Assembly: GCF_036030735.1 (NCBI RefSeq)
Contig: NZ_CP107928.1
Coordinates: 744,001 to 808,000, forward strand
Direction of reading: 5' to 3'
Source of the DNA: Streptomyces sp. NBC_00425
GTDB taxonomy: Bacteria; Actinomycetota; Actinomycetes; Streptomycetales; Streptomycetaceae
DNA length: 64,000 nucleotides
A model generated the notes under the pieces. It searched no databases and was not told where the DNA came from. It worked only from the letters and a program-made list of their open reading frames with translations. The position numbers were made by a program, and so were the translations under genes. Positions within the stretch are counted from its first letter, which is position 1; each line of letters begins with the position of its first letter. Shown piece after piece: positions 1 through 64,000 of this stretch.

Positions 1-12237
<12,237 letters not shown>

Positions 12238-12241
<4 letters not shown>

Positions 12242-15200
12242 CGCGTCCCCTCCCCCACCAGGGCTCCGGACCCCCCGGCCGTGACGGTCACGACGCGCCC
12301 GGCGTCGAGGGTCACGACCCGGCCGGCGTCCGCGAGCGTGTCGCGCCGGTGGGCGATGGTGAGGACCGTCGTGCCGGCCAGCTCGCCCGCGAGGATGCGC
12401 TGGATGCGGGCGTCGGTCTCCGCGTCCAGGTTCGAGGTCGCCTCGTCGATCAGGACGATCCGCACCTGGTCGAGCAACGCCCGTGCCACACACAGCAGTT
12501 GGCGTTCACCGGCGCTGAACTGCGCCCCACCGCCGGCGACGGTGCGGTCGAGCCCGTCGGGCAGCCGGAGGAACCGGTCGGCGAGGCCCACCTTGTCGAG
12601 CACGGCCTCGATGTCGGCGTCGGTGAAGGCCCGGCGCGGGTCGAGGTTCTCGCGCAGGCTGCCCGGCAGCAGCACCGGCTCCTGGGGGACGACCGCGACG
12701 GCGGAGCGCAGGTCCCGCAGACGAAGGGTGGAGATGTCCACGCCGTCGACGACGATCCGGCCGCCCTCGATGTCGACGAACCGCAGCAGTGCGGCGAACA
12801 GGCTCGACTTGCCGCTGCCGGTGCGGCCGACGATGCCGACCTTCTCGCCCGCGGGGGCATGGAAGGAGATGGCGTCCAGGGCAGCGGGGCCGCCGTCCTG
12901 GTAGCGCAGGGTGACGCCCTCGAAGCGGATGTCACCTGTGGCCGGCCAGCCCTCGGGGGCACGGTCGCCGCCCACCGGTTCGGTCGGCAACCGCGTGTAG
13001 TCGTGGACGCGTTCGAAGCTCGCGAGCGCCAGGTCCATCGTCTGAACGGTCATCAGGCTCATGGCGAGCGTCTCGATCAGCATGTACACGAAGCTGATGC
13101 CGACACCGGTGGTGCTCGCGCGGACGCCGCTCTGCACGACCATCAGCGCGGCGAAGCCGAACAGGACGGCGGCGCCGACCAGGTCGAGGCGCAGGTTGAA
13201 GTACCGGGTCAGTGAGTTGACGGTGTAGTCGGCGTGGTGGGCGGTGCGGACGCGCTCCCGGAAGGCCGCCTCGTAGCCCGCCACGCGGATGGCGCGGCCC
13301 TCGATCGTCGTGACGCCCTCGACCGCCTCGGCGACCAGGGAGAGCACCGGCTCCCTCGCCTGCTTCGCCAGCCGGGACGCCTCGACCGTGCTGGACCTGG
13401 TGCGGCGCTGCCAGCGCAGGTACACCAGCAGCACGAGGGGGGTGAAGACGAGGGTGACGGGGCTGGTGACGGCGAGCGCGAGCAGCGGGACCACCATGCC
13501 GACAGCGATCTTGAGCGTGTCCATGGTGTACTCGGGCAGTTCGAGATCGATCGTCTCGGTGTCCGCGGAGAAGCGGCTGAGCACCCGGCCCGAGGGGTTC
13601 TCGTCGAAGAACGGCATCGGCGCGCGCAGCACCTTCTCCAGCATCCCCTTGTGCAGGCTCTGCCCGGCCTTCACACCCCGGGAGAAGCCGAAGCTGAACA
13701 GGCCGCGGTCCAGCCACAGCGTGAGCAGGCCGATCCCGGCGAACACACCGGCGTACAGCGCGGTGTCCTCGCCCGCCCGGTCGGTCCACAGGCCGAGCCA
13801 GAAGGACGAGGCGCCCAGCGCGGTCTGTCCGGCGACGGCCAGCCCGATCAGCGCCACGAGCAGCAGTCCCGGCGTCAGCACGCGCAGGTAGCCTCGGTAG
13901 GCGCCGGCGAGGACCTTGCCGTCCTTGACGGGCGGCTCGGCCTCGGGCTCGGTGACGGCGGCGTCCTCGGCGTCGGGACCCGCGGCCTCGGTGACCTCCG
14001 TGTCGCGGGCGCCGACGGCCTCGGCGATGACGGGCAACAGCTCCGGCATGCCCGCGGCGACCTCGTCGAAGGGGCCCGACGCGACCACGCGGCCCTCGTC
14101 CACGACGACGACCCGGTCGGCGCGGCGCGCGAAGTCCAGGCGGTGGGTGACGACGATCCGGGTGCGTTCGGCGAGCACGCCGAAGAACAGCTCGTCCAGG
14201 ATGGTGCCGGCCACCGTGTCGTCGACGGCGCTGGTCGGGTCGTCCACGAGGTAGACGTCTGCGTCCTCGTAGGCGGCGCGGGCGAGTGCGATGCGCTGAC
14301 GCTGGCCGCCGGAGAGGTTGGTGCCCCGCTCACCGACCATCGTGGCGTCCCGCAGCGGCATGGCGGCCAGGTCGGCCTCCAGAGCGGTGGCCCGCACCAC
14401 CGCGGCGTACCGCTCGGGGTTCTCGGGTGAGAAGCAGCGGATGTTCTCCGCGACCGTGCCCTGCATGATCCAGGCCTTCTGCGGCAGGTGGACGACGCTG
14501 CCCGCCACGTCGACGGTGCCGGACACCGGCCGCAGGGTCCTGGCGAGCGCCCCGAGCAGCGCGGACTTGCCGCTGCCGACCCGGCCGAGGACACAGACCA
14601 GTTCGCCCGGAGCGATCCGCAGGTCGATACCGTGCAGGCAGGGCGCCTCCCCCTCGGCCGCGGGCCACACGAAGGACGCGTCCGACAGCTCGACGCTCCC
14701 CGCAGGCGCCGCGCTCGCGGGCACGGGCGCGGCGTCGGGCGCCGTGAGGAACGTCGTCATCCTGCCGAGAGCGACCCGCCACTCGTTGCGCATGTCGAGG
14801 TAGCGGACCAGTTCGGGCAACTGGGAGCGCAGCACGGTGAGGACGGCGACGGCGGAGAACACGTCGGCCGCGCGCAGCTCGTGGCCGAGAGCCACGTAGG
14901 TGATCAGGGTGGTGCTGACCATCAGCACCGGGACGGCCGAGTTGACCAGGTACAGCGTCGCGAGCCGCTTCTGCCGGCGCACCAGCAGCTCACCGAGCAC
15001 CGTGCGCTCCCTGGTGACCGCCCGCTCCGCGACGTCCTCCCAGCCGTGGGCGCGCAGGGTGCGCACAGCGGCGAGGAACTCGCCGACCAGCCCGATCCGT
15101 ACACCGTTGACGTCGCGGATCGCCGGCACCAGCGCGTAGACCCGTTCGTTGGCGACGTGCGACAGGGCGAGCCCGGCGACCAGGACGACGATGCCGACGA

Positions 15201-15882
15201 GGCCGGCCCAGCCCAGCAGGACGCAGAGGATCACGCTGGACCCGGCGATGCCCAGCGGCACCGCCCACGCCATGTGGATGAACGACATCTGCCCGACCCG
15301 CATCGAGTCCGACGAGACCAGGGTGATCACCTCGCCCACCGGGTGGCCGGCCCGGGCGCCGCGGTCCATGCGCAGGTACTTGCGCAGCACCTGGGTGCGC
15401 AGCAGCGCATTGACGGCGTGCGTGTTCTTCCACGCCTCGGACCACTGGTGCTTGTGCGCCAGGGAGTCCAGGAGGTGGAAGCCGCCCAGGCAGACCGCGA
15501 CGAGCAGCCCCTGCGCCACCGCGCCCCGCCGGTCCTGCTCGAACCACTGGATCATCTCCCGCACCAGCAGCGGGCCGAGGGTCGCGCACAACTGGTAGGC
15601 GAGGAAGATCAGTGCCGCGCCCCAGAAGCGCCGCCGGAAGGTGCGGTACAGGGCGTCGCGCAGACCGTCCGGACGGGTGCGGCGCTCGGTGTAGGCCCGT
15701 TCGAACTCGGGCGTCACGCGCGCGAGGTGGTCGTACGACGGGGGCGTCAGACTGTCGGAGATCGTCAGGGACCGCCGCATCCCCGTCTGCACCAGTGGCG
15801 CGGGCCAGCTGATGAAGAGACGGGAGAGGAATCCCGCGCCGCCCTCCTCACTCGGGCGGCTCTGGATGTCGTTCAGTGCCAC
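12238..15882 (-). CDS. Two-NBD (ABCC-type) ABC exporter inside the NRPS operon
   Basis: This 1214-residue single-chain ABC transporter probably exports the peptide product. It has the order TMD1-NBD1-TMD2-NBD2. NBD1 shows Walker A GRVGSGKS, signature LSGGQRQR, Walker B VYLVDDPTSAVD and an H-loop VTHR. NBD2 shows GRTGSGKS, a changed signature FSAGERQL, IVLIDEATSNLD and IAHR. Altered second-site signatures are common in ABCC-type exporters. An acidic linker rich in Glu and Ala (about residues 620-660) joins the halves. The GTG at 15882 follows the DUF6817 gene by 12 bp, and the stop overlaps the next NRPS start, so it is co-translated with the synthetases. Export or self-resistance is inferred from context; the substrate cannot be read from the sequence. 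Confidence 0.93.
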
Positions 15883-15894
15883 GTCGGACTCGTC

Positions 15895-16455
15895 TCAGTT
15901 CGCGGGTCGGGACAGGGGGGCGAATCCGTACGCCTGCTCCAGGGCGTGCCGGGCGATCTCCGGCAGATACCGGCGCATCTCGTCGAACTCGCGGGACCGG
16001 CTGAACCGCGTCGACTCGGGGAACCGCGGCCGCTGTTCGAGCCAGTTGGCCACGGTGAGCGTCGCCAGGCCGGCGTACTGCGCGTCCGTGACGCCGATGT
16101 GCTCGCCCGTGCGGGTCTCCAGCAGGAACGGCGCCCCGTCGAAGGCGGCGTCGAAGATGCTGGTGCGGGCGACGGCGCCGAAGAGGTGGACCAGCGACTC
16201 GGCCTCTTCGCCGATCAGTTCGCGGACCTCGGGACGGAGTTCCAGCGGTACGGCGCCGGTCGGGAAGATCTCCGTGCCGTACACCGAGTGGAACAGTCCG
16301 GCGTCGCACAGCGCCTCCCCGCAGCCCCAGGCGCGCAGCAGGTCGTGGACGCCCTGCAGATGCGCCAAGAGGTCGGCACCGGAGTGCTCGAGGGCGTCGG
16401 TGCCGTGCTGTTCCAGGAAAGCGATCTTGTCGGCGTGGCCGACGGCGGCGGTCAC
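15895..16455 (-). CDS. DUF6817-type protein, NRPS-cluster accessory
   Basis: This 186-residue soluble protein starts at GTG 16455, inside the stop of the hydroxylase gene (overlap TCGTGA). It carries the pattern I associate with DUF6817: an HGTDALEHSGADLLAHLQG segment, then a WG pair, then GLFHSVYGTE. The spaced histidines (H-x-x-x-HS-G, HL, FHS) could form an HD-like metal site, but I cannot prove this. It has no signal peptide or membrane segment. Its translational coupling to the SyrP/TauD hydroxylase on one side and a 12-bp gap to the exporter on the other argue for a tailoring or accessory role in the same pathway. The activity is unknown. Confidence 0.8.
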   Translation of the reverse strand: MTAAVGHADKIAFLEQHGTDALEHSGADLLAHLQGVHDLLRAWGCGEALCDAGLFHSVYGTEIFPTGAVPLELRPEVRELIGEEAESLVHLFGAVARTSIFDAAFDGAPFLLETRTGEHIGVTDAQYAGLATLTVANWLEQRPRFPESTRFSRSREFDEMRRYLPEIARHALEQAYGFAPLSRPAN

Positions 16456-17435
16456 GAGCGGGCCTTCGCGGGGCCGAGGGTGTCGTGGGTGCCGGTCATG
16501 GCCACGAGGATCTTGCGGGGCCCCTCGAAGCTCGAACGGCCGTGCGCCATCGCCATGTTGTCGACCATCAGCAGGTCCCCTCGCTGCCAGGGGAAGGCCA
16601 GCGTCTCCGCGTCGTAGGCGGCGCGCACGGCGGCCAGGTCGGCGTCGAGGATCGGGCTGCCGTCGCCGTAATAGGCGTTGCGGGGCAGGTCGGCCTCGGG
16701 CATGAGGTCCAGCAGCGCCAGGCGGGTGGACTCCTTGAGGTTGGAGATGTGGAACAGGTGGGCCTGGTTCATCCAGCCGGGCCGGCCGGTCACCGGGTGG
16801 GTCGCGACGGCCTGGCAGATCTCGGTGGTGCGCAGCGCGCCGTCGTCGAGCCACTCGTAGGAGATGTCGCGCTCACGGCAGAAGCGCTCCACGGCCGAGC
16901 GGTCGGAGGTGGCGAACGCGTCCTCCCACGAAATGCCCAGTCCGGCACGGTAGTTGCGCACATAGCGCACTCCGTGGCGTTCGAACCGCTCGCGCACGTC
17001 CTCGGGGATGCGCCGGTGGACGGCGTGGCTGTCGGAGAGCGGGGTCTCGCCGCCCACGGGCGCGGCGACGGCGGCGTAGAACCAGATCCGCTCCGGCCAG
17101 AAGCTGGTGTAGCTCATCTCGTTGTGGAGCGGGATCACCTCGCTCGCCGGGTACTCGGTGGACGTGTAGACGTCGCCCACCTTGCTACGCGGCGTGGAGC
17201 CGTAGGTGTACTCCCCGAGCTCCTCGCCGAACACCCGGACGAACCGGGAGAACGCGGCGGCGTCCGGCGCGTCGAAGCCGCGCAGCAGGCAGGCGCCCGC
17301 GCTCAGCAGCCGTTCGTCGAGCCGCTCGGAGTTCGCGGCGGCCCAGGTGGCGGGACAGACGCCCGGCTCGGCCGCTTCGTAGACGGCGACCCGGTCCCGG
17401 TCGGGGAACAGGCACCATTCCTTGACGTCAGGCAT
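16452..17435 (-). CDS. SyrP/TauD-family Fe(II)/2-oxoglutarate hydroxylase
   Basis: This 327-residue enzyme belongs to the TauD/TfdA fold and resembles SyrP, which beta-hydroxylates aspartate held on a peptidyl carrier. The facial triad is visible: H-x-E in PLHNEMSYT (about residue 103) and the distal His in AMAHGRSSFEGPR (about 297), whose Arg would bind 2-oxoglutarate. Length is normal for the family. ATG 17435 lies 105 bp after the large NRPS. The gene overlaps the DUF6817-type gene by 4 bp. No A domain in this window has an aspartate code, so its target may sit on a module beyond the left edge or be another residue. Family assignment is firm; carrier-bound substrate is inferred. Confidence 0.9.
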   Translation of the reverse strand: MPDVKEWCLFPDRDRVAVYEAAEPGVCPATWAAANSERLDERLLSAGACLLRGFDAPDAAAFSRFVRVFGEELGEYTYGSTPRSKVGDVYTSTEYPASEVIPLHNEMSYTSFWPERIWFYAAVAAPVGGETPLSDSHAVHRRIPEDVRERFERHGVRYVRNYRAGLGISWEDAFATSDRSAVERFCRERDISYEWLDDGALRTTEICQAVATHPVTGRPGWMNQAHLFHISNLKESTRLALLDLMPEADLPRNAYYGDGSPILDADLAAVRAAYDAETLAFPWQRGDLLMVDNMAMAHGRSSFEGPRKILVAMTGTHDTLGPAKARS

Positions 17436-17540
17436 GTGACAGGTCTTCCAATCTCTCGCGTCGTGGAGGTCCGTCCGGGTGCGGTCGCCGCCGGCGCCCG
17501 TCGGCGTACGGCCCGTCGTGGTGCGGTCCGGCGCCTCGGG

Positions 17541-20500
17541 TCACCGGCCCTCCGGCCGGACGAGCGTGCGCAGGGTGGCCTCCACCAGGCCGGCGAGGCG
17601 CTCGATGCTCGCCCGTTCGTTGAGGTTCCGGCTGAACCGGAAGCCGACTCTCAGGGCGCCGCTGTAAACTCGGCAGTCGATCATGAGGCGGTGCATGCGC
17701 TGCAGCTTCGGCATCGGCCACGCGTCCTCGATGGGCGGGCCGAGCACCGGAGACTCCTCCACCACGTTGTCGAAGTCGCCCCAGTTGTTGAGCAGGATGT
17801 GCGGCTTGCCCAGCGGCGCCAGGGCCTCGGCGGCCCCGGGACGGGCGCCGATGTAGCGCAGCAGGCCGAAGCCGAGCCCCTTGCGCGGTACCGCCTCCAG
17901 CTGCGCGGCCACCGAATCGAGCAGCGCGCGGGCACCGCCTTCCTCGGGCACCTCGAGCAGCCTCGGCGAGGTCATCGAGAACCGGCCGATGGCGCGCGAG
18001 AGGTCGAGTTCGTCGCCACCGAGCTCGCGGCCGCGGGCGACCATGTCGACGATGACCGAACTCTGGCCCGACCACTCGGTGAAGCCGCGGAGCGTAGCAG
18101 CGAGAAGGGCCTCGTTGACCGACAGGCCGTAGGCGCGGCGCATCGCCAGCCGCAGCGCCGCCGTCTCCTCGACATCGAGTCCGATGACCACCGACTCCTC
18201 GGTGGACATGCAGTCCTCTCCGCCCTCGTGGTCGAGGGGCCAGTGCGGCACGGGCCGCTTCGCCAGCGCGGTCCAGTACGCGGCGTCCGCGTCGAGTTCC
18301 GGGGAGCGCGCGAGCCTGTCGAGGTTGCGGGCCCATGCCGCGAAGGACGACGTCGGCGGCTCCAGCTGCGGCTGATTTCCGGCGGCGAGGGCCGTGTAGG
18401 CGGCCTGGATGTCCTCCATCAGGACGTCCCAGGAACTGTTGTCCATGAGCTGGTGGTGGACGACGACGATGAGCGTGTCCGGCCGGTCGGGCCCGAACTT
18501 CACCAGCGCGACGTGCAGCAGCGGCCCGTTGGCGAAGTCGAGCTTGCGGTGCAGTGCCGCGTCGAGCCGCTGGAAGGCCACCTTCTGGGCCGCCGGATCG
18601 AGGGCGGACAGATCGACGCTGGTGAACGGCGTGCGCTCGAAGCGCTCCTGGACCTGGACCCGGTAGGTGCCCTGGTCCTTCGGGAAGCAGATGCGCAGCG
18701 ACTCGTGGTGCTCCAGCACGCACCCCACGGCGCGCTCCACCAGCTTCGGGTCGAGGGGTGCGACCGCCTCGAAGATGAACGGATGGGTGTAGGTCTCCTT
18801 GTCCGGGAAGTCCCGCTCGAGGAAGGCGAGATGGGAGGGCACCAGCGGAACCGGTCCGGTGTCGGCACCCTGGCCGGCGCTCGCCGCCGGTGCGCCCGCG
18901 ACCTGTGCCAGCCCGGCGATGGTGGGGTGTGCGATGAACTGCGCCGGCGTCACCGCGATCCCCGCCTTGCGCGCCCGGTCCACCACACGAATCACATGCA
19001 GCGAATCACCGCCCAGCGCGAAGAAATCATCGTCCGGCCCCACCACGGACAGCCGCAGCACGTCCCGCCAGATCCCCGCGAGTGTCTCCTCGGCCCGCTC
19101 ACGCCGCCCGCCGCCGGCCACCTTCGCCAGCCCGGCGATGGTGGGGTGTGCGATGAACTGCGCCGGCGTCACCGCGATCCCCGCCTTGCGCGCCCGGTCC
19201 ACCACACGAATCACATGCAGCGAATCACCGCCCAGCGCGAAGAAATCATCGTCCGGCCCCACCACGGACAGCCGCAGCACGTCCCGCCAGATCCCCGCGA
19301 GTGTCTCCTCGGCCCGCTCACGCCGCCCGCCGCCGGCCACCTTCGCCAGCCCGGCGATGGTGGGGTGTGCGATGAACTGCGCCGGCGTCACCGCGATCCC
19401 CGCCTTGCGCGCCCGGTCCACCACACGAATCACATGCAGCGAATCACCGCCCAGCGCGAAGAAATCATCGTCCGGCCCCACCACGGACAGCCGCAGCACG
19501 TCCCGCCAGATCCCCGCGAGTGTCTCCTCGGCGCGGCTGCTCGGGGCCGTGGCGCGTGCCGTGACCGGTGGTGCCGTGGTCGTGGCCAGCGCGCCACGGT
19601 CGACCTTCCCGTTGGGCAGCCGGGGCAGGGCGTCGAGCAGGACCAGGGTCGGGATCATGTAGTCGGGCAGCTTCTCGCGCAGCGCGGCCCGCAGGCTCTC
19701 GGCCGTCGCGCCGCTGCCCGAGGACAGCGCCACGTGGCCGACCAGCCGACGCTCGTCAGGGCCGTCCGCCACGCACAGCACGGCGCACTCGGCGACCCCG
19801 TCGCACGCGGACAGCACCGAGGCGACCTCCGCCAGCTCCACCCGGTGACCCCGGATCTTCACCTGGTCGCCGATCCGGCCGAGGAACTCCACCTTGCCGT
19901 CGGGCAGCAACCGCCCCCGGTCGCCGGTGCGGTAGAGCCGGCTGCCCTCGGCCCCGTAGGGGTCGGGGACGAAACGTTCGGCCGTGAGCGCCGGGTCGCC
20001 GAGGTAGCCGAGCGCGAGGCCGGTCCCGCCGACGACGATCTCGCCCTCGTGCCCGACGGGCACCGGCCGCAGCCGCCCGTCCAGGACGTGCACCCGCGCA
20101 CCGCCGATGGGGCGCCCGAGCGGTACCACCGCGCCACGGCCCTCCCGCTCGTCCGCGACCGGCGCGGCCGCGACGATGCCGGTGGTCTCGGTCTGGCCGT
20201 ACATGTTGACCAGCCGCGGCGTGGCGCCCGGCGCCGCACGCAGCTCCTCGGGCAGGTCGTACAGCAGCGGTTCGCTCGCGGTGAGCACGAGCTCGGGCCG
20301 CCATCCCCCGTGCTGCGCCAGCGCCGGCTGGACGACCCGCAGGTAGGACGGTACGAGGTCCAGCACCTGCACCCCGTGTCCGGCGGCATACGCCAGCAGC
20401 GTCTCGGGCGAGGCGATGACGTCGCGGTCGGCGACGACGACATGGCCGCCGTGCGCGAGGGGCACCGCGAACTGCCGTACGGACGACGAGAAGCCGAACG

Positions 20501-23500
20501 ACGCGGTGTGCAGGTACACCGGTTCCGCGGGCAGCCCCACGGCTTCCGGCAGTGCCTGCACGTACCCGGCCAGGCCGCGGTGGGACAGCACGACGCCCTT
20601 GGGCAGGCCCTTCGTGCCGGAGGTGTAGACGACGTAGGCGGGCAGATCGGGTGAGAGGTCCACCAGCGGCGCCGGGTCGGTCAGGACCGGCATCTCGGCC
20701 TCGACGTCCTCCAGCACCAGCAGCCCGCCCGGTGCCTCGCCGGCCGAACCGGCCAGCGCCCGCGAGGTGACGGTCAGCGCGGGCCGCGCGTCGGCGACGA
20801 TCGCCGCGCGGCGCTGCGCCGGATACGCCGGGTCCAGCGGCACGTACGCGCCGCCCGCCTCCATCACGGCCAGCGCGGCGACCAGGAACTCCACGCCCCG
20901 GTCGAGGTACACGGCCGCGGTCGCCCCGGGCCCGACGCCGGCGGCGGCGAGCACGCGCGCCAGCGCCCCGGACCGGCGCCGCAGCTCCCCGTAGGTGAGT
21001 GTGGTGTCGCCGCAGGTGACGGCCGGCGCGTCGGGGCGCAGAGCGGCCTGTTCGACGAAGCGCGCGACGAAGGTGCGCGCGTCGGCGTCCGCCGGCAGCT
21101 CGGGTCCCCGGCTCAGCGCGTCGATGCGGCGCCGCTCCTCCTCGGTGAGAAGGTCCAGGTCGCCTAGGACCCTCTGCCGTGGATCGGCGACCAGCCGTTC
21201 GAGGAGCGTCTCGAAGCGGTCCATCATCCGCGCGACGGTGTCCGCGTCGAACAGGTCCGTGCTGTACTCCGCCTGGCCTTCGAGCCCGCGCTCCGTCTCC
21301 CACAGGTCGACGACCAGGTCGAAGCGGGCGGTGTGCTGCTCGCCCTCCAGCTCGGTGAGCGTCAGCCCGTCGCCGGGGTCGGGCAGTACGTCGTTCTGGT
21401 TCTGCAGGGCGAAGCGGACCTGGAACAGCGGCGAATGACTGAGGCTGCGCTGCGGCGCGACGGCGTCCACCACCATCTCGAACGGCACGTCCTGATGGGC
21501 GTAGGCACCGTGCGCCCTCTCCCTCACCCGCTCCAGGAGTTCGGCGAAGGTCGGATCGCCGGACAGGTCGACGCGCAGGGCGAGGGTGTTGGCGAAGAAG
21601 CCGACCAGCGGCTCCAGTTCGGTCATGGTGCGGCCCGCCACAGGGGTGCCGACGGTGATGTCCCGCTGTCCGCTGGAGTGGGCCATCAGCACATCGAACC
21701 CGGCGAGCAGCACCATGAACGGCGTCACGCCCTCGCGGCGGGCGAGTTCGGTGACGGACCGTGACAACTCCGGACCCCAGCGCATCTCGTGGCGTGCGCC
21801 CCGGAAGCTCTGCGCCGCGGGCCGCGGCCGGTCGGTCGGCAGCTCCAACATGGGTACGTCCGCGAGCGTCCGCTTCCAGTAGGTGAGCTGGGAGTCCAGC
21901 TCCGCGCCCTTGAGCCACGACCGCTGCCAGCGCGTGTAGTCGACGTACGTGAGCGGCACCGGCTTCAGCGGCGAGGGCTCACCCTCGCGGAAGGCGCGGT
22001 AGAGGGCGACGAGTTCGTCGAGCACGATGGCGACCGACCAGCCGTCCGAGACCGCGTGGTGCAGGGTCATCACGAGCACGTGTGCGTCCGGCGCGAGGCA
22101 CAGCAGCCTGCCGCGCAACAGGGGGCCTTCGCTCAGATCGAAGGGGGTACGGGACTCCACGTCCACGAGTTCGTCGACGAGCGCCCGCTGCTGTGCCTCC
22201 CCCTCCAGGTTCACCTCGTCGAAGGGCACATGCCGGGCCGGCAGGATCGCCTGCATCGGCTCGCCGTCCAAGGAGGGGAAGTACGTCCGCAGCCCGTCGT
22301 GCCGGGCCCACAGCGCCGCGAACGCCTGCCGCAGCGCGGCCCGGTCCAGCGCGCCGTCCAGCCGCAGGGCGATGGGCACGTTGTAGAACGAGCTGTCCTC
22401 CGCGAGACGGCTCAGGAAGTAGAGCCTGCCCTGCGCATACGACAGGGGCGCGGGTGTGGTGCGCGGTGTGGGCACGACCCGCCGCCGCCGCGGCTCGCCG
22501 CCGAGGCCCTCGATCCGCGCCGCCAGGTCCGCCAGGGACGAGGCCCGCAGGAAGACCCGCAGGGGGATGTCCAGGCCGAGCGCGTCCCGCAGGCGGGCGA
22601 CGGCCTGTGTCGCCAGCAGCGAATGCCCGCCGAGTGCGAGGAAGCCGGCGTCCCTCCCGACCTCGGGCAGTCCGAGCACCTGACCCCAGACCTCGGCGAC
22701 GGTCCGCTCGAGCGGTGTCCTGGGCACGTCCGCCGCACCGTCCGGTACGGCGCCGCCGGCGACCGTGGGGTGGGGGAAGGCGGGCCAGTCGATCTCGCCG
22801 TCGGAGGTACGCGGCAGGGCGTCCAGCACGACGAGGTGCTCCGGGACGGTGCGGGCGGGGATCTCTCGGGCCAGGGCGGCGCGCAGGGCGTCCGCCGTGG
22901 TGGCGGCGGTGCCGTCGCCTGCGTCATGGGCCGCGGTGTCCGGCACGGCGACGTAGGCGACGAGCGCGGTCCCGCCGGGCAGGTCGGTGCGCGGCGCCAC
23001 GACGGCCTCGCGCACCTCCGGGAGCCGCTCCAGCACGGCCCTGGCCTGCGCCGGTTCCGTGAGCTGCCCGGCGACGCGTACCCGGTCGTCCACGCGCCCC
23101 ACGTACTCGACGGCGCCGTCCGGGCCGACCCGGACGAGATCGCCGGTGCGGTGCAGCCGGGCGCCCGGCGCCTCGCTGAACGGGTCGGGCAGGAACCGCT
23201 GCGCCGTCAGGTCCGGCCGGTGCCAGTAGCCGAGGGCGACACCGGCGCCGCCCAGCCAGAGCTCGCCGACGGTCCCGGGGGCGGCAGGCCTGAGGGCCCC
23301 GTCGAGGACGTGGAAGCGGGTGCCGGGGCCAGGAGCGCCGTCGGTCCCGCCCGCGGCGGGGGCCTCGGCCGTGAAGTGCGCCGTACGGCCCGAGAGCAGC
23401 GTGCCGAGGACATCGGCGACGGCCAGGACGAAGCCCGCGGGGGCGCCGCCTGCGGCACAGTGGTGCGCGAGGCTGCGGTGGGTCACAACGAGCCCCTCGG

Positions 23501-25487
23501 GCCGCGACGTGACACCGGGGTCGTACAGGACACAGCTCGCGCTCTCGGGAAGCGGCCGCGCCGAGCCGCCCGCCGGGGCCGGCCCGTCGGGGTCCTCCTC
23601 GACCAGCACCCGCGGCCGCCCTGCGGGGAGTGCGCCGGCGTGGCGCGCGCTCGTCAGGAGGACCGTCACGTCGGCGTCGTCCAGCAGGCGCGCGATCACG
23701 CCCACCGGGTGGGCAGGGTCGACGGGCACGCAGACGGCGCCGGCCTTCAGCGTCCCGAGTACGCCGGCGACGAGGTCGACGCCCCGCTCGAGGCAGAGTG
23801 CCACGCGCGCCCCGCTCCCGGCGCCCGCCCCACGCAGCAGCCGCGCGAACCGGTCCGCCCGCTCGTCCAGCTCGCCGAAGGTCAGGGTGCGCTCACCGTC
23901 GACGAGCGCGGGCAGGTCCGGCGTACGGCGTACCTGGCGCTCGAACTCCTCGTGCACGCACCGCCCGTCGAACGGCATCGGCTCGTCGGCGGTGCGCAGG
24001 GCCTCCTCGATCCGCCGGGCCTCCTCGTCGGACAGGAGAGGGGCGTGTCCGACGGTCGTACCGGGCTCATGGGCGAGGTGCCCGAGCAGCGTGCCGAAGC
24101 GCCGGACCAGCTCGGTGACGGTCCTCGGGTCGAAGAGGTCGGTGGCGTACTCGAGGGTGCCGTGCAGTTCGCCCGCGCCGTCCGGCCACAGCTCCAGCGT
24201 CAGGTCGTACTTCGCCGTACCGGTGTGGTGGTCGACGGTGGTGACCCGCAGTTCGCCGACCGTGTCGTCCATGGCCTGGTCGTCCAGCAGCGCGAAGCTC
24301 ACCTGGGCCATCGGCGCATGGGCGAGGCTGCGCGCCGGGTCGACGGCCTCGACGACGCGGTCGAAGGGGACGCCGCTGCGGGCGAGGCCCTCCTGGGTCA
24401 CGTCGCGGACCCGGCCGACGAGTTCGCGGAAGGCGGGGTCGCCCGAGGTGTCCAGCCTGAGGGCGATGGAGTTCGCGAAGAAGCCGACCACGTTCTGAAT
24501 CTCGTCCAGCGGCCGGTTCGCGACGGGCGTCGCGACCGTGACCTCGCCCTGCGTGGAACATCGGGACAGCAGCGCGGCGAAGGCCGCGAGCAGCACCATG
24601 AACGGGGTCGCCTGCTCGGCGCGGGCGACGTCCTGCACGGCCGACCAGGTCCCCGAGGGCAGCGTGAACCGGTGCAGCGCGCCGCGGAAGCTCTGCACCG
24701 CGGCCCTGGGCCGGTCGATCGGCAGGTCGACGGTCGCGGGCGCCCCCCGCAGCGTCCGCCGCCAGTAGTCGAGCTGCGGAGCGAGTTCGTCCTCGCGCTT
24801 CGGCTCGGCCTCCCAGGCCGTGTAGTCGGCGTACTGCACCCGCAGCGGCTCGAGTTCGGCCTCGCCGCCCCGGACACCGGCCGCGTAGAGCTTCATCAGC
24901 TCGTCGATCACGATGCTCATCGACCAGCCGTCGCACACGCTGTGGTGGATGACGAGGAGGAGGACGTGCTCCGCGGGGTCGCACTGGAAGAGCCGGACGC
25001 GGGCGAGCGGCCCGTGTTCGAGCGAGAACGGCCGGGCCGCCTCCGCCTCGAGCGCCGCGACGAGCCCCGCCCCGGCGTCCGCGTCGTCCATCAGGACGAC
25101 GGGCGTGAGGCCGGCCTTGATCTCCGGCAGGATCCGCTGCACCAGGCTGCCGCCGGGGGCCGGGAACACGGTCCGCAGCGACTCGTGCCGTGCGAACACC
25201 TGCCGCACCGCCGTCTGCAGCACCTCGGTCTTGAGCGGACCGGTGAGCCGCAGCGCCACGGACAGGTTGAAGACCGCGCTGCCCGGGCTGAGCTGGTCCA
25301 TGTACCACAGGCGTCGCTGTGCGGCCGACACCGCGAGCTGCCCGTCGCGGGGCACGGGGACGACGGAGTCGGCGGTCCGGGCGCCCCGTCCGGCGAGGCG
25401 CTTGGCGAGTAGCGCCCGCTTCGCGGGGGACATGGCGTCGAGACGGGCCTGCGAGACGGCCTGCCGTGCGGGGCCCGTGGCGCTCAT
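17541..25487 (-). CDS. Large NRPS: C - degenerate A - PCP - C - A - PCP-PCP-PCP - E-like
   Basis: This is a 2648-residue NRPS. ATG 25487 overlaps the MbtH stop (ATGA). Domains are C1 (about 30-460, HHSVCDG), A1 (about 500-905), PCP1 (LGGHSLL, about 922-995), C2 (about 1010-1460, HHAVSDG), A2 (about 1476-1966), three PCPs in tandem (about 1986-2200, each FFALGGDSLHVI), and a terminal epimerisation-family domain (about 2215-2648). A1 is decayed: the A3 loop reads LYDPGVTSRPEG, the A4-A5 pocket region is missing, and A10 reads DGEIDW without the catalytic lysine. A2 keeps YTSGTKGLPKG and NGKVD, but its A4 reads SFGFSSSVRQ, without the Asp that normally holds an alpha-amino group. The terminal domain has HHQLMDN where HHxxxDG is expected. 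PCP1 must be loaded from elsewhere or stay empty. Confidence 0.94.
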   Translation of the reverse strand: MSATGPARQAVSQARLDAMSPAKRALLAKRLAGRGARTADSVVPVPRDGQLAVSAAQRRLWYMDQLSPGSAVFNLSVALRLTGPLKTEVLQTAVRQVFARHESLRTVFPAPGGSLVQRILPEIKAGLTPVVLMDDADAGAGLVAALEAEAARPFSLEHGPLARVRLFQCDPAEHVLLLVIHHSVCDGWSMSIVIDELMKLYAAGVRGGEAELEPLRVQYADYTAWEAEPKREDELAPQLDYWRRTLRGAPATVDLPIDRPRAAVQSFRGALHRFTLPSGTWSAVQDVARAEQATPFMVLLAAFAALLSRCSTQGEVTVATPVANRPLDEIQNVVGFFANSIALRLDTSGDPAFRELVGRVRDVTQEGLARSGVPFDRVVEAVDPARSLAHAPMAQVSFALLDDQAMDDTVGELRVTTVDHHTGTAKYDLTLELWPDGAGELHGTLEYATDLFDPRTVTELVRRFGTLLGHLAHEPGTTVGHAPLLSDEEARRIEEALRTADEPMPFDGRCVHEEFERQVRRTPDLPALVDGERTLTFGELDERADRFARLLRGAGAGSGARVALCLERGVDLVAGVLGTLKAGAVCVPVDPAHPVGVIARLLDDADVTVLLTSARHAGALPAGRPRVLVEEDPDGPAPAGGSARPLPESASCVLYDPGVTSRPEGLVVTHRSLAHHCAAGGAPAGFVLAVADVLGTLLSGRTAHFTAEAPAAGGTDGAPGPGTRFHVLDGALRPAAPGTVGELWLGGAGVALGYWHRPDLTAQRFLPDPFSEAPGARLHRTGDLVRVGPDGAVEYVGRVDDRVRVAGQLTEPAQARAVLERLPEVREAVVAPRTDLPGGTALVAYVAVPDTAAHDAGDGTAATTADALRAALAREIPARTVPEHLVVLDALPRTSDGEIDWPAFPHPTVAGGAVPDGAADVPRTPLERTVAEVWGQVLGLPEVGRDAGFLALGGHSLLATQAVARLRDALGLDIPLRVFLRASSLADLAARIEGLGGEPRRRRVVPTPRTTPAPLSYAQGRLYFLSRLAEDSSFYNVPIALRLDGALDRAALRQAFAALWARHDGLRTYFPSLDGEPMQAILPARHVPFDEVNLEGEAQQRALVDELVDVESRTPFDLSEGPLLRGRLLCLAPDAHVLVMTLHHAVSDGWSVAIVLDELVALYRAFREGEPSPLKPVPLTYVDYTRWQRSWLKGAELDSQLTYWKRTLADVPMLELPTDRPRPAAQSFRGARHEMRWGPELSRSVTELARREGVTPFMVLLAGFDVLMAHSSGQRDITVGTPVAGRTMTELEPLVGFFANTLALRVDLSGDPTFAELLERVRERAHGAYAHQDVPFEMVVDAVAPQRSLSHSPLFQVRFALQNQNDVLPDPGDGLTLTELEGEQHTARFDLVVDLWETERGLEGQAEYSTDLFDADTVARMMDRFETLLERLVADPRQRVLGDLDLLTEEERRRIDALSRGPELPADADARTFVARFVEQAALRPDAPAVTCGDTTLTYGELRRRSGALARVLAAAGVGPGATAAVYLDRGVEFLVAALAVMEAGGAYVPLDPAYPAQRRAAIVADARPALTVTSRALAGSAGEAPGGLLVLEDVEAEMPVLTDPAPLVDLSPDLPAYVVYTSGTKGLPKGVVLSHRGLAGYVQALPEAVGLPAEPVYLHTASFGFSSSVRQFAVPLAHGGHVVVADRDVIASPETLLAYAAGHGVQVLDLVPSYLRVVQPALAQHGGWRPELVLTASEPLLYDLPEELRAAPGATPRLVNMYGQTETTGIVAAAPVADEREGRGAVVPLGRPIGGARVHVLDGRLRPVPVGHEGEIVVGGTGLALGYLGDPALTAERFVPDPYGAEGSRLYRTGDRGRLLPDGKVEFLGRIGDQVKIRGHRVELAEVASVLSACDGVAECAVLCVADGPDERRLVGHVALSSGSGATAESLRAALREKLPDYMIPTLVLLDALPRLPNGKVDRGALATTTAPPVTARATAPSSRAEETLAGIWRDVLRLSVVGPDDDFFALGGDSLHVIRVVDRARKAGIAVTPAQFIAHPTIAGLAKVAGGGRRERAEETLAGIWRDVLRLSVVGPDDDFFALGGDSLHVIRVVDRARKAGIAVTPAQFIAHPTIAGLAKVAGGGRRERAEETLAGIWRDVLRLSVVGPDDDFFALGGDSLHVIRVVDRARKAGIAVTPAQFIAHPTIAGLAQVAGAPAASAGQGADTGPVPLVPSHLAFLERDFPDKETYTHPFIFEAVAPLDPKLVERAVGCVLEHHESLRICFPKDQGTYRVQVQERFERTPFTSVDLSALDPAAQKVAFQRLDAALHRKLDFANGPLLHVALVKFGPDRPDTLIVVVHHQLMDNSSWDVLMEDIQAAYTALAAGNQPQLEPPTSSFAAWARNLDRLARSPELDADAAYWTALAKRPVPHWPLDHEGGEDCMSTEESVVIGLDVEETAALRLAMRRAYGLSVNEALLAATLRGFTEWSGQSSVIVDMVARGRELGGDELDLSRAIGRFSMTSPRLLEVPEEGGARALLDSVAAQLEAVPRKGLGFGLLRYIGARPGAAEALAPLGKPHILLNNWGDFDNVVEESPVLGPPIEDAWPMPKLQRMHRLMIDCRVYSGALRVGFRFSRNLNERASIERLAGLVEATLRTLVRPEGR
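18907..19533 (-). repeat. Tandem 219-bp repeat encoding three identical PCP domains
   Basis: A 219-bp (73-codon) unit recurs about 2.9 times. For example, GTGGGGTGTG begins at 18922, 19141 and 19360. The copies look identical base for base between the limits given, while flanks diverge immediately outside. Each copy encodes a full carrier domain with the phosphopantetheine serine in LGGDSL. The period is an exact multiple of three, so the frame is kept. Lack of synonymous drift implies very recent duplication or ongoing homogenisation. Confidence 0.96.
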
Positions 25488-25723
25488 CGGGCGGATTCCT
25501 TCTCGGACGACGCGGTCCGCGCCATGTGGGCGACCAGGCTCAGCGGTCGCATGTCCGTCCAGTTCGCGTTGATGAAGTCGATGCAGGACGCGCGGTCGGC
25601 GACACCGTGGGAAACCGTCCAACCGGCAGGCACCTGAGCAGACCCGGGCCACAGCGAATACTGGCCTTCGGCGTTCACCACCACGAAGAAACGTCCATTC
25701 GGGTCGTCGAGGGAATTCGACAT
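25484..25723 (-). CDS. MbtH-like NRPS chaperone
   Basis: This 79-residue protein has the MbtH signature: FVVVNAEGQYSLWP, then VPAGW, then a conserved CIDFINANWTDMRP segment. MbtH proteins bind A domains and are often required for their folding or activity. I prefer ATG 25723 (MSNSLDDP); a GTG three bases upstream is also in frame. GTGAGG lies just upstream. The stop overlaps the start of the 2648-residue NRPS, so the two are translationally coupled. It may also serve the other A domains in the window, including the divergent free A domain. Recognition is confident. Confidence 0.95.
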   Translation of the reverse strand: MSNSLDDPNGRFFVVVNAEGQYSLWPGSAQVPAGWTVSHGVADRASCIDFINANWTDMRPLSLVAHMARTASSEKESAR

Positions 25724-25812
25724 CACGCCTCACTCTTTACGCTGGGTTCTTTTCTCGATGAGCAGCACGTCGATCCGCTTGCGGGGAGTGGACCCGAGTG
25801 GAGTCCGCAGGC

Positions 25813-25980
25813 TCAGTCCCACGCCCAGTTGTCGGGAACCGACGACGTGGTGTCCTGAACGGACACTTCGTGACCGGTCGCGGCGCCGGCCTCGGTCGCC
25901 TGCGCGGCGGATATCACGGGAAGGCTGAAAAGCACGGAGAGGAGAGTCACTCCGAAGGCCTTCTTGATACAAAGAGTCAT
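25813..25980 (-). CDS. Small secreted peptide (55 aa) leading the NRPS operon
   Basis: A 55-residue ORF starts at ATG 25980 with GAGG about 6 bases upstream. It has a signal peptide: basic MTLCIKKAFG, a hydrophobic stretch through LLSVLFSLPVISA, and a likely cleavage site AQA|TE. The mature peptide would be about 27 residues, rich in Thr, Ser, Ala and acidic residues, ending PDNWAWD. It has no cysteines after cleavage. It lies 89 bp upstream of the MbtH gene on the same strand and probably shares its transcript. I do not recognise a family. It could be a secreted signal, an immunity or chaperone factor, or an unrelated exported peptide. Confidence 0.72.
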   Translation of the reverse strand: MTLCIKKAFGVTLLSVLFSLPVISAAQATEAGAATGHEVSVQDTTSSVPDNWAWD

Positions 25981-26373
25981 CTCAACCTCACAGTTTTCGG
26001 GCGTGCCGAAGCAGCGCGGACGGGAGCGCGACATCGCAGAGAGGGAATTGCGTCCTTCCGGAGGCCCCCAGCCTTCGTGGGGAAGGCAGTTCCGGTCGAC
26101 TCGCTAGAGCCTGGCCCGACAGCGGGCCCCGTGCCAGCGATCTCCGATGGCAGGTGGCGGACATGGCCTACAGCGGCCAGCCGGGGACACCGAACGCGCT
26201 GCTGACCGTTCGGTGTCATGACCTCAAGCGGCCCGGCCCATCAGGTCCCGCCGGCCGGGCCCAGCCCATATGTTCGCCACTGGGGCCGGGCCACCCGTTT
26301 TTCCGCAGTCACACCTCGGCCACCCACTCCGGTTTCCCGTCCCGAAGCTTCACGAACCTTCAGGAGTAAGCCA
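25981..26373. promoter_or_regulatory. Divergent promoter region between the two NRPS units
   Basis: These 393 bp separate the minus-strand NRPS/PKS operon from the plus-strand free-PCP operon and encode nothing convincing. They must hold both promoters, but I could not identify clear -35/-10 pairs. The one strong element is the inverted repeat at 26186-26217. CAGGAG at 26361-26366 is the ribosome-binding site of the PCP gene. Confidence 0.6.
26186..26217. promoter_or_regulatory. 11-bp inverted repeat, probable operator
   Basis: The arms GACACCGAACG (26186-26196) and CGTTCGGTGTC (26207-26217) are perfect inverted copies separated by 10 bp. Their centres are 21 bp apart, two helical turns, the spacing a dimeric DNA-binding protein would use on one face. 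The element lies 157 bp upstream of the PCP start and 206 bp upstream of the secreted peptide start. The TrmB/LuxR-type regulator at 33170 is the obvious candidate ligand, but that is inference. A terminator role is less likely because neither flanking gene ends here. Confidence 0.6.
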
Positions 26374-26628
26374 ATGTTCATCTCAACAGGCCTGTCCGAG
26401 AGGGCCGTCGAGCTCTGGGTCGTCGGTGTCGTGGAGGAGGCGCTGCGGGCCGGTCCCGTCACGCCTGTGGACAGTTTCCACGACTTCGGCGGCTCATCGC
26501 TGACAGCCATGCGGATCTGCATCCGCATTCACAAGGAGACGGGTGTGGAGATCGCCCCCGAGGCGCTGCTCGACAGCGACACGATCGGCCAGTTCGCCGA
26601 CGAGGTGGCCGCCCGGAAAAACAAGTGA
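26374..26628 (+). CDS. Free-standing peptidyl carrier protein
   Basis: This 84-residue protein is one carrier domain. FHDFGGSSLTAMRI carries the phosphopantetheine serine, followed by helix III and an FADEVAA end. ATG 26374 follows CAGGAG at 7 bp. The stop overlaps the GTG start of the free A domain (GTGA), so both are made together: the A domain presumably loads this PCP, and the C domain of the next protein takes the residue from it. It lacks a docking-domain extension that I can recognise. Confidence 0.92.
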   Translation: MFISTGLSERAVELWVVGVVEEALRAGPVTPVDSFHDFGGSSLTAMRICIRIHKETGVEIAPEALLDSDTIGQFADEVAARKNK

Positions 26629-28196
26629 CCGCGAATCATCCGATGAGAGAGATGGCCCTGATTCACGAGGCGGTGAGCTACCACGCGCGACACGATCCGG
26701 ACGCCGTCGCCCTGGTCGAAGGGGACGAACGCATCAGCTACGCGGACCTCGACGCCGCGTCCGAAGTCCTCGCTCTGCGGTTGCGTGAACGAGGTGCCGG
26801 CCCGGGACGCCTGATCCCGGTCGTCCTGCCACGGTCGGCACAGCTCGTCGCCGTGCTGCTCGGGATTCTCAAGTGCGGGGCCGCCTATGCCGCGTTGGAC
26901 GTCCGTTGGCCACCGGCACGCGTACGCGCCCTGCTGGACCTCATCGATCCGCCCCTGGTCGTCACCCGCGACCCGCTGCCGGGTGCCTCGTCGCCCACCT
27001 GGGCGCCGCCGGCCGGCCCGCCGCGACGGCCGGCCGGCACCTGTTCGGACGTCCTTCCGCGGATCGACGTCGCACCGGGCGATCCGGCCACGGTCTTCTT
27101 CACGTCGGGTACGTCCGGCCGGCCCAAGGCCGTGGTCTCCCCGCACCGGGCGACCACGCGACTGACGCCGACGACGGCCCTCTGGTCGGGGCCCGGACGC
27201 GTCACAGCACAGGCTGCGCCGGCCTCCTGGGACGCCTTCTCGCTGGAGGTGTGGGGGACGCTCACCGCGGGGGGAACCTGCGTCGTGGTCCCGTCCGCCC
27301 GCCTTCTTCCGTCCACGCTCCGCGCCCTGGTGCGCGAGGCCGACGTCAGCACCGTCTTCCTGACCACGTCCCTGTTCCACCTCTTCGTGGAGGAGGACCT
27401 CGGAGCCTTCCAGGGGCTGAGCGACGTCCTCACCGGTGGCGAACGCCTGTTGGCCGGTCCGGCCCGCCGCTTCCTGACCGCGTACCCCGACCTGCCTCTG
27501 ACGAACTGCTACGGCCCGGTGGAGAGTTGCGTGTTCGCCTCCGTCCACAGGGTCACCGCCGGTGACTGCGCGGCCCCGGACGGTGTGCCGCTGGGCACCG
27601 CGATACCGGGTACGGAGATCCACGTCCTGTCCGGGAACACGCCGGTGACTCCCGGCGCGACGGGGGAGATCTGCATCTCGGGCGACGGTCTGGCACGGGA
27701 GTACCTGGGAGCCCCCGAGCTCAGCGCACGCAGCTTTCCCGTCGTCCCGATCGGGAGCCTTCCGACGAGGATCTACCGGACCGGCGACCTCGGGCGGACG
27801 GACCACCGCGGCGTGCTCCACTTCCGCGGCCGGTCCGATCGCCAGATGAAGATCGCAGGCCACCGCGTCGACCCGGAGGAGATCGAGGAGGCGGGGCGGA
27901 GCATCCCCGGCGTGCGCGACTGCGTCGTCGCGGCCACCGCGGACCACCTCGGAAGCGGCACCCGACTGGCCGTGTTCTACACCGTCGACCCGGCACCCGG
28001 CCCCGGCAGCCGGGACCTGCGGCCGTCCGCACTCCGCAGCGAGCTGGCGACACTGCTTCCCGCCCACCTCGTGCCGCACGTGGCCCGCCCGGTGCCGGAA
28101 CTCCCCCTCACCGCGAACGGGAAGATCGACCACGCGGCCCTGCAGGCGTACCCGGCCGTGCCCGTCACCACCAGCCCCGTGAACAGGAACTCGTGA
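26625..28196 (+). CDS. Free-standing NRPS adenylation domain
   Basis: This 523-residue A domain has no attached carrier. It has an A3 motif FFTSGTSGRPKA, A4 WDAFSLEVWG, A5 YGPVES, A7 YRTGDLGR and A10 TANGKID with the catalytic lysine. By alignment to GrsA the pocket reads about D-A-L-F-L-G-C-V-F, suggesting a hydrophobic branched residue near valine/isoleucine codes; this is a by-eye prediction. GTG 26625 overlaps the PCP stop; ATG 26643 is an alternative. The stop TGA shares a base with the ATG of the next gene (TGATG). It most likely loads the free PCP at 26374. Confidence 0.92.
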   Translation: MTANHPMREMALIHEAVSYHARHDPDAVALVEGDERISYADLDAASEVLALRLRERGAGPGRLIPVVLPRSAQLVAVLLGILKCGAAYAALDVRWPPARVRALLDLIDPPLVVTRDPLPGASSPTWAPPAGPPRRPAGTCSDVLPRIDVAPGDPATVFFTSGTSGRPKAVVSPHRATTRLTPTTALWSGPGRVTAQAAPASWDAFSLEVWGTLTAGGTCVVVPSARLLPSTLRALVREADVSTVFLTTSLFHLFVEEDLGAFQGLSDVLTGGERLLAGPARRFLTAYPDLPLTNCYGPVESCVFASVHRVTAGDCAAPDGVPLGTAIPGTEIHVLSGNTPVTPGATGEICISGDGLAREYLGAPELSARSFPVVPIGSLPTRIYRTGDLGRTDHRGVLHFRGRSDRQMKIAGHRVDPEEIEEAGRSIPGVRDCVVAATADHLGSGTRLAVFYTVDPAPGPGSRDLRPSALRSELATLLPAHLVPHVARPVPELPLTANGKIDHAALQAYPAVPVTTSPVNRNS

Positions 28197-31100
28197 TGAC
28201 CACCAGCCTCCCCGGGCACGCACACCCCGAGCCCTCCACAGTCACCTACCCGATGTCGTACGAGCAGGAGTCGATCTGGCTCACCGATGCCGTCGGCGAC
28301 AGCACCGGGCTGTACGTGGAATCGTGGGTCCACCGCATCCGGGGCGACTTCAGCGCGGCTGCCGCGCAGCAGGCCCTGACCGGCATCGTGCGCCGGCACG
28401 AATCCCTGCGCAGCCGACTCCACATCCACGGAAACCGGGCCCGCCAGGAAGTCCTGCCCCCCATGCCGGTGCCCCTCACTCGGTGCCGGGTGTCCCCCGC
28501 GGACCTGCAGGCAGCGATACGTGAGGTGGTGTCCCGGCCCCTCCCGCTGGATGAGCCTCCGCTGCTGCGCGCCTGCCTGCTGGAGGTCGGCGAAGGGGAT
28601 GCCGTGCTGGCGGTGGCCGTCCACCACGCGGTCGTCGACGGATGGGCACTGCACCTGCTCGACGAGGAGTTCAGCGACCTCTACGGCGCGGCACTGACGG
28701 AACGCGCCCCCGAACGCCCCGAACCGCCCCTCCAGTTCGGTCCGTGGGCACTGCGGCAGCGAACGTCCGCGGGACTGCGGGAAGTCGTCGACGCCTACTG
28801 GAAGCCCACCCTGGCCGACGCGCCGTCGGAGTCGACCTTTCCCCTGGATCACCCCCGCCCCGAGGTTCTCAGCCACCGCGGCGGCCTGGTCGAGTTCGCT
28901 CTCGACGCGGACCTCACGCGCCGACTGCGAGGCCTGGGCCGGCGGTTCAAGGCCACACCGTTCGTCGTGTACGCCGCCGCCGTCACCGCCTTGCTCGCCA
29001 GGCACGGTCAGCAGGACGTCGTCCTGGGAACCCCGGTGTCGCGACGCGACGGCCCCGAGCTGGAACCGATGATCGCCTGCCTGACGGACGTCATGCCACT
29101 GCGGCAGACCGTCGAGCCGGCGCGGTCGTTCGGTGAACTCGTCCTGCACACGAAGGAGACGGTCCGCTCCGTCACCGCGCACAAGGACGTGCCCTACACC
29201 ATGCTGGTCCAGCAGACGGGAGCGCCGCGCAGCCGTTCTCGTCCCCCCCTCTTCCAAGTCGTCCTGACCGTGGACGACGCACCCGCTCCGGGACTGTCCC
29301 TGCCCGGCGCGCAGGCCGAGCGGCTCTACCCGCACGACGGGACTGCGAAGTTCGACGTCTTCTTCCACCTGATCCCGGCACGCGACGGCTGGCTCGGGCG
29401 GCTGGAGTACGCCGAGGACCTCTTCTCCCCTGAGACCGCCCGCCAACTGGTCGAACGCCTGCGGCTCTTGCTGCTCGACGCGGCGGACGACCCGGCCCGC
29501 GCGGTGGGAGACCTCGCGGTGACCACCGCCGCCGACAGGTCCCTGCTCGACACATGGGCGGACGGGCCGTCCCCGAGGGGGACCCCGTCACCGGCCCACC
29601 TTGCCGTGGCCCGGTCCGCCCGGTCGGCACCTGATCTGACGGCGGTCGTCCACGGCCGCGACCACCTCACCTACGCACAGCTCGAAGCCGAATCCGACGC
29701 GCTGGCCGCGCACCTGCTGACCGTGGCGCACCCCGGTGACCGCGTCGGCGTTCTGCTGGAACGGACGGTCCGACTGCCGATCGCGGTCCTGGCCGTGCTG
29801 AAGGCCGGCTGCTGCTGCGTGCCCCTCGACCCGGCCTATCCCGCCGAGCGGATCACGTTCATGCTCCGCGACAGCCGCTGCGGCGCCGTCTTGACCAGCA
29901 GCCGGCTCCAGCACCACATCACCCGGCTGCCGGACGTGCCCCCACTGCTGCTGGACGAACACCGGCCGACGGCACCCGGCCTCCGACCGGGCCTGCCGGA
30001 CGTTCACCCGGAAGACCCGGCCTATCTCCTGTACACGTCCGGGTCAACGGGCCGGCCCAAGGGCGTCGTGATGCCCCACCGGTCGCTGGCCAACCTCGTC
30101 CAGTGGCAGTCGCTCCGGTCCGCGCGGGGAGCCACGACCGCCCAGTTCGCGCCGCTCAGCTTCGACGTCGCCTTCCAGGAACTGTTCAGTACCTGGGCGG
30201 CACGCGGCACCCTCGTGCTCGTCGACAACGAGGTGCGACGCGACCCGGCCCGACTGCTCGCGCTGATCCGGACAGCGGCGGTCGAACGCCTCTTCCTTCC
30301 CTATGTGGCCCTCCAGCAGATCGCCGAGTACGCCGCCGCCGACGACTGGCACGGGCCGTCCCTGCGCGAAGTGATCTGCGCCGGCGAGCAGTTGTTCGTC
30401 ACCCCGGCGATCAGGGACTTCTTCACACACCGCACCAGTGCTTCGCTGGAGAACCAGTACGGTCCCACTGAGACGCACGTGGTCACCGCCGAACGCCTCT
30501 CCGGCGACCCCTCCGCATGGCCGGACCGCCCGAGCATCGGCCGCCCGGTGCCCGGAGCTCGAATCCGTGTCCTCGACGACCGGCTCCGGCTCCTTCCCCC
30601 CGGAGCGGTGGGCGAGATCTGCATCGGGGGAGAAAGCGTCGCGACCGGTTACCTGGCACGTCCCGACGCATCACGCCAACGGTTCGTCCAAGACCCCCAC
30701 GATCCCGGCGCCGGCCGCCTGTACCGCAGTGGCGACCTGGGGAGGTTCCGGCCCGACGGCACGATCGCATTCGCGGGACGACGAGACGGACAAGTGAAGA
30801 TCCGCGGCCACCGAGTGGAATGCGGCGAGGTCGAAGCCGCGGTGAAATCGGTCCCCGGCGTCACCGACGCGGTCGTGACGGTCGACGCCACCGTCGTCCA
30901 CGACAAACGGCTGATAGCCCACTACATACCCGCAGGCAGTGCCGCCCCCGACGCGCGGGAACTGCGCCGCACCCTGCGGAGCCGGCTTCCCGAGCACCTG
31001 GTTCCCTCCGTGTGCCTCGCGGTGCCCGCCTTTCCCCTGACCCCCAGCGGCAAAGTGGACCGCGCCGCCCTGCGGCCCCCGGCACCTCGCGACCGGCGCT

Positions 31101-32530
31101 CCGCCGCGGAGGACGCCACACGCGGCCTCGACGCCACGGAGCGCCGAGTGGCGGCGCTCTGGAGCGAACTCCTGGGAGCCGACCGTATCGGGCCGGACGA
31201 CGACTTCTTCGCTCTGGGCGGCAATTCGGTCCTGGCCGTCCGACTGCTGCTCAGGATCCGCGAGGAGTGGGGGGTCCAGCTCACCCTCGGATCGGTGTTC
31301 GCCGCTCCGACGGTCGCGCGCTTGGCGGGAGTGCTCGCCGACGGCGCACCGCCGGTGACGCCCGATCCGCTGCCGGACGCCGGACTCGACCCCACGATCA
31401 CACCCACGGCCACCGTCGTACGGGTCACACGCGAGCCCGAACACCTACTGCTGACCGGGGCGACGGGCTTCCTGGGAGCCTTCCTGCTCCGCCAGCTGCT
31501 CACCGCCACCCCGGCCACCGTGCACTGCCTGGTGCGGGCGAGTGGAACCGGGTCGGGAACGAAGCGGATACGCGCGGCACTCGAGCACTACCAACTGTGG
31601 GACGACGCCTTCACCGAGCGCGTCGTGGCGGTCCCCGGCGACCTGGCTCAGCCGCAACTGGGCCTGTCCCAGGACACCTTCACCCGTCTGAGCCGTCACG
31701 TGGACGCGGTCTACCACGCCGGAGCGAGCGTCAACCTCACCCAGTCGTATCGGCAGTTGGAGAACGCGAACGTGCGCGGCACGGCCGAGGTGCTGCGCCT
31801 CGCCGCCTCGTCCCGGTCGGTGCCCCTGCACCACATTTCCACCGTGGGCGTGTACGCGGGCGACCTGGCCGGCCGCACGCACATCCGTCCGGAAGACCCC
31901 CTCCCGCCCGCGGCCACTCTGTGGAACGGCTATGCGCAGAGCAAATGGGCTGCCGAGATGTTGCTGGTCGAGGCGAGAAGACGCGGGCTCCCGGTCTCGA
32001 TCTATCGTCCGACCCGCATCGCCGGTGACACGGCCCGCGGTCTGTGCCAGCCCTCCGACTATCTCTGGCTCCTGCTGAAAGGGTGCGTCGAGGCCGAACT
32101 GGCTCCGGCCGACCCGGAGACCGACTTCGATCTCGTCCCGGTCGACGTCGTCAGCAAGGGCGTGGTCGAACTGTCACTCATGCCGGAAGCGGCCTCCGGC
32201 ACCTTCCATCTGGCCGGCGGCCGGAATCTCAAGCTGGCGACAGCGGTGGACTGGCTGTGCGGCATCGGGTACCGGATCACGGAAACCTCGTTGACCGCCT
32301 GGCGGGACACGCTGGCGCAGGACGAAACCAACGCGGCCTTCCCGCTGCTCTCCCTCATCTCACCGGAGGAATCGCTCGGGATGAGGGATGCCGCCCCCTC
32401 ATTCGACGCGGAAGGCACCTGGGACGTGCTGTCGAAGCGCGGCATCACCCTTCCGGAGATGAGCAGGGAGTATTTCGCCGCGCAGGTTCACGCGTTCGTG
32501 AAAGACGGGTTTCTCCCGCCGCCGCATTGA
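28196..32530 (+). CDS. NRPS C - A(Pro-like) - PCP - thioester reductase
   Basis: This 1444-residue terminal module has a C domain (about 20-440, VHHAVVDG), an A domain (about 470-960), a PCP (about 985-1055, LGGNSV) and a reductase (about 1080-1430). The A domain has YTSGSTGRPKG and pocket residues D-V-Q-F-I-A-Q-V-V. This is one change (His to Gln) from a known proline code, so proline or a related imino acid is predicted. The reductase has the NAD(P)-binding GATGFLG and the YAQSK catalytic pair, so the chain should leave as an aldehyde, or an alcohol after a second reduction. ATG 28196 has GGAA 7-10 bases upstream. With the free A-PCP pair the simplest product is an Xaa-prolinal, which could close to a cyclic imine. 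It might instead terminate the divergent assembly line, since no thioesterase is visible. Confidence 0.93.
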   Translation: MTTSLPGHAHPEPSTVTYPMSYEQESIWLTDAVGDSTGLYVESWVHRIRGDFSAAAAQQALTGIVRRHESLRSRLHIHGNRARQEVLPPMPVPLTRCRVSPADLQAAIREVVSRPLPLDEPPLLRACLLEVGEGDAVLAVAVHHAVVDGWALHLLDEEFSDLYGAALTERAPERPEPPLQFGPWALRQRTSAGLREVVDAYWKPTLADAPSESTFPLDHPRPEVLSHRGGLVEFALDADLTRRLRGLGRRFKATPFVVYAAAVTALLARHGQQDVVLGTPVSRRDGPELEPMIACLTDVMPLRQTVEPARSFGELVLHTKETVRSVTAHKDVPYTMLVQQTGAPRSRSRPPLFQVVLTVDDAPAPGLSLPGAQAERLYPHDGTAKFDVFFHLIPARDGWLGRLEYAEDLFSPETARQLVERLRLLLLDAADDPARAVGDLAVTTAADRSLLDTWADGPSPRGTPSPAHLAVARSARSAPDLTAVVHGRDHLTYAQLEAESDALAAHLLTVAHPGDRVGVLLERTVRLPIAVLAVLKAGCCCVPLDPAYPAERITFMLRDSRCGAVLTSSRLQHHITRLPDVPPLLLDEHRPTAPGLRPGLPDVHPEDPAYLLYTSGSTGRPKGVVMPHRSLANLVQWQSLRSARGATTAQFAPLSFDVAFQELFSTWAARGTLVLVDNEVRRDPARLLALIRTAAVERLFLPYVALQQIAEYAAADDWHGPSLREVICAGEQLFVTPAIRDFFTHRTSASLENQYGPTETHVVTAERLSGDPSAWPDRPSIGRPVPGARIRVLDDRLRLLPPGAVGEICIGGESVATGYLARPDASRQRFVQDPHDPGAGRLYRSGDLGRFRPDGTIAFAGRRDGQVKIRGHRVECGEVEAAVKSVPGVTDAVVTVDATVVHDKRLIAHYIPAGSAAPDARELRRTLRSRLPEHLVPSVCLAVPAFPLTPSGKVDRAALRPPAPRDRRSAAEDATRGLDATERRVAALWSELLGADRIGPDDDFFALGGNSVLAVRLLLRIREEWGVQLTLGSVFAAPTVARLAGVLADGAPPVTPDPLPDAGLDPTITPTATVVRVTREPEHLLLTGATGFLGAFLLRQLLTATPATVHCLVRASGTGSGTKRIRAALEHYQLWDDAFTERVVAVPGDLAQPQLGLSQDTFTRLSRHVDAVYHAGASVNLTQSYRQLENANVRGTAEVLRLAASSRSVPLHHISTVGVYAGDLAGRTHIRPEDPLPPAATLWNGYAQSKWAAEMLLVEARRRGLPVSIYRPTRIAGDTARGLCQPSDYLWLLLKGCVEAELAPADPETDFDLVPVDVVSKGVVELSLMPEAASGTFHLAGGRNLKLATAVDWLCGIGYRITETSLTAWRDTLAQDETNAAFPLLSLISPEESLGMRDAAPSFDAEGTWDVLSKRGITLPEMSREYFAAQVHAFVKDGFLPPPH

Positions 32531-32573
32531 GGAAGCGCTGAGCGCACGGCGGCCGTGGCGGTCGAGGGCGCAC

Positions 32574-32594
32574 GGGGCCGGCTCAACCGGCCCC
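32574..32594. terminator. Bidirectional hairpin terminator
   Basis: The arms GGGGCCGG (32574-32581) and CCGGCCCC (32587-32594) pair perfectly across a 5-base loop. It sits between the convergent reductase-NRPS and the 115-residue gene, whose stop codon lies in the loop. There is no T-run, as is usual in high-GC actinobacteria. Confidence 0.7.
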
Positions 32595-32930
32595 GAACCC
32601 ACCGCCGTCCGGCTGAAAGGGGGCTTGTGACGCCGCCCACACGCCGAGCGTCAGATCCGCCGTGCACGAGGTCAGCCGCCAGCCTGCGAACCAGGTCCGG
32701 TCGAGCCACTCCACCCAGGCACCGGCGGCCACCTTCTCGGCCTCCAGGAGGTTGGCGGCCGTCACGAAGGTCATGGCCATCAACAAGGGCGGACTGGGGA
32801 CGAGGCTGACATGTTCCACCCCCGGCTGCGCATCACGCCGGATCCGTTCGGATGCCATGCCACAGAGCTGCTGCGCAGCTCCAGAGGCGGCCTGCCGATC
32901 CGGCTGAAGGACAACCTTGATGGCGTACAT
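32583..32930 (-). CDS. Small conserved protein of unknown function (115 aa)
   Basis: The ORF starts at ATG 32930 with MYAIKVVLQPDRQ and ends in a Gly-rich tail. It resembles small proteins often seen beside actinobacterial peptide clusters: a short beta-strand start (YAIKVVL), a central segment about value limits (EHVSLVPSPPLLMAMTF), and a GWRL-type end (FAGWRLTSC). It is soluble with no signal peptide. CAGGAG lies about 24 bp upstream, too far to be a good ribosome-binding site, so the start is uncertain. It converges on the NRPS and may be a cluster accessory. Function unknown. Confidence 0.6.
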   Translation of the reverse strand: MYAIKVVLQPDRQAASGAAQQLCGMASERIRRDAQPGVEHVSLVPSPPLLMAMTFVTAANLLEAEKVAAGAWVEWLDRTWFAGWRLTSCTADLTLGVWAASQAPFQPDGGGFGAG

Positions 32931-33092
32931 GCGAAGAACATACGCATCTGTGAGCTCCTGGACAGGCCGCGGGCTCGACTTCTTGCGGACATGACATGGA
33001 TATGCCACCGCGCCGTTACAACCGCGGGACGACCACTGAGTCCCGTGCGGCGCCACATGGGGCGTCACGTGGCGAGGAATCGATCACTCATG

Positions 33093-33120
33093 TTGATCAG
33101 AACATGACGGACAGTATGAT
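33093..33120 (+). promoter_or_regulatory. Probable promoter of the TrmB/LuxR-type regulator
   Basis: TTGATC (33093-33098) and TATGAT (33115-33120) are 16 bp apart and close to the housekeeping consensus. A transcript from about 33127 would have a leader of roughly 40 bases before ATG 33170, with GGGGGA at 33157-33162 as ribosome-binding site. Confidence 0.55.
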
Positions 33121-33169
33121 GCGGCGGAACCGCAGCACTCGATCCGCCGCGGGAATGGGGGATACTGCC

Positions 33170-34150
33170 ATGCTGGAAAGCGTCGAGCTGGCCACGAGGG
33201 ATCAGAACGTCTACCGCACACTTCTGCTCCATCCGGGCTGGAACATAGGCGACGTACAAGAGTACCTCGGCCTGCCGGAGGAAGAGGTCCGCGCGGCACT
33301 CGACCGGCTCGCGTCGATGTCCCTGCTGCGCCCCGGCGCGGACGCCGGTCGCTTCGTCCCCACCAACCCCGAGATCGAACTCAAGCCTGTCTTCGAGCGC
33401 AGGGAGGCCGAGCTCGACGAGCAGCGGGCCAAGCTCTCCCGTGACCGGTCGACGGTGGCGGCACTGGCCGCCGAGTACGCCGCGCTGCGTCTCCAGGCGG
33501 GAGCGCCGGGCCTGGAACGTCTGGAGGGCCTGGACAGCGTCCGCATCCGTCTCCGCGAACTCGCCCAGAGCGCCACCTTCGAGGTCCGGGCCTTCATGCC
33601 CAGTGGCGCGCTGAGCCCGGGAGCACTGGAGGCGGCTCGTCCGCTGGACGAGGACACTCTGGCACGTGGCGTGCGCATGCAGACGGTTCACCTGGACAGC
33701 GTGCGCAACGACCACCCCACGGTGGAGTACGCCACATGGTTCACGGCGCAGGGAGGCCAGACGCGTACGGTCCCCTCGCTGCCCATGCGCCTGATCCTGT
33801 GCGACCGCTCCATCGCCGTCATTCCGGTGAACCGGGAAGCCAGCCAGGAGGGCGCGTTCGTCATCCACCTCTCCAGCGTGGTCGCGGCCCTCAACGACCT
33901 GTTCGATCTCGTCTGGGACCGCGCCACCCCGCTCGGCGACGTCCCGGTCCTCGACTGCGAGGGGCCCAGCGACCGCGATCTGGCGATCCTGAAGATGCTG
34001 GAGGAGGGTTGCACCGACGAGGGCATCGCACGCAAGCTGGGCGTCTCCATCCGCACGGTCCGCCGGCTGATGGCGGACATGCTCAAAAGGCTCAACGCCC
34101 AGAGCCGCTTCCAGGCCGGCGCCGAAGCCGTTCGCCTGGGCTGGCTCTGA
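33170..34150 (+). CDS. TrmB-like / LuxR-type transcriptional regulator
   Basis: This 326-residue regulator combines an N-terminal winged-helix like TrmB (DVQEYLGLPEEEVRAALDRL, about 25-50) with a C-terminal LuxR HTH (about 265-315: DEGIARKLGVSIRTVRRLMA). A helical linker rich in Glu and Arg follows the first domain. Such proteins are common single-copy regulators beside actinobacterial peptide clusters. I chose ATG 33170 because GGGGGA sits 7 bp upstream; in-frame starts upstream (33155 and earlier) are possible. It follows the reductase-NRPS and 115-residue genes and is the best candidate to bind the inverted repeat at 26186. It has no receiver domain, so any signal is not phosphorylation through a REC domain. 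Confidence 0.85.
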   Translation: MLESVELATRDQNVYRTLLLHPGWNIGDVQEYLGLPEEEVRAALDRLASMSLLRPGADAGRFVPTNPEIELKPVFERREAELDEQRAKLSRDRSTVAALAAEYAALRLQAGAPGLERLEGLDSVRIRLRELAQSATFEVRAFMPSGALSPGALEAARPLDEDTLARGVRMQTVHLDSVRNDHPTVEYATWFTAQGGQTRTVPSLPMRLILCDRSIAVIPVNREASQEGAFVIHLSSVVAALNDLFDLVWDRATPLGDVPVLDCEGPSDRDLAILKMLEEGCTDEGIARKLGVSIRTVRRLMADMLKRLNAQSRFQAGAEAVRLGWL

Positions 34151-34159
34151 CGCGCCACA

Positions 34160-34190
34160 GCCGAGGTCCGGCTCAACGCCAGGCCTCGGC
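34160..34190 (+). terminator. Possible terminator after the TrmB/LuxR-type gene
   Basis: The arms GCCGAGG (34160-34166) and CCTCGGC (34184-34190) pair perfectly across a 17-base loop, 10 bp after the stop. The long loop makes this weak. The rest of 34151-34412 shows no gene. Confidence 0.35.
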
Positions 34191-34412
34191 CCGTGGGGAG
34201 GTGGCGACCGGCATGTCCTACGTCAACGGCACGTTCATTCTCGTCGAGGCGACAGTCATGCCCAGGTGATCGCCTTCGTCTTCCTCCTCGAGCACGCACA
34301 CGGTGGGCGTGCAGCGTCAGTACACCGGCACCGCCGGACGCATCGAGAACAGTCAGGTCGCCGTGCACCTCGCCTGCTCCACCCCCCTCGGGCGTGCGGC
34401 AATGGACCTGGC

Positions 34413-34751
34413 CTATGCGACAGCGGACAGCACCAGCAGGGCAGCTGCCGCGAGGACCGCGTACCCCAGGAGCAGGCAGGCCGACAAGCGTTGCCGCAGA
34501 GCGCGATATCGCGTCTCGTACGCCCCGCGAAGGTCCTCCGCCCGTGCGGCCGTGCGCTGCCACGACATCCGCGACAGCGTCAGGTATTCCGCAACGAACT
34601 CCCGCTCCAGTTCGTGTCGTTGTGCTTCGGTGAGCCAGCCGAGCCGGGAAGCGGTGCGCGCTGCCGCCGCGCGGCCCTCCTCCCGTGCGGCGGCGAGCAG
34701 GAGGTGTCCCTCGATCTGACGGACCAGACATCGTTCCTCGTCCACCGTCAT
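34413..34751 (-). CDS. Small membrane protein coupled to ctaD
   Basis: This 112-residue protein starts at ATG 34751, overlapping the ctaD stop (ATGA). It is mostly charged and helical ([20 protein letters not shown], then [14 protein letters not shown]), followed by one C-terminal membrane helix ([20 protein letters not shown]) at the very end. The topology suggests a tail-anchored protein with a cytoplasmic domain. Coupling to the oxidase subunit suggests a role in oxidase assembly or stability. I do not recognise a named family. Confidence 0.75.
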
Positions 34752-36382
34752 CGCGCGCTCAACTCCTTTTCCGCCTGCGGCTCCTGCGGGCGGTGCAGGT
34801 CGAACGCCGGGGATTCGCTGCGGATCCGCGGCAGGGTGAGGAAGTTGTGGCGCGGCGGCGGGCAGGAGGTGGCCCACTCCAGGGAGCGGCCGTAGCCCCA
34901 CGGGTCGTCGACGCCTACCGGCTTGCCGTACTTGGCGGTCTTCCACACGTTGTAGAAGAACGGCAGCAGGGAGGATCCGAGCAGGAAGGAGAAGATCGTC
35001 GAGACCGTGTTGAGCGTGGTGAGTCCCTCGACCGCCAGATAGTCGGGGATCCGGCGCTGCATCCCGTTCACGCCCAGCCAGTGCTGGACCAGGAAGGTGC
35101 CGTGGAAGCCGATGAACAGCGTCCAGAACGTGATCTTGCCGAGCCGCTCGTCGAGCATCTTGCCCGTCATCTTCGGCCACCAGAAGTGGAAGCCGGAGAA
35201 CATCGCGAAGACGACCGTGCCGAACACGACGTAGTGGAAGTGCGCCACCACGAAGTACGAGTCGGAGACGTGGAAGTCCATCGGCGGCGAGGCCAGGATG
35301 ACGCCGGTCAGACCACCGAAGGTGAAGGTGATCAGGAAGCCCGTCGCCCACAGCATCGGCGTCTCGAAGGACAGCGAGCCCTTCCACATCGTTCCGATCC
35401 AGTTGAAGAACTTCACGCCGGTCGGGACGGCGATGAGGAACGTCATGAAGGAGAAGAACGGAAGCAGCACGCCGCCGGTGACGTACATGTGGTGCGCCCA
35501 CACCGTCACGGACAGGCCCGCGATCGAGATCGTCGCGGCGATCAGGCCCATGTAGCCGAACATCGGCTTGCGGGAGAAGACCGGGATGACCTCGGAGATG
35601 ATGCCGAAGAACGGCAGGGCGATGATGTACACCTCTGGATGGCCGAAGAACCAGAAGAGGTGCTGCCACAGCAACGCGCCGCCGTTGGCCGCGTCGAAGA
35701 CATGTGCCCCGAATTTCCGATCCGCCTCCAGCGCGAACAGCGCGGCGGCGAGGACGGGGAAGGCCAGCAGGACCAGGACGGCCGTCAGCAGCACGTTCCA
35801 CGTGAAGATCGGCATGCGGAACATCGTCATGCCCGGCGCGCGCATGCAGATGATCGTGGTGATGAAGTTGACCGCGCCGAGGATCGTGCCGAAGCCGGAG
35901 AAGGCCAGACCCATGATCCACAGGTCGGCGCCGAGGCCCGGCGAGCGGACCGCGTCCGACAGCGGGGAGTAGGCGAACCAGCCGAAGTCGGCCGCACCCT
36001 GCGGGGTGAGGAAGCCGCCCACGGCGATGGTCGAGCCGAACAGGTAGAGCCAGTAGGCGAACATGTTCAGCCGCGGGAACGCCACGTCGGGCGCGCCGAT
36101 CTGCAGCGGCATGATCCAGTTCGTGAAGCCGGCGAACAGCGGCGTCGCGAACATCAGCAGCATGATCGTGCCGTGCATCGTGAACGCCTGGTTGAACTGC
36201 TCGTTCGACATGATCTGCAGGCCCGGACGGGCGAGCTCGGCGCGCATGAGGAGCGCCATGACGCCGCCGATGCAGAAGAACGCGAACGACGTGACCAGGT
36301 ACAACGTACCGATGGTCTTGTGGTCGGTGGTCGTCAGCCACCGCACCGTCCTGATGCCCCTGAGGTCTTCGATGTGCTTCAC
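34748..36382 (-). CDS. ctaD: Cytochrome c oxidase (aa3) subunit I
   Basis: This 544-residue heme-copper oxidase subunit I reduces O2 in the membrane. It is about twelve hydrophobic segments long and keeps the metal ligands: His in [11 protein letters not shown], the CuB/tyrosine site in [13 protein letters not shown], the HH pair in WAHHMY, and the two heme histidines in [12 protein letters not shown] chose GTG 36382 (VKHIEDLRG); the N-terminus is shorter than in typical Streptomyces CtaD. The usual partners (subunits II and III, bc1) are absent nearby, so this is probably a second, orphan copy. It is divergent from a sigma factor 106 bp away. Confidence 0.95.
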
Positions 36383-36488
36383 GCCCCGCCTGTGTCCGCA
36401 TTCGGCCCGCCCGTCACACTCGAACGACGCGAGGAACCTCACGAAGGAAGGGTGTGACGATCCCGGCGGTGCCGGACACGAACCGAAC

Positions 36489-37274
36489 ATGAGCAACGAC
36501 GAGATCTTCGCCGCTGCCTACCGCGAGCACTATTGGGCCGTCAGCCGCTACATCGCGCGGCGTCTGCCCGAGCGGCCCGACGAGGTGGAGGAAGTGGTGG
36601 CGGAGGTGTTCACGGTCGCCTGGCGCCGTCGGCATGACCTGCCGGACGCGCCACTGCCCTGGTTGTACGGGGTGGCCCGTAACTGCCTGTCGAACGCGGT
36701 ACGCAGCTACGGGCGCAGGCGCCGACTGGTGGGCCGGCTGGGCAACGACGAGGCCGCGCACAGCCGACACATCGTGGACAGTCCCGACTCCGAAACGCCC
36801 GGAGCCTGGGTGCGCGAGGTCCTGAACCGTCTCTCCGGGCCTGACCAGGAGATACTGCGCCTTGCGGCGTGGGAGGAGCTGGACGCCGCGCAGATCGCGG
36901 TCGTTCTGGGCTGCGGCAGCCGCGCGGCGACGATGCGCCTGCACCGTGCCCGCCGTCGGCTGCGCGCCGAGATAGAGCGCGTCCGCCCCACAGCACTCAC
37001 GCCGGGCACACCGACCGGTCGGCGGGCGGGCGCCATGGCACCGCAGGACGAGGCGCCGACCGGGCACGGCATTCACGAGAGCCCACCCCACGGGACGCCG
37101 GCGGTCGCCGCACCGACGCCGGCCGTGGCCGCCGAAGGCGCGGACACGGCCGGTTCGTTCGGCACCGACGCCGAGTCGTCCGCCGCGGAGAACGGTCCTG
37201 GACCGCGATGGTCCCGCTCCGCGTCCAGCGCGCCCGCCGCCGTCCCGCTGTGCAAGGACCCTCGCCATGTCTGA
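36489..37274 (+). CDS. ECF-like RNA polymerase sigma factor
   Basis: This 261-residue sigma-70 family protein has a region 2 ([16 protein letters not shown], then [19 protein letters not shown]) and a region 4 HTH ([20 protein letters not shown], then [24 protein letters not shown]). Roughly 85 C-terminal residues are low-complexity, Ala/Pro/Gly-rich and probably disordered. ATG 36489 lacks a strong ribosome-binding site. The next gene starts inside its last codons, so it is translationally coupled to a membrane partner that may control it. GGAAC at 36433-36437 resembles an ECF -35 element and could indicate autoregulation, but I see no convincing -10. Confidence 0.85.
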
Positions 37275-38250
37275 CGAACTCGACCTTCTCCGCGACGCCG
37301 ATCCGGTGCCGGACCACGCTCCGCACTTCGGCGACGGTCCGCTGGACCACCGCGCCGAACGCCGGCTGGCCGCACTGCTCGGCCAGGACCGCCGTCGGCT
37401 CCGGACGCCGCGCGCCCGGTGGCTGTGGAGCCTGGCCGCCACAGCCGTCGTACCGGCCGTCGCCCTTGTCGCCGTCCTCGGCGGCCCGGGTGGGCCGCCC
37501 GCCGTCGCCGCGCCGCGCCCCCTGACCGTCCAGCCCCGTTCCGCCCCCGTCCCCCTGGGACAGATGACCGCACTGGCGGACGCCGCCGCCGCGGCCGGCT
37601 CCCCGGGACTGCGCAGGGGCACCCACGTCCAGTCGTGGAGCCTCGGCATGAGCGACGACGCGCCGCCCGTGACCCTGCCCGAGGAGCGTGTGGTGCGCTG
37701 GAACCCCGACGACAGCCGCACCGAGGTCGTCGTGGCGACCGACCCCAGCCGTCCGGGCCGTCCCGTCCTCACCGACGAGGGCGACACACCGCGCCTCGTC
37801 TCGGACGGTCACGTGCTGAGTCGGACCACCTATCCGCCGAGCTGGAGCGACGCCCCACCGGAGTCGCGCCCGCCGCACACTCCGGCCGCCTTGCTGGCCT
37901 ACCTCACCGAGATGGCCCACACGCACACGAAGGCACCCCTGACCACCGACCAACTCCTCGACTCGACACAGGAGTTGCTGGGGCACTGGACGCTCGGCGC
38001 CCGTGAGTCGGCCGCACTGGTCCGAGTCCTGACCGACGCCGGGGGACTGCGTCCGGCAGGACGGCTGACGGACCGGCTCGGACGGCCGGGTGAGGCCTAC
38101 GTGTACAACGGCACGGGCGTCCGGCGCATGCTGATCCTCGACCCTCGCACCGGCACCGTCCTCGGCCTGGAGACCACCGCAACCCGCGACGACCCCGAAT
38201 ACGGGGTCAAGGCCGGGGACGTGCTGGACTACAGCGCCTGGCTGCCCTGA
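37267..38250 (+). CDS. Membrane-anchored sigma-factor partner (CU044_5270-like)
   Basis: This 327-residue protein starts [15 protein letters not shown], the opening I associate with CU044_5270-family proteins encoded beside actinobacterial sigma factors. It has a short cytoplasmic part with two HRAERRL-like helices, one membrane helix (about 57-77, LAATAVVPAVALVAVLGG), and a large extracytoplasmic C-terminal domain. No catalytic motif is seen. The start lies within the sigma factor gene (8-bp overlap). An anti-sigma or regulatory role is inferred from context only. Confidence 0.8.
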   Translation: MSDELDLLRDADPVPDHAPHFGDGPLDHRAERRLAALLGQDRRRLRTPRARWLWSLAATAVVPAVALVAVLGGPGGPPAVAAPRPLTVQPRSAPVPLGQMTALADAAAAAGSPGLRRGTHVQSWSLGMSDDAPPVTLPEERVVRWNPDDSRTEVVVATDPSRPGRPVLTDEGDTPRLVSDGHVLSRTTYPPSWSDAPPESRPPHTPAALLAYLTEMAHTHTKAPLTTDQLLDSTQELLGHWTLGARESAALVRVLTDAGGLRPAGRLTDRLGRPGEAYVYNGTGVRRMLILDPRTGTVLGLETTATRDDPEYGVKAGDVLDYSAWLP

Positions 38251-38384
38251 CCCCGTTGCGCCGCTCCGTCCACTCTGCCGTACCGCCCCGAAGCATCCTG
38301 TTCGCGCACGACTCGCGGGCGCTCGACAACGAGACCCGGGCCCGAAGCCCCACTTGTAGAGTCCGCACAGCGGAGAGATCGAAG

Positions 38385-39915
38385 ATGACCGTGAACGACG
38401 TAGCCGCGTCGACACTGCTGGACGTTCTGCTCGACGCGGCGCGAGAGGCCCCGGGCCAGACCGTCGTGCCCGTCCGGGGAGACGGCGGCGAGCACGCGGT
38501 CACCTTCGCTCAACTCCGGGACGACGCACTGCGCGTGGCGGCGGCCTCATCGCGGCGGGCGTGACACCGGGCACCCCACTGCCACCGGTCGCCGACCGGG
38601 GTGACACCTTCCAACCGATGTTCTGGGGCGCACTGGCGGCAGGGGCCGTGCCCGTCCCGCCCGCTGCGCAGCCGCGCCGGATCGAGCCGGTGTGGGAACT
38701 CCTCGGCAGGCCGCCCGTCATGGTGGACGAGGTGACCAGCGCCGTCGCCGTCGACACCGGCGACGGGCCGCACAGCCGACCGAACGACACGGTGCGGCTG
38801 TTGCGGCTCGACCTGAGCTGCGTCCGCCTGCTGCTCGTCGGCGCCGAGCCCATCTCGCCCCGCGTCTGGCGGGAGTTCACAGCGAGCGCGGCTCCGGCCG
38901 GGCTGGATGCCCGCGCCCCGCTCCCGGTGAACGGCCTGGCCGAGACCACTCTCGCCGTGACCGTGCCGCCGCTCGGCGAGACCGCCTCGCCGCTCGTGCT
39001 GGACCGTGCCGCGCTCAGTCGGGGCCGGGCTGTGGAGACCGATCCGGGCCCGCACGCGGTGGAGTTGACGGATCTGGGACGGCGGGTGCAGGGGTGCGAG
39101 GTCCGGATCACCGGCGAGTCCCGAGACCCGGTAGGCGAGCTGCGGGTCGGGCATGTACATGTGCGGGGACCGCAGTTGGGACGCGGGCACCGCCGGGCGC
39201 CCGAGGCGAGCGCGTCGGCGTTCGGCGACGACGGCTGGCTGCCTACCCGATCTCGGCTTCCTGCGGGACGGACGGCTGTGCGTCACCGGGCGCCACAAGG
39301 ACGTGGTGTTCGTCAACGGCCGTACGTTCCATGCGTCGGACCTGGAGTCGGCGGTCGCGGCGACGCCGGGGCTGCCGTCCGGGGCCGTGGCGGTCGTGGG
39401 GTCCACGGATCCGGACGGCGGGGGCGAACGGGTCGTCGCGTTCGTGCAACGGGCACGCCCCGAGCCCTCCGCCGCCGCACCGATGCTGCGCGCGGCAGCC
39501 GGCCGGCTGCGGGAGAACCTCGGCCACGACGACGTACGCGTACTGCCGTTGCCGCCGGGGGCGTTCCCGCGTACCACCAGCGGGAAGATGCGCCGCGGGG
39601 AGCTGCGGACGCGCTTCGGGAACGGGCGGTACGCCCCGGTCGAGGGCCGCTGGGCCGACGCGACGGCCACGACAGGGGACGGGCCGACAGGCGGTCGGCG
39701 GACGGGCCGCCGAGCGGGTCGATGGGCGGTCTCGTCGACCTCCCGCGGGCCCTCGCCCACTGGGACGCCGCCGAAGCCGCCGGGGTCCGGCCGGCCCGTC
39801 TCCACCTCCTCGACCACACCGTCCCACCGGAGGCTCTGAGCGTCCTGCCCACCACAGCGACCCCGCTGACGTCACTGTCGGACCCGCAGCGCCGCCGCCG
39901 GGCTGCTTCGGCACC
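38385..39915 (+). pseudogene. Decayed fatty-acyl-AMP ligase gene
   Basis: Three reading frames together resemble an acyl-AMP ligase. Frame one runs from ATG 38385 (GGAGA upstream) through VTFAQLRDDALRVAA and then stops at about 38561 after a one-base shift near 38536. Frame two continues GVTPGTPLPP... through LLVGAEPISPRVWREF and VNGLAETTLAV to about 39240. Frame three continues DLGFLRDGRLCVTGRHKDVV, FVNGRTFHASDLE and a TTSGKMRRGELR-like end, to about 39700; another shift leads into a short tail. The ATP-binding SSGSTG-type loop is missing, so there is also an internal deletion. At least two frameshifts plus a deletion rule out a working enzyme. Confidence 0.82.
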
Positions 39916-39954
39916 CTCGGATCCAGCTCACGCGAGCCTTCCGGCCCGCGGAGG

Positions 39955-41172
39955 TCAGGCGGTGCTGAGGGGATGGGCCGCGGTGGCCGAGCGTGGGGGC
40001 CAGGCGTGGGGGGCGAGTATGCCGAGGACGTACGCGCGGGCCACGAGGGCCGGACGGGTCGCGGCGCCCAGCAGGTGCCGCAGGCGGCTGAGGTGGTAGT
40101 CGAGCGTCTGCCGCGACAGGTTCAGGGAGGCGGCTATGTCGCTGTTGCTGCTGCCCTGCGCCAACAGCGAGAGGATGCGGATCTGGGCGGCGGTCAGCGG
40201 TGGATGCGCCTCGTGGGCGAGGCTCTGGTGGGTGATCACGGCCCAGACGTGCCGTGCCCGGCCGGCGGAATGGCCGATAGTCGTCAGATGGAGCTCCGCC
40301 CGCCGCTGCAGTCCATGCGTGTCGACGAGCACGGCAGTGGTCTCGACACGTCTGGTGCGGCGGGCTATCAGACTGTTCCAGCGGCGGTGCAACCGGTCTA
40401 GGTCAGGACCCGGTTCAGGGGCCAGCAGCGTGTGGGCGCGACGGCCCACCAGGTCGGTCAGGCCGAGATGGAAGAGTTCGGCGGCCGCCACGCTCGCCTC
40501 GATCACCCGCCCGTTCGCCGACAACAGGGCGCAGGGCAGCCCGCTGTGGTCACGCAGGGCGCTGAGGTTCTCCTCGGCCTCCTGGCGCTGCGCCGTGGCC
40601 CGCAGGTGGTCGGTGATGTCGACGTAGATGCCGGCGATGCACGAACGCGACTGCTCCCGCACCGGAAAGCGGTGGCCGACGGCGCGACCCGTGGTGCCGT
40701 CCTGCCGCAGGTAGCGGAGGGTGTGGCGGACGGGGCTGCCCCGGGTGAGTATCTGCTGGTCCAGGGCCCGGAACCGGTCGGCCTCGGCCGGAGTGTCGAA
40801 GTCCTCGATGTATCTGCCGACCAGTTGCTGCGGCACGGTGCCGTAGAGGTGTGCGTAGGCGTGGTTGGCCCACAGGTAGCGCCCGTCGCCGTCCCGGATG
40901 AAGGCGGCCGCCGGAGCGAGGTCCACGAGGTCCGCGAAGGCGGCGTGGCCGGGCGGTACCGCGGGCCCTGCTTCCCGCCGTCGGTCCGGGGCGCGCTGTG
41001 AGCCGCCCGGGTCGGCGAGACCGCCGGTGTCGTCCCACGCACCTGTCTGCAGGATCCCTTCGGCGTCCGCCTTCCCCGCCTTCTCCGCCTTCTCCGCCTT
41101 CCACACCTCGTCGACTTCCCTGCAGGGCGCCGGAAGGTTCTCGAGCAGTGTCTTGAGGCTTGGGTCGCCCAC
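39955..41172 (-). CDS. PAS-LuxR transcriptional regulator
   Basis: This regulator has one clear PAS domain (DLAPAAAFIRDGDGRYLWAN, ending FRALDQQILTRG... GIYVDITDH), a second PAS-like segment (CALLSANGRVIEASVAAAEL), and a C-terminal LuxR HTH (LTAAQIRILSLLAQGSSNSD, then IAASLNLSRQTLDYHLSRLR). An acidic/basic repeat KAEKAEKAGKADAE precedes the first PAS. I prefer GTG 41172 (405 residues) because GGAG lies 6 bp upstream; ATG 41253 is in frame but would place a palindrome inside the gene. It is divergent from the ATP-grasp operon and probably regulates it. It sits just left of the FAAL pseudogene. Confidence 0.86.
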   Translation of the reverse strand: MGDPSLKTLLENLPAPCREVDEVWKAEKAEKAGKADAEGILQTGAWDDTGGLADPGGSQRAPDRRREAGPAVPPGHAAFADLVDLAPAAAFIRDGDGRYLWANHAYAHLYGTVPQQLVGRYIEDFDTPAEADRFRALDQQILTRGSPVRHTLRYLRQDGTTGRAVGHRFPVREQSRSCIAGIYVDITDHLRATAQRQEAEENLSALRDHSGLPCALLSANGRVIEASVAAAELFHLGLTDLVGRRAHTLLAPEPGPDLDRLHRRWNSLIARRTRRVETTAVLVDTHGLQRRAELHLTTIGHSAGRARHVWAVITHQSLAHEAHPPLTAAQIRILSLLAQGSSNSDIAASLNLSRQTLDYHLSRLRHLLGAATRPALVARAYVLGILAPHAWPPRSATAAHPLSTA

Positions 41173-41208
41173 AACGGTCTCCGTCCGTATAGGACTGGCT
41201 GACGCACA

Positions 41209-41218
41209 GTCACGTGAC
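41209..41218. promoter_or_regulatory. GTCACGTGAC palindrome upstream of the PAS-LuxR gene
   Basis: A perfect 10-bp palindrome lies 37 bp upstream of the preferred GTG start and 308 bp upstream of the ATP-grasp start. It could be an operator for one or both divergent units. If the longer ATG 41253 start is used, the site is coding. Confidence 0.4.
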
Positions 41219-41343
41219 GTTGGATATCCCGCGCGATACAGCGCAAGCTCCATTCCCGGCCGAGTTGCCGGAAGTGGACGGTGGGGCTCGCCGCCCTACC
41301 GCTCGGCCGGGGATCCGGGACGAAACGCTGCGGATCACCCCGG

Positions 41344-41365
41344 GACTCAGGCATTTGCCTGAGTC
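41344..41365. promoter_or_regulatory. 22-bp palindrome between PAS-LuxR and the ATP-grasp operon
   Basis: The arms GACTCAGGCA (41344-41353) and TGCCTGAGTC (41356-41365) are perfect inverted copies around a TT centre. It lies in the 353-bp divergent region, 161 bp before the ATP-grasp start. The 2-bp centre favours protein binding over a hairpin. I see no other clear element between 41173 and 41525 besides the 41209 palindrome and a weak 14-codon ORF (41485-41529) overlapping the ATP-grasp GTG. Confidence 0.6.
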
Positions 41366-41525
41366 GTGAGCGCCCTCTGCGGCGATATGGACGGTTACAG
41401 CCTGGTCCCCTGGAGTGTGCGGGCGGACCCGCGGACGCCGTTCCCCCGCACACGTTCCCGGGCGTCACCGCACCGCCGGTGCCGATGACGGCCCTTGCCG
41501 ACCAGGTGAATGGAGACGAACTTCT

Positions 41526-42899
41526 GTGAGCACGGTGCTGTTGGTGCATGCCAAGGGTGGTCCGCCGCTCGGCCATGTCCTGTCCCGGACGGCTGCGAGG
41601 GCGGACGTGCACCTCCTGGCGCTCAGCGCTCTTCCCCCAGCCGTGGCGGGCGCCGCCGCGAGACTGTGCGCCTCGGTCACCACCCCGGACGACGCGGGTC
41701 ACTCCGACCTGGTCTCCCTGATCGTCTCGCGTGCCCGGGAGGTGGGTGCGAAAGCTGTGATCACCTTCTCCGAGTACGCGGTCGTCGCGGTCGCCGAGGC
41801 CTGCGAGAAGCTCGGTCTGCCGGGCGCGGGCGCGGCCGCCGCACTCGCGCGCGACAAGCGGCTGATGCGCAGCACCTGGCAGCGCAGCGGCCTGCCGCAG
41901 CCCGCGTTCCGCCCCGTCGCCACGGAGGCGGATCTGCAGGCGGCGGTGGACTCCCTGTCCTGTCCGCTGCTGCTCAAGGCCGCCTGGAGCGCGGGATCCA
42001 CCGCCCACCAGATCATCACCTCGCCCGTCGAGGCGTCCGCCGCATGGGCCCGCTCGCGCCGGGTCATGGCGGAGTCCGCGCAGTTGGGATACGCGGAGCT
42101 GCATGTCGCCGAGGCGGACGCCGACTTCGTGGTCGAGGAGATCGTCAGCGGTACGGTGGCGGACTGGTTCGCCGAGCCCGGCTGGGGCGACTACCTCAGC
42201 GTCGAGGGCGTCGTGGCGGACGGTGTGTTCCACCCCGTCTGCCTCAGCGGCCGGATGCCCACCGTCGAGCCCTTCACCGAGCGCGCCGGCATCACCCCCG
42301 CCCTGCTTTCGCCCGACGCGCAGGACCGCGTCGTGGACCTGGCGCGCCGCGCCGTCGACGCGCTGGGCCTGCGCGACTGCGGGACGCACACGGAGATCAA
42401 GCTCGGCCCCGACGGGGGCATGTGGCTCATCGAGACCGCTGCCCGGTTCGGCGGCGCGATGACGGTGCCGCAGATCGAGGAGGTCTTCGAACTGGACCTG
42501 GTGGGCATGCTCGTCGACCACCTGCTGGGACGCCCGGTCGCCTGGCCGGAGCAGGCCCTGACACCGGCGCAGGCGCGGGGTGCGGCGGGCTCCCTCGTCG
42601 TCCTCGCGGTCGACGGGCGCGGCGAGGCCTGGCAGGACCGCAAGGTGTGGGACTTCTCCGTGGTCGCGTCGGACGTCCCGCTGAGCCCGGACAGTGAGCT
42701 GTCGGTGGTGGCGGAGAGTTCTCTGCCCGACGGCAGTGTCGTGCCGGTCTACGACCCCGCCGCCGGGGCCAACACGATGGCGGCCCTGTGCCTGCTCTCC
42801 GCCGCCGACCCGCGGACGGTGCTGCGGGACTTCGAGACGCTGGTGGACGCGCTGCCCCGGGTGCTGCCCGCCGTGCGGTCCGAGGAGGTCCCCGCATGA
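41526..42899 (+). CDS. ATP-grasp ligase (biotin-carboxylase-like)
   Basis: This 457-residue ATP-grasp enzyme should join a carboxylate to an amine or similar nucleophile through an acyl phosphate. The N-terminal Rossmann-like part (about 1-110) includes VITFSEYAVVAVAEACEKLG. The grasp core includes ARDKRLMRS, the lysine strand CPLLLKAAWSAGS, the Glu of VVEEIVSG, and GTHTEIKLGPDGGMWLIE with TAARFGGAM for metal binding. GTG 41526 has GGAG about 10 bp upstream. The stop overlaps the next gene (ATGA). It heads an operon with a PEP-synthase-like protein and an MFS transporter, suggesting a small peptide-like product that is phosphorylated and exported. Substrates unknown. Confidence 0.9.
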   Translation: MSTVLLVHAKGGPPLGHVLSRTAARADVHLLALSALPPAVAGAAARLCASVTTPDDAGHSDLVSLIVSRAREVGAKAVITFSEYAVVAVAEACEKLGLPGAGAAAALARDKRLMRSTWQRSGLPQPAFRPVATEADLQAAVDSLSCPLLLKAAWSAGSTAHQIITSPVEASAAWARSRRVMAESAQLGYAELHVAEADADFVVEEIVSGTVADWFAEPGWGDYLSVEGVVADGVFHPVCLSGRMPTVEPFTERAGITPALLSPDAQDRVVDLARRAVDALGLRDCGTHTEIKLGPDGGMWLIETAARFGGAMTVPQIEEVFELDLVGMLVDHLLGRPVAWPEQALTPAQARGAAGSLVVLAVDGRGEAWQDRKVWDFSVVASDVPLSPDSELSVVAESSLPDGSVVPVYDPAAGANTMAALCLLSAADPRTVLRDFETLVDALPRVLPAVRSEEVPA

Positions 42900-44902
42900 G
42901 CACCCGACTGGCCACCGGCGCCGCCGAGCCCGCCACGGACCGCACGGTCGTCGGCGAGAACCTCTCTCTGCCGCTCTTCCGGACGCTCTCGGGAGTCCTG
43001 GCGGGTCACCCCTACCTCAAGGTCGTCGTCGACCGGGTGGAGAACACCTGGCATCTGCTCGACACCGGCGCGCACCCCTTCCACGTCAACTACGTCGCGA
43101 CCCGTGTGCTGGGGATGGACCTGGCCGCGCTGGACGCGCAGCTGGACGCGTTCAACGCCTCTGTCTACACCGATCCCGAGCGCCGTTTCCTGCTCGGTGT
43201 GCTGTCCCTGCACACCGAGCAGGAGGAGGGCAGGGAGCGGCCGTTCCTCGTCCTGGAGACGACCGAGGCCGACACCATGCAGGGCGAACTGCTGGCGTTC
43301 TTCTACGAGTTCGTCCGGGCCCGGGTCGACAGCAGGCTGCCGCTGCTGCTCAAGCCCGCCAACCACGGGCAGGAGGAGGGGCTGTCGGCGATCAGCGAAC
43401 AGCGTGTGCCCCGCATCCTGGGCCATGAGCTGTTCGGTTCCCGCGATCGCACGCCGCTGAACCCCGGCGAGGCCACCGGGCGGCTGCGCTTCTTCCGGAC
43501 GGCCGAGGAGTACACGGCGGCGGAAGCCGCTCTGGGCTGGGCGGACATCGTGGCGATGCCGTGCCTGCCCGACGACGTTCCGCGCGTCGCCGGCTTCGTC
43601 AACACCGCGCCGATCACGCCGCTTTCGCACACCAATGTCCTCGCCTCCGGCTGGGGCATTCCCAACGCGATCGTCCGCGACCTGGAGCAACTCGTAGACA
43701 GGGACGGCCTCGACGACGCGTGGGTGCGTTACCGGGTCGACGAGGACGACATATCCCTGCAGCGCCTCGACCACGAACCGGACCTGCGGGCGCCGGCCTG
43801 GCACCAGCAGCGCATACGCCTCGAGCCGCCGCTGCTCGAAGACGCTCCCGTACTGTCCCTGCACCGGCTGCGCAGTGCGGACCGCGACCGCTACGGCACG
43901 AAGGCGGCCAACCTCGGCGAGCTGCACCACGTCCTCGACAGCCGCACGGTGGACCTGACCTCGTTCTACGGCCGGCCCCGTCCGCCGCGCGAGGACCTCT
44001 ACGGCCACCTCGCCACCCGCCTCGGCCTCACCGCCTTCACCACCGATCAACTCCGCACCAAGGCAGCCGAGTTCGTCGCCGAGACCGTCGGCGCCCCGGA
44101 GGGCGTCGCACTCCCCTTCGCTCTCCAGCAGCGGTTCCTCGCCTCTTCCCCGGCCCTCCAGCAGGGCATCGGCAAGCTGAAGATGGCGCTCGAACTGGAC
44201 GCCACCGACGTCCTGGACTCGCTGTGCCTGCAGCTGCAGCACCTGATCCGGCACACTCCCGTCCCCGAGTCGGTCACCCGGCAGATCGACCAGGCCTTCC
44301 CCGCCGCCGCGGCCTCGCGCGGACGGCTGGTGGTGCGCTCCTCCTCCAACGCGGAGGACCTCCCCGGGTTCTCCGCGGCGGGCGTCTACGACTCCGTCAC
44401 CACCGTCCACGGCACGGGTCAACTCCTCGACGCCGTACGCCAGGTGTGGGCCTCCCTCGTGTCGCCCCGCAGCGTGCGGCTGCGCCACCAGGTCGGCATC
44501 TCCCTCGACGACACCTACATGGGAGTGATCATCCAGGAGTACGCGCCCGCCTCCCTGGGCGGCGTCCTCGTGACCTGCAACCCGACCCGCCGGGAGGACT
44601 TCCGCAACGTCTACCTCAACTGTTCCCCGGGCTCGCCCGAGCAGGTGGTCGACGGCACGGTGCTGCCGCAGCAGTACCTGTACAACACTGTGGAGGGCGG
44701 CGGCCGTACCGTCGCGCTGGGCTCGTGGGACCAGGGACTGTCCGCCGCCGTCCGCGCCCGGCTCGCCGACCTGTCCCTGACCGGACGGCTCCTGCAGTCC
44801 CACTTCAGCGGAACCGACGTGGACAAGCCCCTGGACATCGAGTGGCTGATGACCGAGCAGGGCGATTTCCGCCTGGTCCAGATCCGACCCTACGCGCTGT
44901 GA
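42896..44902 (+). CDS. PEP-synthase-like phosphotransferase with inverted domain order
   Basis: This 668-residue protein has the two catalytic parts of PEP synthase/PPDK enzymes in reversed order. A swivelling phosphohistidine domain comes first (about 170-280, TPLSHTNVLASGWGIPNAIV, with the SH histidine). The ATP-binding PPDK-N-type domain follows (about 330-668: GTKAANLGEL, VVRSSSNAEDLPGFSAAGVY, CNPTRREDF and LDIEWLMTEQGDFRLVQIRP). Canonical PEP synthases put ATP-binding first. The first about 170 residues are unrecognised and may be an adaptor or substrate domain. No PEP/pyruvate C-terminal barrel is seen, so the acceptor is probably another small molecule. ATG 42896 overlaps the ATP-grasp stop and the stop overlaps the MFS start, so all three are co-translated. 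Confidence 0.88.
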   Translation: MSTRLATGAAEPATDRTVVGENLSLPLFRTLSGVLAGHPYLKVVVDRVENTWHLLDTGAHPFHVNYVATRVLGMDLAALDAQLDAFNASVYTDPERRFLLGVLSLHTEQEEGRERPFLVLETTEADTMQGELLAFFYEFVRARVDSRLPLLLKPANHGQEEGLSAISEQRVPRILGHELFGSRDRTPLNPGEATGRLRFFRTAEEYTAAEAALGWADIVAMPCLPDDVPRVAGFVNTAPITPLSHTNVLASGWGIPNAIVRDLEQLVDRDGLDDAWVRYRVDEDDISLQRLDHEPDLRAPAWHQQRIRLEPPLLEDAPVLSLHRLRSADRDRYGTKAANLGELHHVLDSRTVDLTSFYGRPRPPREDLYGHLATRLGLTAFTTDQLRTKAAEFVAETVGAPEGVALPFALQQRFLASSPALQQGIGKLKMALELDATDVLDSLCLQLQHLIRHTPVPESVTRQIDQAFPAAAASRGRLVVRSSSNAEDLPGFSAAGVYDSVTTVHGTGQLLDAVRQVWASLVSPRSVRLRHQVGISLDDTYMGVIIQEYAPASLGGVLVTCNPTRREDFRNVYLNCSPGSPEQVVDGTVLPQQYLYNTVEGGGRTVALGSWDQGLSAAVRARLADLSLTGRLLQSHFSGTDVDKPLDIEWLMTEQGDFRLVQIRPYAL

Positions 44903-46329
44903 GGGCGCGCCCCGGCACCGGAGCGACCACGGGCCTGACCGACACCGCCCGCCTGATCATCCGGCTCAACTACGGCTTCCAGCTGCTGTTCAACCTGCTG
45001 TGGTGGATGCCGGTGTTCTACGCCTACCAGAAGGCGGCCGGCCTCTCGGACGGGCAGATCTTCGGCATCCAGAGCATCTACTACGTGGCCTTCTGCCTGC
45101 TGGAGATCCCGACCGGCCTGATCGCCGACCGGATCGGCACCCGCAACTGCCTGCGCGCCGGCGCGGTGGTGATGACGGCCGCGAACCTGGCCCCGGTGGT
45201 CAGCGCCTCCTACACGGGATTCCTGATCCACTTCCTGGCCATCGCCGCCGGCCGGTCGCTCACCTCGGGCGCGGCGAGCGCCTACCTGTACGACGGGCTG
45301 CGGGCGGAACGGTGCGACGAGCACTACCTGCGAGCGGAGGGTACCGCGCGGGCACTGGGGCTGGCGGCGAAGGTGGTGTGCTGGCCGCTGGTAGGGCCGC
45401 TGATGGCGCTCTCGCACCCGGCCCCGTACGTGCTCAGCGCGGCGAGTGCGGCAGGCTCCCTCGTCTGCGCGGTGCTGCTGCCCCGACTCGCGGGAGCGGA
45501 AGCCGGAGCGGACGAGGGCCGCAATGACGGCGGGCGCCGGGGCGGCGCCTTCCTGCGGGACGCGGGGACCGCACTGCGCTGCGTCGCCGCCTCGCCGTGG
45601 CTGGCCCTGGTGATGGTGCAGGGCGTGGCGGTCTTCACGCTGTCACGCATCTGCCAGGTCAACCTCTTCCAGCCGATCCTGCTGGCCCACGGCATCGGCG
45701 AGGCCTCGCACGGCGGGGTGCTGGCCGCGATGACCGTGGCGGAGGCGGTGGCGTCCGCGCGGCCCCAATGGCTCAGCCGCAGACTGCCGCCGGTCGCCTG
45801 GGTGTCCGTCCTCAGCCTCGCGCTGGCCGGCACCCTGGCTGCCATGACCCTCGGCGGGCCGTGGACCGTCGTCGCGCTGCTCTGTCTGTTCGCCGCGGCC
45901 ACCGGGTTCGCCTTCCCGGTCCAGCGCAAACTGGTCAACGACGCGATCCCCGCGCACGCACCGCGGGCCACCCTGCTGTCGGTGGAGAGCATCGTGGACC
46001 GCGCGGTGTGCGCCCTGGCCGCGATCGCCGCGGGCGCGTACCTGTCGGCCGGGCATCTGGACGCCCTGCTGTGGCACAGCGCGCTGGCCACGGCGGTTCT
46101 GCTCGGGGTCTTCCAACTGCTGTTGCGCAGCGGGGTGGTCGCCCGCGGGGGCGGGGTTCGGGACGGGGATCGGGCGGAGCCGGCGCAAGGGAGCGACCGC
46201 ACAGGAGCCAACAGCACCGCATCGGCGGAGGCGGGCGACGGTGCAACCGCCCCGGCGGACACGGGGGACGCCGGCCGCAAGGAGGCCCTCCAAGGGGACC
46301 AGGCCTCGCGAGGCCCACGAACGCCCTGA
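44899..46329 (+). CDS. MFS exporter of the ATP-grasp operon
   Basis: This 476-residue MFS protein has about twelve hydrophobic segments, with the MFS-type loop DRIGTRNCLRAG after helix 2. The last about 75 residues are hydrophilic, Gly/Ala/Glu-rich and probably cytoplasmic. GTG 44899 overlaps the stop of the phosphotransferase gene (GTGA). As third gene of a coupled operon with two small-molecule-modifying enzymes, it is most likely the product exporter. The substrate cannot be read from sequence. Confidence 0.9.
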   Translation: MRARPGTGATTGLTDTARLIIRLNYGFQLLFNLLWWMPVFYAYQKAAGLSDGQIFGIQSIYYVAFCLLEIPTGLIADRIGTRNCLRAGAVVMTAANLAPVVSASYTGFLIHFLAIAAGRSLTSGAASAYLYDGLRAERCDEHYLRAEGTARALGLAAKVVCWPLVGPLMALSHPAPYVLSAASAAGSLVCAVLLPRLAGAEAGADEGRNDGGRRGGAFLRDAGTALRCVAASPWLALVMVQGVAVFTLSRICQVNLFQPILLAHGIGEASHGGVLAAMTVAEAVASARPQWLSRRLPPVAWVSVLSLALAGTLAAMTLGGPWTVVALLCLFAAATGFAFPVQRKLVNDAIPAHAPRATLLSVESIVDRAVCALAAIAAGAYLSAGHLDALLWHSALATAVLLGVFQLLLRSGVVARGGGVRDGDRAEPAQGSDRTGANSTASAEAGDGATAPADTGDAGRKEALQGDQASRGPRTP

Positions 46330-46418
46330 CGACCGGAGCCACCGGGCCCACCGGCCACGGGCCTCCAAGCCACCGGGCCCCCGGCAGAACAGCCGATATC
46401 CGTGGCACAGGCGCCGAT

Positions 46419-46458
46419 CCGTCGTCGTACGCCCCCGGTCGAGGGTGTACGACGACGG
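46419..46458. terminator. Bidirectional hairpin terminator
   Basis: The arms CCGTCGTCGTAC (46419-46430) and GTACGACGACGG (46447-46458) pair perfectly; the loop extends the stem further with CCC/GGG. It lies between the convergent MFS and HAD-like genes, 90 and 61 bp from their stops. Confidence 0.8.
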
Positions 46459-46518
46459 GCGGTCCGGGCTGCCGCTGCGGGCTGCGGCTGCTGCGGGGAC
46501 GGCGACGGCGACGGCGTT

Positions 46519-47157
46519 TCAAGCGAGGCGACGGCCCAGGAGTTCGATCAGACCCGCCGGCAGGAACGCGGGCCGGTACGGCAGACCGACCTGGTACGAC
46601 ACGAAGCCCAGCGAGGAGGCGACGGACACCTCCTGAGCCGTCTCCGCCTGGTAGACGACCCGGCAGCCGGCCGAGTCCTCCTTGGCGCGCCGCCACAGGA
46701 CCGGGGACGGCTTCCGTTCCGCCTCGGTGCGCGGCGTACGGATCCGGTCGCCGAAGTCTGCCCAGGCGAAGGCCGCCGGACCCCGCCATGTCGCGTCGAC
46801 CTCCGTCCGGAGGCGGGCGGCGCGCTCGCCGTCTGTCGTACCCCAGGAGGGCGGGACATTGGTGATCAGGCCTACCCGGACGTGATGTTCCCGCAGGGTC
46901 CGCAGGTACGAGGCCGCCCCGGGCAGGTAGGTGGTGCTGCCGTCGTCGGCGGTGTGCACGAGGGTCTCCCCCAGGTCGAAGTACACGACGGGACACGCCC
47001 GTTCGCCGTGCGGGGGCAGGGTGGCGAACGCGCTCTGGCCCTTCCCGGCCTCCTCGGAGGCGGCCACGGCCGCCGGCGTGCACAGCACCGTCGACACCAG
47101 GGCCGCGCCCAGCGCCAGTGCCAGACGGGGCGAACTCCTGTAAGCAGATCCGTTCAT
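46519..47157 (-). CDS. Secreted HAD-like protein
   Basis: This 212-residue protein has an N-terminal signal peptide (basic YRSSPR, then LALALGAALVSTVLCTPAAVAA). The mature part has a HAD core: motif I VVYFDLGETLV, motif II LITN, and an LPYR-type end. The aspartate two residues after the nucleophile is replaced by Gly (DLGET), so the acid/base of phosphatases is missing, as in some non-phosphatase HADs. ATG 47157 has AAGGGG upstream. A palindrome at 47176 sits just upstream, so it is probably regulated. Secreted HADs are uncommon; substrate unknown. Confidence 0.8.
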   Translation of the reverse strand: MNGSAYRSSPRLALALGAALVSTVLCTPAAVAASEEAGKGQSAFATLPPHGERACPVVYFDLGETLVHTADDGSTTYLPGAASYLRTLREHHVRVGLITNVPPSWGTTDGERAARLRTEVDATWRGPAAFAWADFGDRIRTPRTEAERKPSPVLWRRAKEDSAGCRVVYQAETAQEVSVASSLGFVSYQVGLPYRPAFLPAGLIELLGRRLA

Positions 47158-47175
47158 GAGCACCGCCACCCCTTC

Positions 47176-47195
47176 AGTGTCATAGACATGACACT
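47176..47195. promoter_or_regulatory. 20-bp palindrome upstream of the HAD-like gene
   Basis: The arms AGTGTCAT (47176-47183) and ATGACACT (47188-47195) are perfect inverted copies with an AGAC centre, 19 bp before ATG 47157. Position fits a repressor operator overlapping the translation start region. No regulator gene for it is evident nearby. Confidence 0.55.
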
Positions 47196-47230
47196 TTACC
47201 GCTCCCGTGGTCCATGGGTGGGCCTGGCGT

Positions 47231-47246
47231 TGAGTACGCGTACTCA
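47231..47246. promoter_or_regulatory. 16-bp palindrome TGAGTACGCGTACTCA
   Basis: This perfect 16-bp palindrome resembles TetR-type operators. It lies 74 bp upstream of the HAD-like gene, 46 bp from centre to centre with the 47176 element. No TetR gene is seen in the window. Confidence 0.6.
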
Positions 47247-47343
47247 TGTGACCGGTACCGTCGCACCGGCCCCACCGCCCCAGGCCGAGACCGCCGGCCG
47301 ACTTCCCGTAACCAACACGCCCCCTCCGGGCGTCACTTCAGCA

Positions 47344-47775
47344 TCAGCTGCGCAACTCCTGCGTGGCACGGCGCATCTCGTCCGCCAGCCGTGTCAGGAC
47401 CGCTGGGAGCGGGACGTCGTCACGTGCCGTTCGCTGCCGCCGCGCGGAGGCAGCTGCTTCGATCTCCTGACAGAGTCCCGCCGCGCGGGCGGCTCCCACC
47501 GTCGCGCAACTTCCTTTGAGGCGGTGCGCGAGCAGCCGCGCCGCGTCGAAGTCCCCGGCCCCCAGCGTCGTGCGCAGCCGGCCGAGGTTCTCGGGGGTCG
47601 AGGCCGCGAACGCGTCCGCGATGTCCGCGATGGCCTCGGCGGGCAGACCGTCGAGCTCCGCCGGTGTGCCCGAGGTGCTCGGCGGGGAGGACTCGGTGGG
47701 CGGTTCCGCCGTCCAGACGGCGATGCGGGCGAGCACCTGCGTCCGGTCCACCGGTTCGGTGAGGTGGTCGTCCAT
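47344..47775 (-). pseudogene. HPt-domain fragment with residual receiver tail
   Basis: The 143-residue ORF holds a histidine phosphotransfer domain (AHRLKGSCATVGAARAAGLC, with the phosphoacceptor His). Its first residues, MDDHLTEPVDRTQVLARIAV, match the last helix of a response-regulator receiver domain. The rest of that receiver and a sensor kinase are absent upstream. I read this as the 3' remnant of a hybrid histidine kinase. The ATG may be fortuitous. It could still make an HPt protein, but no partner is near. Confidence 0.65.
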
Positions 47776-47923
47776 GGCTGGAGGCCGGATGTCTGACGCC
47801 GGCCGACCGCTGCGTGAACGGCATCACCGCCACTCGTGCAGGCCGCCTGGGACCGCTTCGGAGTCGCAGGCCGGGCGTCGCGGTGCCGCAGCGGTTGCCG
47901 TCACCAGGCTGTGGTCGAGCGCT

Positions 47924-48775
47924 TCACCGGCGAACGGCCGAGATCAGTCCGCCGGGCCGTTCCTCGCGCCGCGGCGGGGTGCTGATCGGGCGTCCGTAGG
48001 CGGCAGCGCGTTCACGCAGGGTGTGGCAGTCGGCCTCCCAGCCGTACCCGGCCAGCCTGCCCACCGGGTCGTCGGGCATCTCCGAGAGCCACATGGACGC
48101 TGCGGATCCCGGAGCGGCGTCCGCGCCGAACCGCTCGATCACACCGCGCGAGCCCCACGTCAGCCCCATCCGGCTGCCTGCCGCCGACTGCGCGCTGATC
48201 CGCGCCAACAGCAGTTCCACCGCGTCCTCGGGCAGATAGATCAGCAGTCCTTCGGCGATCCATGCGGTCGGCACCGTGGGGTCGTGCCCTGCGGCGGCCA
48301 GCGCGCCCGGCCAGTCCTCACGCAGGTCCACCGCGACGGTGATCCGCTCGCAGCGTGCGACGGCCCGCTCCTGGCGCAGCACGGAAGCCTTGAAGTCCAG
48401 TGGCTCGGCGGTGTCGACCTCGAACAGCCGTGTGCCCTCGGGCCAGTTCATGCGGAAGGCCCGGCTGTCCATGCCGGCGCCGAGCAGCACGACCTGCCGG
48501 ACACCGGACGCGGAGGCCTGCTGCAACAGGTCGTCGAGGAACTTCGTCCTGATGACGATGGAGAACGACACGGCCAGCCGGCGGCGTCGCGCGGACTCGT
48601 CGTCGGTCAAGGGCTGAGAGGAGGGCCACAGGCCGCCGGCGGTGGCGAAGGCCTGTGCCAGGGGATCGCGGAACAGCGCGTTCTCCCGCTCGCTCTCCAG
48701 CGCCCGCACCCGGGCCACTCCCACCGCCGTGGCCCACACCCCCGACGGCTCGACCCGCTCCCGCTCATCAGCCAT
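47924..48775 (-). CDS. SAM-dependent methyltransferase (TIGR00027/PPM-like)
   Basis: This 283-residue class I methyltransferase has the SAM motif VVLLGAGMDSRAFRM and the acidic strand LFEVDTAEPLDFK, typical of the TIGR00027 family of actinobacterial O-/carboxyl methyltransferases. The WIAEGLLIYLPEDAV segment fits its post-I motif. ATG 48775 is preferred over an upstream M. It stands alone between the HPt fragment and the intergenic region before the cellulase. Target unknown. Confidence 0.88.
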   Translation of the reverse strand: MADERERVEPSGVWATAVGVARVRALESERENALFRDPLAQAFATAGGLWPSSQPLTDDESARRRRLAVSFSIVIRTKFLDDLLQQASASGVRQVVLLGAGMDSRAFRMNWPEGTRLFEVDTAEPLDFKASVLRQERAVARCERITVAVDLREDWPGALAAAGHDPTVPTAWIAEGLLIYLPEDAVELLLARISAQSAAGSRMGLTWGSRGVIERFGADAAPGSAASMWLSEMPDDPVGRLAGYGWEADCHTLRERAAAYGRPISTPPRREERPGGLISAVRR

Positions 48776-49279
48776 CACACCACCGTAGAGGATCGATTCC
48801 AAGAGGCCTGATGAGGGGAGCCGGCTTCATCTACGTGCGGCCGGTCATGCGCACCGACCGGCCACGACCACCCAACCCGTCGAAATGGTGGGGGGTGGGT
48901 ACATGGCAAAACATCTCCAGTCCCGAGCCGGTGGCCGGGGCCTGTCCGACCCACCCCCCATAGCCGCGAGTCCCTCACGATCTCCGTCCGGCCCATGACA
49001 CCGCACCGTATCCCGAACCACTGACAACACGGCCGGCCCGCATCACTACGTGCGGCTGTCGGGTCGCGTCCCGAGGTCCTTCTACCCGGACCCATGACGA
49101 CTTGCGGATCACCTGGAACAATCACTCCGCCGACGCCACCCGGACATGACGCGCCTCCTGCGGGCGCACGCGGCAACCATGGCGTCCGCTTTCCGCTGAG
49201 CAACCTCGCACCCCCGATTTCCCAGGCGTGAGGCGCATATGGGATGCACCCCACGCACCACCCCCCATCGGGAGACACG
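48776..49279. other. Intergenic region between methyltransferase and cellulase genes
   Basis: About 500 bp without a convincing gene or RNA. It should contain promoters for both flanking genes, but I found no clear -35/-10 pair or palindrome, nor a CebR-like site. GGGAG at 49270-49274 is the ribosome-binding site of the cellulase. Confidence 0.5.
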
Positions 49280-50404
49280 ATGAGAGTTCGTCACTCCACT
49301 GCTGGAAGCCGCTGGGCAGCAGGCGTTCTCGCCCTGCTGCTGGCCTTGATCGGAGCGCTGCTCGTACCCGAGCCCGTGTCCGCGGCAGAAGCCGCCCGCA
49401 CAGCATCCGCCACCGGGCATGCCACCTCCGCCTCCGCCTCGACGTTGCCCACCAGGCTGCGCGGAGTCAACCGCTCCGGCACCGAGTTCATGTGCGTGCA
49501 GAACCGGGGCATCTTCGACGGCCCCGCTGACAGCGCCTCGATCCAGGCGATCAAGAACTGGCAGGCCAACGTCGTCCGCGTTCCACTCAACGAGGACTGC
49601 TGGCTCGGCATCAACGGCGTCAACCCCGCCTACAGCGGCACCAATTACCGTAATGCCATCTCCGAGTACGTCTCCCGGCTCCGTCAGGCCGGCCTGTACG
49701 TCATCCTCGAACTGCACTGGAGCAGCGGTGTCCACATAGGCATCGGCTCCAGTTGCTGGGCGTATGCCTCGCAGTGCCAGAAGCCCATGCCCGACAGCGA
49801 CCACACCCCGGACTTCTGGAAGTCGGTGGCCAACACCTTCAAGAGCGACCAGGCCGTCGTCTTCGACCTGTTCAACGAGCCCTTCCCGAACCTGGTGATG
49901 TTCGACCGCAACGCCTCGTGGAAGTGCTGGCGCGATGGCGGTTCGGCCTGCATCGGCTTCCTCTACTCCGTGGCCGGCATGCAGACTCTCATCAATGCCG
50001 TGCGGTCCACCGGCTCGACCAACCACATCATGGTCGGCGGCATCAACTACTCCAACGACCTGTCGGGGTGGCTGACGTACGCACCCTCGGACCCGGCCGG
50101 GAAGCTCGTGGTGTCCTGGCACTCGTACAACTTCAACAGCTGCAACACCCAGAGCTGTTGGGACTCCCAGATCGCGCCCGTCGCCGCCCGCTATCCGCTG
50201 GTGGTCGGCGAGATCGGTCAGAACGACTGCGCCCACGGCTACATCGACACCCTGATGAACTGGCTGGACAGCCGAGATCTCGGCTACCTGGGCTGGACCT
50301 GGAACACGTGGGACTGCAAGTCCGGCCCGTCGCTCATCACCGACTACAACGGGACCCCGACCGCCTACGGCCAGGGACTCAAGAACCGCCTCGCCACCGG
50401 CTGA
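49280..50404 (+). CDS. Secreted GH5 endoglucanase
   Basis: This 374-residue enzyme has a signal peptide (basic MRVRHSTAGSRWAAG, hydrophobic LALLLALIGALLV, cleavage near VSAAEA) and a GH5 catalytic domain. The acid/base Glu is in VVFDLFNEPFPN and the nucleophile Glu in LVVGEIGQND. HWSS and WHSYNF loops fit the family. No carbohydrate-binding module follows; the protein ends soon after the catalytic domain. ATG 49280 follows GGGAGACACG. It hydrolyses beta-1,4-glucans, probably cellulose. It is followed by a strong terminator. Confidence 0.93.
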   Translation: MRVRHSTAGSRWAAGVLALLLALIGALLVPEPVSAAEAARTASATGHATSASASTLPTRLRGVNRSGTEFMCVQNRGIFDGPADSASIQAIKNWQANVVRVPLNEDCWLGINGVNPAYSGTNYRNAISEYVSRLRQAGLYVILELHWSSGVHIGIGSSCWAYASQCQKPMPDSDHTPDFWKSVANTFKSDQAVVFDLFNEPFPNLVMFDRNASWKCWRDGGSACIGFLYSVAGMQTLINAVRSTGSTNHIMVGGINYSNDLSGWLTYAPSDPAGKLVVSWHSYNFNSCNTQSCWDSQIAPVAARYPLVVGEIGQNDCAHGYIDTLMNWLDSRDLGYLGWTWNTWDCKSGPSLITDYNGTPTAYGQGLKNRLATG

Positions 50405-50417
50405 CCGGACTCCAGGC

Positions 50418-50451
50418 GCCGGGCTGCTCCGGCACACCGGAGCAGCCCGGC
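50418..50451. terminator. Strong bidirectional hairpin terminator
   Basis: The 15-base arms 50418-50432 and 50437-50451 pair perfectly around a CACA loop, starting 14 bp after the cellulase stop and just before the convergent MarR stop. The stem is about 80% GC with no T-run. Confidence 0.88.
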
Positions 50452-50477
50452 CCATCCGTACGACCCGTGCAGCCGCG

Positions 50478-50948
50478 TCAGCTCTGCCTGCGCCGCGACG
50501 CCTGCGGCGACAGATGGCGGGCCAGCGTGCCGAGCGCCTCGGTCACCTCCTTCACCGCCTCCGGATCGCCCCCGACCGCCTCGGCGAGCGCGCCGTCGAT
50601 ACCCGCCGCCCTCACCATCGCCATCCGGTCGGAAGGGCGGGACACCTGACGCACCAGCAGGCGACGACGGTCGGCCGGATCGTTCTGGGTGACGACCGCC
50701 CCCGCCTCCTTCAGGCGGGCCACGGCGGTGGAGACCTGGCTCTGCGGAAGCCCGGTGCGGGCGGCGATCTCACCGACGGCACTGTCGGGGTGGGCGGCCA
50801 GGTCACTCACCACGATGAGGACCGACCGCACGCCACCCCCGTACCGGGCCGCACCGCCCTCCGGCTCGGGCATGGCGCCCTCCCCGATCTTCATCAGGGT
50901 GCGCCCCAGCAGGAACAGCTCGACTCCATCCACACCCGCAGAGTACAT
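50478..50948 (-). CDS. MarR-family repressor
   Basis: This 156-residue MarR protein has the winged-helix core: VGEIAARTGLPQSQVSTAVA recognition region, then RLKEAGAVVTQNDPADRRRL, the MarR wing. It is divergent from a DHA2-type exporter, and the 159 bp between them carry six near-identical palindromic sites. It most likely represses both itself and the exporter until a toxic ligand binds. The N-terminus (MYSAGVDGVELFLLG) is short; a downstream start is possible. Confidence 0.88.
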   Translation of the reverse strand: MYSAGVDGVELFLLGRTLMKIGEGAMPEPEGGAARYGGGVRSVLIVVSDLAAHPDSAVGEIAARTGLPQSQVSTAVARLKEAGAVVTQNDPADRRRLLVRQVSRPSDRMAMVRAAGIDGALAEAVGGDPEAVKEVTEALGTLARHLSPQASRRRQS

Positions 50949-50956
50949 CCACCTCG

Positions 50957-51036
50957 ATGCATCGGCCAGAGATGCATCGGGAATACATGCATCACAAGAG
51001 ATGCATCTCTATTGATGCATCTTAAAAGATGCGTTA
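50957..51036. promoter_or_regulatory. Array of six GATGCATC-like operator sites
   Basis: Sites lie at 50957, 50972, 50987 (CATGCATC), 51001, 51015 and 51029 (GATGCGTT). Successive starts are 14-15 bp apart. The fourth sits in a perfect 14-bp palindrome AGAGATGCATCTCT (50998-51011). The array fills the MarR/MFS divergent region and overlaps a plausible -35 (TTGATG, 51014-51019) with TAGCGT (51036-51041) as -10 for the exporter. Multiple MarR dimers side by side is the simplest reading. Confidence 0.85.
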
Positions 51037-51107
51037 GCGTGAGAGGACGACGCCGGCAGGACGGGCGACGGAACCCCTACGACGGACCACGAATGAAGGA
51101 GACTCTC

Positions 51108-52628
51108 GTGCGCAAATGGCGCGGAAACCCCTGGGCGGTGCTGGTGACGCTCTCGCTCGGGTTCTTCATGACCCTGCTGGATCTGACGATCGTGAACATC
51201 GCGATCCCCGACATGATCAGCGGCCTCGGCGCCACGCTCGACCAGGCCCTGTGGGTGGTCAGCGGCTACGCCCTCGCCCTGTCGGTGTTCCTGATCACCG
51301 CAAGCAGACTGGGCGACCTGCGCGGCCCGCGCACCCTGTTCGCCGCCGGCCTCGTGGTGTTCACCCTGGCCAGCATCGCGTGCGGACTCGCCCCCGGAGC
51401 GGCCGCACTGATCGCCGCCCGTGCTGTACAGGGACTCGGCGCGGCGCTGCTCGTGCCGCAGACCATGACGCTGATCGTGTCGGTGTTCCCGGCGGACCGG
51501 CGGGGCTCGGCGCTGGGGATCTGGGGCATGGTCGCAGGCGCGGCCACGCTCTGCGGCCCGACGGTGGGCGGCATCCTCGTCTCCACCGTCGGCTGGCGCT
51601 GGATCTTCCTGGTGAACGTGCCGATCGGCATCGCGGCCCTCGCCCTGACCTTCGCGGTCGTCCCCGACATCCGCCCCGCCCGCACCCACCGCTTCGACCT
51701 GCCGGGCATGCTGCTGGCGACCGCCGCGCTGTTCTGCCTCGCCTTCGGCCTCCAGGAAGGCGAGCGGTACAACTGGGGTGCGGGGATCTGGGGTCTGATC
51801 GCCGCGGGCGTGGTGCTGGCCGGCATGTTCCTGCTGCACCAGCGCGGCGCACAGGAGCGAGAGCCTCTCGTCCCCTTCGTCCTCTTCAAGGACCGCAACT
51901 TCACCGTCATGACCGTGCTGGTCGGTCTCATCTCGGTGGCCATGCTGGGCCTCGTGCTGCCCTTCAACCTCTACCTGCAGTCCGTGCTGCACATGAGCGC
52001 GATGAAAGCCGGTCTCGTCCTGGCGCCGTCGTCCGTCGTGTCGATGGCTCTCGGCCCGTTCGCGGGGCGCCTCGCCGACCGCATCGGCGGCAAAGTCCCG
52101 ATCCTCGCCGGTCTCGCCCTGTACACCTGCGGCATCGTGGCCATCACCCTCATCGCCGGCCCCGCAACACCCTGGTACGCCTTCCTGCCCGGCACCCTCC
52201 TCACCGGACTCGGCATCGGCTGCACCGTCGCCCCCATGTCCGCCGAGGCCATGCGACACGTCAAGCCACAGTTCGCAGGCGCGGCATCCGGCGTCAACAA
52301 CACAGTCCGCCAGATCGGCTCGGTCATCGGTGCCGCCGCCGTCAGCGCCCTCCTTCAGGGCCGACTGGCCGCCGAACTCGCAACGGGCAAAACCTACTCG
52401 GCCGCCTTCCTCGCCACACTGCACGTGACAGCAGCCCTGCCGATCGCGGTCCTCACAGCCGGGATGCTGGCGTGCCTCCTGATCCGCAACCACACCAAGT
52501 CCCGCGCCGCGCACCCCGTCCCGCCCACCTCGCCCGCCCGGACGACCCCCGAACCCCAGCCGGCCACCGCCCCGACGACCAGCCCCACACCGCAAGCAGA
52601 CCACCGTCCCGCCGCAGACCGGGTCTAG
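51108..52628 (+). CDS. DHA2-type MFS drug exporter (EmrB/QacA-like)
   Basis: This 506-residue transporter has about fourteen hydrophobic segments. TLLDLTIVNIAIPDM in helix 1 and the GARAVQGLGAALLVPQTM helix 5 region (as AARAVQGLGAALLVPQ) are hallmarks of the DHA2 group. I prefer GTG 51108 because AAGGAG ends 6 bp upstream; ATG 51093 is in frame but has no site. A Pro/Thr-rich tail follows the last helix. It is controlled by the divergent MarR protein through the operator array. Confidence 0.93.
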   Translation: MRKWRGNPWAVLVTLSLGFFMTLLDLTIVNIAIPDMISGLGATLDQALWVVSGYALALSVFLITASRLGDLRGPRTLFAAGLVVFTLASIACGLAPGAAALIAARAVQGLGAALLVPQTMTLIVSVFPADRRGSALGIWGMVAGAATLCGPTVGGILVSTVGWRWIFLVNVPIGIAALALTFAVVPDIRPARTHRFDLPGMLLATAALFCLAFGLQEGERYNWGAGIWGLIAAGVVLAGMFLLHQRGAQEREPLVPFVLFKDRNFTVMTVLVGLISVAMLGLVLPFNLYLQSVLHMSAMKAGLVLAPSSVVSMALGPFAGRLADRIGGKVPILAGLALYTCGIVAITLIAGPATPWYAFLPGTLLTGLGIGCTVAPMSAEAMRHVKPQFAGAASGVNNTVRQIGSVIGAAAVSALLQGRLAAELATGKTYSAAFLATLHVTAALPIAVLTAGMLACLLIRNHTKSRAAHPVPPTSPARTTPEPQPATAPTTSPTPQADHRPAADRV

Positions 52629-52643
52629 ACAGTTCCCACCCTC

Positions 52644-52661
52644 CGTGCCCGCAGGGGCACG
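52644..52661 (+). terminator. Possible terminator after the MFS gene
   Basis: CGTGCCC (52644-52650) and GGGCACG (52655-52661) pair perfectly around GCAG, 15 bp after the stop. The rest of 52629-52807 shows no gene. Confidence 0.5.
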
Positions 52662-52807
52662 CGCCACGGCAGAGCCGAACCGAGGAACCCGCACAACACC
52701 CGCCCCCACCCCGAAAGGAGATGGCGCTCATGCGAAACCCGACGCCATACTCAAAGGGTGGACGCCCTACATCGTGGTCGCCGGCAGCGCCATGCGTGAG
52801 AGGACGG

Positions 52808-53386
52808 GTGCGGCGGGTGTCCGGAGGCGGCCAGACGGCTTTGACGGAGCTGTGGCAGCAGCGTTGGCCCGACTGCCCTCCGGTCGGGTACAGGCTTCGG
52901 GACCCCTACCGGGATGTCTGGGTACGCTTTCACAGCCTGCCGGATTCGAAGCGGTACGCGCAGGACGAGAGCGAGTACGCCGTCGTCCTGGAGCGCTACA
53001 ACACCGTCCTCGAGGAGTTGTTCGCCGGTTCGGACGTCTACGTGATCATTCCCCTCTGGGCTACCGAGGCAGAGGTCAGGTCAGTCCGACCGGACGAAGG
53101 GTATTGGCAGAGTCTGCTGGTGGAGGACGATCCCGACCCCGAGTTCCGTACGTACTGCCACCTCTCCGCCACCCGCCGGCCATGGCGGCGAGGCTGCATC
53201 GACGAACTGCTCCGAGACGTCGCCGACTACGAAACGGCCGGAGTCCTCGTCACCGACACCCGGATGCAACGCATCCACCACCCCTACGACGGTGGCGCCG
53301 ACGTCTTCCTGGCCACACCCGAGGAGCGGGACCGCCTGCGCGATCGGCACGCAGACTGGCTCTCCAGCCATCCATCGGGCCTCTGA
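52808..53386 (+). CDS. DUF3885-like protein
   Basis: This about 192-residue soluble protein contains LTELWQQRWPDCPPVGYRLR, a FHSLPDSKRY segment and RYNTVLEELFAG, which I associate with DUF3885. The start is uncertain: GTG 52808 has AGAGGA upstream, and GTG 52817 is also possible. It lacks a signal peptide or membrane segment. Function unknown; DUF3885 proteins are often found near immunity-like genes, but nothing here shows a toxin. Confidence 0.7.
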   Translation: MRRVSGGGQTALTELWQQRWPDCPPVGYRLRDPYRDVWVRFHSLPDSKRYAQDESEYAVVLERYNTVLEELFAGSDVYVIIPLWATEAEVRSVRPDEGYWQSLLVEDDPDPEFRTYCHLSATRRPWRRGCIDELLRDVADYETAGVLVTDTRMQRIHHPYDGGADVFLATPEERDRLRDRHADWLSSHPSGL

Positions 53387-53621
53387 CACGCCAGATCACC
53401 GACAGAGCCGGCAACGGTGCCGTGGACCGCGGCGACGGCGCGCGGGTGATGCCCGAACAGCCGGTACACCGGGGCACGGTTGACGCCTTCCTCCGCGTCG
53501 CAGTCCCGCCCCACCTCTGGGGCCCCGGTAGACCGGTTGCCGCGGCGATGGACCCGGCACCCGCGGCGCGTACGTACCCGTGATGAACTGGCCGCTGATC
53601 ACCAGCCACAGAGGGGGAGAA

Positions 53622-53885
53622 GTGACGGCAGAAGCGGAGCAGTTGCGCAAGGACGGGCACCACGTAGAGAAGTGGGCGCTGGGGTGGTTGCTGCTGTCGC
53701 TGGCGATGTGGGGGTGGTTCGGCTACCGATTCCTGCCGGCCGACGGCCGAGGGTCCTTGGCGCGAGCTGAGGACAGCCGCGCCCTCGTGGGCATACTCGC
53801 GCTGGCGGTCATCCCGACGATCATCGCGACGGCGACCCTCGTGTACGCCCGGGTCTTGTTCCGCCTGGCTCGCAGGGCCTTGTAG
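53622..53885 (+). CDS. Small two-helix membrane protein
   Basis: This 87-residue ORF has two membrane helices (WALGWLLLSLAMWGWFGY and LVGILALAVIPTIIATATLV) joined by a charged loop. GTG 53622 follows GAGGGG at 5 bp; ATG 53583 (100 residues) is an alternative. Family not recognised. Confidence 0.55.
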   Translation: MTAEAEQLRKDGHHVEKWALGWLLLSLAMWGWFGYRFLPADGRGSLARAEDSRALVGILALAVIPTIIATATLVYARVLFRLARRAL

Positions 53886-54135
53886 GAGTCTGTCGCAGTC
53901 ACCTCACGCACAACTGCCCGGACCACCGGGGTCTGCCGTCCGAGCAACACCCATGATCTGCGCCATCTATCGGACACATGCCAACCGAGAGTGACCTCCC
54001 TTTCGGCACGGCGGATACCTCAAGCACTGCGGAGAACGCAGGCGGCCCGCCGTGCCCTGCGCACCTTGCTGGATCGAGCCGGAAGCGCGGCATCCTGCTC
54101 ATCGGCCCGTTGCCCTAATTCCGGCGGACAGGCCC

Positions 54136-54141
54136 TAGCAT
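54136..54141 (+). promoter_or_regulatory. TAGCAT, -10 of a probable leaderless transcript
   Basis: TAGCAT ends 6 bp before ATG 54148, which would itself be at or near +1. No ribosome-binding site is visible before the ATG. This is the TANNNT placement seen for leaderless actinobacterial genes. No good -35 is apparent at 16-18 bp; TTGCCC at 54110 is 20 bp away. The preceding 53886-54135 shows no gene. Confidence 0.5.
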
Positions 54142-54147
54142 CTGCGC

Positions 54148-55137
54148 ATGCCTTCACGTCGCAGCCATGACAACTTAGCCGCCCTTCCGCGCGATCCCCG
54201 AGCTGACCGCTATCCGATGCCGATCGTGCCGTACGGCTGGTACGCGGTGCTGCGCGGCCGCGAACTGCGACCGGGAAGGGTCGTCAGCCTGCACTACTTC
54301 GGGCGGGCGCTCATCGCCTTCCGGGGAGCCGACGGCCGGGCAGCTGTCCGGGACGCGCACTGCCCGCACTACGGCGCGCATCTCGGCGCGGGCGGGAGGG
54401 TGGTGGACGGCACGGTGGAATGCCCGTTCCACGGGTGGCGGTTCGGCACCGACGGCCGGTGTGTGGAGGCACCGTTCGCGGTGCACACGCCCAAGGTCTC
54501 CCTCGGCGGGTTCCCGGTCCGTGAGCACAGCGGGCTGATCTTCGTCCACGCCGGTCCGGGCGAGCCGTCGTGGGAGGTGCCCGAGATCCCCGAGACGGGC
54601 TCGCGAGAGTTCGCCGTGCCCATCGACGACACCTGCCGGGCACGCGTCCACATCCAGGAGATGCGCGAGAACATCGTCGATGAGTCCCACTTCCACTTCA
54701 TCCACGGCCAGAGCGAACCCCCTGTCCAGGAGTGGCGGGCGGACGGCCCGTTCGCCGAGGCCCGGGGCAGGATCTCCCGCCGCGTCCTCGGCCGGAACAT
54801 CGACAACACCTTCGACGCGTTCATGTACGGGCCCGGTGTCATGGTGGTCCGTACCCACGGCCCCGTCCTGTCGGTGACCGCCGTCGCCCTCAGCACTCCC
54901 GTCGACGACCGCACGAGCGAACTGCGGATGCTGTACTACATCCGCAAACCGGCGCGACTGCCGTTTCTGACGCCCCTGGCCAAGCTCGTCTTTCGCATGG
55001 CGGCCTTGGACGAGGTGCGCGAGGAGGTCGGGATCTGGGACCACAAGATCCACCAGGCACGCCCCGTCCTGCTTCCCCACGAGAAGGGCATCAAGGCGCT
55101 GCGCCGCTGGTACGCGCAGTTCTATCCGACCGACTGA
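54148..55137 (+). CDS. Rieske 2Fe-2S oxygenase subunit
   Basis: This 329-residue oxygenase has the Rieske ligands C-x-H in RDAHCPHYGAHLG (about 71-73) and C-x-x-H in VECPFHGWRFG (about 91-94). The mononuclear iron site follows: ENIVDESHFHFIHG, the Asp/Glu-His-His facial pattern (about 172-185). It resembles KshA and cholesterol-desaturase-type steroid or sterol oxygenases. No reductase partner is adjacent, so electrons must come from elsewhere. The gene has a probable leaderless start. The exact substrate is not predictable. Confidence 0.9.
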   Translation: MPSRRSHDNLAALPRDPRADRYPMPIVPYGWYAVLRGRELRPGRVVSLHYFGRALIAFRGADGRAAVRDAHCPHYGAHLGAGGRVVDGTVECPFHGWRFGTDGRCVEAPFAVHTPKVSLGGFPVREHSGLIFVHAGPGEPSWEVPEIPETGSREFAVPIDDTCRARVHIQEMRENIVDESHFHFIHGQSEPPVQEWRADGPFAEARGRISRRVLGRNIDNTFDAFMYGPGVMVVRTHGPVLSVTAVALSTPVDDRTSELRMLYYIRKPARLPFLTPLAKLVFRMAALDEVREEVGIWDHKIHQARPVLLPHEKGIKALRRWYAQFYPTD

Positions 55138-55254
55138 CTGATCGGCCGACCGAGGACCCCCGTCAACCGGATCCAGACGCCCAGACGGAAGATGTCGGGC
55201 AGAGCTGGATCCCGCCTCCTCCGAGCGCAAGCGGTGCGCTACAGGTGACCGATC

Positions 55255-55773
55255 TCAATCGGCGCCCTGCGGCTCCACCTGCGCCGGCATGCCACGGCCT
55301 ATCGTCATCGCCCAATGAACAGCTGGGGACGCCTCGACGGACACGGCTCCACCGCGCTCCACCCCGGACACAGCGACCTGGTTGGCAATCGTTCTGAGCT
55401 GGGAAGCACCGCAATCCAAGGGAAAGGACACGTGCACCGGCTGCACGACCACCGTGACTCTTCCCTCGCCTTGGCAACTCACCGCGATGGTGAGGGCATC
55501 CCCCTTCTTGCCCTTGCCGTACTCAACGGTGGCGTTCCCGGTGGTCACCTTCTGGCGGCCGGCGAGTGAGGTGTCCGGCTCCAACTCCGGCGGCTCCCGC
55601 AAAGAAGGCTGCGCGGTGCTGGGCGCAGCGGCGGCCGTCGCACTGCTCGGCTCCGCTGCCCCCCGGGATCGCGGGGGCTGTTCGGCTTCCGAATGATCCG
55701 TCGTGCACGCGGCGATAGAGAGAAGTGCCGCCACACACGCGATGCTCGGTACCGCACGGGTTCGCCAAGACAT
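55255..55773 (-). CDS. Secreted lipoprotein of unknown function
   Basis: This 172-residue protein has a type II signal peptide: MSWRTRAVPSIACVAALLSI then AAC, a lipobox (LSIAAC) giving a lipid anchor on the outside of the membrane. ATG 55773 follows GGAGAG at 6 bp. A Ser/Pro/Ala-rich linker leads to a beta-rich domain (GKGKKGDALTIAVSCQGEGR, then VTVVVQPVHVSFPLDCG) with two cysteines that could bridge. Family not recognised. Confidence 0.78.
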   Translation of the reverse strand: MSWRTRAVPSIACVAALLSIAACTTDHSEAEQPPRSRGAAEPSSATAAAAPSTAQPSLREPPELEPDTSLAGRQKVTTGNATVEYGKGKKGDALTIAVSCQGEGRVTVVVQPVHVSFPLDCGASQLRTIANQVAVSGVERGGAVSVEASPAVHWAMTIGRGMPAQVEPQGAD

Positions 55774-56060
55774 GTCAACTCTCCGGGAAAGCCAAGCCGA
55801 CGTGACGCGGCGTGTGAATGATGATGTCGCGTCGCTGTCCTGTCGCAACTGTCGCGATCATGCCAGCGCTCCTGACGGGCCACCAGCCATCGGTGCCTTT
55901 CCTGAGCAAAACCTGAGCCAGGCGATCAACAGGCGACGACTCATCGAGCACACGTCCTCGGAAGGAGTGGAGCTGGAAGAACCCGCTGAATCTCCTCCGC
56001 ATAGGATGTCGCCGAAAGCGGCCTCCCATAAGGTGACGCCGCCCCTCGGAAGAAGCATCC

Positions 56061-57752
56061 ATGGACGACAGAGTCGCCCGCATCCGATCCAAACTGGCTG
56101 CTGCCTGTACGGAACCCGTTCCCCGCCCACGGACCTTCGCGCGTGCGCCCGGTGGTCGACGCCTCGGCACCCCTCTCAGCGAAGAACGAGTGGTCGCCTT
56201 CGAAACAAAACACGGCGTGCGTCTCCCCCATGGCTATCGCACGTTCCTGCGCGAGGTCGGCAACGGGGGCATCGGACCCGACTACGGACTACTCCCGCTG
56301 ACCCGTTGGTCCGCTCACGACATCCCCACCGCCGGTCAGCAGCTCGGGCGGGTCTTCGCGCTGGAGCCGACGGACGCCGTCGCCGCCGATTGGGCTCAGC
56401 TCTGCGCCATGGGCAACAACTCGTACGCCGGTACCCACACCGTTGTCCATCGCGGCTGTCTGGAGATGACACTGCTGGTGATCTCGGGCCCCGCTCGAGG
56501 CCGGCTCCTCGACGCCGACCTCGGAGACCTCGCCGCACCTCCGGTCCTCCATCCCCAGCCAGACTTCCTGACCTGGTACGAGGATTGGCTCGACGCCTTG
56601 CCCGAGGGCGGGATCGTCCCCGACTTCCGCGACCAGATACACGGCAGTTCCGAGGACCTCGTCGACGTCCTGACCGCATCGGGGTCCCCCGGCGAACGAC
56701 GAGCCGCCGCCTACACCCTGGGCGGGCGTCATCCCCTTACCGGCCGCGCCCGGAACGCGCTCGTCCAAGCCCTGGCCGACGACCCCGACCGGCGAGTGAG
56801 GATGGACGCGGCGCGGACCCTGGCCGAGCTCGACGGCGATGCCGCCGAGGTGCTGGCTTCGGCGCTCAGGGATCCGGACCACTGGGTTCGACTTCGGGCC
56901 TTGGTCTACCTGCTCCAGGTCAGCAACGACGAGACCGCCTACGGGTCGACGGCCCGCGAGCTTCTGCAGGACGAGAATCCGAACGTTCGGATGGCTGCGG
57001 CAGATCTTCTCGCCCGGGCTGGATGGACGTGCCGACGACGGCGAGCACCGTCTGGCGAGCATCCTGACGCAGACGGATCCTCACGAAACCGATCCGGTCG
57101 GCGGGGGCCGGCGAGGAACCAGAAAAATGCCCAGCCCCCGCGCGGGCACGTCTGGGAAGATGCAGTCCGACCTTCAGGGGGTGGAGTGCATGGGGCTCGA
57201 CTACAGCTACGAGATCTTCACACCGGCCCAGAACGTCGCCGGCGCACTGATCGGGCTCGCCGAGCTGGCGCCGAGGACCCAGCGAGTGCCGCCCCTGACG
57301 GTCACCCTGCCTGGCGGGGACCAGATCGTCCTCCCGTTCACCTCCAACTTCAGGAGCGAACCGGTCGATTGCTCGACAAGCAGCAGGCTCGAACTCGACA
57401 CCTCCATCATGTTCGGCGTCGACGACGTGGTGCGCGAGTTCTTCGACGTCCAGGAATCGGAACTCGACGAGGTCGGAAGGATCGCGATCGGATACGTCTA
57501 CCTCACGGTCCGGTTCGCGCCCACGCTTCACCCTCGCTACGCGTCGCTGCAGTTCACCGCAGCCACATCCGGGATGAGCCGGATGTTCGAGCGGTCCGCA
57601 AGCGTCAGGGCCGTGTTCACCGGCCTCACCGCCACCAGCGGCGGAGCGTGCTGCGTGCTCGACACCGAGAGCGACACCTTCACCATATGCTGGCTGAACG
57701 GCGAGCCGATCCAGGACACGGTTCCCGGCCCCCGCTTCGCAAGCCACCGTGA
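56061..57752 (+). CDS. SMI1/KNR4-HEAT repeat protein, probably frameshifted near 57020
   Basis: Residues about 40-180 resemble the SMI1/KNR4 fold: VVAFETKHGVRLPHGYRTFL, EVGNGGIGPDYGLLPL. Then come HEAT-like repeats (VQALADDPDRRVRMDAARTL, EVLASALRDPDHWVRLRALV, NPNVRMAAADLLARAG). After about 57020 the frame turns into Arg-rich junk and reads through the next gene to 57752, which is unlikely to be real. The alternative frame continues RADDGEHRLASILTQTD, which looks like the natural end. So the true gene probably ends near 57100 after a one-base change, or this is a sequencing error. SMI1/KNR4 proteins often act as immunity proteins; no toxin is nearby. Confidence 0.68.
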   Translation: MDDRVARIRSKLAAACTEPVPRPRTFARAPGGRRLGTPLSEERVVAFETKHGVRLPHGYRTFLREVGNGGIGPDYGLLPLTRWSAHDIPTAGQQLGRVFALEPTDAVAADWAQLCAMGNNSYAGTHTVVHRGCLEMTLLVISGPARGRLLDADLGDLAAPPVLHPQPDFLTWYEDWLDALPEGGIVPDFRDQIHGSSEDLVDVLTASGSPGERRAAAYTLGGRHPLTGRARNALVQALADDPDRRVRMDAARTLAELDGDAAEVLASALRDPDHWVRLRALVYLLQVSNDETAYGSTARELLQDENPNVRMAAADLLARAGWTCRRRRAPSGEHPDADGSSRNRSGRRGPARNQKNAQPPRGHVWEDAVRPSGGGVHGARLQLRDLHTGPERRRRTDRARRAGAEDPASAAPDGHPAWRGPDRPPVHLQLQERTGRLLDKQQARTRHLHHVRRRRRGARVLRRPGIGTRRGRKDRDRIRLPHGPVRAHASPSLRVAAVHRSHIRDEPDVRAVRKRQGRVHRPHRHQRRSVLRARHRERHLHHMLAERRADPGHGSRPPLRKPP

Positions 57753-57786
57753 CCTTGTGGCAAGTTGGCCCGGTCAGGACCGGTGA
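57190..57786 (+). CDS. Protein of unknown function
   Basis: This 198-residue soluble protein starts MGLDYSYEIFTPAQNVAGAL at ATG 57190 with GGAG upstream. It has a long beta-rich body (LPGGDQIVLPFTSNF, LDTSIMFGVDDVVREFFDV, IAIGYVYLTVRF). No motif recognised. It overlaps the runaway part of the SMI1/KNR4 frame, which supports that frame being damaged. The spacing suggests one transcript with the SMI1-like gene. Confidence 0.7.
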   Translation: MGLDYSYEIFTPAQNVAGALIGLAELAPRTQRVPPLTVTLPGGDQIVLPFTSNFRSEPVDCSTSSRLELDTSIMFGVDDVVREFFDVQESELDEVGRIAIGYVYLTVRFAPTLHPRYASLQFTAATSGMSRMFERSASVRAVFTGLTATSGGACCVLDTESDTFTICWLNGEPIQDTVPGPRFASHRDLVASWPGQDR

Positions 57787-57825
57787 CGAGCTGAAGCAGG
57801 CGCACGAGCGGGCCGCAAGAGCCCG

Positions 57826-58317
57826 GTGTCGGCGCCCACACCGGCGAGGAGCCCGCTTGGCTCGGGCGCTTCGCCCGTCACCTGCGGGACGTGGAGGCCG
57901 CCGCTGCGGTGGACGAGCCGTCCCGGTGGCCGCCGTGCGACACGACCGGGATGGCGGAGCTCGGCCCGTCCGGCGGAGATCACCGACCAGCTGAGCGCTC
58001 TTGCGCGTGATCCCGAGGGGCGAACGATCATCGCGCATGACGGCGGCCGAACGGCGCTCGGTGCAGGTGCGGCGGCGAACTGCACGAGGCGGGCCGAGTG
58101 GACTGTCTGCATAGGAGATTGTGGATTCCACGCCAACGACAGGAGCGCAGCCGGCGGTGCATGGTTGTGGTCGCCGCGAAATGGCACACTGACGACGGTG
58201 CAAGTAGCTCTCTTCCAGAGCAGGTTGCCAGAGGACGCCGAACGGCACATCGAGTTCGTCCCGGCAGTTCTTGCCCAGCTGCACCCGCCCGACCCGATCT
58301 ACCGAAGAGAGACATGA
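57826..58317 (+). pseudogene. Probably frameshifted gene of unknown function
   Basis: The ORF from 57826 is Arg/Pro/Ser-rich at first, like a shadow, and protein-like only after about 57970 (ITDQLSALARDPEGRTIIAH, CIGDCGFHANDRSAAGGAWL, to LAQLHPPDPIYRRET). A different frame before that point reads HTGEEPAWLGRFARHLRDVE, which looks like a better N-terminal half, and ends at a stop near 58010. The two halves suggest one gene broken by a frameshift around 57970. Its stop overlaps the ATG of the next damaged ORF (ATGA). Function unknown. Confidence 0.5.
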
Positions 58318-58525
58318 CATACCGATTGGCCGGGGCACTCGTCCTGGCGGTCAGCCGGGCCGGATGGGCCGAGAACCGGCGACACCCTGGCGGTGTGCGA
58401 CAGCTCGGGCGGGTACGGGCTCCGCGGGCATCTCTGCACCCCCGACTCCAGCAGCGACCCGGGTAGACGGCGCCGTCCTCGTCAAGGTCAACGACCAGAG
58501 CAACGAAGGCGACTGCGCCACGTGA
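58314..58525 (+). pseudogene. Decayed small secreted protein gene
   Basis: Three frames join into a protein-like sequence: MTYRLAGALVLAVSRAG (signal-like start at ATG 58314), then GDTLAVCDSSGGYGLRGHLC and TPDSSSDPG in a second frame, then RVDGAVLVKVNDQSNEGDCA to a stop at 58525 in a third. This looks like a short cysteine-containing exported protein disrupted by two frameshifts. Confidence 0.5.
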
Positions 58526-58574
58526 GAATCGCAGTCGACTCCGCCTCAACTCCCGTCAAACAAGGATCCATAGG

Positions 58575-59933
58575 ATGCGTAGAAAAGGCCTGCGAGCCGC
58601 TGTGGCCACCGCCTGCTTGGCGGTGGCCACTCTGTTGGCGCCGACGAGCACTGCTGCGGCAGCCCCCGGCGACAATCCCGGTGCCCTGACCCCGATAACC
58701 TCCTCCTCGGAGCTGGCGAAGCTCCGACTGGTCGAGCACCGCGTTCCGACTGCCTCTCTCGACAACCTGGCGAACGAGATGGGCACGTCCCGCGGGGTCG
58801 ACCAAGTACTCGCCAGTGCCAACCACACGATGCGCAACGGGGCGAGCTGCTCCGCCACGGAGACCGCCGCGCTGCCGGTGAAGCCGACCGCTCAGGTCGC
58901 CTACTGCTGGGACACCGGTGACGCGGTGACCCAGGACTGGCTGCCGCAGTCCGTGACTTCTTCAGGAGACGCGGACAACGACGGCGTGTGGGGCAACAAC
59001 AAGGTCATCCTGTCCGGTTGGGGGCAGAACGGCACCACCACCACCGACCACATGGGCCGTATCGCCTTCATCGACGCCAACAACCCCAGTGCCTTCAAAT
59101 ACCGCTGGGTACTGCCGGTCGTCCCGCTCAACGGCGGCACCGACTACCGCGCCCTCAAGTCCCACATGGGCGGCATGGTCTGGTACCAGGACAAGCTGAT
59201 CGTCACGTCGTGGGAGAAGGACGACGACCAGAACGTGATGTACGTCTTCGACATGAAGCGCATCCTCCAGGCGACCGTCAACAGCTCGACAGTCGGCAAG
59301 GTGAGCGGCGGATGGTCGGCCGGAGGCTACCAGTACGTGATGCCCGCCGTCGGCTCGTACAGCCTCGCCGGCGGGAGCTGCACCTCCGCCGACGACGACT
59401 CCCTGCCGTGCTTCGGATCCATCTCGCTGGACCGCAGCAGCGTGCCGGACAGTCTGGTCGCCACCGAGTGGTTCTCCTCCGGCAGCTCGCAGCCCGCCCG
59501 TATCTGGCGGTACAACTTCGGTTCCGACCCCGGCTATCTCGCCACGGACAGCAGCAGCCGTGTGAACGCCACGCAGGCGTACGAGACGAAAGCGGTCGGA
59601 CTCCAGGGAGTGCTGTCACACAGCGCCACCAGCGGCGGCACACCGAACTTCTACCTCGACGACGCGCGCGGTGGTGTCGGCCAGCACGGCATCCTGTGGC
59701 GGCAGAACGCCAGCGGAGCCAAGGCGGCCGCCAACTGCGGGCAGGACATCACGTATGCCTGCTGGGGCCAGCACACCGAGAGCATGTCCTACTGGTGGAG
59801 TACGGGTCAGGTATGGACACTCACCGAATGGGCGGCAGACAGCTCGGGACACTGGTCCGGCACCGATTCGGCGATTCCACAGCGCGTACTGTTCTCCGTG
59901 CCACTCTCTTCGATAGACGCATCCCTCAGCTGA
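58575..59933 (+). CDS. Secreted protein, possible beta-propeller
   Basis: This 452-residue protein has a signal peptide (MRRKGLRAAVATACLAVATL, cleavage near TAAAAPG). The mature part has scattered repeats with Asp/Gly turns and Trp (DHMGRIAFIDANNPSAFKYR, KSHMGGMVWYQDKLIVTSWE, QNVMYVFDMKRILQATV), which look beta-propeller-like. No catalytic motif recognised. ATG 58575 has AAGGA about 8 bp upstream. It is followed by a hairpin at 59946. Role unknown, presumably extracellular. Confidence 0.82.
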   Translation: MRRKGLRAAVATACLAVATLLAPTSTAAAAPGDNPGALTPITSSSELAKLRLVEHRVPTASLDNLANEMGTSRGVDQVLASANHTMRNGASCSATETAALPVKPTAQVAYCWDTGDAVTQDWLPQSVTSSGDADNDGVWGNNKVILSGWGQNGTTTTDHMGRIAFIDANNPSAFKYRWVLPVVPLNGGTDYRALKSHMGGMVWYQDKLIVTSWEKDDDQNVMYVFDMKRILQATVNSSTVGKVSGGWSAGGYQYVMPAVGSYSLAGGSCTSADDDSLPCFGSISLDRSSVPDSLVATEWFSSGSSQPARIWRYNFGSDPGYLATDSSSRVNATQAYETKAVGLQGVLSHSATSGGTPNFYLDDARGGVGQHGILWRQNASGAKAAANCGQDITYACWGQHTESMSYWWSTGQVWTLTEWAADSSGHWSGTDSAIPQRVLFSVPLSSIDASLS

Positions 59934-59945
59934 CAGTGAATGCAC

Positions 59946-59966
59946 CCCGTGCACCCGGTGCACGGG
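59946..59966 (+). terminator. Hairpin after the secreted propeller-like gene
   Basis: CCCGTGCACC (59946-59955) and GGTGCACGGG (59957-59966) are perfect inverted arms around one base, 13 bp after the stop. As a hairpin the loop would open to 3 bases. Most likely a terminator. Confidence 0.55.
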
Positions 59967-60048
59967 TCACTTCCTCGACGCAGGTGTCGCCGAACGCCTG
60001 GTTCGACAGGGCGACGACTCGACCGTGTCGCCGCAGACGTTGATCGGT

Positions 60049-60084
60049 ACCTCAGCGGGAACCTCAGCAGGTTCCCGCTGGGGT
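60049..60084 (+). terminator. 16-bp stem-loop upstream of the radical SAM gene
   Basis: Arms 60049-60064 and 60069-60084 pair over 16 positions with one G-U and a CAGC loop. It ends 125 bp before ATG 60210. It may be a second terminator of the upstream gene or a leader element of the radical SAM operon. No T-run follows. The rest of 59967-60209 shows no gene. Confidence 0.55.
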
Positions 60085-60209
60085 CTGCGCGCGGGCGTCG
60101 CGGTCCGGCCCGCGACAGGGCGGGCGTGTCGTTGCCGGCGGATCGGATCGGAGCACCCGGAGCAGCCTGTTCCATCTACAGTGCGGCCCATGTCATCGGA
60201 GGCCCGTTC

Positions 60210-61565
60210 ATGCATCATGACGGGATGAACCATGGCGACCAGCGCTTCCACGTCATCGTGCTGTCGAACTTCGCGAAGGGATTCGACAAGTACGCGTACG
60301 CATACGGCAAGGCGGGGATTCCGGAGAGCACCTATCCCGACCGGTTCCATCTGCTGACCCGTGCGGAGTTGGGAATCGGCATAGGCAAGGCAGGACGTCT
60401 GCTGGACCGTCTGGCCATTCCGGGCGACCGGCTGCTGGTGCTGGAAACCGTGGTGGACCCTGGCAAGCTGGTGCCCAACGTGTCGACCGGCCTCGGCATG
60501 GAACTGCACGAGGCTCGCATCCGGTTGTCGGCAGTCCACGAGCTCGACCGAGCGGGCGACGAGTTCGCTCTGCGTCCGACGACCGTCGAGGACGCGATGG
60601 CGGCGTCCCTGCAGCTGCACGGATCGGCGCTGCGTCGCTACTCCGACACACGACCGCGCTCGGTGTCGATTCTGCCGGTCGCCTCCGCGTGCCAAGCCAG
60701 GTGCTCGTTCTGCTTCTCCTCGGCCTCGATCTCCAGCGACCAAGCACCGGCAAGGGTCCCGTGGGACACGGTCGCCCACTGGCTGGAGCGCGCCCGTACG
60801 GCGGGCGCCGAGCGCGCAGTGATCACCGGCGGCGGGGAACCCACGCTCATACCGTTCGACCAGCAGGTGCGACTGGTGTCCGCCTGCTCGGCGGCCTTCC
60901 CGAAGGTCGTCCTGATCACCAACGCGCACACCCTGGCGAAAGGCCCGCACACCGACCGGGCCGACCGGCTCGCAGCCCTGAACACCGCGGGTCTGAGCGT
61001 GCTGGCGGTCTCCCGGCACCATCACGACGACGCCGTCAACGAGCGGCTGATGATGCTGCGCACGCCGGTGAGCTCCGTGATCGACACCTGGCGTGTGGAA
61101 CATGACCGCTGGCCGGGGCTGCGGATGAGGCTGATCTGCGTGCTCCAGCACGGCGGCGTCGCCGACGCGGCCGCGGTCGCCGACTACCTCTCGTGGGCCG
61201 CGGCTCTCGGTGTCGAGGAGGTCTGCTTCAAAGAGCTCTACGTATCCACCAGTACGGAGTCGCTCTACTTCGACCGCACCGCCAACGTCTGGAGCCGGGA
61301 GCACCAGGTTTCGCTGTCCATCGTCACCCGGTTCGCCGAGCAGCACGGCTTCGCAGCGGAGAGCCGTCTGCCCTGGGGCGCGCCGGTCTATCACGGCAGC
61401 TGGGACGGACGGCCGATGCGGATCGCCGCGTACACCGAGCCCAGCCTGCTCTGGGAACGCACCAACGGAATCGCCCGCAGCTGGAACGTCATGGCCGACG
61501 GACGCTGCTACGCCTCCCTGGAAGACCGGGCCAGCGAGATCGTGCCGGAAGGTGCAGCGGCATGA
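60210..61565 (+). CDS. Radical SAM enzyme
   Basis: This 451-residue enzyme has the canonical CxxxCxxC cluster motif in VASACQARCSFCFSSA (about 156-163), then AVITGGGEPTLIPF, the GGE-type SAM-binding strand, and VVLITNAHTLAKG. About 140 residues precede the motif, longer than usual, with no recognisable peptide-binding RRE. A C-terminal DGRCYASLEDR cysteine is present but no SPASM triad. ATG 60210 has GGAGG at 7 bp. The stop overlaps the aminotransferase start (ATGA), so the pair is co-translated. Substrate unknown. Confidence 0.88.
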   Translation: MHHDGMNHGDQRFHVIVLSNFAKGFDKYAYAYGKAGIPESTYPDRFHLLTRAELGIGIGKAGRLLDRLAIPGDRLLVLETVVDPGKLVPNVSTGLGMELHEARIRLSAVHELDRAGDEFALRPTTVEDAMAASLQLHGSALRRYSDTRPRSVSILPVASACQARCSFCFSSASISSDQAPARVPWDTVAHWLERARTAGAERAVITGGGEPTLIPFDQQVRLVSACSAAFPKVVLITNAHTLAKGPHTDRADRLAALNTAGLSVLAVSRHHHDDAVNERLMMLRTPVSSVIDTWRVEHDRWPGLRMRLICVLQHGGVADAAAVADYLSWAAALGVEEVCFKELYVSTSTESLYFDRTANVWSREHQVSLSIVTRFAEQHGFAAESRLPWGAPVYHGSWDGRPMRIAAYTEPSLLWERTNGIARSWNVMADGRCYASLEDRASEIVPEGAAA

Positions 61566-62578
61566 GGTTCGAGGAGTTCCAGGACTTCCGGCAGCGGCAA
61601 CTCGGTGCTTCCTCGTCGCTTCTGGACGCCGCCGAGACCAACGTGTACCGGGCGCTCGCCCCGATGCGACCGGAACCGCCGACCGACATGAGTACGGTGC
61701 ACCGGTGCGATCTCGCCCGTGCCTGGCTGCGGCGCTTCGAGCTGCCGGAGGAGTGGTCCGGCCGGGCCATGGTCTGTCGAGGGGTCCGGCACGGGCTCGG
61801 TGTGGTGTTCCGTCGGCTGCACGCCGTGCAGGCGCGGTTGTGGCTGCCCAGTGACGTGTATCCGGTCTACTTCGAGCTGGCCCGCGCTGCGGGACTGGAG
61901 CCGGCGTCCTACCCGACGCTGCCGGTTCCGGCCCTGCCGGCGCCGCCGGCGGACAACCGCCCCGAATACCTGCTGATCGCCAACCCCAGCAAGCCGCTCG
62001 GCCGATACCTGTCCGATGCCGAGTGCGCCGCGGTGATGTCGTGGCTGCGGGAGTCACCGCGGCGCCGCGTGCTGATCGACAGCGTCTACGACCTGGGAGT
62101 CCCGTTCGCTGCCGGCACACGGCGATTGCTGGACACGGGTGCTGCGGTCCTCCTGCATTCGGTCACCAAGGGGTGGCTGTGGCCACGCACGTTCGGCGTG
62201 GTTCTGCTCGGGCCGGCGCAAACCGAACTGGCCGCGGCGTTCCGGGCGGAGCCGCCGACGTCGGCCCAACTGAGGCTCGCCGACCGTCTGCTGACCGAGC
62301 ACGGTGACGTGCCCCGGCAGGTCGTCGATGAACTGGCCGCACGGGCTGAGCGGCTGTTCGAGCGGCTGCCGGACGATGTGCTCGGGGCGATCCCCACGGC
62401 GAGCCGGTCTTGTCCGGGCAACTACTTCTTCCCGGTCGGCATTCCAGCGGAAACGCTCCGGCGCGAGCGCGGGGTGCTCGCGATGCCGGTCAGCGTGTTC
62501 GGGGAGAACAGCTGGTCCGGGTCCGTCCTGACCAGCCTCGCTGATGCTTTCGCCCCGACTCGGACGGGGGCACGTTGA
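61562..62578 (+). CDS. PLP-dependent aminotransferase-like protein
   Basis: This 338-residue protein resembles fold-type I class I/II aminotransferases. The PLP lysine is in LLHSVTKGWLWPRTFGVVLL (about residue 204), with LLIANPSKPLGRYLSD as the N-P-x-x-P-T/L-like segment and VLIDSVYDLG as the Asp/Tyr strand. It is shorter than most aminotransferases (about 390 residues) and has a short N-terminus, so it could be a reduced or specialised member. ATG 61562 overlaps the radical SAM stop. Together they probably make or modify one small molecule. Substrate unknown. Confidence 0.85.
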   Translation: MRFEEFQDFRQRQLGASSSLLDAAETNVYRALAPMRPEPPTDMSTVHRCDLARAWLRRFELPEEWSGRAMVCRGVRHGLGVVFRRLHAVQARLWLPSDVYPVYFELARAAGLEPASYPTLPVPALPAPPADNRPEYLLIANPSKPLGRYLSDAECAAVMSWLRESPRRRVLIDSVYDLGVPFAAGTRRLLDTGAAVLLHSVTKGWLWPRTFGVVLLGPAQTELAAAFRAEPPTSAQLRLADRLLTEHGDVPRQVVDELAARAERLFERLPDDVLGAIPTASRSCPGNYFFPVGIPAETLRRERGVLAMPVSVFGENSWSGSVLTSLADAFAPTRTGAR

Positions 62579-62650
62579 ATCGCTGAAAGACGCGGCCCTG
62601 CACGACGATGCGGACTCCGACGATCAGGAGTTCTGCGAGCCACGGCCGAC

Positions 62651-62656
62651 TACGGT
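62651..62656 (+). promoter_or_regulatory. TACGGT, -10 of a probable leaderless transcript
   Basis: TACGGT ends 6 bp before GTG 62663, and no ribosome-binding site precedes the GTG. This is the same TANNNT placement as at 54136. No convincing -35 was found. Confidence 0.45.
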
Positions 62657-62662
62657 GCAGGG

Positions 62663-63961
62663 GTGAACGCTGCGCAGATCGAGGTCATGTCCCAGGTGCG
62701 GGTCAGTAGCGGACATCCGGTCGAGCGGTTGGCCTGTCATCCGCGGCTTCCCCTGGTGGCCGGCTGGGACTCGGAGCGCCCTGGGGTGCACGTCTGGGCG
62801 CACGAGGCGAGCCGGCTGCACGAAATCGCCTCCATCGGCGCCGAGTCGCGTGCCTACGGTGATGCCTTCGGCTCGGATCGCGAGCGACGAACACCCACTG
62901 CGGCATGGCATCCCGACCTGCCACTGCTCGTCGTGGCCGACGAGGACCACGTGGTGCAGTGGACTCCTGCCGGGCTCAGCGAACCGGACGGCATTCCCGG
63001 CGCCGCCCGCTATCACAGTCTGGCATTCAGCCCTGACGGTCGGACGTTGTGGGCATCGCCGTCCTCAAGCGCTGACGCGGACAGTGCATGGGAGAGCTCC
63101 GACGTACTCGACCTCGCGTCCGCAACCGTCAGCACCGGACCGCGCTGGGACACAGGGGTGGCAGAGCATCCCGCCGGGGGGCTGGTGGCCACGCTGGCCA
63201 GCGATCAAGGCGCGACGTTCGGACTCTTCGCTCGGGTCGATCAGGATGCCGAGAACGGGTCCGCCGCGATGCGAGTCCTTCGCCGGGCGTTGATCCTCGA
63301 TGCCGACGGCTACGAGACGCCGATCTTCAGCACGGACGGACGTCATCTCGCGATCCGGGGCAACGCATACGGAAACTGCCTGCAGGTATTCGAGTTCCCC
63401 TCACTTCACAGCGTTCTGGCGACCACTCTCGGCGACCCAAGCCCCGGCTACCCATACCCGCAGGAGTGGCTCGACCAAATGCGGGCCTGGTCGCGGCACA
63501 ACATCGCGTTCGCGTCCCATGCTGCTGTGCTCTGGGTCGGAACTCCGACCGGGTCTCTGATCGAAGTCAACCTCCCAACGCTGCAGGCGGTCGAGCACGA
63601 TGTGCTCGCCGGCTCCCCGGTCACCGCGCTCGGCACCACTGCGACGGGCGAGCTCGTCGTCGCCGGCGGGACAGGCGACCTCGTACTCGTGTCCGCGCGT
63701 GTCGCCTGCGCAGAGCCCCTGGACACGGGTGCCGAGACGTCGACGGCAGCAGTTGCCGCTTTCTTGGCGGCCACCTCCGGCATCCCTGACGACGGCGACC
63801 TCGAGACGCACCTCGTCGTCACCGACGGAGCTCGTACCTGGGAGCCTGGCGATCTGAATGCGGTGACGACCGCAGCCGCAGCTGATCCCTCCTGGCTGCA
63901 GCTCGCAGCCGCCATCAACGACATGCACGTCCAGGACGAGGAACAACGCGCACCCGAATAG
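62663..63961 (+). CDS. WD40-like beta-propeller protein
   Basis: This 432-residue protein has several propeller-type blades: VERLACHPRLPLVAGWD, TAAWHPDLPLLVVADEDHVV, HSLAFSPDGRTLWASP and ETPIFSTDGRHLAIRGNAY, each with the small-residue/Asp-Gly turn of WD40-like blades. No signal peptide or catalytic motif. GTG 62663 looks leaderless. It follows the aminotransferase by 84 bp but probably has its own promoter. Function unknown, likely a binding scaffold. The last 39 bases of the window show nothing. Confidence 0.82.
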   Translation: MNAAQIEVMSQVRVSSGHPVERLACHPRLPLVAGWDSERPGVHVWAHEASRLHEIASIGAESRAYGDAFGSDRERRTPTAAWHPDLPLLVVADEDHVVQWTPAGLSEPDGIPGAARYHSLAFSPDGRTLWASPSSSADADSAWESSDVLDLASATVSTGPRWDTGVAEHPAGGLVATLASDQGATFGLFARVDQDAENGSAAMRVLRRALILDADGYETPIFSTDGRHLAIRGNAYGNCLQVFEFPSLHSVLATTLGDPSPGYPYPQEWLDQMRAWSRHNIAFASHAAVLWVGTPTGSLIEVNLPTLQAVEHDVLAGSPVTALGTTATGELVVAGGTGDLVLVSARVACAEPLDTGAETSTAAVAAFLAATSGIPDDGDLETHLVVTDGARTWEPGDLNAVTTAAAADPSWLQLAAAINDMHVQDEEQRAPE

Positions 63962-64000
63962 TCGGCGGACGCGGTCAGCGTCCTGGGAGCGGGAGTTTGA

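What the first reader, a model, noticed from the sequence alone, without database searches (positions are those of the whole stretch)
41173..46329. ATP-grasp / inverted PEP-synthase-like kinase / MFS operon: possible new small-molecule system
Three overlapping genes encode a carboxylate ligase, a phosphotransferase with its swivelling His domain ahead of the ATP domain and no PEP barrel, and an exporter. A divergent PAS-LuxR regulator and a 22-bp palindrome complete a self-contained unit. The simplest reading is ligation of two small molecules, phosphorylation, export. Phosphoramidon/talopeptin biosynthesis, in which the kinase TalE forms an N-P bond on a dipeptide, is the nearest functional precedent I recall; I cannot tell whether these proteins are related.
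Basis: partly seen in the sequence, partly recalled or inferred. Interest (0 to 1): 0.85.

Follow-up and report, generated by a model that had tools for sequence, protein, structure and literature searches.

The report
Minimal phospho-dipeptide gene cassette in Streptomyces
Three overlapping Streptomyces genes look like a very small pathway that joins two amino acids, adds phosphate and exports the product; they are relatives of the genes that make the protease inhibitor phosphoramidon, and a secreted phosphatase-like gene often goes with them.

Summary
A BacD-type amino acid ligase (A), a PEP-synthase-like kinase with its His domain ahead of its ATP domain (B) and an MFS carrier (C) overlap by 4 nt each, with a divergent PAS-LuxR gene (R) and a 22-bp palindrome. 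All 19 of 150 same-genus genomes that hold B have A, B and C together. In Kitasatospora-type loci the same kinase and ligase families (44-48% and 44-45% identical) stand beside a glycosyltransferase, in one locus 97% identical to TalC of S. mozunensis. I read the window as a sugar-less tal-like variant, probably making an N-phosphoryl dipeptide (compare FMPI, phospho-Phe-Arg). Two additions: the palindrome is conserved upstream of A in all 39 loci tested (two are one genome); and a secreted HAD-like protein (H, 46519-47247, minus) occurs in 32 genomes of two samples, 27 of which have B, but 21 of 48 same-genus B genomes lack it. Product, N-P bond and H's role are inferred. Kinase-MFS pairs without a ligase in other phyla are the main reservation. 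The key tal paper was not readable.

The parts
39955..41253 (-). R: PAS-LuxR regulator, divergent from the operon (432 aa)
   Evidence: PAS and GerE domains; R beside the operon in 19 of 19 first-set loci with A at 67% identity or more and within the fetched stretch in 20 of 20 later loci, in one of them (L146) downstream
41344..41365 (.). 22-bp palindrome, proposed operator of R
41526..42899 (+). A: BacD-type ATP-grasp L-amino acid (dipeptide) ligase; Ala311 at the BacD Trp332 position
   Evidence: NCBIfam NF053745 1.7e-57, below its cut-off; PDB BacD 1.6e-52
42896..44902 (+). B: kinase, 668 aa, TalE-type by homology to the kinase beside TalC
42938..43441 (+). B residues 15-182: N-terminal domain, proposed phospho-acceptor site; no Pfam family, no significant PDB match
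43439..43771 (+). B residues 182-292: swivelling His domain, His245 in TPLSH
   Evidence: His245 invariant in 42 of 42 and 51 of 51 aligned rows
43838..44899 (+). B residues 315-668: ATP-grasp domain
44899..46329 (+). C: MFS carrier, presumed exporter
   Evidence: MFS_1 2.2e-13; together with A and B in 19 of 19 genomes
46519..47247 (-). H: HAD-like protein with a signal-peptide-like start (probable start Met31), convergent with C

Best explanation
A minimal biosynthetic cassette for an exported N-phosphoryl dipeptide, a sugar-less sibling of the phosphoramidon/talopeptin (tal) pathway. (1) A joins two L-amino acids with ATP (inferred from BacD homology). (2) B takes a phosphate from ATP onto His245, the His domain swings to the N-terminal domain, and the phosphate goes to the dipeptide's amino group as an N-P bond (domains shown; His relay from established enzymes; acceptor inferred from tal). 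(3) C exports the product (inferred). (4) R controls the operon through the palindrome (inferred; the site's conservation is shown). (5) Where present, secreted H acts on the exported product or its breakdown product (inferred from co-occurrence). The likeliest product class is an FMPI-type phospho-dipeptide metalloprotease inhibitor.
For: A, B and C together in 19 of 19 B-bearing genomes of 150 and in 20 of 20 further loci. Kitasatospora-type loci carry the same kinase and ligase families followed by an EryCIII-like glycosyltransferase; P0264, named TalC [Streptomyces mozunensis], is 97.4% identical over 379 aa to the one in Kitasatospora sp. MAA19. B there is 44.4% identical to the window's over residues 2-666, A 44.4% over 1-443. 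In the kinase tree the B-A-T rows form one supported branch among ligase-bearing relatives. In 62 of 62 distinct ligases the BacD Glu311, Glu324 and Arg328 equivalents are kept, while the Trp332 position is Ala in 19 of 19 clade I, Val in 17 of 17 clade II and Leu in 11 of 11 tal-type rows, so the dipeptide probably differs by clade. FMPI, phospho-Phe-Arg from S. rishiriensis, is a known sugar-less product (PMC6429109, part 1 of 4 of section 5 read).
Against: In 44 of 118 B loci no ligase of this family was found in the flank held (one of them, L064, has a weak 52-bit match; several flanks are short): the kinase-MFS pair stands alone, e.g. in Bdellovibrionota and Elusimicrobiota, so a dipeptide from A is not the only acceptor of the wider family. 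TalE itself was not retrieved by name, so the link runs through the neighbour TalC. The tal paper was not held. The BacD His276 position is not His in any of the 62 ligases. MFS direction cannot be told. Tal-type genomes have no H (11 of 11), and 21 of 48 same-genus B genomes lack it. Unlinked H genes lack the palindrome.
Confidence: 0.6

Rival explanations
1. Masking: the dipeptide itself is the active, self-toxic compound; B phosphorylates it inside as protection, C exports the inert form, and secreted H removes the phosphate outside.
For: H has a signal-peptide-like start and keeps the HAD nucleophile Asp90, Lys178, Glu201 and Glu205 in 10 of 10 aligned rows. In two overlapping genome samples 27 of 32 H genomes have B, in some of them unlinked, and H lies beside the kinase operon in four phyla. 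Streptomycin 6-phosphate is a recalled precedent.
Against: In tal-type products the phosphoramidate is the inhibitor's own group (recalled). H is missing from 21 of 48 same-genus B genomes and from 18 of 18 B genomes of other genera, also when every candidate is scored. The second Asp of the usual HAD DxD motif is Gly.
Confidence: 0.15
2. B is an O-kinase of a small molecule, like rifampin phosphotransferase, and A attaches an amino acid to something other than an amino acid.
For: Closest solved folds are rifampin phosphotransferase and HpeI; HpeHI phosphorylates phenols (abstract and passages of PMC12167813). A does not reach the BacD cut-off (194.9 against 850 bits), and the BacD His276 is not kept.
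Against: Rifampin phosphotransferase has another domain order, and no PDB match covers the N-terminal domain of B; homology to the kinase beside TalC spans that domain too.
Confidence: 0.1
3. Uptake-and-phosphorylation module: C imports a compound and B traps it; the ligase joined later.
For: B-C pairs without ligase (44 of 118 loci), in Amycolatopsis and Lentzea downstream of Entner-Doudoroff genes.
Against: In the 39 clade I loci examined the ligase always stands in front of B in the same direction, and it overlaps B in the window; the tal branch makes an exported inhibitor (recalled).
Confidence: 0.08
4. B is a housekeeping PEP synthase and the neighbourhood is chance.
For: Annotated 'phosphoenolpyruvate synthase' or PEP/pyruvate-binding in public records.
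Against: No PEP barrel, best PEP-synthase model 101 bits against a cut-off of 598; present in 19 of 150 genomes only; fixed neighbours.
Confidence: 0.01

Closest known systems
tal cluster (phosphoramidon/talopeptin; TalE kinase, TalC glycosyltransferase), Streptomyces mozunensis
   Same: Homologous kinase and ligase families, adjacent to each other; compact cluster
   Different: Window has no TalC-type glycosyltransferase and has MFS, PAS-LuxR and HAD-like genes; 44-48% (kinase) and 44-45% (ligase) identity to the loci beside TalC orthologues; another ligase pocket residue (Ala instead of Leu)
FMPI (N-phospho-Phe-Arg), Streptomyces rishiriensis
   Same: The product class expected of ligase plus N-kinase without sugar transfer
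   Different: Genes unknown to me; the aimed paper search listed only the review that names the compound; the link is a hypothesis
BacD (YwfE) alanine-anticapsin ligase
   Same: ATP-grasp ligase, 1.6e-52; Glu311, Glu324, Arg328 kept
   Different: Trp332 position is Ala, His276 position is Gly; far below the BacD equivalog cut-off
Rifampin phosphotransferase and HpeHI small-molecule dikinases
   Same: ATP-grasp and swivel His domains, small-molecule acceptor
   Different: Domain order permuted against rifampin phosphotransferase; no match of the N-terminal domain to a solved structure
Glucan water dikinases
   Same: His domain ahead of a C-terminal ATP domain (recalled), so this order is not unique
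   Different: Starch as substrate
PimM-type PAS-LuxR regulators
   Same: PAS plus LuxR domains; palindromic site with an A/T centre
   Different: 432 aa against 148-231 aa in the four table rows that I saw; site longer than CTVGGGAWWTCCCBAG

Membership tests
tal-type phosphoramidate cluster | kinase homologous over its length to the kinase beside TalC | tested here: met
   44-48% to 11 of 11 fetched B-A-T loci by tblastn, 44.4% over residues 2-666 to L043
tal-type phosphoramidate cluster | direct similarity to TalE itself | not tested
   TalE not retrieved by name; paper not held
tal-type phosphoramidate cluster | adjacent BacD-type ligase | tested here: met
tal-type phosphoramidate cluster | adjacent TalC-type glycosyltransferase | tested here: not met
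   profile of four TalC-like proteins: no match at 1e-5 in the whole window or in the other 38 clade I loci (0 of 39)
tal-type phosphoramidate cluster | product with N-P bond | not testable with these tools
   needs the enzyme assay
BacD L-amino acid ligases | ATP-grasp ligase with Glu311, Glu324, Arg328 kept | tested here: met
   62 of 62 rows; numbering assumes a 2-residue offset of the PDB chain; that these three matter is recalled
BacD L-amino acid ligases | Trp332 limiting the N-terminal residue | tested here: not met
   Ala311 in the window, Ala in 19 of 19 clade I rows
BacD L-amino acid ligases | His276 | tested here: not met
   Gly255 in the window; Gly, Ser, Thr or Asn in 62 of 62 rows
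PEP synthase / PPDK | ATP-grasp domain and swivel His domain | tested here: met
PEP synthase / PPDK | PEP/pyruvate barrel | tested here: not met
   only PPDK_N in Pfam; the remaining domain has 168 residues with mixed strands and helices
Rifampin phosphotransferase | ATP domain first, His domain last | tested here: not met
   order N-domain - His - ATP
PimM-type PAS-LuxR | PAS plus LuxR HTH | tested here: met
PimM-type PAS-LuxR | site CTVGGGAWWTCCCBAG | tested here: inconclusive
   CTCAGGCATTTGCCTGAG has a similar outline but is 18 bp
HAD phosphatases (H) | nucleophile Asp, Lys and acidic metal residues | tested here: met
   Asp90, Lys178, Glu201, Glu205 in 10 of 10 rows; but the Pfam match of the window protein is only 0.013, below cut-off
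HAD phosphatases (H) | second Asp of motif I | tested here: not met
   Gly92 in 10 of 10 rows

The most novel reading that the evidence does not exclude
About one Streptomyces genome in eight carries a hidden four-to-five-gene pathway for unglycosylated N-phosphoryl dipeptides, whose exported product is in many strains cut or activated outside the cell by a dedicated secreted HAD enzyme acting on a P-N bond; the kinase's N-terminal domain is an undescribed acceptor domain shared with ligase-free kinase-MFS pairs in several phyla.
Probability: 0.22. Interest if true: 0.82.

Novelty: new variant of a known kind. Interest (0 to 1): 0.62.

Why it matters
Phosphoramidate natural products are rare and useful as metalloprotease inhibitors. 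If right, this places a very small orphan pathway in roughly one in eight Streptomyces species, offers candidate genes for FMPI-type compounds known since the 1980s, gives enzymes that may make N-P bonds on peptides in two steps, and points to a secreted partner enzyme whose substrate can be tested at once.

Tried and rejected
Housekeeping PEP synthase: rejected. The window genome has two other weak matches to B's ATP domain (31% and 30%), not followed.

Class-level sample: 7 of 394 genomes, all same genus; searches show relatives in many other genera, so its loose first look missed them and I use it only as a lower bound.

S. rishiriensis and S. tanashiensis: not among the names shown (best 120 of each) or 46 (best 80 of 205); this tests nothing.

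H as a constant part of the unit: not borne out. So H is present in 27 of 48 same-genus B genomes and 0 of 18 of other genera. I lowered the masking rival from 0.20 to 0.15 and the novel case from 0.25 to 0.22 for that reason. The reverse still holds: of the five H genomes without B, a second search finds no B in four and only a 30% match to the ATP domain in G410.

Unlinked H genes carrying the operator: not found in 11 genomes with B (best 7-9 mismatches in the 5 kb held), so H is not shown to be under R.

Glucan water dikinase: the passages read (PMC12892837) give its catalytic His but not the domain order, which is recalled.

Other ligase contexts (L016-L018) are different systems and were left.
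Full report
What is there. The window (G000, one 9.8-Mb contig; operon at about 785.5-790.3 kb) holds A 41526-42899, B 42896-44902 and C 44899-46329 on the plus strand with 4-nt overlaps, R 39955-41253 on the minus strand, and between R and A a perfect 22-bp palindrome at 41344-41365. Next to C, convergent, is H 46519-47247, which it did not include.

A. The ligase matches BacD best: NCBIfam 1.7e-57 (194.9 bits, cut-off 850) and PDB BacD chains 1.6e-52. Among 62 distinct ligases from 76 loci the equivalents of BacD Glu311, Glu324 and Arg328 are invariant, while His276 is replaced in all 62. The Trp332 position, which a review names as a key pocket residue of BacD (PMC6920838, passages), is Ala in 19 of 19 rows of the window's clade (I), Val in 17 of 17 of clade II, Leu in 11 of 11 tal-type rows, Val (8) or Leu (4) in 12 other rows with A and C, and Ala (1) or Leu (2) in the three ligases without the kinase. 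PDB chain 3wo1 has Ala there where 3vmm has Trp. I infer room for a larger N-terminal residue, and different dipeptides by clade.

B. Pfam sees only PPDK_N at 396-666. The AlphaFold2 model (51 sequences, pLDDT 86.5) places a swivel His domain at 182-292 and the ATP-grasp domain at 315-668, each matching rifampin phosphotransferase but in the opposite order. His245 in TPLSH is invariant in 42 of 42 and 51 of 51 rows. Residues 15-182 form a confident separate domain (pLDDT 92.2, 45 sequences) without Pfam match at E 10 or significant PDB match. It has invariant polar residues, so I take it as the acceptor site.

Co-occurrence. In 150 same-genus genomes, B is found in 19, C in 19, A in 21. In all 19 the three are together, A-B-C in 18 and B-C-A in G090; C of G033 has two stop codons. 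A-like genes without B occur in G068 and G077, and a second one in G048. In 345 genomes of the family, 54 have B, in 4 of 17 genera; of these 54 loci I fetched or already held 47 and did not look at 7 (G458, G721, G723, G725, G796, G798, G810).

The tal link. Scans and fetched loci show several arrangements (118 B loci, some of them one genome under two ids): A, B, C and R (34), B-A-T (21), A and C but no R found (16), A, C and T (3), and B-C with no ligase of this family in the flank held (44, one with a weak 52-bit match). T is an EryCIII-like glycosyltransferase. A search with the T of Solihabitans fulvus listed P0264, 'TalC [Streptomyces mozunensis]'. It is 97.4% identical to the T of Kitasatospora sp. 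MAA19 and 76-89% to the Ts of the other fetched B-A-T loci that are held whole. So these loci are tal clusters or very near, and their kinase is the natural TalE candidate. That TalE is the N-P-forming kinase and TalC the glycosyltransferase is recalled from the abstract of Baulig et al. 2019; I saw only its title in two reference lists, and the paper is not held. The window's B and A are 44.4% identical to the MAA19-type genes over nearly their whole length. No TalC-like match lies anywhere in the window or in 38 other clade I loci. The kinase tree (66 rows, quick method, SH-aLRT only) puts B-A-T on one branch (100) within a larger branch (99) of ligase-bearing loci, and clades I and II together (100).

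Operator. The 20-base core is found upstream of A in 19 of 19 clade I loci at 0-4 mismatches, 6-8 elsewhere in the same loci. In 20 loci fetched afterwards it is found at 1-5 mismatches against 6-8 elsewhere, in 20 of 20 (one, L140, is the same genome as L132). R lies within the stretch held in all 39; in L146 it is downstream. Upstream of A in clade II and tal loci the best match has 7 or more mismatches. It resembles the outline of the PimM site (PMC9774167, passages) but is longer.

H. A profile from H and two relatives found members beside the operon in 19 of 118 B loci: 11 of 19 clade I, two B-C-A loci (Kribbella sandramycini, Streptomyces sp. SID13031), Myxococcota (L082), Elusimicrobiota (L104, L109, L110) and Bdellovibrionota (L115, L116); then in 6 of 20 new clade I loci. 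In the 150 genomes H occurs in 17, 16 of which have B; 10 are beside the operon, 6 elsewhere (hypergeometric 1.2e-17, ignoring kinship of genomes). In the family sample, which overlaps the first, 17 of 22 H genomes have B (2.7e-11). Counting each genome once, 27 of 32 H genomes have B, but only 27 of 48 same-genus B genomes have H, and 0 of 18 B genomes of other genera, which a second search with every candidate scored did not change. Of the five H genomes without B, G756 has R next to H and no A, B or C match in the 5 kb held, as if the operon had been lost. H has a signal-peptide-like start and keeps the HAD nucleophile and three other motif residues but not the second Asp. I conclude that H depends on the operon more than the operon on H, and probably works on the same compound outside the cell; turnover and unmasking are both open.

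Mechanism and doubt. The best reading is: dipeptide, N-phosphorylation by a His relay, export, in many strains extracellular processing. Shown: genes, domains, co-occurrence, homology to TalC-linked genes, operator conservation. Inferred: every reaction. Against it stands the B-C pair without ligase in other phyla: the family's acceptor is wider than A's product, or another ligase is encoded elsewhere. FMPI, phospho-Phe-Arg (PMC6429109, part 1 of 4 of section 5 read), is the best known candidate for the product class; whether S. rishiriensis carries the operon was not testable here. Novelty in print: ten paper searches listed no paper that I recognised as describing this operon, but the one paper most likely to mention it was not readable.

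Noticed in passing
window 46519-47247: HAD-like gene with a signal-peptide-like start (minus strand); 27 of 32 genomes that hold it also hold the kinase, sometimes unlinked; taken up in the report.
   Followed up: yes
L166 (G756:C70), about 2209-4142: H and R side by side without A, B or C in the 5 kb held, and no B in the genome: looks like loss of the operon from between them.
   Followed up: partly
window 38561-40099: Piece of an AMP-binding enzyme (PF00501, 3.4e-07, just at the cut-off), apparently a degraded gene upstream of R.
   Followed up: no
window 26625-28196: Free-standing NRPS-type adenylation protein (TIGR01733, 2.1e-92, just under cut-off) beside very long ORFs at 6590-12493, 17541-25733 and 28193-32530: perhaps an NRPS cluster.
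   Followed up: no
window 36063-38250: Sigma-70-like gene overlapping a CU044_5270 family gene; perhaps a sigma factor with its regulator.
   Followed up: no
window 58575-61565: Radical SAM protein (59940-61565) next to a 452-aa protein without Pfam match.
   Followed up: no
L074, L078 and other Amycolatopsis/Lentzea loci: Kinase-MFS pair directly downstream of Entner-Doudoroff dehydratase and aldolase genes, without the ligase.
   Followed up: partly
L082, L094, L097, L100, L102, L104, L106, L109-L111, L113-L116, L127: Kinase-MFS pairs in Bdellovibrionota, Elusimicrobiota, Myxococcota and Wallbacteria, 46-52% identical to the query; function unknown, some with H beside them.
   Followed up: partly
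L017, L018: Relatives of ligase A in another cassette: methyltransferase, asparagine-synthase-like protein and MFS carrier in L017, homologous neighbours in L018.
   Followed up: no
L016: Relative of ligase A amid a PLP enzyme, an O-methyltransferase, a TauD-type dioxygenase, an MFS carrier and further ATP-grasp-like genes: another orphan cluster.
   Followed up: no
B residues 15-182 (window 42938-43441): Confidently modelled domain without Pfam family or significant PDB match.
   Followed up: partly
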